The notes under the pieces were generated by a model. The model saw nothing but the letters and a program-made list of their open reading frames with translations. It had not been told where the DNA came from and did no database searches. A stretch of DNA of 26,313 nucleotides from the IMG/VR virus record IMGVR_UViG_3300017963_000691, positions 1-26,313 of that record. One strand, 5' to 3'. Each line of letters starts with the position of its first letter. Positions within the stretch are counted from its first letter, which is position 1. The position numbers and the translations under genes are program-made. This DNA is from a virus. Shown in pieces: positions 1 through 26,313 of this stretch.

Positions 1-452
1 GTCCGACTGTCAACAGCCATTGCTGTCAACCCATCTGATCGAACAACAGAATTGATTCTTCTCAACACGGCAAGCGAATCCAGACCGGCCATGATTGTCT
101 CAACCGTCAACCTGTTGTTGAACTCGGAGGATGACTGGCCTGAAGTCACAGCAGCCTTTACCGTAGGATCGTCCTTGTCTGCAATCGTCCTCGAAAAACC
201 ACCCTGAATCAGCCGAACTCCCTCATTTATTTGAAGATCGTATGTTCCATCGTTTACAGTAAGAGTGCTTACAGGATTGGGGTCTGGACTGACCGCCTTG
301 TCTGTTACATAAGTGAGAACATCCGCTGAACCCTCGAACAGACCGTATATCTGAGGAGGTATGACAAGTTGCCCGGATGCGGGAACGGTATATCCAGTGT
401 CGCTGATGACCACTGCACTTGCAGTATTGTTTTTAAGTATTCTCTGGGCCAT
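1..452 (-). CDS. Virion protein, N-terminal part (runs off left edge)
   Basis: The reading frame opens with ATG at 452 and has no stop before base 1, so only about the first 150 residues are seen. The N-terminus reads AQRILKNNTASAVVISDTGY followed by a VPASG turn and a PPQIYGLF strand. This is the small beta-strand opening seen in many phage tail or head-appended structural proteins. Later residues are a mix of short strands and a helix near the window edge. The start overlaps the stop of the upstream gene (TAATG), which argues for translational coupling within the virion operon. The exact role (fibre, neck or decoration) cannot be decided from this fragment. The virion assignment rests on the N-terminal pattern and on position after the capsid genes. 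Confidence 0.7.
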   Translation of the reverse strand, partial: MAQRILKNNTASAVVISDTGYTVPASGQLVIPPQIYGLFEGSADVLTYVTDKAVSPDPNPVSTLTVNDGTYDLQINEGVRLIQGGFSRTIADKDDPTVKAAVTSGQSSSEFNNRLTVETIMAGLDSLAVLRRINSVVRSDGLTAMAVDSR

Positions 453-889
453 TAATTTGTTCCCCTAATCGTCAGGTGAGCACCTATATTTTTCGGGCTT
501 GTTGTTACGGTCATAACTCTAGTTGCTATCTGGCAGTCTTTCGGAACACTGATGTCACCTATATCCCCTACGGCAAAAGTTTTAGTCCTGTTTGCCGCTG
601 GTATTGATACCTGTTTCAAAAGGGTTAAACCAATTTCATTTCCAAAGTGATAATAAACTCCAAAGCTATAGGCGACTAAATCTTCATTCCCAACCCATAT
701 CTCAGTTAGCTTGCCGTTGTTCAAACCAAAGGGAATCCCCACTTTATTTGTCGGACGACCATGATGTTCCAACCATGTCCACGCTGGATTCGCACCGCCC
801 TTTCCGAAATCGTAGGTAGGTTTCCCTGAATTCGCAACGGCCTGTTGCACCAGTTCCTCAACCAAAGCAAGCTTGTCGCAACTCAACAT
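452..889 (-). CDS. Putative virion-associated protein, 145 aa
   Basis: I do not recognise the family. The protein starts with a short helix (MLSCDKLALVEELVQQAV), then a glycine/aromatic-rich stretch (FGKGGANPAWTWLEHHG), and finishes as a predicted beta-rich domain with alternating hydrophobic strands. The start overlaps the preceding gene by 7 bases (ATGTTGA) and GGGAG lies about 10 bases upstream. It sits in an uninterrupted row of capsid-downstream genes, so a structural or head-tail joining role is the natural inference. No enzyme motif or membrane segment is visible. Confidence 0.65.
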   Translation of the reverse strand: MLSCDKLALVEELVQQAVANSGKPTYDFGKGGANPAWTWLEHHGRPTNKVGIPFGLNNGKLTEIWVGNEDLVAYSFGVYYHFGNEIGLTLLKQVSIPAANRTKTFAVGDIGDISVPKDCQIATRVMTVTTSPKNIGAHLTIRGTN

Positions 890-1266
890 GGCGAAGTTTC
901 TCCCGTTGAAAATACATTGTTGCAGGATGTTATGTAATTTTCATTGACATCTCTGACAAGTGTTCCTGTCACCCTGCTGTCTTCGGTCGTGTCGTCGTTG
1001 TAGTATATGAAAGTATATCCGCCAATATACTTGACTCCATCGTTGCCGTTGTATCTGGTGAACGTCACTTCCGCTTTCTTGATCGACCTTGCGACATCTG
1101 AAAAATATTCTATTTTTGAAATCAAGCCGGATGTTCTTGTTATGGTAGGAAAACAATTTGCAGAACTCAAGCGAGAATCAATCTCGCCCAAGATCTTGTC
1201 TAGTTTTTCACTTGTAAAGGTATTACCAGTTTCATCATGGTATACCCTGTTGCTGTCAATGGCCAT
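883..1266 (-). CDS. Putative head-tail region protein, 127 aa
   Basis: Unrecognised 127-residue protein. The N-terminal half is charged and helical (EKLDKILGEIDSRL). The second half consists of amphipathic strands (KKAEVTFTRYNG, YIGGYTFIYYNDD) that look like a small beta-sandwich. It ends with two cysteines, one the last residue. An AAGGA element lies about 12 bases before the ATG, longer than ideal. The gene is 14 bases downstream of the 439-residue virion protein and overlaps the next gene. Size, fold pattern and place suit an adaptor, stopper or tail-completion protein, but that is inference. Confidence 0.65.
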   Translation of the reverse strand: MAIDSNRVYHDETGNTFTSEKLDKILGEIDSRLSSANCFPTITRTSGLISKIEYFSDVARSIKKAEVTFTRYNGNDGVKYIGGYTFIYYNDDTTEDSRVTGTLVRDVNENYITSCNNVFSTGETSPC

Positions 1267-1280
1267 CTGTCAGTCTGTCC

Positions 1281-2600
1281 TTATGCGTTTACAAGCGCCT
1301 TTCTGTAGTCAATATACACGGCTTCAGTGCATCTTGGAGGCGATTGCATCTTGTTCCGGTCTGAAGGATCAATGTTGAATGCAATAAACTTATAACCTGT
1401 GCTTGTATTGTTGTTGTCTTTCACTGGAGGAAGTTCGGCATACCAGCCTGTCGCATCGTCAAGTCCACCTGTTAGGTTTGTTGCAACCAATGCTGACTGA
1501 ACTCCTGTTCCGTCACCGCCATAAATCAATTGCATGATTCTCTTTGCGTCTGCATCTGCGTTTACAGCATCTGCAACTTCCTGTGCCGTGGAAATTATGG
1601 CCGAAACGCCATCTGTTTCAAGAGACACGCTGACCTTGTATCCTGAATTGAAATTTCCGGTCACTGTCACCGCCAATGCACTTGTTGGAGCAGCAGGATC
1701 TAGCATCTCAAATTCGGTGTTGTTTCCATTAGAATTCAAGATCATGCTCGTAATATCGAGCTGTGCGTTGCCGGTGTCATTTGACAATGACGCTCTTGTT
1801 CCTGCGTTTCCGGGGAACTTCCTTACGCCATCCAAAAATACCTTGGAACTGTTCTGCAAAAACAAATCGTTTGCTTCAAAAACGGTCATGCAACCATCAG
1901 ATGCATCCATTGGTTCGTTTTCAACAGGCTCATCGATTGCATCAATGTTTTCCTGCAGTCGTGTCACAACATCTAAAACGGATAAATTTTTACTGCATAT
2001 TTTGACGTTTGTTTCTGCACTGATATCGACAAGCGCATCGATCACTATTTCGGACTTGTCGTTTGCCTCATCGGCATTGATGCTGATGGAATCGATATTT
2101 CCTGTTCCGATCAATCCGTTGTCGGAAAAGACATCAACCTCATCGTTAACCCTGAACAAAAAGACATCTGGTGTCAAAAACGCTGTTTGGCCAGCACCCG
2201 GAGAGTTCAGCGTTCCACTGTCAATGTTGGTGCATATCTGCAATGAACCCGGCGTGTTTGTGTCCGGTGCGCTGCGATACAGGCGGTCAACCGCATTTTG
2301 TCCGTCCCATATGTCTCTTACGACTGCATACCAACCTACAGCACCTGCTGGCAGTGCGGTTGATGTGTCTACTGAGGAATCGAATGTCAAGGCGGCGTCC
2401 TTTTCGATTCCATCAACATTCAACCCTGTTGCAAGAGCTGAACCCACCTGACAACCGCATGCATCCAATGCGATTATGTCAACGGTGTCATTTGCACGAA
2501 AATAACCAGTAAAAGCCATTTCTTGACGTACAGAATCCAAAGAAGACGTAATAATCTGTCGAGCCATGAAATCTGTTCTTGTTAGATCGACTTGAGGCAT
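1281..2600 (-). CDS. Virion structural protein, 439 aa
   Basis: A long, low-lysine, Asn/Asp/Thr-rich protein that looks like an extracellular or virion beta-structure. The segment at about residues 330-385 (ISTAQEVADAVNADADAKRI, then GGDGTG and NLTGG) is the 'AAEVxAAINA...G.GTG...LTGG' repeat common in phage tail sheath, fibre and capsid-decoration proteins. Around residues 145-200 (FRVNDEVDVFSDNGLIGTG then strands) there is a second beta-domain. AGGAG precedes the ATG by about 7 bases, and an extended -10 promoter lies just upstream. It may thus be transcribed at a level set apart from the capsid protein. Fibre, decoration protein and sheath-like protein are all possible. Confidence 0.8.
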   Translation of the reverse strand: MPQVDLTRTDFMARQIITSSLDSVRQEMAFTGYFRANDTVDIIALDACGCQVGSALATGLNVDGIEKDAALTFDSSVDTSTALPAGAVGWYAVVRDIWDGQNAVDRLYRSAPDTNTPGSLQICTNIDSGTLNSPGAGQTAFLTPDVFLFRVNDEVDVFSDNGLIGTGNIDSISINADEANDKSEIVIDALVDISAETNVKICSKNLSVLDVVTRLQENIDAIDEPVENEPMDASDGCMTVFEANDLFLQNSSKVFLDGVRKFPGNAGTRASLSNDTGNAQLDITSMILNSNGNNTEFEMLDPAAPTSALAVTVTGNFNSGYKVSVSLETDGVSAIISTAQEVADAVNADADAKRIMQLIYGGDGTGVQSALVATNLTGGLDDATGWYAELPPVKDNNNTSTGYKFIAFNIDPSDRNKMQSPPRCTEAVYIDYRKALVNA

Positions 2601-2622
2601 AGCACACTCCTTTTTTTATTTC

Positions 2623-2631
2623 ATTATACCA
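2623..2631 (-). promoter_or_regulatory. Extended -10 promoter before the 439-aa virion gene
   Basis: On the minus strand the sequence TTGGTATAATG gives a perfect TATAAT with the TG-N extension, in the 36-base gap between two genes. No convincing -35 box is visible 17 bases upstream, as is common for extended -10 promoters. The start codon lies 23 bases from the -10, with AGGAG between them. A rho-independent terminator shortly upstream makes a restart of transcription plausible. Confidence 0.5.
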
Positions 2632-2636
2632 AAAAA

Positions 2637-2912
2637 CTATGCCCTGATGTAATGCGCCCACATTTTATCGTTACATCGTGGCAGCTCATGAAGCCTGTCC
2701 CTGTCTGTCTGATCTGTCAGTATTCTAAAACCATTGTTTCCTGCCAGCTCTTCAAAATCAATATCTTTAAGCAAGGATATGGAATCAAGATAAACTCTCA
2801 ACGTACCTGATTCAAATTTATGCGTTGTTGCATAAGTGTCGTTTATGCAATCCTTGTTCCCGCTGGGATCATCGAAAAAAACAGGTGTTCTTAGTTTTCT
2901 GCCAACTGCCAT
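2637..2912 (-). CDS. Small virion-like beta protein, 91 aa
   Basis: Unrecognised 91-residue protein. The central segment GTLRVYLDSISLLKDIDFEE resembles the 'vYLNGvrL..gvDYtE' beta-hairpin repeat of phage decoration and tail-fibre proteins. The C-terminal part is polar with one cysteine. An AGGCGG element stands before the ATG. The gene follows a strong terminator and precedes the extended -10 promoter, so its expression may be lower than that of the capsid genes unless there is read-through. A virion accessory role is inferred from motif and place. Confidence 0.6.
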   Translation of the reverse strand: MAVGRKLRTPVFFDDPSGNKDCINDTYATTHKFESGTLRVYLDSISLLKDIDFEELAGNNGFRILTDQTDRDRLHELPRCNDKMWAHYIRA

Positions 2913-2922
2913 GACGCCGCCT

Positions 2923-2952
2923 AAAAAAAACAGGCCACTGCATACAATGGCC
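2923..2952 (-). terminator. Rho-independent terminator after the capsid block
   Basis: The minus strand shows GGCCATTG, loop TATG, then CAGTGGCC: an 8-pair stem with one G-T wobble. It is followed by TG and a run of eight T. It stands directly after the stop of the 105-residue gene that follows the major capsid gene. Stem, tight loop and T-run are the standard intrinsic-terminator layout. Confidence 0.85.
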
Positions 2953-2970
2953 CGCCTGAAATTTCCAATA

Positions 2971-3288
2971 TTACTTCTGTTTGCTTAATATGGCATTAAT
3001 CATCTTGTCTCTGGTTCCACTAAGGTCAGTGACTCCCAAAGATGCACCGATTTCCGCCAATTGCGCTTTTGTCAATTTGCCCAAATCTTCTTCACTCAAA
3101 GGTTTGATCTCATCATGATTCAATTCAGGGACCGGCTTTGGAGCTGATGCCTTTTCTCCGGTCATTGCATCATGGTCCTTCTTTTTGGCGAATTTCCACT
3201 TGCTTCCGTAATTAGACTTCACAGGGTTTTGTTCTCTCGCATGCAAATCCCTTGAGCTGATGCCTAACTTGTCTATCTTCCATCCCAT
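2971..3288 (-). CDS. HeH/Rho-N-like domain protein after capsid gene, 105 aa
   Basis: The last 35 residues (LTKAQLAEIGASLGVTDLSG then a basic/helical end) match the helix-extended-loop-helix pattern of the HeH/SAP/Rho-N families. In these a 'LtkaqLkelaeelGi...gtKaeLi..I' motif binds nucleic acid or acts as a small fold. The first half is basic and disordered (NYGSKWKFAKKKDHD), joined by a Pro/Glu linker. Small proteins of this type are often found next to phage major capsid genes as head-fibre or accessory proteins. AGAGGT precedes the start. The gene is 51 bases after the capsid gene, with a hairpin in the gap. Confidence 0.7.
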   Translation of the reverse strand: MGWKIDKLGISSRDLHAREQNPVKSNYGSKWKFAKKKDHDAMTGEKASAPKPVPELNHDEIKPLSEEDLGKLTKAQLAEIGASLGVTDLSGTRDKMINAILSKQK

Positions 3289-3311
3289 GTCATTACCTCT
3301 GTCGTTAAAAT

Positions 3312-3328
3312 GCCGGGACTAGCCCGGC
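3312..3328 (-). terminator. Hairpin between capsid gene and 105-aa gene
   Basis: GCCGGG and CCCGGC form a perfect 6-pair stem around a 5-base loop, directly after the capsid stop. On the minus strand it is followed only by ATTTTAA, so it is at best a leaky terminator. It could instead protect the 3' end of a capsid messenger RNA. Confidence 0.45.
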
Positions 3329-3339
3329 CATTTATCTTA

Positions 3340-4920
3340 TCAATATGGTCGATCAAGCAACGGTTTCTTATGTTCGATACCGCCGACATTCATCCAGACA
3401 ACATTTACCCAAGGTCTAGGCACTTGAGGCGCTAGAACGTGAGCAAACAACTTGTTGGAATACAACCAACCAAGTTTGGCAAGATCAAATTCAAACAGTC
3501 CGGTCAACTGAGCCAAGGCTACAGCAGACTTGCCGACTGTATATTCGTTTGTCGCACTTGTTGGAGCACTTCCCTGATCGATGGCTGCTGCGTTTGGCGA
3601 CCAAAGATCTGTTCCCCATGCCCAAGATGTTCCGGGTATGTAGGAATCGTCATCGATGACTGTGATTGGTGTAGTGTTGCCAATTGCCGCTCCGTTCGGG
3701 ATTTCCATGATGAATTTGGGATCTCTTACAACCGGCTCCATGAATGTTCCTACCTGTGAAGGATCGGAAATGTAGCCCCTGTAAATCCTGAAGCTCAATT
3801 CATCACCCCTTGGAGTGATATCGAATTCAATTGTCTGACCGGCAACTGCGTTGACAGCGTTGGAGACATTTGAACCAATTGATTCGCCGACTTCATTCAC
3901 GGCACATACAATGTAGACCATGCCTGTCAGACGTTCGCCATTGGCTGCGAATTTGCCTGTTCCACCTGCATTGACTGCCGGTTGGGTGATTGAACCTGCG
4001 CCCGCACCGCCGAATGTGAAACCTGCTGGAGCACCAGGAATTGCAACTCCATTTGGATCGCCTGTCTTGACTACAGAGGAAAGTGCAGCATCTCTTCTGA
4101 AATGAACTACATTGCCCTGTACCCTCATACCGTCAACACTGTTGCCGATAATCATTCCCTTGGTGTTTCCTTGAGGCTGAATCTGGAAACGTGCAGCGGG
4201 ATCAAGGTTTGACTCGATGATTTCCAATACTTCAGGTGCCATGTAGATTCTCTTCATGGAACCATGCCTTTTGCCGAAACCTGTTGCCGCTGTACGGATG
4301 CCTTTTGGTCCGTCAGGCAATAAAGGCTGGCCTCTCAAATCGACAAAAATGTCTGTGTTTGAGAATGGAGTTGTAGCCAATGGAGACTTGGTGTATTCGT
4401 CGATTCCTTGGAATACGCCCTTGAAAACGTTCCCGTCCAAAGTGTCTCTTGTGTCTTCTGAATAAAGACTTGCATTGATCTGGTATTGGAGAAGCAGTTT
4501 CACTGCCATGTCGTTTGCAGATGCAATGTCAGGCTGTCCCATAGCCCTGATTGTATTTTGCAATACAGTCAGACCCTGGACGGCGCTTGTCTTTCCGTAT
4601 GGCTTCAAGGTGACTACTCGCCTTGAACCTTCGATGTTTGATTCTGGAGGAAGACTGTTGGGTGCAAAGGAAGCCTTTGTCTTGTGGTTTCCATATCGGT
4701 CAACGATTGAAAACTCATGGTTTACCTGTTCAGCCTTCTGTCTTGGAATATCCTTCAAAAGTGACATTTCGGCGGGATCTGTCTCGCTGTAAAGCTGGAC
4801 ATACGCCTCATCCTCTAAGTCTTCCTTTATGTAAGGCTCAATGCTTACACCTGTGGAACTGTCCACAGACAACGCCTTGCGGATCATTTCCAAAACCTGA
4901 TTTTCAGTTGCGTTCATCAT
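3340..4920 (-). CDS. Major capsid protein with Ig/FN3-like insertion, 526 aa
   Basis: Called as the major capsid protein on place (protease, scaffold, then this gene), size and sequence character. The N-terminal 70 residues are charged and helical and could be a delta-like scaffolding segment. The next 200 carry HK97-fold-like features: a long helix with NTIRAMGQPDIASANDMAVK and a receptor-like DGPKGIRTAATGFGKRHGSM turn. Residues about 320-400 (GMVYIVCAVNEVGESIGS, then AGQTIEFDITP and FRIYRG) read as an Ig/fibronectin-type strand series inserted in the capsid protein. The C-terminal end (NKLFAHVLAPQVPRPWVNVV) returns to capsid-like sequence. GGAGGT lies 5-6 bases before the first of two adjacent ATG codons. 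It is the best placed gene of the window for very strong expression. Confidence 0.88.
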   Translation of the reverse strand: MMNATENQVLEMIRKALSVDSSTGVSIEPYIKEDLEDEAYVQLYSETDPAEMSLLKDIPRQKAEQVNHEFSIVDRYGNHKTKASFAPNSLPPESNIEGSRRVVTLKPYGKTSAVQGLTVLQNTIRAMGQPDIASANDMAVKLLLQYQINASLYSEDTRDTLDGNVFKGVFQGIDEYTKSPLATTPFSNTDIFVDLRGQPLLPDGPKGIRTAATGFGKRHGSMKRIYMAPEVLEIIESNLDPAARFQIQPQGNTKGMIIGNSVDGMRVQGNVVHFRRDAALSSVVKTGDPNGVAIPGAPAGFTFGGAGAGSITQPAVNAGGTGKFAANGERLTGMVYIVCAVNEVGESIGSNVSNAVNAVAGQTIEFDITPRGDELSFRIYRGYISDPSQVGTFMEPVVRDPKFIMEIPNGAAIGNTTPITVIDDDSYIPGTSWAWGTDLWSPNAAAIDQGSAPTSATNEYTVGKSAVALAQLTGLFEFDLAKLGWLYSNKLFAHVLAPQVPRPWVNVVWMNVGGIEHKKPLLDRPY

Positions 4921-4934
4921 GGTTCACCTCCGCT

Positions 4935-5798
4935 TTAAGCTTTTTTGAGGCAGGACAAATCGCCTGTCTCTTTTGCGTGTTTCATTTCGGCCTGAGAAAT
5001 CTGACCTGATACAGCAGCCTTGAACAAACGATTCCTGTCTTCGGCAGAAATCCTCTTGTTTTCAGTCTGCGAATCTTCAGATTTCGCCAAAGCCATTCCA
5101 GCGACCTTCGGCATTCCCGGCATTTGTGCGATTGACTTCATCAAATCGGAATGCTGGACGTATGCCTTTTCGATCTTTGTCACCTTGTCGATGACAAACT
5201 GCATGGACTTCGCCAACGAAACAAGAAGCTTGTCCCTGTTGGGATCGGCATTTTCAGCGAGCAATTCACCGAAAACCGCAACGCCCTCTTCCAATCTCTG
5301 GCAGGACTTTCCGATCTCTTCAACAGCGTCACCCATGCCATCGATGAATTCAGACGCATCATATTCTTCCATGTCGTCTTCTTCGTCTTCAAGCAATTCC
5401 GACTTCTTGCACATTTTCTTCATGTTCTTTTTCTTCTTCTTGAAGAATTTTGGCGGGGTATCGTCATCGTCATCGTCATCGTTGTAGTCGTCATCCGCCT
5501 TCATCGATGTGTACTGCTTGCTGTCAGGATACTGACCGCCTGACTTCTTGGGTGTCTCAGCCGGATCTTTTCCAGAATCCGTCAATGTTCCCCTTTTGTC
5601 TTTCTCTGCACTGAGGTCCGATGTTGGAGCGCCTTTCTGGGCCTTATTCAACAACGGTGCGACTGCATCAGTGATTCCCTTGATAATGGCCTTGCCTAGA
5701 TCTTGCTCTTCGACTTTTCCCTGAGATTCATTGTTTTCCTCAGTTGCAATCATCTGATCAAGCTCGTCGGTTGCCGCCTTGAAGATATTATCTCCCAT
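4935..5798 (-). CDS. Capsid assembly scaffold-like protein, 287 aa
   Basis: Highly charged, helix-rich protein directly between protease and major capsid gene, the usual place of a scaffold. The start is set at ATG 5798 because GGAGG lies 6 bases upstream; an upstream TTG in frame would include that SD. From about residue 93 a run of aspartates (DDYNDDDDDDD, coded by a GATGAC hexamer repeat at 5461-5481) is followed by TPPKFFKKKKKNMKKMCKK and then an acidic block. The C-terminal third (helices with AKSMQFVIDKVTKIEKAYV) looks like a coiled coil. The final basic residues could contact capsid protein. The sharp acid-to-base switch is unusual for a simple scaffold. Confidence 0.75.
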   Translation of the reverse strand: MGDNIFKAATDELDQMIATEENNESQGKVEEQDLGKAIIKGITDAVAPLLNKAQKGAPTSDLSAEKDKRGTLTDSGKDPAETPKKSGGQYPDSKQYTSMKADDDYNDDDDDDDTPPKFFKKKKKNMKKMCKKSELLEDEEDDMEEYDASEFIDGMGDAVEEIGKSCQRLEEGVAVFGELLAENADPNRDKLLVSLAKSMQFVIDKVTKIEKAYVQHSDLMKSIAQMPGMPKVAGMALAKSEDSQTENKRISAEDRNRLFKAAVSGQISQAEMKHAKETGDLSCLKKA

Positions 5799-5824
5799 GC
5801 TCGCCTCCAAAGTTAAAATAACTA

Positions 5825-6616
5825 TTATTTATCGAGATTGAATTTCCCGGATAAATACTTCTGTGAATATTTTTCTGCCACGGACTTGCTGTAACCCTTT
5901 TTAATAAGGTGTTTTACAAGTTTTTCCTTACTGACTGTTCTGTCGTCGCCACCCTCTAAATCCTCTTTCGTGAAATCCTTTACGGCTGGTACGGCAAGTG
6001 CCTTGTCCAACTTTTCGTAATATCTGTCACGCATGAGAAGAGGCGTTTTGCCCATCATGCTTTTAGCCAACATTGTGACTGTGCAATTGATGTTTTGCGG
6101 TCTGAATGAGTGTGCAATGTTATATATGTCTGCTTTTGCTACAAATCGGCCATCTCCTGATCGCTTTTGAATCTTGCCTTCGATGGAAAGGCAAAGGCCA
6201 CGGTTGAAACCGGCCTTTTTCAACTGGTTGTGCTGCTGGACCACCATGTCGGTTGTATAACCGTCAAAGATAGGAAGATTTGATATGATTTCGCCCTGAC
6301 AACGCCAGCCCGGCTCTTCAAACCAAGCTTTTTTCCCGGTGGGAACGCCTGTCATGGCATGGGGAATGTGATTCCAGTTGAATTCTCCAAATTCCTTGAA
6401 TGGAGCGAAGTTTAGTCCTTTTTGTATTACAATGTCGCCTTCCCTGTCCTTGTCAGGCGTAGATGCAGTTCCAATGAAGGGATAGACCTCGGTTTGTCCC
6501 TTCTTTTCCGCTTTTAAAACAGGTTCTCCAAAACCGATGTCGGATGCATCCACGAATGCATAGAAACTCCCGTCTGACCGGACATAGAACCCATATTCGT
6601 TTAATTCTTCATGCAT
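5825..6616 (-). CDS. Prohead maturation protease, 263 aa
   Basis: Serine protease of the prohead (HK97 gp4/U35-S78) type, which cuts scaffold and capsid delta regions inside the procapsid. The family's opening motif appears as GTASTPDKDREGDIV (residues 49-63, like 'GyaStfd.DrqGDvv'). The catalytic His region is FNWNHIPHAMTGVPTG (His83 or His86). The Ser region is GLCLSIEGKI (Ser144). The C-terminal 70 residues are basic and not part of the protease core; they may be a targeting tail. AGGAG stands 5 bases before ATG 6616, and a good sigma-70-like promoter lies in the 78-base gap upstream. Scaffold and major capsid genes follow. Confidence 0.85.
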   Translation of the reverse strand: MHEELNEYGFYVRSDGSFYAFVDASDIGFGEPVLKAEKKGQTEVYPFIGTASTPDKDREGDIVIQKGLNFAPFKEFGEFNWNHIPHAMTGVPTGKKAWFEEPGWRCQGEIISNLPIFDGYTTDMVVQQHNQLKKAGFNRGLCLSIEGKIQKRSGDGRFVAKADIYNIAHSFRPQNINCTVTMLAKSMMGKTPLLMRDRYYEKLDKALAVPAVKDFTKEDLEGGDDRTVSKEKLVKHLIKKGYSKSVAEKYSQKYLSGKFNLDK

Positions 6617-6653
6617 GCTTGCTCCTGTGCATACGGATTTGCATCATGCATTA

Positions 6654-6682
6654 ATTTTATTCGGGGTTTATGCTCCGATCAA
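6654..6682 (-). promoter_or_regulatory. Sigma-70-like promoter before the protease-capsid operon
   Basis: Minus-strand TTGATC at 6677-6682 and TAAAAT at 6654-6659 are separated by exactly 17 bases. The -10 matches 5 of 6 consensus bases and the -35 matches 4 of 6. The element sits in one of the few real intergenic gaps of the window, 38 bases before the protease start. It could give the protease-scaffold-capsid genes their own transcript. Confidence 0.5.
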
Positions 6683-6694
6683 CTGCATCGAACG

Positions 6695-6916
6695 TTAAGC
6701 TTTCTTGGGGCCGATTTCAAAGGAATTTCTTGCCGGGACAATATCGTAATCCTGATCTCCAAAAACACCCAATTTCGGACAGCAGTGTTTGCACTCATGA
6801 TCCCCGCAAAGAGTCTCCCACACCCTGTTGACCTGAGCGGGTGTGAGAGGCATGTTTTTGGTTCTCACATAAACGGAAGTTCCATGATATGAATTATTCA
6901 ACTTTACCTGAACCAC
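6695..6916 (-). CDS. Small Cys-rich protein, 73 aa, GTG start inside repeat
   Basis: Unrecognised. The N-terminal strands (NSYHGTSVYVRTKN) are followed by a helix (LTPAQVNRVWETLCG) and a cysteine/histidine cluster CGDHECKHCC that could bind zinc. The start is taken as GTG 6916 because GGAGG lies 5 bases upstream; a TTG at 6901 is the alternative. Both the ribosome site and the start codon fall inside the last bases of the direct repeat, which also codes the C-terminus of the metallopeptidase. Before the esterase arrived, the two genes would have overlapped by 23 bases. A structural or protease-partner role is possible but not shown. Confidence 0.6.
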   Translation of the reverse strand: MVQVKLNNSYHGTSVYVRTKNMPLTPAQVNRVWETLCGDHECKHCCPKLGVFGDQDYDIVPARNSFEIGPKKA

Positions 6917-7020
6917 GTCTGCCTCCGAACAATATGAATTTGAACGCCTTCTTCACCTCATCCAGTGCCATGAGCTTGTCAAACAATGGAGTGATGTTTT
7001 TCATGCTTTCATTGTCTATC
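6894..7020 (-). pseudogene. Orphan 3' end of the metallopeptidase gene
   Basis: This stretch codes, in frame and ending in TAA at 6894, the last about 41 codons of the metallopeptidase now at 8067-9629. The orphan copy ends RRGSGKVE instead of SRGSGKVD. It has lost the rest of its gene because the esterase segment now lies between. It still carries the ribosome site for the 73-residue gene. An internal ATG could in principle yield a 36-residue peptide, but no good SD is seen. Confidence 0.8.
6904..7020 (-). repeat. Direct repeat copy A flanking the esterase (117 bp)
   Basis: Bases 6904-7020 match 8077-8193 in the same orientation, with one difference (T at 6918, G at 8091). The two copies are offset by exactly 1173 bases and bracket the esterase and its hairpin. 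Similarity stops sharply at 7020/7021 and fades just beyond 6904. High identity suggests a recent event or continuing gene conversion. Confidence 0.95.
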
Positions 7021-7026
7021 TTAGTT

Positions 7027-7050
7027 AACCCGCTAGCGGGGTAGCGGGTT
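7027..7050 (-). terminator. Hairpin after the esterase gene
   Basis: AACCCGCTA and TAGCGGGTT form a perfect 9-pair inverted repeat with a 6-base GC-rich loop, directly after the esterase stop and directly before repeat copy A. There is no long T-run on either side, so termination strength is uncertain. It may have come in with the cargo gene as its own terminator. Confidence 0.55.
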
Positions 7051-7055
7051 TTAGG

Positions 7056-8027
7056 TTATAGGTTCATGTAATGGATCAAAAATCCCATCATCTTTTTGAA
7101 TTCCGCAGTCTGACCTTGTGGCAGTCCAAAAATATTAGGACAATGACCTTTTCCAGCAATTGTGTGTAAGTAATTTACGGACCCTATAGAATCCAAGTAC
7201 TTCTTAGTATCTAAGGCTCCTTTATAAGGAACTAAATTATCTATTGTGTTATGAAAGTCAATGTAGGGAGCAATGCCTCTTGTTTTCAATTGGCTGAAGT
7301 CAGAAATAGTACCTGACAAGCCTATTCCTGCCGAGGCTTTTGATGAGTACCCACTATTGCCAGAACTACCTTCTCCCCAATTTTGGGCTAGTGTATCTAT
7401 GGTTGTTCTCCCGCCAGCAGAACAACCGAACAAACCAATCTTATTGGAATCGATTTTTAAAGCTGTTGCATTCTTTCTTATATAACGTATCGCAGATTTA
7501 GTGTCGTGTACGGGATGTTGGAAAAGCGGACTTGGTTTAAGCGACCAGCATTTCTTTTGCTTACATACCTCACGATTCCTACGATACTCAATACTCGCTA
7601 CAAAAAAACCTCGTTTTGCAAACAGTTCCGAAACCCAAGGTGCCCAACCAGTGGTCTTTGTGCTTGTTATGCTGTATCCTCCACCATGAATAACAACCAT
7701 AACAGGGCGCTTTTTACCTGCGTAAGGAAGACTGTAGGTATCAAGCAGAAGTGTTTCTTCTTTGCCAGAACCAAAGTTAGTTGCTGACCCGTAGCGGATA
7801 TCACTTTTCTTTATAACCTGCTTGTTGGAGTTAACACACCAAGAAAGGTTGGCAGGGCAATCAAAGGAAGGAGGATTTGTTGGATCAACAGGATCAACAG
7901 GATCTGTTGGAGTCTCGCTACAATCAACGCAATCAGAACAACAACAAGGTTGATACGAAGCTATTTTGGTAGCACAAGATACAAATAAAAATGCTATTAA
8001 AATTATCAAGGTTCTCAAGATTCTCAT
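7056..8027 (-). CDS. Secreted lipoprotein alpha/beta-hydrolase (esterase cargo), 323 aa
   Basis: Carboxyl-ester hydrolase of the HGGG-containing (BD-FAE/HSL-like) alpha/beta-hydrolase group. Residues 1-18 form a lipoprotein signal: basic start, hydrophobic LIILIAFLFVS, lipid-accepting Cys18. A Cys-rich patch (CCCSDCVDC) and a Pro-Val-Asp linker (about 41-52) would tether the enzyme to a membrane. The core shows the oxyanion motif HGGG at 114-117, nucleophile elbow GCSAGG at 201-206 (Ser203), an acidic region DFHNTIDN (Asp263 likely) and catalytic His295 in GKGHCPN. All key residues are present, so the enzyme looks active. The coding sequence is visibly AT-richer than its neighbours, and the protein has nothing to do with head assembly. 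It is bounded by the 117-bp repeats, so it is read as recently acquired cargo. The natural substrate (acyl or feruloyl ester, O-acetylated glycan, lipid) cannot be told. Confidence 0.9.
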   Translation of the reverse strand: MRILRTLIILIAFLFVSCATKIASYQPCCCSDCVDCSETPTDPVDPVDPTNPPSFDCPANLSWCVNSNKQVIKKSDIRYGSATNFGSGKEETLLLDTYSLPYAGKKRPVMVVIHGGGYSITSTKTTGWAPWVSELFAKRGFFVASIEYRRNREVCKQKKCWSLKPSPLFQHPVHDTKSAIRYIRKNATALKIDSNKIGLFGCSAGGRTTIDTLAQNWGEGSSGNSGYSSKASAGIGLSGTISDFSQLKTRGIAPYIDFHNTIDNLVPYKGALDTKKYLDSIGSVNYLHTIAGKGHCPNIFGLPQGQTAEFKKMMGFLIHYMNL

Positions 8028-8050
8028 AATGGTATCCTTTCATTTTTCAG

Positions 8051-8070
8051 TTAAACACAGTATTGTTTAA
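8051..8070. promoter_or_regulatory. 7-bp inverted repeat before the esterase
   Basis: TTAAACA and TGTTTAA form a perfect inverted repeat around a 6-base spacer, overlapping the metallopeptidase stop and lying 24 bases before the esterase start. AT-rich, spaced and symmetrical, it could be a repressor site for the esterase, or a scar of the insertion. No confident -35/-10 pair is seen in the 39-base gap. AAAGGAT serves as the esterase ribosome site. Confidence 0.35.
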
Positions 8071-9629
8071 TCTACCTTACCTGAACCACGGCTGCCTCCG
8101 AACAATATGAATTTGAACGCCTTCTTCACCTCATCCAGTGCCATGAGCTTGTCAAACAATGGAGTGATGTTTTTCATGCTTTCATTGTCTATCACTTTTT
8201 TACCCCATACTGTATTCCACGACGGAACTTTTGTTGCTATGTAGGTTTCAAAACATCTGGCAAATATTTCTGTGTCTTTTGTCAACCAATTTAAATATTT
8301 CATTCCAGAACGTCTACCTGATCTTGTGGAAACTTGAAGCTTTTGCTCTCTCTCCTTTCTGCCCTGTGGACTTTTTCTGTATTCCCTGACAATCCTGTCC
8401 CACAAGTTTCCCGCTTTTTCGTCCCTGTCGGCCTTGCCGACACCCTTCCAGTTACTTATTTTATCATCAAGAGCATGTCCCAATTCATGCGCCAATGACT
8501 CTTGGCTTCCCTGTTTCTTTGTTGACAGTCTTATGGTCTTCAAGTCGCATAAATAATCCGCCCTTGCTCCCCTCTTCGGTCCTCTTGAATCATGCACTTG
8601 AATTTTAACCTTGCCATGCAAATCAAGTTTTATTTTTTCGTTAAAATCGGCGAAGGCGCTGTCAAGAATTCTATCCCAATGTTCTTGGTTGTTTTTGGAA
8701 ATTTTCTTGTCATATATGATGTCTTGCATGCCAATCTTTTTAAGGCTTTCAGGCAATGACCTTGCTGTTTGACTCTCAGGCCCGGTAGGATCAGGTATAA
8801 CCTTGATTTTTCCAACATCAACCATTTTTTCCAATCCAGATTCGGTCAACAGCTCGTATTCCACAACACTGCCTTCGCCTCGTTTGTCATAAATTGTTCG
8901 GACAACTCGCAAGCCGGTTACAATTCCCTGGACACCTCCCATTTCAATGGTCACTCCAAACAGCTTTTTTGCTTCTTTTCTATCTTTGACTGTCATGCCG
9001 TCAAAAAAGAATTTAGCTTTTTCATATGTATATTTGCGAGAGGCTATACTCCTCAATGCCTTCTGGTAGTCGATTTCGTGCTCGAAAGAGAAAGAACTGG
9101 ACCTTTCCTTGCGTTTGACTGCAACCTTTTCCTTGGCTTCCTTCTTTTTCGATTCCTTCTTGACCTCTTTCTTGACCTCTTTCTTGGCCGGAATCTTTTT
9201 CTTCAGAGGCTTCTTTTCCCTTACGGGTTTCTCTTTGGCCTCGGCCTTTTTCTTTGCAGTCAATTCCTTGTGAAACTTCTTTGCGACCTTGATAGCCTCT
9301 TTTGAAAATTTTAGACATGATTTATCCTCATGCCAATCGTCAGCCTCGAAATATTTGTCCCAATATTTCTTGTCTGTCCTTATGTGATGCGCTGAACTCG
9401 GATGAATATCATTCTTGTGAAGATGGTCTACGTACCCGCTCACGGCCTCTTTGAAATTACTGACCAGTTCCTTGTGGTCATGTTTACCCATTGCCTTCAA
9501 ATGGTCAACGGCATGTTGGTGGATCATTTCCCTGTGCCACTTGTGGTCTGCGCCCTTGATGTATACTCCGTCTTTCCATTTTTTCCTTGTACCAACCAAC
9601 TCTGCTTTAGCTTTGTATATAAACATCAT
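8067..9629 (-). CDS. Zincin metallopeptidase with basic linker (polyvalent type), 520 aa
   Basis: The catalytic motif SLAHELGHALDD (HELGH at 381-385) is the HExxH signature of zinc metallopeptidases. A downstream helix, TEIFARCFETYIA (about 453-465), supplies a glutamate likely to be the third zinc ligand. This pairing is typical of metallopeptidase domains in phage 'large polyvalent proteins'. The N-terminus has a short KWKDGVYIKGADHKWHR module (17-33) shared in pattern with the dual-ART neighbour. Residues about 120-176 form a lysine-rich, histone-like linker (KKEVKKEVKKESKKKEAKEK). A beta-rich domain lies at about 220-280. A packaged, injected protease acting on host or capsid-internal proteins is the inference. 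The last 41 codons are part of the 117-bp repeat, so the gene's current 3' end may have come in with the esterase segment. Confidence 0.8.
   Translation of the reverse strand: MMFIYKAKAELVGTRKKWKDGVYIKGADHKWHREMIHQHAVDHLKAMGKHDHKELVSNFKEAVSGYVDHLHKNDIHPSSAHHIRTDKKYWDKYFEADDWHEDKSCLKFSKEAIKVAKKFHKELTAKKKAEAKEKPVREKKPLKKKIPAKKEVKKEVKKESKKKEAKEKVAVKRKERSSSFSFEHEIDYQKALRSIASRKYTYEKAKFFFDGMTVKDRKEAKKLFGVTIEMGGVQGIVTGLRVVRTIYDKRGEGSVVEYELLTESGLEKMVDVGKIKVIPDPTGPESQTARSLPESLKKIGMQDIIYDKKISKNNQEHWDRILDSAFADFNEKIKLDLHGKVKIQVHDSRGPKRGARADYLCDLKTIRLSTKKQGSQESLAHELGHALDDKISNWKGVGKADRDEKAGNLWDRIVREYRKSPQGRKEREQKLQVSTRSGRRSGMKYLNWLTKDTEIFARCFETYIATKVPSWNTVWGKKVIDNESMKNITPLFDKLMALDEVKKAFKFILFGGSRGSGKVD
8077..8193 (-). 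repeat. Direct repeat copy B (inside metallopeptidase 3' end)
   Basis: Partner of 6904-7020, 116 of 117 bases identical. It keeps the metallopeptidase frame intact from Ile480 into Lys518. The ribosome-site-like GGAGG and GTG of copy A are present here too, but the frame from that GTG stops after five codons. Copy B therefore cannot start the 73-residue protein. Confidence 0.95.
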
Positions 9630-9630
9630 T

Positions 9631-9807
9631 TCAGTTGCCCTCTGATTTGTTTATCAATCTATTTTGAAAGTTAGCAATTTTCTTGTATACGTTTTTCAGT
9701 TCTTTTATTCTGCTTGTATCGAAAACCGGGTAATTCAACTCACCGCCTTCTCTGAAAAACTCATTCCATGACGCTATGTTTACATCGGCTTGTGTAAATT
9801 TTCTCAT
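9631..9807 (-). CDS. Small protein between ART and metallopeptidase genes, 58 aa
   Basis: Unrecognised 58-residue protein with start ATG 9807, coupled to the dual-ART stop by TAATG and with AAAGG 8 bases upstream. An in-frame extension to 9828 has no SD. The sequence opens MRKFTQADVNIASWNEFFRE and ends in a helical, basic segment (IKELKNVYKKIANFQNRLIN). Its place between two putative effector genes makes an immunity, chaperone or packaging-tag partner conceivable, but nothing in the sequence proves it. Confidence 0.6.
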   Translation of the reverse strand: MRKFTQADVNIASWNEFFREGGELNYPVFDTSRIKELKNVYKKIANFQNRLINKSEGN

Positions 9808-11585
9808 TATTCCATACCTTTGATGCATTTCTTGTTTACTATGATATGTTCTCCAGCATTCTTGACAACATCAACTCCATTATGCTTCATGGTGTCAACA
9901 AGATGTTTATGAAATGCCTGTCTGTTTTTTTTCACAACATGCTCTATGTGTTCCTTGTTGTCGTCATAATATTTCGATGGATTTTTCCCTGCGTGCCTGT
10001 CATTCACCTTATAACCCATGTTTTTCAAAATATGGTGATAAGCATGATGATATTCATTGGAGCCGAAACCTCGTAAGTGGTCCATCGGCCTCTCCGTTCC
10101 TAAATTTGCTACCTTTGTCTTTTCATGAGTCTTTATTTTTATTTTAGACTCTTCTCCAGTAGATCGATAGGAATGATTCGGCTGAGTATAAACACCCGGC
10201 ATTACATGTTTGTTTTTACTCGCCTTAAAACCATTTTTTAATATTTGTTTTTTATTTTCTTCAGATGTTTCATGTATCAAATGCTTGTGATCAGGTTTTT
10301 CGATCATATCCTTATGCAATTTTATGTGTTTTATTGTCTTTTCGGCTTTATAGATGTAACGGCTTTTCCTTATGGTTTCAGGCACCTTGCCATTGTATTT
10401 CCTTATGGCATTTTTCATGTATGGTTTAACAGCACTCATATCAACCATACCTTCGTTGTGCATTGCCAACCTTGAACAACAATACAAGAACCACTTTGGA
10501 TGTTTTTTGTAGAAGTCGTCATCATTAATTTTTCCAAGTGCTTTGTATAATGGAACGTGTCTTGTAATCTTTGGTTGTGCAACCTTCTCAAACCATGTAT
10601 TGAATGCCTTCTCGAACCTTTTTATGGTTTCCATCTCAAAGCCCTTCGGCCCTGATTCATACGCCTTTTCAATGATGGCCTTGCACAATCCCTTGAAGCC
10701 CTTGTTGTCGATTGCATTAAGGTTTGCGCCCCTGCCGATGATCTCTCTGGATGCATACAACAAATGCCCAATAGGTTTCCCGGCCTTCGCAAATTGACCC
10801 GCAACCCAAGCATCCTTTTCCATTTCCGTTTTTTCAGAGGCATGTATTTTTGCGATTTGAGATTCCCACCTTGAAACCGGCTTGGGCTTGCCCATCTTGC
10901 GCCACTGCCCGGAACTCTCTTTTACATATGTTCCATCCTTGCGTTTTCTTATCGTTCCAATCGGGAAGTTCTTGGCTTTGGCTATATCCATTCTTTTTTT
11001 TGTAGTTTGTTTTCTGCTTATAGATTCATTCAAGGAAAATTGTTTTTTTGGATGGTAGTGTGATTCAACCTTATATGTATCGTTGATTACGCTTTTATGC
11101 GGATTGACTATCACCTCATGTTCGTTCTTGTATTTTGATTCGCCTATTTTATTTCCTTTTCCTTTCAGCCCTATCTGTTGCGGGACATGATGTATATCGT
11201 TTTCGTGAACCCATGCTGAAGTTGCATGCCCCTTGTATTTGTAACCCCAAGTATGTGCAACATGTGGATGAGGCGACCATGATGTATTCTTGTCATGCTC
11301 TACACTGTTTTTTTTCACCGAATTTCCATGTTCGTTTTCACTCATGCCCCTATGAAGCAGATAACTTTTTGTTCCATCTTCGTTTGTCTTTACTTTTGTC
11401 TTTTTAGCCAGTTTCATCAACGCCCTAGTTCTCGCATGACCTTTTATTCTTGGAACATCTCTCGTTGAACCTTCTGCTCCAAGTGTCCATTTTTCTATCT
11501 TTGATCTTCCCCTATACCCTTTCGGATTGAATTCAAGCTTCTTTTGTCTGGAACCTTTGAGCAAATTTATAATATACCTGAACAT
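9807..11585 (-). CDS. Protein with two ADP-ribosyltransferase-like domains, 592 aa
   Basis: Two ART-like regions can be read. The first (about 60-165) has YLLHRG (Arg79), then TSWSPHPHVAHTWG (Ser102), then NEHEVIVNP (Glu155-x-Glu157). This is the order R ... S-T-S ... E-x-E of arginine-type ADP-ribosyltransferases. The second (about 434-592) has LIHETS (His438), NGF, GVYT (Tyr466) and GEHIIVNKKCIKG (Glu579), the H-Y-E order of the PARP/diphtheria-toxin group. Between them lie a PIGTIRKRKDGTYVK module (208-222) and an unassigned helical region. ART enzymes transfer ADP-ribose from NAD+ to proteins or nucleic acids; phages inject such enzymes to reprogram hosts. Placement beside a gp7-like head protein supports packaging. 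Motif spacing is judged by eye, so the first domain is more secure than the second. Confidence 0.7.
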   Translation of the reverse strand: MFRYIINLLKGSRQKKLEFNPKGYRGRSKIEKWTLGAEGSTRDVPRIKGHARTRALMKLAKKTKVKTNEDGTKSYLLHRGMSENEHGNSVKKNSVEHDKNTSWSPHPHVAHTWGYKYKGHATSAWVHENDIHHVPQQIGLKGKGNKIGESKYKNEHEVIVNPHKSVINDTYKVESHYHPKKQFSLNESISRKQTTKKRMDIAKAKNFPIGTIRKRKDGTYVKESSGQWRKMGKPKPVSRWESQIAKIHASEKTEMEKDAWVAGQFAKAGKPIGHLLYASREIIGRGANLNAIDNKGFKGLCKAIIEKAYESGPKGFEMETIKRFEKAFNTWFEKVAQPKITRHVPLYKALGKINDDDFYKKHPKWFLYCCSRLAMHNEGMVDMSAVKPYMKNAIRKYNGKVPETIRKSRYIYKAEKTIKHIKLHKDMIEKPDHKHLIHETSEENKKQILKNGFKASKNKHVMPGVYTQPNHSYRSTGEESKIKIKTHEKTKVANLGTERPMDHLRGFGSNEYHHAYHHILKNMGYKVNDRHAGKNPSKYYDDNKEHIEHVVKKNRQAFHKHLVDTMKHNGVDVVKNAGEHIIVNKKCIKGME

Positions 11586-11586
11586 G

Positions 11587-12651
11587 TCATCCTTCCTTTT
11601 TCAAATCACCTTCAAACAGCATCTTTTTTGTTTCCGTCCTGACTGCACTTCTCACACTGTTAAGACCGATCTTTTGTCGGAATATTACAGCATTCTTTGG
11701 AATGTCTCCGGGTATGACCACTTTCCAGTCAGTCATGGTCTTGTACCCCATGAAGTCAGAAAGATGCTTCATGCCGGTGGGCCTCTCCCAATACTCAGGC
11801 ATGGCGACCACGGAAGGCATGATGTTTGCGACAACCGCCAAGTATTCGTCAAACGATTTTCGCTGCATCATCCTCAGTTTCCTGTCCTGCCCGGAAAACT
11901 CAAAAGGATTTATGTTGTAAAAAGACGAATTTCCAATTGCATTTGGATTCAAAAGAGTTATTATCCGGTCCCTAGGCTTGCCATGACCGTGTCTCGCCAC
12001 CTTATACCCGTTGATCTCGTCTACCAAAACATACGGAATGCACCTCAATACATATCTCACAATATAACGAGCGGTCACACTTCCAAGCCCGACCCATTTG
12101 TTGTTTCCCGTTGATATCATGTATTCCGGCGCATCATCCTTCATTGACCGGCTGACCAGTCCAATAGGATACAAGGCCGCCTTGAATATGTCCGGGGAAC
12201 TGACTGGTTTCCAAGGAGAACACTTGCAGCGTGGATGTACCGCACCCTTGAGATTGTCTGGAATCATTCGCAAGACATAATGTTTCGGTTTTCCCGGCAT
12301 GCCGAAAGCAAGGCAACACTCAGGGCAACAGTCTCTGGTGTCCCGGTATACGGCTGCATTTTGGCCATACATGTCTTCAATTAAATCCAAAGATGCCTTG
12401 GCATTGCTGTCTGTTACCTCTGTCGTGGCAACCATTCCCCAGTCACGCCAAGGTTCTCTCTTGACCTTGGCCTCTTTCTTCAGCTTGCGCTCTATCTGCT
12501 TGGTCGTCTTGCCCTGTTTGATAGATTCAGAGACTACTTTCTTGACCTTTGCCCGTCTTCGTTTGCCTATACTGACCATCTTTTCGGCTGCGCTTTCGTC
12601 GGCCTGTTTCGATGCCAACACGTTTTTTAAAGACTTGGCAACAAACTTCAT
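11587..12651 (-). CDS. SPP1 gp7/Mu F-like minor head protein, 354 aa
   Basis: Head-morphogenesis protein that normally binds the portal and is enclosed in or injected from the capsid. The signature is a cysteine-bearing block RDTRDCCPECCLAFG followed by GAVHPRCKCSPW (Cys108/109, Cys112/113, His139, Cys142, Cys144), which equals the 'D..vCp.C......HP.CRC' end of the Mu F/gp7 domain. The N-terminal 100 residues are lysine/arginine-rich and helical. The C-terminal 190 residues are an additional domain with aromatic and His-Gly motifs (KVARHGHGKPRDRI) that I cannot name. ATG 12651 is chosen because AAGGAG lies 5 bases upstream and the helicase stop overlaps it (TGATG). Upstream in-frame TTG codons lack an SD. 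Confidence 0.8.
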   Translation of the reverse strand: MKFVAKSLKNVLASKQADESAAEKMVSIGKRRRAKVKKVVSESIKQGKTTKQIERKLKKEAKVKREPWRDWGMVATTEVTDSNAKASLDLIEDMYGQNAAVYRDTRDCCPECCLAFGMPGKPKHYVLRMIPDNLKGAVHPRCKCSPWKPVSSPDIFKAALYPIGLVSRSMKDDAPEYMISTGNNKWVGLGSVTARYIVRYVLRCIPYVLVDEINGYKVARHGHGKPRDRIITLLNPNAIGNSSFYNINPFEFSGQDRKLRMMQRKSFDEYLAVVANIMPSVVAMPEYWERPTGMKHLSDFMGYKTMTDWKVVIPGDIPKNAVIFRQKIGLNSVRSAVRTETKKMLFEGDLKKEG

Positions 12652-15600
12652 CACTTCTCCTTCAACTTGTGCTGGTGTCGATTTTTCATTGTCTCCCAAC
12701 CACCTTCATGTTCCATCATTTTTGAAACGGCATGGTTGACCATGTTCTTGTAATTCCTTGATGGAGCCCCGCCATCCTCTTCGGCCCACTTCTTCCAGAA
12801 AGCTTCGACAACAGGATGCGTCAACGGCCTGTTGTTGTGATCTCTCTCAAATCGTGTTTTCTTCTTTTTGAGAAGGGAAAGCAATTCCTCGGTGTCTCCC
12901 TGCAGTATGGGCATGGCCTGTTCTTTGTAGGGAACCCCAACTTCGTCCCAAGAAGACATCAGCGCATCGTGGTGATCGAGCTTGCTGTGAGGCGTGTGTT
13001 TCTTGCCGCTTGACCATCTGTTGACCACATCATGCAGGAATTTCTTTTCGTCGTCATCGTGTTTCTCTTCAGCTTCGTGCTGATACTCGTTGTGATATGA
13101 CTCCCAAGTATCCTTATGCACATTTTTACCCATATGGCCCTTCAACTTGTGCCTTCCGGCGAGCTCCACAGCCTCCGGCAGATATGCATCCCAGTGGTCG
13201 TCGTCATAGGTCATTTCATCTCCAAAGTGCTTTCGCAGCGCATCCCGCATATGACCTGCAAGGGAATTCTTTTCATCGTCCGTCAGTTTCCCCTTTTCCT
13301 CTTTGCCTGTGAATTCGGTATGGTATGGGCCGATGCCGTGTTTCATTTCAGCGCCCTTGCCGAAACCCTTTCCCCCAGACCTCTTGAAAGGTTTGTCGCC
13401 ATAGTGTTTTCTCAGTTCCCTGTTTTCTTCCGCTTGGAAGTTGAGAATGTCCAAACCCTTTTGATGGTACTTGGGAACGATGTCGGAACCCCTGTTGCTT
13501 TCAATATTAGAAAGGGACAACTTGAACGCAACCAATGTCGGATCTTCAGGAAAATCCGATATCACATGCATGTTTTGATGATACTTGCTCATCATCCGGC
13601 AATACTTTGTAACATCCACGCCCTGATCGACTATGCCCAAATGAATCTTTGCCGGTTTGTCTTGACCGAAGCGCCATATCCTTGCATATGACTGCTCTTG
13701 GTTTCCGGGACTGAAATGGTGGTCATACCTATACATGCCGTTGGCAATTTGCAGGTTCATGCCCTCTTTGATTGATGCATCTACAGCGACAATAATTTTT
13801 GGCCCGTCAGGATCTTTTGCAAACGAATCCAGTTTTCCCATTTGCGAGGCGTCAAAATACATGGCGTTTTTCTTGTGTTCTTCAGGCATGTGCTTCATGA
13901 TGTGTGCGGCAGACATGCGCCTTTGGCAAAACACTATGTATTTTCCGTTTTTCTTGTCGGCAAAGTGCTCATCCAGCTTTTTGTAAACATCCTTGGCCTT
14001 TGGCGAAACAACGCCCTTCAATGCCCTGATCGCCTTTCTTACATGTGGTTTGAAACGATCAAGATATTGTTTTGCTTGGGCCATGTCATCATCGGTTTCG
14101 ATTGAACCACCGGCCTTTTTGCCTTGTCTCAAGGTCTTGAAACTTTCCTCAACAAGATCAGCCATCATGTCTGGATAGTCCGTGATGCCCCCCAAGGTGT
14201 CCAGACCACCGACTATCTTTGGATTGCCCTGCAACAATTCGTCTGCATCATCCTCCGCCAGCGCCTTTTTCAACTTGGGATTTTTTTCTGCCTCTTCCCT
14301 CAACTGTTCCACAAAATTAGTTATAGCCAATTCGTTTACAGACTTGAGTTCCTTGTCCATTTCAACAAAACTCAATCTTTCGTCACGTTTGGGCAGATTG
14401 TGAAGCCATGCGGAACGCCTGAGAGATATCATTCCCATGTCGTCAAGGTCATCTCTCAAATTTTTCAGTCCCTGCTCGTCCCAATGAACACCGCCCTTGG
14501 TTTCGGTATGGCCATACTCTTTTTTGAATTGATCTTCTGTCATGTCCCACGAAGGATGCAGCCATTTCATCTGTCCCAATACATCCATCGGATTGTTGCT
14601 CAGAAACGTTCCCGATGCGACACGCCTGTATTTTGCAGTAGTCAAATACTTCATGGCCTTGAATCGGTTTGTCTTTGTGTTCTTGATGTTGTGAGCCTCA
14701 TCCAAGGCGCAATAATCAAAACCAGCCGATGAAAGCGTCCTGCCACGTTCAAATCTTTTTTCTTCATCCTCATAAGCTTTTTTTGTTGTCGGATCTTTGG
14801 ACTGATAGGAAAAAACATCATACGAAGCCATGAAAATAGTGTTTTCAGGTGCCTTGTGGATGTCTTCGACCATCTTTTGAGCGTCACCGTTGTAATGGTC
14901 CTTAAGTGTCTGGTTGGTTATCTTGAATACGTTCACTTTTGCATCGGTGTATTCGTTTATTACTTTAGATGCATTCTGATCGAGTGTCGCAGCGGGAACC
15001 ACTATCAAGGGCTTCTTGACACTGCCCTTCTGCATGAGGTTCAATGCGTCTGCCGGTAAAAGCAATCCCTTTCCACCGCCCATGTCCACATCGATGACCG
15101 CCTTGGACAGAACATCCAGTTTGGCCAGCACCTCTGCCTGATGACCGAAAAAACTAATGTCGTTTGATATGGCATTTATTACTGGACAGTCTTTTGGTCC
15201 CTTGGCCTTCGCAACATGCACTTCTTCTCTTTCCTGAGCAAGAGAATCCAATGCGTCATCCGAATGTTCAATGGCCATCTTCGCCATTGCGTGGTCGTGA
15301 TGGTCTGCATCCTCGCTCTTCGGATCATGCGTGTCCACCACATGATGCAGATAGTCGTTGACTTGCCTGTGTCCTGACATTGCAGCAAGACTGGATGATT
15401 TGCCATATGTCTTTTCAAGATGCTTGGCCAACGGTTTTATGTGTTTTTTCCTGAATTCTTCATCATGTTTTTTTATGCCGAAATGTTTCATGGCCATTTT
15501 TCTAGCCATCTCATAAGTATCAACATTCTGGTTCAAGTGTGCATGGATTTGTTCCTTGCTCAACTCATGGACCTTTTTGTCATGATCGTGTTTTACATGT

Positions 15601-15845
15601 TCAAAACGGCTCTTAACTTTATTGTTCTTTTTGTTTATCGTCGTTGATTTTTCATCAACATGTACGACCTTTCCGCTCCATTTTTCCGGTTCTCTCTTTG
15701 CCGCATCCCTCTTGTCCCAATGTTGATCTATATAGATTATGGAACCGTTGGGAAGCTTTCGGTAATGAGGCTTGACCATCCTTGCCTTTTTGATCGATTC
15801 GAGTTTCTTTTTTCTCGAACGCCTTGAAGCATATGTAAATATCAT
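12651..15845 (-). CDS. SNF2-type helicase/ATPase, 1064 aa
   Basis: Superfamily-2 DNA translocase of SNF2 type. Motif I reads DMGGGKGLL (about 254-262), motif II is ALDEAH (382-385 for DEAH), motif III is ASGTFLSNNP, motif V is IKEGMNLQ, and motif VI is QSYARIWRFGQDKP with both arginines. The P-loop has Gly in place of the usual Thr/Ser after Lys, an odd change for an active ATPase. The first 240 residues are basic and His-rich and carry a RKLPNGSIIYIDQHWDKRDA module similar in spirit to the KDG modules of the neighbours. The C-terminal 300 residues are His/Lys/Asp-rich and unassigned. ATG 15845 has GGAGGT 6 bases upstream and overlaps the previous stop (ATGA). Likely a packaged polyvalent protein that remodels or protects incoming DNA. 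Confidence 0.85.
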   Translation of the reverse strand: MIFTYASRRSRKKKLESIKKARMVKPHYRKLPNGSIIYIDQHWDKRDAAKREPEKWSGKVVHVDEKSTTINKKNNKVKSRFEHVKHDHDKKVHELSKEQIHAHLNQNVDTYEMARKMAMKHFGIKKHDEEFRKKHIKPLAKHLEKTYGKSSSLAAMSGHRQVNDYLHHVVDTHDPKSEDADHHDHAMAKMAIEHSDDALDSLAQEREEVHVAKAKGPKDCPVINAISNDISFFGHQAEVLAKLDVLSKAVIDVDMGGGKGLLLPADALNLMQKGSVKKPLIVVPAATLDQNASKVINEYTDAKVNVFKITNQTLKDHYNGDAQKMVEDIHKAPENTIFMASYDVFSYQSKDPTTKKAYEDEEKRFERGRTLSSAGFDYCALDEAHNIKNTKTNRFKAMKYLTTAKYRRVASGTFLSNNPMDVLGQMKWLHPSWDMTEDQFKKEYGHTETKGGVHWDEQGLKNLRDDLDDMGMISLRRSAWLHNLPKRDERLSFVEMDKELKSVNELAITNFVEQLREEAEKNPKLKKALAEDDADELLQGNPKIVGGLDTLGGITDYPDMMADLVEESFKTLRQGKKAGGSIETDDDMAQAKQYLDRFKPHVRKAIRALKGVVSPKAKDVYKKLDEHFADKKNGKYIVFCQRRMSAAHIMKHMPEEHKKNAMYFDASQMGKLDSFAKDPDGPKIIVAVDASIKEGMNLQIANGMYRYDHHFSPGNQEQSYARIWRFGQDKPAKIHLGIVDQGVDVTKYCRMMSKYHQNMHVISDFPEDPTLVAFKLSLSNIESNRGSDIVPKYHQKGLDILNFQAEENRELRKHYGDKPFKRSGGKGFGKGAEMKHGIGPYHTEFTGKEEKGKLTDDEKNSLAGHMRDALRKHFGDEMTYDDDHWDAYLPEAVELAGRHKLKGHMGKNVHKDTWESYHNEYQHEAEEKHDDDEKKFLHDVVNRWSSGKKHTPHSKLDHHDALMSSWDEVGVPYKEQAMPILQGDTEELLSLLKKKKTRFERDHNNRPLTHPVVEAFWKKWAEEDGGAPSRNYKNMVNHAVSKMMEHEGGWETMKNRHQHKLKEK

Positions 15846-16156
15846 TCCGGCACCTCCGTTGACACCCGCAGTTCTCCTTGAGAGCCAATGTAAAACCACT
15901 GCTGGTCGAGGCCCATGTCTACTGCATCACGAAAGCTTTCTGCATCATAGTCTTCATGCATCTTGTCGATCACATATACAAACGCCTCGGCCTCTACCAT
16001 GCTCATTGGAGACAGTTGATGCCTTACAATCAAGGGATCTTGATGGTGGTCCGTGTTGCTTCCCTGTATGGAGGCATTGACCTGATCGTCCCTGTCACTT
16101 TCCATTTCCTCCGGAGACTTGGCCTTTTTTTTCTTCTTGAACCAATTTAATTTCAA
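15842..16156 (-). CDS. Small charged protein before the helicase gene, 104 aa
   Basis: Unrecognised. The start is TTG 16156, supported by AGGAGGT 5-6 bases upstream and by the absence of a suitable ATG. The N-terminus is strongly basic (WFKKKKKAKSPEEME). The C-terminal half, MVEAEAFVYVIDKMHEDYDA then WFYIGSQGELRV, looks like a small alpha/beta domain. It overlaps the helicase start by 4 bases (ATGA), so the two are probably made together. Confidence 0.6.
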   Translation of the reverse strand: MKLNWFKKKKKAKSPEEMESDRDDQVNASIQGSNTDHHQDPLIVRHQLSPMSMVEAEAFVYVIDKMHEDYDAESFRDAVDMGLDQQWFYIGSQGELRVSTEVPE

Positions 16157-16165
16157 AGCGACCTC

Positions 16166-16567
16166 CTAATTCACTATCTCTATGGCAAGACTTTCAAGAT
16201 TCATGGGCCATCTGTATACACCGTTGTCGTCAAAGGTGATTACGAATGTTCCATAAAACAAACCCTTTTCAGCGGTATCCGTCGATGCCCACTTGTAACG
16301 GACTATGCCGTTTTCCTCATCGACTATTTCCACCTCTCCGTTGACGGAAGCCTCAATCGGCTCACGACCGCACTTTTTAAGCTCGAATTCAACCTTGTAT
16401 GCATCGGTCAAATCCAATACATTCGCCTGATTGACGTTGTTTGAATCCTCGCAGGAATACCCCTGATCGATGCTAACATTTCTTGGTATGGTCCCGTCCT
16501 TGGTTATCTGCACTTCAAGATATGGCACTGTCGAACCAACCCTGATTTGAAAATTGCTTACAAACAT
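16166..16567 (-). CDS. BppU-like beta-sandwich virion protein, 133 aa
   Basis: The sequence runs through an Ig-like series: YLEVQITKDGTIPRNVSI, YKVEFELKK, ASVNGEVEIVDEENGIVRYKW, then KGLFYGTFVITFDDNGVYRWP. This pattern (strand, 'v.F.l', 'G.v.y.W', 'G.y..eF', 'g...r.P') is that of the N-terminal domain of phage baseplate upper proteins and related receptor-side proteins. It sits between the cold-shock gene and the helicase rather than in a tail cluster. A head- or neck-attached version is likely. The start overlaps the cold-shock stop (TAATG). Confidence 0.6.
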   Translation of the reverse strand: MFVSNFQIRVGSTVPYLEVQITKDGTIPRNVSIDQGYSCEDSNNVNQANVLDLTDAYKVEFELKKCGREPIEASVNGEVEIVDEENGIVRYKWASTDTAEKGLFYGTFVITFDDNGVYRWPMNLESLAIEIVN

Positions 16568-16827
16568 TATTCACTGTCCTCGCATGCTTCGATTATTTTC
16601 ACTTCCTTGGTACAAACGCCCTTGTGGTTCTTGCCGATGGAAAACTCAACGAGATCGCCCTTGGCAAGCGTCTTGTACCCCCTGTGGACTATATAATGGA
16701 AATGGACAAACAATTCCTTCCCTTCAGCAACGGAATCGTCATCCGGCTTGACAAAACCTATTCCCTTTTTGGGATCAAACCACATGACCCTTCCTGTATA
16801 TCTAGGTTGATTTCGGCTATCTCGCAT
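16567..16827 (-). CDS. Cold-shock domain protein, 86 aa
   Basis: CspA-type nucleic-acid-binding OB-fold. The opening GRVMWFDPKKGIGFVKP (12-28) gives the 'G.VkWF...kGfGFI' signature with RNP1. LFVHFHYI (39-46) is RNP2. GDLVEFSIG and GVCTKEVKII complete the five strands. Start ATG 16827 has AAGG nearby and overlaps the portal end by 11 bases; an in-frame GTG at 16887 is less likely. Cold-shock proteins melt RNA structure and can steady messenger RNA. Lying between portal and other structural genes, this one may aid late messages or bind packaged nucleic acid. Gly replaces the usual aromatic in KGIGF at one surface position (Ile for Phe), a mild deviation. Confidence 0.85.
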   Translation of the reverse strand: MRDSRNQPRYTGRVMWFDPKKGIGFVKPDDDSVAEGKELFVHFHYIVHRGYKTLAKGDLVEFSIGKNHKGVCTKEVKIIEACEDSE

Positions 16828-18637
16828 TTCGCCTTGTTTCCTTTTCATCTTGTTCTGACCACGGCGGGTTTCTGATAAATCCTTCACGACCGGCCTTCTC
16901 CTTGGAGGTTTTCTTTTTCTTCTTCTTTTTCACTTTCCTTATCTTGGATTGCTCGTTTGATTTTACATTTTGATCTTCGTCGTCGCCTCTGTTTTCATCC
17001 TCTGGCGGTTCTTCGTCCTGTGAAGGCGGTTGTTCGTCACCCTGCATCGGTTGCTGCTGCATCTGTTGTTGTTGCATCTGCATCTGTTGTTCCTGCATCT
17101 GCTGCTGTTGCTCCATCTGTTTTGTCTGCATGATGAATGTATTGTCGATGACCTCTCCCTCTTCTCCTCCAATGGGATCAAGAGCCATCATCTGCCTTCT
17201 TTCATCGACTTTGGTAATGGATGCATACTTTTCCATGATCTCAAGCTGTTCAAGCTCGTTTTCCCCATTGTCCCATTCAAACATCATGTTTTCATCAATA
17301 CGTTCCAAGATCGGATCGAACATGGAAGTCTTCAGATGCAGCAATAGGCATTCATGCCCTTGTTCTTGGGCCATGTTGATCTGTTTGGTCTGACTGGCCT
17401 GTTGCAGTCCACCGGCATTGTCTCCGGCTCTCGGCGCTTCGTTTATTTCTGATGGATGCATTCTGAACACCGCACAGCCGAGATTGGTCAGTTTCTGGAT
17501 GTATATGTCAAACAGCATGTCCCGGTGATTTTGCTTCAGATTGATTACATTTACATCATCTGCGCCTCCGGGAAGAGCAATCAGAGGCAGTCGGTACATT
17601 CCGGGAACACCTGTGAGATTACCCTGGAAGATCTGTTCTATGTCCTTCACATGCTGGTCGTCATAATTGCCCTTCAGGGCCACCATTGACTCCGCCATTG
17701 AACCGAATTCAAAATAGCGGCTGTTGGCACTCATGGCCATTATCTCTGAAAGGATGATGAATATGGCCCTCTCAGTGAGCGACCTTGGATACCCCGCCTG
17801 TCTGACATCCGTTTGTTTCCCGAAACTGCCTATCAACAACTCATCGTGCCTGAATGCAGCGGCTGGTCTTCCGTACAAGAGATAGATGTATTCGGTCTTT
17901 TCGTCGATGTCCAACTTGTACCTGTCACTCGCCATCTGGAGCACCCGCCTGTATGCAGACCAGTTCGTTCCCCAGTCCTTGGGCATGTCCTTCTCTCTTG
18001 TAGTGAGAAATTTCAATACATTGAATGTGGGAAGCACATTTGCCCCGTCGATTGCGCCAAACGCCCTTGGAGTCCTGTTTACATCAAGCCCAAGCTCGAT
18101 CACCGGCCTGTTGATGACCAGATAGTCTTCTGTGACTGCCGAAAGAAAGTTGCTGAATGTTGGTTCCACATCCCGATAAACAGTTCCCCCTTCCTCTTGG
18201 TCCCAAAATACACGCCACGGTTTCTCAAACATCTTCTCGGTTTCCCGGCACATTTCCTTGAAACCTTCGGGAACAGTGAAGTGGGGATCATGCTCTCTCT
18301 TATGCACGATCTTGAAACCCACCTGATTCTTTTTGGTAAGTCTGGTAGGTCTGCTGTATCTCATGGTCTGATGCAATCTTGTACTGATGATTGCAGACAG
18401 GACGGGTGATCTCCATCCAATCTCCCTCAGAACGCTGAAATTGAGTGTTCCCCGGAATGCCCTTGTATTGGAATATCCTTTGGGATACCCCCCGAACATG
18501 CCGTTTGCAAGCGCCTGTTCCGGCAGTCTCGGTGCAGTCGGTGCAATGCCCAGTGCCATTGCCCTCAATACATCCGCAAAGCCCACTGAATTCTTTTCTG
18601 CGTTCTTGTTTGTTTGAGTCTTGTTGTTCTCAGGCAT
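16817..18637 (-). CDS. Portal protein with Gln/Met-rich tail, 606 aa
   Basis: Portal of the head: a ring through which DNA is packed and ejected. Assignment rests on place directly after the terminase (TAATG overlap), length, and the core with REIGWRSPVLSAIISTRLHQ, the wing/stem area DYLVINRPVIELGLD, and a clip/stem run ILSEIMAMSANSRYFEFGSMAESM. Residues about 505-530 are almost only Gln and Met. They are followed by an acidic Pro-rich segment and then KIRKVKKKKKKKTSK, ending GFIRNPPWSEQDE. This low-complexity C-terminal tail would lie inside the capsid and is not part of typical portals. The last 11 bases overlap the cold-shock gene. Confidence 0.85.
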   Translation of the reverse strand: MPENNKTQTNKNAEKNSVGFADVLRAMALGIAPTAPRLPEQALANGMFGGYPKGYSNTRAFRGTLNFSVLREIGWRSPVLSAIISTRLHQTMRYSRPTRLTKKNQVGFKIVHKREHDPHFTVPEGFKEMCRETEKMFEKPWRVFWDQEEGGTVYRDVEPTFSNFLSAVTEDYLVINRPVIELGLDVNRTPRAFGAIDGANVLPTFNVLKFLTTREKDMPKDWGTNWSAYRRVLQMASDRYKLDIDEKTEYIYLLYGRPAAAFRHDELLIGSFGKQTDVRQAGYPRSLTERAIFIILSEIMAMSANSRYFEFGSMAESMVALKGNYDDQHVKDIEQIFQGNLTGVPGMYRLPLIALPGGADDVNVINLKQNHRDMLFDIYIQKLTNLGCAVFRMHPSEINEAPRAGDNAGGLQQASQTKQINMAQEQGHECLLLHLKTSMFDPILERIDENMMFEWDNGENELEQLEIMEKYASITKVDERRQMMALDPIGGEEGEVIDNTFIMQTKQMEQQQQMQEQQMQMQQQQMQQQPMQGDEQPPSQDEEPPEDENRGDDEDQNVKSNEQSKIRKVKKKKKKKTSKEKAGREGFIRNPPWSEQDEKETRRNAR

Positions 18638-20391
18638 TAATCTTCCCTCTTTATCAATTGTTCAGATTTCTCAAACATTCGCTTGTAATGTTCGATCATT
18701 GTCTTGGATGCATTAGGCGGTATGGGCAGGTCTTTGAAGTTTTCCGGCTTTTCGGTGTTGATCTGCAATGCATTTCCGCTTCCCATGCTTATGCCCCTCA
18801 CTATGAATTCTCCACGGCATGCATAGGCCAACAGGCAATATACTTCTGCATGGAAATAATGATCGGGATCTCCAAGCCAGTCGTATCGGTTCCTTTCCTC
18901 ATCGTAGATCCTTGTAGGCGTTTTCATCTGGTCGTAATAATCGCCTCCGTCAAGGCTCTGGGCATTCCTTGGATTGATGAATCGCCTCTGCACGAACCTG
19001 CTTTGCACCTTGTCCATCAACATTGTCCTGTCTGCACTCACTATTCTTTCGTTTTCATCCTTGGTCACTTCCTTCAGACCATTCACATATCTGCATATCC
19101 ATCCACGCCCGATGTGCTTGTCTGCATACTTTTTTGCATTCCTTGTTTCCGGCATGGCATCGATAACGTACCCAACTATGTTAAACCGTTTGAACAGTGC
19201 ATCCAACTCTTCAAATTCCCGCACGATTCCAGCAAATACCAGTCTGAAACGCTCTCCCTCGCATATCTGCCTTACAACCACGTTGAGTTTCTTGCCGACA
19301 TCCACACCCATTACACATGGCTCTTTGCAGTCAATGGGCATGACGTAATCCTCCTTGCATGCATTGAGAATTTCATCCGTGAGTTTTGCGCCCTTTCCTG
19401 CAAATGTTTTTCCCAGCATGGAATTGTAAAAGACCTGCATGGTGGTGTCATCGTCCAAACCAAGTTGGAACTTTTCCCACATCTTGGATATCTTGACGAA
19501 TTTCGACAGCATCTGATGTATCAGATAACCATGCGTTTGTTTGTTTTCGTATGCAGGAACCCAACACGATTGCATGGTGTACCTGTTGATAGGCTTGTGG
19601 CATTTTATGCAATATACATTGATGTCCCGGTCGCATCCGATATCCCATTCCTTGTCTCTCAGCATGTAGGAATAGTCGTCCATCTGCCTGACCACGTTCT
19701 TGAACCAGTCCATAGGCTGGTAGGTGTTGCAGTGATGGCATTTGACAAAGAATTCCCTTTGGTCCGACATCATGTATCGTCTGTTTATGCCGAATTTATC
19801 TACAGTAGGATTTGATGCTTCATATTTGAGCTTATACGGTGATGCAGTCAAACGGTCGTCGGCCTTTTCATAATTGGCAAGATCAAACCTGTCTATTTCG
19901 TCGGCAAGAATGAGATCGAGCGGCTTCTCAATGAAAGTAGTGGCCGAATTCGACCCTGCATAAAAAATAGAACCCATTCCAAAGTGTTTCAAAGACCGGG
20001 ATGCAGCGACATTTGCACCATGCACCAACATATTCCTGTAGTGCGGCACCGTTTCAAACAGCTTGTCTATCCGGTTTGCCACAAACAGGTTCCTGAGGTC
20101 GGTTGTAGGCAACACATACATGCACTGCAATCCCTTTTCAGCCCATGCAAATGATGCAACGATCAGGAATTCAGATTTCCCGGTCTGAACCGATGACTGC
20201 AAAACGACCTCTGGAGCATCATCTTTGTATATTTCAAACAAATACGGCATGTCATGGAAGGACATCTTCTCGCCACGGATATTATGGTGATGAGACATTG
20301 CGTATTTCAAGCGGGGATATTTTTCGAGCTGTTTGTCAAGCTTTGCTATCGTCGCCAGATATAGCTTTTCCAGATCCTCTCTGTCTGTCAT
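18637..20391 (-). CDS. terL: Terminase large subunit (GpA-like), 584 aa
   Basis: DNA-packaging motor: ATPase plus nuclease. The Walker A variant is SSVQTGKSE (Lys72, Ser73). Walker B is DLILADEIDR (Asp164, Glu165). A zinc ribbon CHHC at 218-221 with CIKC at 261-264 lies between the two halves, as in lambda gpA-type terminases. The nuclease half shows GVDVG (Asp364), VIDAMPETR (Asp411) and a late acidic motif GDPDHYFHAE near 516-525. ATG 20391 has AGAGGA 9 bases upstream although it lies inside the end of the upstream zinc-ribbon gene. All catalytic positions seem intact. Confidence 0.92.
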   Translation of the reverse strand: MTDREDLEKLYLATIAKLDKQLEKYPRLKYAMSHHHNIRGEKMSFHDMPYLFEIYKDDAPEVVLQSSVQTGKSEFLIVASFAWAEKGLQCMYVLPTTDLRNLFVANRIDKLFETVPHYRNMLVHGANVAASRSLKHFGMGSIFYAGSNSATTFIEKPLDLILADEIDRFDLANYEKADDRLTASPYKLKYEASNPTVDKFGINRRYMMSDQREFFVKCHHCNTYQPMDWFKNVVRQMDDYSYMLRDKEWDIGCDRDINVYCIKCHKPINRYTMQSCWVPAYENKQTHGYLIHQMLSKFVKISKMWEKFQLGLDDDTTMQVFYNSMLGKTFAGKGAKLTDEILNACKEDYVMPIDCKEPCVMGVDVGKKLNVVVRQICEGERFRLVFAGIVREFEELDALFKRFNIVGYVIDAMPETRNAKKYADKHIGRGWICRYVNGLKEVTKDENERIVSADRTMLMDKVQSRFVQRRFINPRNAQSLDGGDYYDQMKTPTRIYDEERNRYDWLGDPDHYFHAEVYCLLAYACRGEFIVRGISMGSGNALQINTEKPENFKDLPIPPNASKTMIEHYKRMFEKSEQLIKRED

Positions 20392-20608
20392 CGGGTTTTT
20401 TCCTCTGATTTGAAATTATCCACTGCCCGGTCGGAATAAGCTTATCGCAGTGAATGTTCTTAGTTTTCAAATCCTTTCCACACCCAAGACATATAACTCT
20501 TTCCTTCGGGCCTCTATAGACTGTCGCACACTTGTTGCATGAGACAAAGCGTTGCGGAACAACGATATAACTATCAATTTTCAACCGACCGCAACCATGT
20601 CTCGCCAT
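20336..20608 (-). CDS. Zinc-ribbon protein, 90 aa
   Basis: Small basic protein with one zinc ribbon: CNKC at about 24-27 and CLGC at about 40-43, plus a further Cys/His pair (IHCDK). The tail is Arg/Lys/Ser-rich. The ribosome site AAAGGA lies 7 bases before ATG. Its final 56 bases overlap the terminase gene, a tight coupling that suggests co-expression with packaging genes. It may bind DNA or help the terminase, but no named family is recognised. Confidence 0.65.
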   Translation of the reverse strand: MARHGCGRLKIDSYIVVPQRFVSCNKCATVYRGPKERVICLGCGKDLKTKNIHCDKLIPTGQWIISNQRKKPDDRQRGSGKAISGDDSKA

Positions 20609-20618
20609 ATCACATCCT

Positions 20619-20819
20619 TTACTTTTTTAGATCAAATTCAGGCGCTCCAACCATCTTGTTGAATTGGGAACCGCCACTGCACACCGGGCATGCCCTCTCT
20701 TCAGAATCTTCGCCGTTGAATACATGCACCGTTCCGAAACCATGACAATATTTGCATGATTTGGAAATATCCTTGTCAGTAGGTGTCTGCAAGTTCTCTT
20801 GCCTTTCGCTCAAAGTCAT
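20619..20819 (-). CDS. DnaJ-type zinc-finger protein, 66 aa
   Basis: Carries CKYCHGFGTV then CPVCSGG, which is the CxxCxGxG half-repeat pattern of the DnaJ Cys-rich domain, here as one stand-alone zinc unit without a J-domain. An in-frame frame extends to 20879 (TTG) and ATG is also found at 20828. ATG 20819 is preferred because GGGGG lies 9 bases upstream. The function is unknown; a chaperone-like or nucleic-acid role is possible. It overlaps the preceding gene by 44 bases. Confidence 0.6.
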   Translation of the reverse strand: MTLSERQENLQTPTDKDISKSCKYCHGFGTVHVFNGEDSEERACPVCSGGSQFNKMVGAPEFDLKK

Positions 20820-21360
20820 CACTTTCATCCCCCGTAATGTTTCCCTGCCAATTGTCTCCACCTTCGTAATTGCCTTCAATTATCTCCCTGCCATCCGGTA
20901 TGTAGTCCGATTTCGGGACACTTTGCGCTTTCGGTTTGCCTTCATCGACAAATCCCCCCGGCACCTGCAAATATTTGTCCATCGGTTCTTGGACAGAATC
21001 CTCATCCAACCCTGAAATCAATTCCTCTTGCAGCGAAGATTTTTTTTTTGACCGGCTCGGCCTTTTCTTTTTCTTCTTTTTCACATCCTTGGAATCTTCC
21101 TGTTCCTTCTTGTACTTGGCCCATCTTGCCTTGGCAGCCCTTCGACACCTTTCCTTAACATCGAGTTTTTCCTTTTCTCCAAGCGTGGCATTCAGTTCCT
21201 CGGTCGCCTTGCACAGTTCCTCCTTGGATTTTTTCGGCTTTGAGGATGCGGCTTGCTCTTTTGTCTTTACATCCACACTGGAACCCGCTGCTTGAAGGAT
21301 GGATTGAATAACCTTGTGGTCGTTCTTGTTGAATGGATTAAACTCAAGTGTTATTTTCAT
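20776..21360 (-). CDS. Basic protein upstream of terminase, 194 aa
   Basis: Start ATG 21360 has AAGGAG 9 bases upstream; the longer frame to 21402 has none. The N-terminal domain MKITLEFNPFNKNDHKVIQS looks like a short strand-helix fold. A middle basic region has CRRAAKARWAKYKKEQ, a motif seen in some phage DNA-binding proteins, and KKKKKKRPSRSKKK. The acidic C-terminus is disordered. Given its place before the terminase large subunit it might be a terminase small subunit, but no helix-turn-helix is clear, so this is only a possibility. Confidence 0.6.
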   Translation of the reverse strand: MKITLEFNPFNKNDHKVIQSILQAAGSSVDVKTKEQAASSKPKKSKEELCKATEELNATLGEKEKLDVKERCRRAAKARWAKYKKEQEDSKDVKKKKKKRPSRSKKKSSLQEELISGLDEDSVQEPMDKYLQVPGGFVDEGKPKAQSVPKSDYIPDGREIIEGNYEGGDNWQGNITGDESDDFERKARELADTY

Positions 21361-21373
21361 GTCGATCTGCTCC

Positions 21374-21616
21374 TTACACGTTTCCGCCCAAAGATCTCTC
21401 AATTGTTTTGACGACTAAGTGTATTTTATCATATGTTTTATGTTTCAAGCACAATTTAACGGCACTGACCAGAATATGTGGCGCAATCTTTGCAGGTGCA
21501 TTCTCAATCTGGTTTCTGATTTCCTGAATGGTAGCGGTGTTCCGCACCTCATTTTTGTTTTTTTTGGCCGGTGTTTTTCTTTGTGGCACGACCTTGCTTG
21601 TTGTCTTTCTTTTCAT
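21374..21616 (-). CDS. Small basic protein, 80 aa
   Basis: Unrecognised. The first 28 residues are Lys/Arg/Thr-rich and likely disordered (KRKTTSKVVPQRKTPAKKNK). The rest forms helices (IQEIRNQIENAPAKIAPHIL, LVVKTIERSL). AGGGG stands near ATG 21616, and the start overlaps the preceding ClpX-finger gene by 68 bases. Nucleic-acid contact is likely from charge only. Confidence 0.55.
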   Translation of the reverse strand: MKRKTTSKVVPQRKTPAKKNKNEVRNTATIQEIRNQIENAPAKIAPHILVSAVKLCLKHKTYDKIHLVVKTIERSLGGNV

Positions 21617-21941
21617 CCGGTTTCCCCTCTTTAATGGTTTCTGGAATCATCCCCCACATCATTTTACCAGTAACCAGATCAGCCATCATGTGGTGCGTGA
21701 ATCCATTGACCTTTTTTTTAAACAAAACCTGCTTCGACCATGCCGGGAATTTCTCGAATGCATTTCTTGCCATCGTTCCGATGCAGTTGGAACATATGCA
21801 AAAATCCTTGTTTTCGACCATGAATGCCGAATTCTTTCTCTCATCACCGCACAAAGAGCACCTTCTGTCATCATTCTCTTTTTCAATTTGATCGACACTC
21901 TTCAATTCAGATTTCTTTAACTGTTCTTCGCTTCTCAACAT
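21549..21941 (-). CDS. Stand-alone ClpX-type zinc-finger protein, 130 aa
   Basis: Residues 28-53 (CSLCGDERKNSAFMVENKDF then CICSNC) match the N-terminal zinc-binding domain of ClpX (CsfCgk....rkli...vyICd.Cv): Cys28, Cys31, Cys50, Cys53. There is no AAA+ part. The helix following (IGTMARNAFEKF) and a basic tail (KKDNKQGRATKKN) are extra. The ClpX domain dimerises and takes up adaptors and substrates, so a phage copy could act as a decoy or adaptor for host ClpXP. This is inference. A plain zinc-ribbon role is the alternative. It overlaps the MazG-like gene by 7 bases. Confidence 0.7.
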   Translation of the reverse strand: MLRSEEQLKKSELKSVDQIEKENDDRRCSLCGDERKNSAFMVENKDFCICSNCIGTMARNAFEKFPAWSKQVLFKKKVNGFTHHMMADLVTGKMMWGMIPETIKEGKPDEKKDNKQGRATKKNTGQKKQK

Positions 21942-22234
21942 AAATAATTTCCCTTCTGTTCCTGCAGACGACCTTTAAGTCGCTCCATTTTTTTATCCTT
22001 TGCCTCTAATATATCGTCGATATATATGAGCTTGAATTGATCAAGCACAACGTCAAGATCGGCAATCTCTTCAATGAGAGACTGCCACTTGTCCGATGTC
22101 TTGTGCCATCGTTTGATTTTCATGATTTCTTTGATTACTTCAGAGCATTCTTCGGAAAGAACCAGAAGTTGATTGGATAGTCCATATACATTGATAGCTT
22201 CAAGCAGGATTTCAGTCTTTTCTTCGTCCTTCAA
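21935..22234 (-). CDS. MazG-like NTP pyrophosphohydrolase, 99 aa
   Basis: All-alpha NTP-PPase fold: LSEECSEVIKEIMKI (EExxE) in the first half and LIEEIADLDVVLDQF (ExxD/DxxD) in the second supply the metal-binding acids of the MazG family. Such enzymes split unwanted NTPs or (p)ppGpp-related nucleotides, and phage copies may affect starvation signalling or the nucleotide pool. Start TTG 22234 is used as no ATG fits; GAGG lies about 10 bases upstream. It overlaps the exonuclease end by 23 bases. Length is typical of single-domain members. Confidence 0.8.
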   Translation of the reverse strand: MKDEEKTEILLEAINVYGLSNQLLVLSEECSEVIKEIMKIKRWHKTSDKWQSLIEEIADLDVVLDQFKLIYIDDILEAKDKKMERLKGRLQEQKGNYLC

Positions 22235-22991
22235 TTGAATTCAACCTCACTACAGAGAAACCTATTTCGTCGGCCTCTCCGACAAGCCTCTCCACATCCT
22301 GCGGCAAATTCTTGATAGTTTTGAACCAAATGGATTTCTTGCCATCCCAGTGAAACCCAGCCTCTTTCGCCTTATCCCTGTTGTTGTAGTCCACCTGTGC
22401 CTTGAACGTCACCTCACCTGCAAGGGAACGATGGATTGTTTCCTTCCAGTCATACTTCTGAGCTATATTAAACATGGTCAGAACATCAAACAACGCCCTG
22501 TGAGCAAACGGATTTAAAAACCCATGTCTTGCTGCAATTGATGTCAGATCGCCCTTGCCCATGCCCTCTGGATAGTTGATGTCCTTCATGGTGCAAATCC
22601 AGTGCTTGTCTATCACTCCCTTTGTGGCAATCCTGCAAAACTCCTTGTCGAAAGAGGCATTGTGTGCAACCAGATAATCGGCCCTTCCCGCCATTCCAAT
22701 CAAACGTGACAAAGCCATATCTGCTGGGACTCCATGATCCCACAACATGTCACTTGAAATGCCGGTCAACTTTTCAATCTTTGACGTAATGATTTCAGCA
22801 AACACGCCCGATGAATTTGGCAGTGGCGGTTTGGCCCTTCCCTCTTTAGAATCGACATAAAACACAAAATCACTCTGCATCTTCAGTGGGATTCCGCTTT
22901 CCGTATCCCACAACACCGCACCGATCTCGATTATTCTGTCTTTCTCAGCATCCAACCCGGTTGTTTCAAAATCTATTCCCAATACTTTCAT
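22212..22991 (-). CDS. DnaQ-like DEDDh exonuclease with DUF5710-like tail, 259 aa
   Basis: 3'-5' exonuclease of the DnaQ superfamily. Exo I is GIDFETTGLD (Asp7, Glu9), Exo II is LVAHNASFDKEF (Asp115), Exo III is HRALFDVLTM (His164, Asp169). All five catalytic residues are seen. From about residue 195 a second small module, FKAQVDYNNRDKAKEAGFHW then KSIWF, matches the DUF5710/DUF3820-like fold ('yLnVpy.dkdeAKa.GarWd...K.WYi'), often joined to nucleic-acid enzymes. Start ATG 22991 has GGAGG 7 bases upstream; a longer frame to 23012 includes that SD. It could proofread, process or degrade DNA during replication. Confidence 0.85.
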   Translation of the reverse strand: MKVLGIDFETTGLDAEKDRIIEIGAVLWDTESGIPLKMQSDFVFYVDSKEGRAKPPLPNSSGVFAEIITSKIEKLTGISSDMLWDHGVPADMALSRLIGMAGRADYLVAHNASFDKEFCRIATKGVIDKHWICTMKDINYPEGMGKGDLTSIAARHGFLNPFAHRALFDVLTMFNIAQKYDWKETIHRSLAGEVTFKAQVDYNNRDKAKEAGFHWDGKKSIWFKTIKNLPQDVERLVGEADEIGFSVVRLNSIEGRRKD

Positions 22992-23042
22992 TTCCGTTCC
23001 TCCGTGAAACATTAATCGTGTTTGTCCATCTGTTGAGTCCCT

Positions 23043-23261
23043 TCAATACCACACCTTGCTCTGAAAGTTAAGGTGTGTTTTGATTGCCTTTATTTGCACA
23101 TACTTCAGTTTCATTTCCCTGCCTTTTTCAAGCAGATCATGCATCATCTGGGTGTAATCATCCCTCTCATAATCAGGATGAGCCAAGACCTCTTCGAGAA
23201 TGTCCAGCATTTCGTCCTGATCCATGTATTCCAATTGCTGTTCCACATCACTTTTCTTCAT
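23043..23261 (-). CDS. Small acidic helical protein, 72 aa
   Basis: Unrecognised. Mostly helical with EYMDQDEMLDILEEVLAHPD and DDYTQMMHDLLEKG, ending in a basic strand (KYVQIKAIKTHLNF). The start is coupled by TAATG to the membrane protein gene upstream. The spacing and charge resemble small phage regulators, but there is no motif to name it. Confidence 0.6.
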   Translation of the reverse strand: MKKSDVEQQLEYMDQDEMLDILEEVLAHPDYERDDYTQMMHDLLEKGREMKLKYVQIKAIKTHLNFQSKVWY

Positions 23262-23455
23262 TACATGCCCAACCTGTCTCTTTCTTCCACTTCCTTAGCC
23301 ACCTGCAATCTGACTTCATCCTGAAACTGTTCCAACGACATCATGTTGTATGCCCCAATAGCAAGATTAATCATGAACATGGCAAACAAGAACCAATTGG
23401 AATTTCTAAGATCGTTTATGTCCTCATTTAGAATTTTTTCGCTCAGGTCTTTCAT
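23261..23455 (-). CDS. Single-pass membrane protein, 64 aa
   Basis: One hydrophobic segment (NWFLFAMFMINLAIGAYNMM, about residues 19-38) lies between a polar N-terminus and an acidic/basic C-terminal helix (LQVAKEVEERDRL). AAAGGA lies 6 bases before ATG 23455, and the gene overlaps CsrA by 32 bases. One-pass proteins in phage early clusters are often inhibitors or pinholin/spanin-like factors, but no such motif shows here. Function unknown. Confidence 0.6.
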   Translation of the reverse strand: MKDLSEKILNEDINDLRNSNWFLFAMFMINLAIGAYNMMSLEQFQDEVRLQVAKEVEERDRLGM

Positions 23456-23606
23456 CCAATTCCTTTCGTCTTATCTTCCATTCCTTTCCACACTTGAATG
23501 ACATGGAAACATGTCTGCCACGAACCTTGCGAATTTCAAGCACCATTTCGTTCCCGTCTTTTTGAACCAAAAGGCACTCACCTTCTTTTCTAGTCAGTAC
23601 GAGCAT
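23424..23606 (-). CDS. csrA: CsrA-family RNA-binding regulator, 60 aa
   Basis: Translational regulator that binds GGA in RNA loops. MLVLTRKEGECLLV is the CsrA start ('MLiLtRkvGEtl.I'), with Leu4 and Arg6 of the RNA face. The end EWKIRRKELDER matches 'v.VhReEi', with Arg46/47 in place of the second RNA-binding Arg44. The middle strands (MVLEIRKVRGRHVSMSF) fit. GGAGG lies 6 bases before ATG, and the start overlaps the preceding gene. A phage copy may compete with host CsrA, or silence host or early phage messages; GGAGG ribosome sites across this window are potential targets. Confidence 0.85.
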   Translation of the reverse strand: MLVLTRKEGECLLVQKDGNEMVLEIRKVRGRHVSMSFKCGKEWKIRRKELDERPERKNSK

Positions 23607-23823
23607 AAACAGCCTCCATGATGAAATTTTTCATTTCATTGCTTATAACGGCCCGATCATTCGGGGTATACCAAACCCAATCCAATTCACTCAAACGCAT
23701 CAGGCCGTTTTTTGTTTTCAGCATGTAGAAACTGCAATGCCTGTAGGAATGAGGAATGGCAGTTCTTCCATCAAACTGAATCAACTTCCATACCTCTCCC
23801 TTGACATTGAATTCAAACTTCAT
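23590..23823 (-). CDS. Hypothetical protein before CsrA, 77 aa
   Basis: Unrecognised alpha/beta-looking small protein with strands MKFEFNVKGEVWKLIQF and CSFYMLKTKNGLMRL, then a Trp-rich segment LDWVWYTPN and a final helix. AAAGGAAG lies before ATG 23823. It overlaps neighbours at both ends (11 and 17 bases), so it is part of the tight early operon with CsrA. Confidence 0.6.
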   Translation of the reverse strand: MKFEFNVKGEVWKLIQFDGRTAIPHSYRHCSFYMLKTKNGLMRLSELDWVWYTPNDRAVISNEMKNFIMEAVYARTD

Positions 23824-24097
23824 GCGCTTCCTTTGATTTTTTTCTGAACCTTATCATTTCCATCAAGTCAGTTTTGCAGAATCTGTCGAAATAGGCTTTC
23901 GCTCCTTCTTCTGCATTCTTTCCCTTGAACGATTGTTCTACCCTAGAAGCCGTTCCCTTGCCCCAAGGCTTTTCGTTCGTGTAATACACATGCGTAATAA
24001 CCTTGGCGTGATTCATGTCTACATCCAATATTACAACAGCATCACACTCGTTTCTGACACTGAATAACTTGAACAATTCGTTTTTGAATAGCTCCAT
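23813..24097 (-). CDS. Hypothetical protein, 94 aa
   Basis: Unrecognised. ATG 24097 is chosen over an upstream in-frame start at 24121, because AAAGGG lies 6 bases before it and the preceding gene stops right there. The fold looks alpha/beta: ELFKLFSVRNECDAVVILDV, MNHAKVITHVYYTN, then helices AEEGAKAYFDRFC. No catalytic motif is evident. Confidence 0.6.
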   Translation of the reverse strand: MELFKNELFKLFSVRNECDAVVILDVDMNHAKVITHVYYTNEKPWGKGTASRVEQSFKGKNAEEGAKAYFDRFCKTDLMEMIRFRKKSKEAHEV

Positions 24098-24098
24098 G

Positions 24099-24272
24099 TC
24101 ACCCTTTCTTCTCGCATACAATCTTGGTGTCTATTCCACCATCTTCTAAAAAAGTTAAATCCAAAGCAGTTGCTTTTAACATTCCAATCTTTCCCTTTTC
24201 ATCTTCCTTGAACAAGAAATAAAAATTTGCAGATTGCTCTGCGGTTAACTCAAGTCTTATTGTTTCACTCAT
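24099..24272 (-). CDS. Small hypothetical protein, 57 aa
   Basis: A short frame from ATG 24272, overlapping the Acb2-like gene stop (ATGA), to TGA 24099, one base before the next start. Sequence begins MSETIRLELTAEQSANFYFL and ends IDTKIVCEKKG. It fills what would otherwise be a gap in a fully packed operon, which is the main support for it being real. Function unknown. Confidence 0.6.
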   Translation of the reverse strand: MSETIRLELTAEQSANFYFLFKEDEKGKIGMLKATALDLTFLEDGGIDTKIVCEKKG

Positions 24273-24676
24273 GGTTTACTGTGACCCTCAACGCCCCGTT
24301 TTTCCCTGTCTATTTTTCTTTTGAGCAACCACATTATTCCTGTTTCGAAATGGGTTATTGCAACAGAGTTTTCCCTGCAAGGAAATTGTTTGTTCAGCTC
24401 TTTGAGCATGTGTGTGAACACTTCTGCCATAGTGTCTATCTGACAACCGTTGACGCCGACTTCTTTCACCGGCCCGTTTTGAATCGTGAACGAGATGCTG
24501 TTTTTGTCGTTCCTGACATAAACATAACTGTTCGGCCTTATCTCTTTTTCAAACCATTCGTAATGCATCGAGCCATCACGTCTGAATTTATCAGGATATT
24601 TTTCTCTAAGGTCATCCATCACAACGACCTTAAAGCCGCCTATTTCCTCAACGCCTTTTAATGTCTCCAGTGCCAT
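24269..24676 (-). CDS. Acb2/Tad1-hairpin domain protein (putative anti-CBASS), 135 aa
   Basis: The C-terminal half, from HMLKELNKQFPCRENSVAIT (89-108) to HFETGIMWLLKRKIDREKRG (109-128), fits the Acb2/Tad1-type hairpin. In it an 'REnalAiTkLetAlmWl.kr' helix forms the nucleotide-binding part; Acb2 proteins soak up cyclic nucleotide signals of CBASS (and Thoeris) and so block abortive defence. Arg101, Glu102, Thr108 and the MW pair at 115-116 are present. The N-terminal part (FKVVVMDDLREKYPDKF to FTIQNGPVKEVGVNGCQID) is an extra beta-domain seen in longer members of this phage family. AAGGAG lies 8 bases before ATG. Activity as a sponge is inferred from homology and not proven by sequence. Confidence 0.72.
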   Translation of the reverse strand: MALETLKGVEEIGGFKVVVMDDLREKYPDKFRRDGSMHYEWFEKEIRPNSYVYVRNDKNSISFTIQNGPVKEVGVNGCQIDTMAEVFTHMLKELNKQFPCRENSVAITHFETGIMWLLKRKIDREKRGVEGHSKP

Positions 24677-24689
24677 GTTTATACTCCTT

Positions 24690-24908
24690 CTAAAACATTC
24701 TTATTTTATGTTCTGCCAGAACTTCAGTGAAATCAGCAAAGCTCTTTTTGATTTTTATGGTGTGCTTCTCACAAAAAAACAACATTGTTAGATCTTTTCC
24801 GTACACGTCTACTGCTGGTTTGATAGCTATAATTTCATTGAGATTGATTAGAACTGGTTCATTTGTTTCTGAGTCTATTGCTCTATGAAACTTAACATCA
24901 GTTCCCAT
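24690..24908 (-). CDS. FlbD-like small protein, 72 aa
   Basis: Sequence MGTDVKFHRAIDSETNEPVL then INLNEIIAIKPAVDVYGKDL and HTIKIKKSFADFTEVL has the 'r.dg..v.iNld.I..i.......i....g....VkEs..eV' form of FlbD-like small proteins common in phages. ATG 24908 has GAGGA 7-8 bases upstream; the longer frame to 24968 lacks this. Role unknown. Confidence 0.6.
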   Translation of the reverse strand: MGTDVKFHRAIDSETNEPVLINLNEIIAIKPAVDVYGKDLTMLFFCEKHTIKIKKSFADFTEVLAEHKIRMF

Positions 24909-24921
24909 TTTTTTCTTCCTC

Positions 24922-25242
24922 TCATAAATAAAAGAAAGGTATCTTTTCGCCTTCATCATCGACCACATTCATAGGGCCACTAAACAGTCCATATGCAGCC
25001 CAATCGCATTTGTGCGGTCCCTTCTTGCCTCCAGTATAGCGGCCTATGCATTCCATTGAAAAACTTCCCGGTTTTGCGCCCTTGTGTTTGTACTTTTTGA
25101 ACTCATCTTGCGTTTGCTTGCGCTTGCAAATTGGACATCTGAACGCCCATTTACTTCTGTTGGACGTCCCGAATATCTTGGTTCCTTTTTCGTCCCACCG
25201 CTTTTCCGTAAGGGTTTCTCCCCAGTTATCGTCAAATGGCAT
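24922..25242 (-). CDS. VVA0879-like zinc-binding protein, 106 aa
   Basis: The pattern FRCPICKRKQTQDEFKKYK then FSMECIGRYTGGKKGPHKCD and WAAYGLFSGP fits the VVA0879 phage protein family, with a CPxC knuckle, the 'CiGR' motif and a final Cys-x-Trp. It probably binds one zinc. GGAGGGG precedes ATG 25242, one base after the preceding stop. The role of the family is not known. Confidence 0.7.
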   Translation of the reverse strand: MPFDDNWGETLTEKRWDEKGTKIFGTSNRSKWAFRCPICKRKQTQDEFKKYKHKGAKPGSFSMECIGRYTGGKKGPHKCDWAAYGLFSGPMNVVDDEGEKIPFFYL

Positions 25243-25243
25243 G

Positions 25244-25801
25244 TCATCCCCTCCTTAAATCGCTGAAGTTGATGATATTCTTTTTATCCTCTTTTTCTTT
25301 CCTGTATCTTTTGACGGCATGGTCAAACGCCTGTTCCATTGCCTTGACCATCCTTTCCTTAACTCTTTCTTCAGACCATCCGGCCTTCAAGTATCCCTCG
25401 AACCAAGGCTGGAAGACAGCATGATATTGGAAGTTGCCCAAACGCATGTCATTGTTCTCATTTTGGCCGAAGCCGAATATAAACATGGGAAGTTTTATTT
25501 TTTTGACCGGGCAATCAAGTTTATCGCAACACATGCTTGATTCAAACCCATGTTTTGCACCCATCCTTTCCAAGGAACCGGCTACTGCAAACTCGAAATA
25601 ATTGAATCTTTCTTGAGGACCGTTTTCACCGCTCTCAAAAAACTGTTCCAACATGGTTTCGTTCAGCGCAACAGCCACGCCATTCTGATCTTTTTCTTCA
25701 AATGGCAGTGCCGCAATCAAGTTGTCTTTGAATGAATCGAATATTTTTCCAACCAATTTCTTCACTCTTTTCACGCTCATATTTCTGTCCTTGAAAATCA
25801 T
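25244..25801 (-). CDS. Paralogue 2 of a tandem pair, 185 aa
   Basis: Unrecognised. ATG 25801 overlaps the previous stop (ATGA) with AGGGA upstream; in-frame ATGs at 25807 and 25780 are alternatives. The section CCDKLDCPVKKIKLPMFIFG through YHAVFQPWFEGYLKAGW and RVKERMVKAMEQAFDHAVKR parallels the upstream 162-residue protein in order and key residues (Cys-Asp...Cys, Pro, Gly, His, final helix). An N-terminal extension is helical and differs. The pair seem to be diverged copies of one gene. Confidence 0.65.
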   Translation of the reverse strand: MIFKDRNMSVKRVKKLVGKIFDSFKDNLIAALPFEEKDQNGVAVALNETMLEQFFESGENGPQERFNYFEFAVAGSLERMGAKHGFESSMCCDKLDCPVKKIKLPMFIFGFGQNENNDMRLGNFQYHAVFQPWFEGYLKAGWSEERVKERMVKAMEQAFDHAVKRYRKEKEDKKNIINFSDLRRG

Positions 25802-26286
25802 TCGCAATCCCTGCCTTTCGCTTCTTCTATTGCAGCCTTTAATGTTCTGCTGAACTCTTTAACCATTCCTTCATGCAACGTGTGTTCACATGTGCCGATA
25901 TCCATCATTTTTTTGTAAAAATTGTAGAAGTGGTCATGAAACACCGCTGTTCCCATTTCAGCCTCTTTTATGCCTGTAAATAAAAGAGGCATATGCATCT
26001 TTCTGACTGCACATTCTTCATCCCTGTCACACAAGTATATATTGGGATCGATTTCAAGTTTCTTGGCTGCTTCACCGACTGTTATGAAAAAGTTTCTGAC
26101 AACCTTCCTGAATCGCTTCTCCCTGTCTTGTTTGAAGGGAGAATGGTTGATGTATTCCTTTAATATTTCAAAGTCAATTGCGGTTGACATCTCTTCTTTG
26201 TTCCCGTTTTTAAGCAAGGCGCTTGCTAAAAACAAGACGGGATTTTTTTCAATTGCATCTTTTACAATTTCTGCTGTATTCTTCAT
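25798..26286 (-). CDS. Paralogue 1 of a tandem pair, 162 aa
   Basis: Unrecognised 162-residue protein. The segment YLCDRDEECAVRKMHMPLLF then HDHFYNFYKKMMDIG and GMVKEFSRTLKAAIEEA aligns with the following gene. The N-terminal half is helical (AEIVKDAIEKNPVLFLASAL) with a possible helix-turn-helix-like piece FITVGEAAKKLEIDPNIYLC, reminiscent of 'tvgeaAkkLgis..tv'. A leader TTTCACGGAGGAAC before ATG 26286 also precedes the exonuclease gene. A regulatory role would fit, but is not shown. Confidence 0.65.
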   Translation of the reverse strand: MKNTAEIVKDAIEKNPVLFLASALLKNGNKEEMSTAIDFEILKEYINHSPFKQDREKRFRKVVRNFFITVGEAAKKLEIDPNIYLCDRDEECAVRKMHMPLLFTGIKEAEMGTAVFHDHFYNFYKKMMDIGTCEHTLHEGMVKEFSRTLKAAIEEAKGRDCE

Positions 26287-26313
26287 TGTTCCTCCGTGAA
26301 ATATTTGAAATCA

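Follow-up and report, generated by a model that had tools for sequence, protein, structure and literature searches.

The esterase gene and its neighbours

The window, a 26,313-nt stretch of viral DNA (positions 1 to 26,313 of IMG/VR record IMGVR_UViG_3300017963_000691), carries in its head-gene operon an esterase ORF (7056–8027) between a metallopeptidase ORF (8067–9629) and a possible small gene of 73 codons (6695–6916), all on the minus strand. On the same strand, a small gene encoding 65 aa (9631–9828) lies upstream of the metallopeptidase, and a head maturation protease (5825–6616; phrog_1028, E = 6e-22), which has homologues in relatives, forms the downstream border of the slot. The metallopeptidase ORF encodes 520 aa with a HELGH zinc-peptidase motif recognized by eye. 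Its family matches were weak and under the cut-offs (CLCA_X, E = 6.8e-5; LPD1, E = 0.0011), and its match to the phrog_4415 peptidase was weak as well (E = 0.0067). The peptidase domain and C-terminal helix aligned with a segment of a 1638-aa ORF from the relative L120.

The esterase ORF is predicted to encode a bacterial-looking 323-aa alpha/beta-hydrolase resembling BD-FAE and carbohydrate esterases. Its profile score (Pfam BD-FAE, E = 8e-20, 71.7 bits against a cut-off of 26.8), the motifs HGGG and GCSAGG and the putative catalytic residues Ser204, Asp263 and His295, which align with those of three homologues, point to the BD-FAE/alpha-beta-hydrolase family. The N-terminus is lipoprotein-like, with a lipobox spotted by eye. 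The 39-nt leader of the gene (8028–8066, minus strand) has an AAGGA Shine-Dalgarno sequence and no promoter-like site. On its 3′ side is a strong hairpin (7027–7050, minus strand; −14.2 kcal/mol, z −4.0). Since the hairpin has no T-run on the minus strand, a role as terminator is uncertain. Consensus scans for promoter- and terminator-like sites gave no more hits than shuffled sequences (promoters, 8 versus 8.1 expected), and the terminator reading of the hairpin was dropped.

The composition of the esterase gene is foreign to the phage. Its GC3 was the lowest found (0.327 versus 0.394–0.562 elsewhere; 15 genes) and its codon fit the poorest (−0.046, compared with 0.003 to 0.070 for the other 14 genes), while all 18 core windows of the same length scored at least 0.020. 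The dinucleotide distance of 0.165 exceeded the maximum of 0.154 among core 972-bp windows; the short CspA gene was higher still at 0.174. Total GC (0.403), however, was not unusual and lay within the core range. Distant relatives of the esterase were numerous (at least 464 among 590 stretches), and the best 80 were kept; these yielded a set of 70 ORFs from which the two top-scoring loci (L037, L038) are missing. The best four among the matches listed were Bacteroidota MAGs (30–35%). Because the family is broad, we name no donor. Alignment of the capsid protein against bacterial genomes found no relative.

Direct repeats flanking the esterase gene

Two direct repeats flank the esterase gene, copy A (6894–7020, minus strand) and copy B (8067–8193, minus strand), which are identical at 123 of 127 positions with a start-to-start offset of 1173 bp. 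The first-pass annotation had reported 117-bp repeats with this offset. That core (6904–7020 and 8077–8193) is identical at 116 of 117 positions, with a single mismatch at 6918/8091, and the homology extends beyond it through the final base of the metallopeptidase stop codon, the remaining three mismatches lying just outside the core at 6903/8076, 6900/8073 and 6897/8070. Read on the minus strand, the initial 102 nt of the copies are identical and constitute the longest exact repeat; such identity is far beyond chance. All four differences fall at third codon positions of the peptidase frame within the last 25 of the 127 nt. In this last stretch four of nine third positions differ between the copies, compared with none of the 33 before it (P ~0.001, calculated post hoc).

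As had been claimed, copy B completes the metallopeptidase gene: the ORF ends within it, and the copy supplies the last 42 codons with the terminal residues SRGSGKVD. Since the L120 homologue aligns with the repeat-encoded C-terminal helix, the peptidase gene plausibly depends on copy B. Copy A is a second peptidase 3′ end, which would terminate in RRGSGKVE, and the region in which the next ORF would start lies within it. Joining the flanks in silico gave a whole metallopeptidase ending RRGSGKVE, in agreement with the prediction that such a gene would remain once recombination between the copies had excised 1173 bp. Apart from the esterase, the only ORF of at least 80 aa inside the 1173-bp unit is one of 93 aa in antisense orientation, which has no Pfam match. 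No known RNA element from Rfam was matched. The window is without any tRNA, and a tRNA-associated insertion was dropped from consideration. Both repeat copies are also present in a sister contig, IMGVR_UViG_3300017971_000425, perhaps from the same sample, which corresponds to positions 1–24334 of the window apart from a single mismatch at 6490, a position that lies outside the repeats.

Copy A had been regarded as an orphaned gene end. This is probably not the case, because copy A holds a candidate start for the next ORF: a putative GGAGG Shine-Dalgarno sequence (6922–6926, minus strand) followed, after a 5-nt spacer, by GTG at 6916–6914. The 73-codon, cysteine-rich ORF that would begin here overlaps the peptidase frame of copy A by 23 nt. 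From the equivalent start in copy B, a stop is reached after five codons. In a codon test, 41% of 27 spurious ORFs scored as high as the 73-codon ORF. No homologue was found for it in the searches; its matches to G005 and L031 were weak (9 to 28 aa, E 0.12 to 0.85) and were disregarded.

Relatives and variability of the slot

Phage records contained no DNA-level relative of the window, and queries of IMG/VR with the metallopeptidase, the esterase and the 73-codon ORF each returned the sister contig only. The metallopeptidase had one match in phage records, at 29%. Deeper relatives were gathered through alignments of terminase, portal, capsid and helicase. In all six that include the region upstream of the protease, the esterase was absent by tblastn, and the 73-codon ORF was likewise found in none of the six. 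The peptidase domain was present in L120 only, with short N-terminal matches to the metallopeptidase in G003, G005 and G011. In none of the six do the metallopeptidase and the 73-codon ORF stand side by side, the module as a whole being missing. The slot is variable, since three of the six (G003, L030 and L120) place the protease straight after the homologue of the 65-aa gene. A record search whose blanks are uninformative returned nothing for the esterase in nine records. The repeats had been proposed to serve the loading and unloading of cargo. We found no evidence of active exchange, and none of the relatives searched retains the metallopeptidase site without the esterase.

Comparison with known systems

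Integrative elements leave their target gene whole by replacing its 3′ end, and they are flanked by direct repeats; the usual att core is much shorter than the repeat in the window. The putative insertion in the window also leaves its target gene whole but, unlike these elements, is accompanied by no integrase family match. Among 48 proteins scanned against Pfam, which cover part of the ORFs of both contigs, no integrase or transposase family was matched at E ≤ 0.01. The earlier statement that an integrase is lacking stands for this set and threshold, and the 1173-bp unit does not look like an integrase-mediated integrative element.

The esterase is similar to morons in being extra ORF-bearing DNA of foreign composition in a conserved operon and in encoding a probable host-surface protein, although long flanking repeats lie outside the definition of a moron in the passages that treat it (PMC3029335). 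Where a moron has its own promoter and terminator, the unit in the window has a hairpin without a T-run and the shuffle-level scans described above. In cyanophage S-PM2, ORFan regions are described as gained and lost by illegitimate recombination and mispackaging (PMC4503421). That account resembles the window in that cargo is trialled and lost without an integrase; it differs in describing no repeats, the word ‘repeat’ occurring nowhere in its main text (PMC4503421). No comparable case appears in the available text of PMC3706429, PMC2248197, PMC3556154 and PMC5883640.

The first-pass annotation had considered the layout undescribed. A layout of this kind was, however, published in 2011 for the mycobacteriophage LRRHood, in which the upstream gene's 3′ end recurs as a 29-bp copy on either side of a 1.35-kb insertion (PMC3029335). 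As far as that account goes, both gain and loss were offered, the event could not be reconstructed, no integrase exists in the phage group and a cargo gene was suggested to act against superinfection (PMC3029335). We re-examined this locus and found that the 29-bp copies are the 3′ end of gene 42. Within the stretch fetched, the empty site of RoMag contains one copy, and no copy occurs in the DLane stretch that matches the LRRHood cargo at 97.8%; the LRRHood repeats are therefore recipient DNA. The left junction includes 46 unassigned nt and an additional 21-nt segment of the recipient, a structure too complex for a single stagger. In both phages the cargo lies between repeats of the upstream gene's 3′ end, with the second copy before the downstream gene. 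The window has a repeat of 127 bp rather than 29 bp, and the LRRHood cargo comprises four genes. For LRRHood, unlike the window, donor-like phages and an empty site are known, the cargo-free relative RoMag having a single copy; our searches found no such relative for the window. We class the arrangement in the window as moron-like cargo accompanied by a gene-end duplication, a layout already known from LRRHood.

All fetched loci were scanned for direct repeats of 25–600 nt with at least 90% identity, 300–5000 nt apart. The viral part of these loci, 648 kb in total, is redundant and includes one plasmid stretch (L036), and the sample yields no frequency. Of the 13 rows obtained, nine came from the window and its sister in overlapping loci, one from LRRHood, and one each from L016, L123 and L081. 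On inspection, the L016 and L123 repeats were not gene-end duplications around cargo. Beyond LRRHood, which was in the set only because it was already known, no other cargo between duplicated gene ends emerged from the rows inspected.

Origin of the duplication

We believe that the esterase is probably a recently captured foreign gene in a moron-like position and that the repeat is the scar of a staggered, non-homologous capture. The entry point would be the zone in which the small ORF overlaps the end of the metallopeptidase gene. Non-homologous recombination would have joined the cargo to a right-hand phage arm starting about 127 nt upstream of the end of the left-hand arm. The stagger would duplicate the overlap zone, so that copy B retains the peptidase C-terminus while copy A retains the Shine-Dalgarno sequence and start of the small ORF. 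If the putative small ORF is a gene, such a duplication would let DNA enter with neither neighbour broken, and the long repeat would have been retained because a shorter one would have harmed one of the two genes. Deletion of the cargo through homologous recombination between the repeats should be feasible, as a passive by-product with no dedicated mechanism. As no esterase-free sibling was found, we infer the history of insertion and excision, and likewise a function for the small ORF.

Tightly packed, overlapping phage operons raise the question of how foreign genes enter harmlessly, and duplication of an overlap zone would be a simple solution, recognizable by the scar that it leaves. Beside LRRHood, the window would be a second example, with a longer repeat. 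It suggests a searchable signature, namely cargo enclosed by two in-frame repeats of a neighbouring gene's 3′ end, of which the second bears the start of the next gene. A genome-wide search for this signature could gauge how often phages acquire genes in this way.

A simple stagger predicts no mosaic like the clustered third-position differences. These would be accounted for if a related phage carrying both metallopeptidase and esterase had recombined homologously inside the gene end, only the right junction being non-homologous and the donor being the source of the divergent final codons in copy B. We consider this unlikely, although the 102 identical nt followed by clustered changes (4/9 versus 0/33) are in its favour and the nine bases past the second mismatch match at seven positions, a level reached by 78 of the 26,304 9-mers in the window. 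No donor was found, the metallopeptidase query having yielded the sister contig alone from IMG/VR and the single 29% match from phage records. Moreover, there are only four differences, and fast change of a freed copy could yield an equal pattern.

It is doubtful that the 1173-bp unit is a minimal integrase-free cassette, consisting of a recoded target-gene end, the esterase and the hairpin, that enters related phages during co-infection through one crossover in the matching gene end and is repeatedly lost by recombination between the copies. In its favour, the unit is exact, it rebuilds the gene with slight recoding of the end, and an intact gene would remain after recombination. Against this, the unit was seen neither free nor in tandem nor at a second location, the esterase query in IMG/VR gave the sister contig only, integrase and transposase families were absent from the 48 proteins, and the 648-kb scan added no case to LRRHood. 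If true, targeting of overlap zones would load cargo into dense operons undamaged, and gene-end duplication would be a general loading mode of phage genomes.

A stepwise origin, in which a tandem duplication of the gene end came first and the esterase later entered between the copies, or in which a longer duplication shrank, seems quite improbable. The extra partial recipient copy at the LRRHood left junction suggests separate duplication and insertion steps there, but an intermediate with both copies and no cargo was not found. An assembly artefact is hardly credible: the window and the sister contig are both metagenome assemblies, but the longest exact repeat of 102 nt should be resolvable by ordinary assembly, and the second contig, one base different and perhaps from the same sample, has the identical structure.

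Esterase gene between direct repeats

The window, an IMG/VR record of 26,313 bases, is a tailed-phage fragment. Its minus strand carries a head-gene operon comprising terminase, portal, SNF2-type helicase, protease, scaffold-like gene and capsid. In this operon a 127-nt direct repeat, present as copy A (6894-7020) and copy B (8067-8193) with 123/127 identical positions and a start spacing of 1173, encloses one 323-aa esterase gene (8027-7056, minus strand) and a strong hairpin. The arrangement, which a first-pass annotation had reported, is real; the same repeats are found on a sister contig (IMGVR_UViG_3300017971_000425; 43,886 bases), which is identical to window positions 1-24334 save one base, at 6490. 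We take the sample number of the sister contig (3300017971) to be that of a hypersaline lake sediment study. Past the window end the sister contig carries tail-like genes, named by eye; Pfam gave no match for the three tail-like proteins tried. A 135-aa ORF at 24269-24676 (minus strand) matched the Acb2/Tad1 hairpin domain at 28.2 bits (Pfam cut-off 27) and could be a sponge that counters nucleotide-signalling phage defence.

The esterase matched BD-FAE at 71.7 bits (cut-off 26.8), together with related alpha/beta-hydrolase families; among solved structures, the closest in sequence are those of acetyl xylan and carbohydrate esterases (about 1e-9). Its HGGG and GCSAGG motifs and Ser/Asp/His positions align with three homologues. 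By composition the gene is foreign. Both its GC3 (0.327) and its codon fit (-0.046) are the lowest of 15 genes, the others ranging over 0.394-0.562 and 0.003-0.070, respectively, and all 18 equal-length core windows have a codon fit of at least 0.020. Its dinucleotide distance of 0.165 compares with a maximum of 0.154 among core 972-bp windows and is exceeded by the short CspA gene (0.174); its total GC is not unusual. Among the 80 bacterial relatives listed, the four best come from Bacteroidota MAGs and share 30-35% identity. By eye, the N-terminus resembles the signal sequence of a lipoprotein. On general grounds, a candidate role for a lipoprotein esterase would be to modify surface polysaccharide and so block superinfection, in the manner of surface-acting morons.

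Function of the two repeat copies

As the first-pass annotation had it, copy B completes the upstream metallopeptidase gene (8067-9629, minus strand; so labelled solely for its HELGH motif and weak matches to protein families), supplying its last 42 codons and stop. The gene probably needs this end, because the C-terminal helix encoded there aligns, in the related contig L120, with the end of the homologous peptidase domain. Copy A had been regarded as an orphaned 3' end. Within it, GGAGG is followed after a 5-nt spacer by GTG, the start of a putative 73-codon ORF (6916-6695, minus strand); that copy A preserves this start is likely, although unproven. If real, this ORF would share 23 nt with the peptidase gene, similar to the 22-nt overlap in the preceding gene pair, X592/S65. 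The corresponding GTG in copy B reaches a stop after five codons. A 5-mer Shine-Dalgarno core lies upstream of 4.4% of 1,630 start codons on this strand. Two results count against the ORF. The codon test does not separate it from spurious ORFs: it scored 0.077, a value that 41% of 27 spurious ORFs equal or exceed and that 10% of 48 real windows do not surpass. Nor was any homologue found in the libraries and collections tried.

Origin of the duplication

Staggered non-homologous capture at a gene overlap is the best single account. The esterase would have been captured by non-homologous recombination with staggered junctions, and the duplicate would then have been retained because both neighbouring genes need it. 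The repeats would afterwards allow, without requiring, loss of the cargo through homologous recombination.

The main rival is transfer from a donor through homologous recombination within the gene end, and it is so because of the mismatch mosaic at the repeat end. The four mismatches lie at offsets 102, 117, 120 and 123 of 127, all at third positions in the peptidase frame. Calculated post hoc, four random differences would all fall within the final 25 nt with a probability of 0.0012, and four changed third positions would all be among the nine at or after offset 102 with a probability of 0.0011; the probability that all four are third positions is 0.012. This end may derive from a diverged donor allele; alternatively, copy B, once freed, may have diverged quickly while still constrained by its coding role. 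A dedicated cargo cassette is possible, with geometry as its sole support, but no integrase or transposase was matched among the 48 proteins scanned, a subset of all ORFs, in agreement with the earlier remark that an integrase is lacking.

Published counterpart

The arrangement had been proposed as a possibly undescribed way of loading and unloading cargo, but as far as the open-access literature was searched it has already been seen once in print. The mycobacteriophage LRRHood carries a 1.35-kb segment that includes a stolen repressor and is flanked by direct repeats, of 29 bp rather than the 127 nt seen here; close relatives have one copy (Pope et al. 2011, PMC3029335). We located the LRRHood copies at 5043-5071 and 6399-6427 of the fetched locus. 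In the 2,846 bases fetched from RoMag there is one copy, which lies at the 3' end of gene 44; by annotation, gene 45 starts directly after it. LRRHood query bases 438-1698 match DLane at 97.8%, and the 3,267 bases fetched from DLane contain no copy. Consequently, the LRRHood repeats are recipient DNA. Its left junction (5072-5138) is not simple: before the cargo it holds 46 nt of no assigned origin and an additional 21-nt piece of recipient sequence, neither mentioned in the passages of PMC3029335 consulted. Its authors prefer acquisition, allow loss and consider the event not reconstructable. Such gene-end duplication leaves a signature that can be searched for and is relevant to the question of how tightly packed operons take up genes.

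Variable slot in related contigs

The protease-upstream region is present in six relatives, which are too distant to serve as an empty site for the esterase; the esterase is absent from all six, and the peptidase domain occurs in one (L120), at a different position. In three (G003, L030 and L120) a gene like S65 (65 aa; 9631-9828, minus strand, in the window) is followed directly by the protease, so the metallopeptidase-esterase-small ORF slot of the window is variable. Across seven related contigs the slot corresponding to window 8067-12699, between the MuF-like gene and the protease, varies, with MuF, X592-like, S65-like and peptidase modules shuffled. A general repeat scan also found 48-bp repeats (96%) of promoter-like look between ORFs of a 375-kb contig (L123, 20088-20135 and 21051-21098).

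In L120 the homologue of the peptidase domain sits within a 1638-aa ORF (IMGVR_UViG_3300017963_000225, 14592-19508), which agrees with phage polyvalent proteins, where zincin-like metallopeptidases are a theme (PMC5512222). This polyvalent-protein-like ORF also has a repeated short N-terminal motif of the GTxxKWxDGxYxK type, which opens several window proteins as well.
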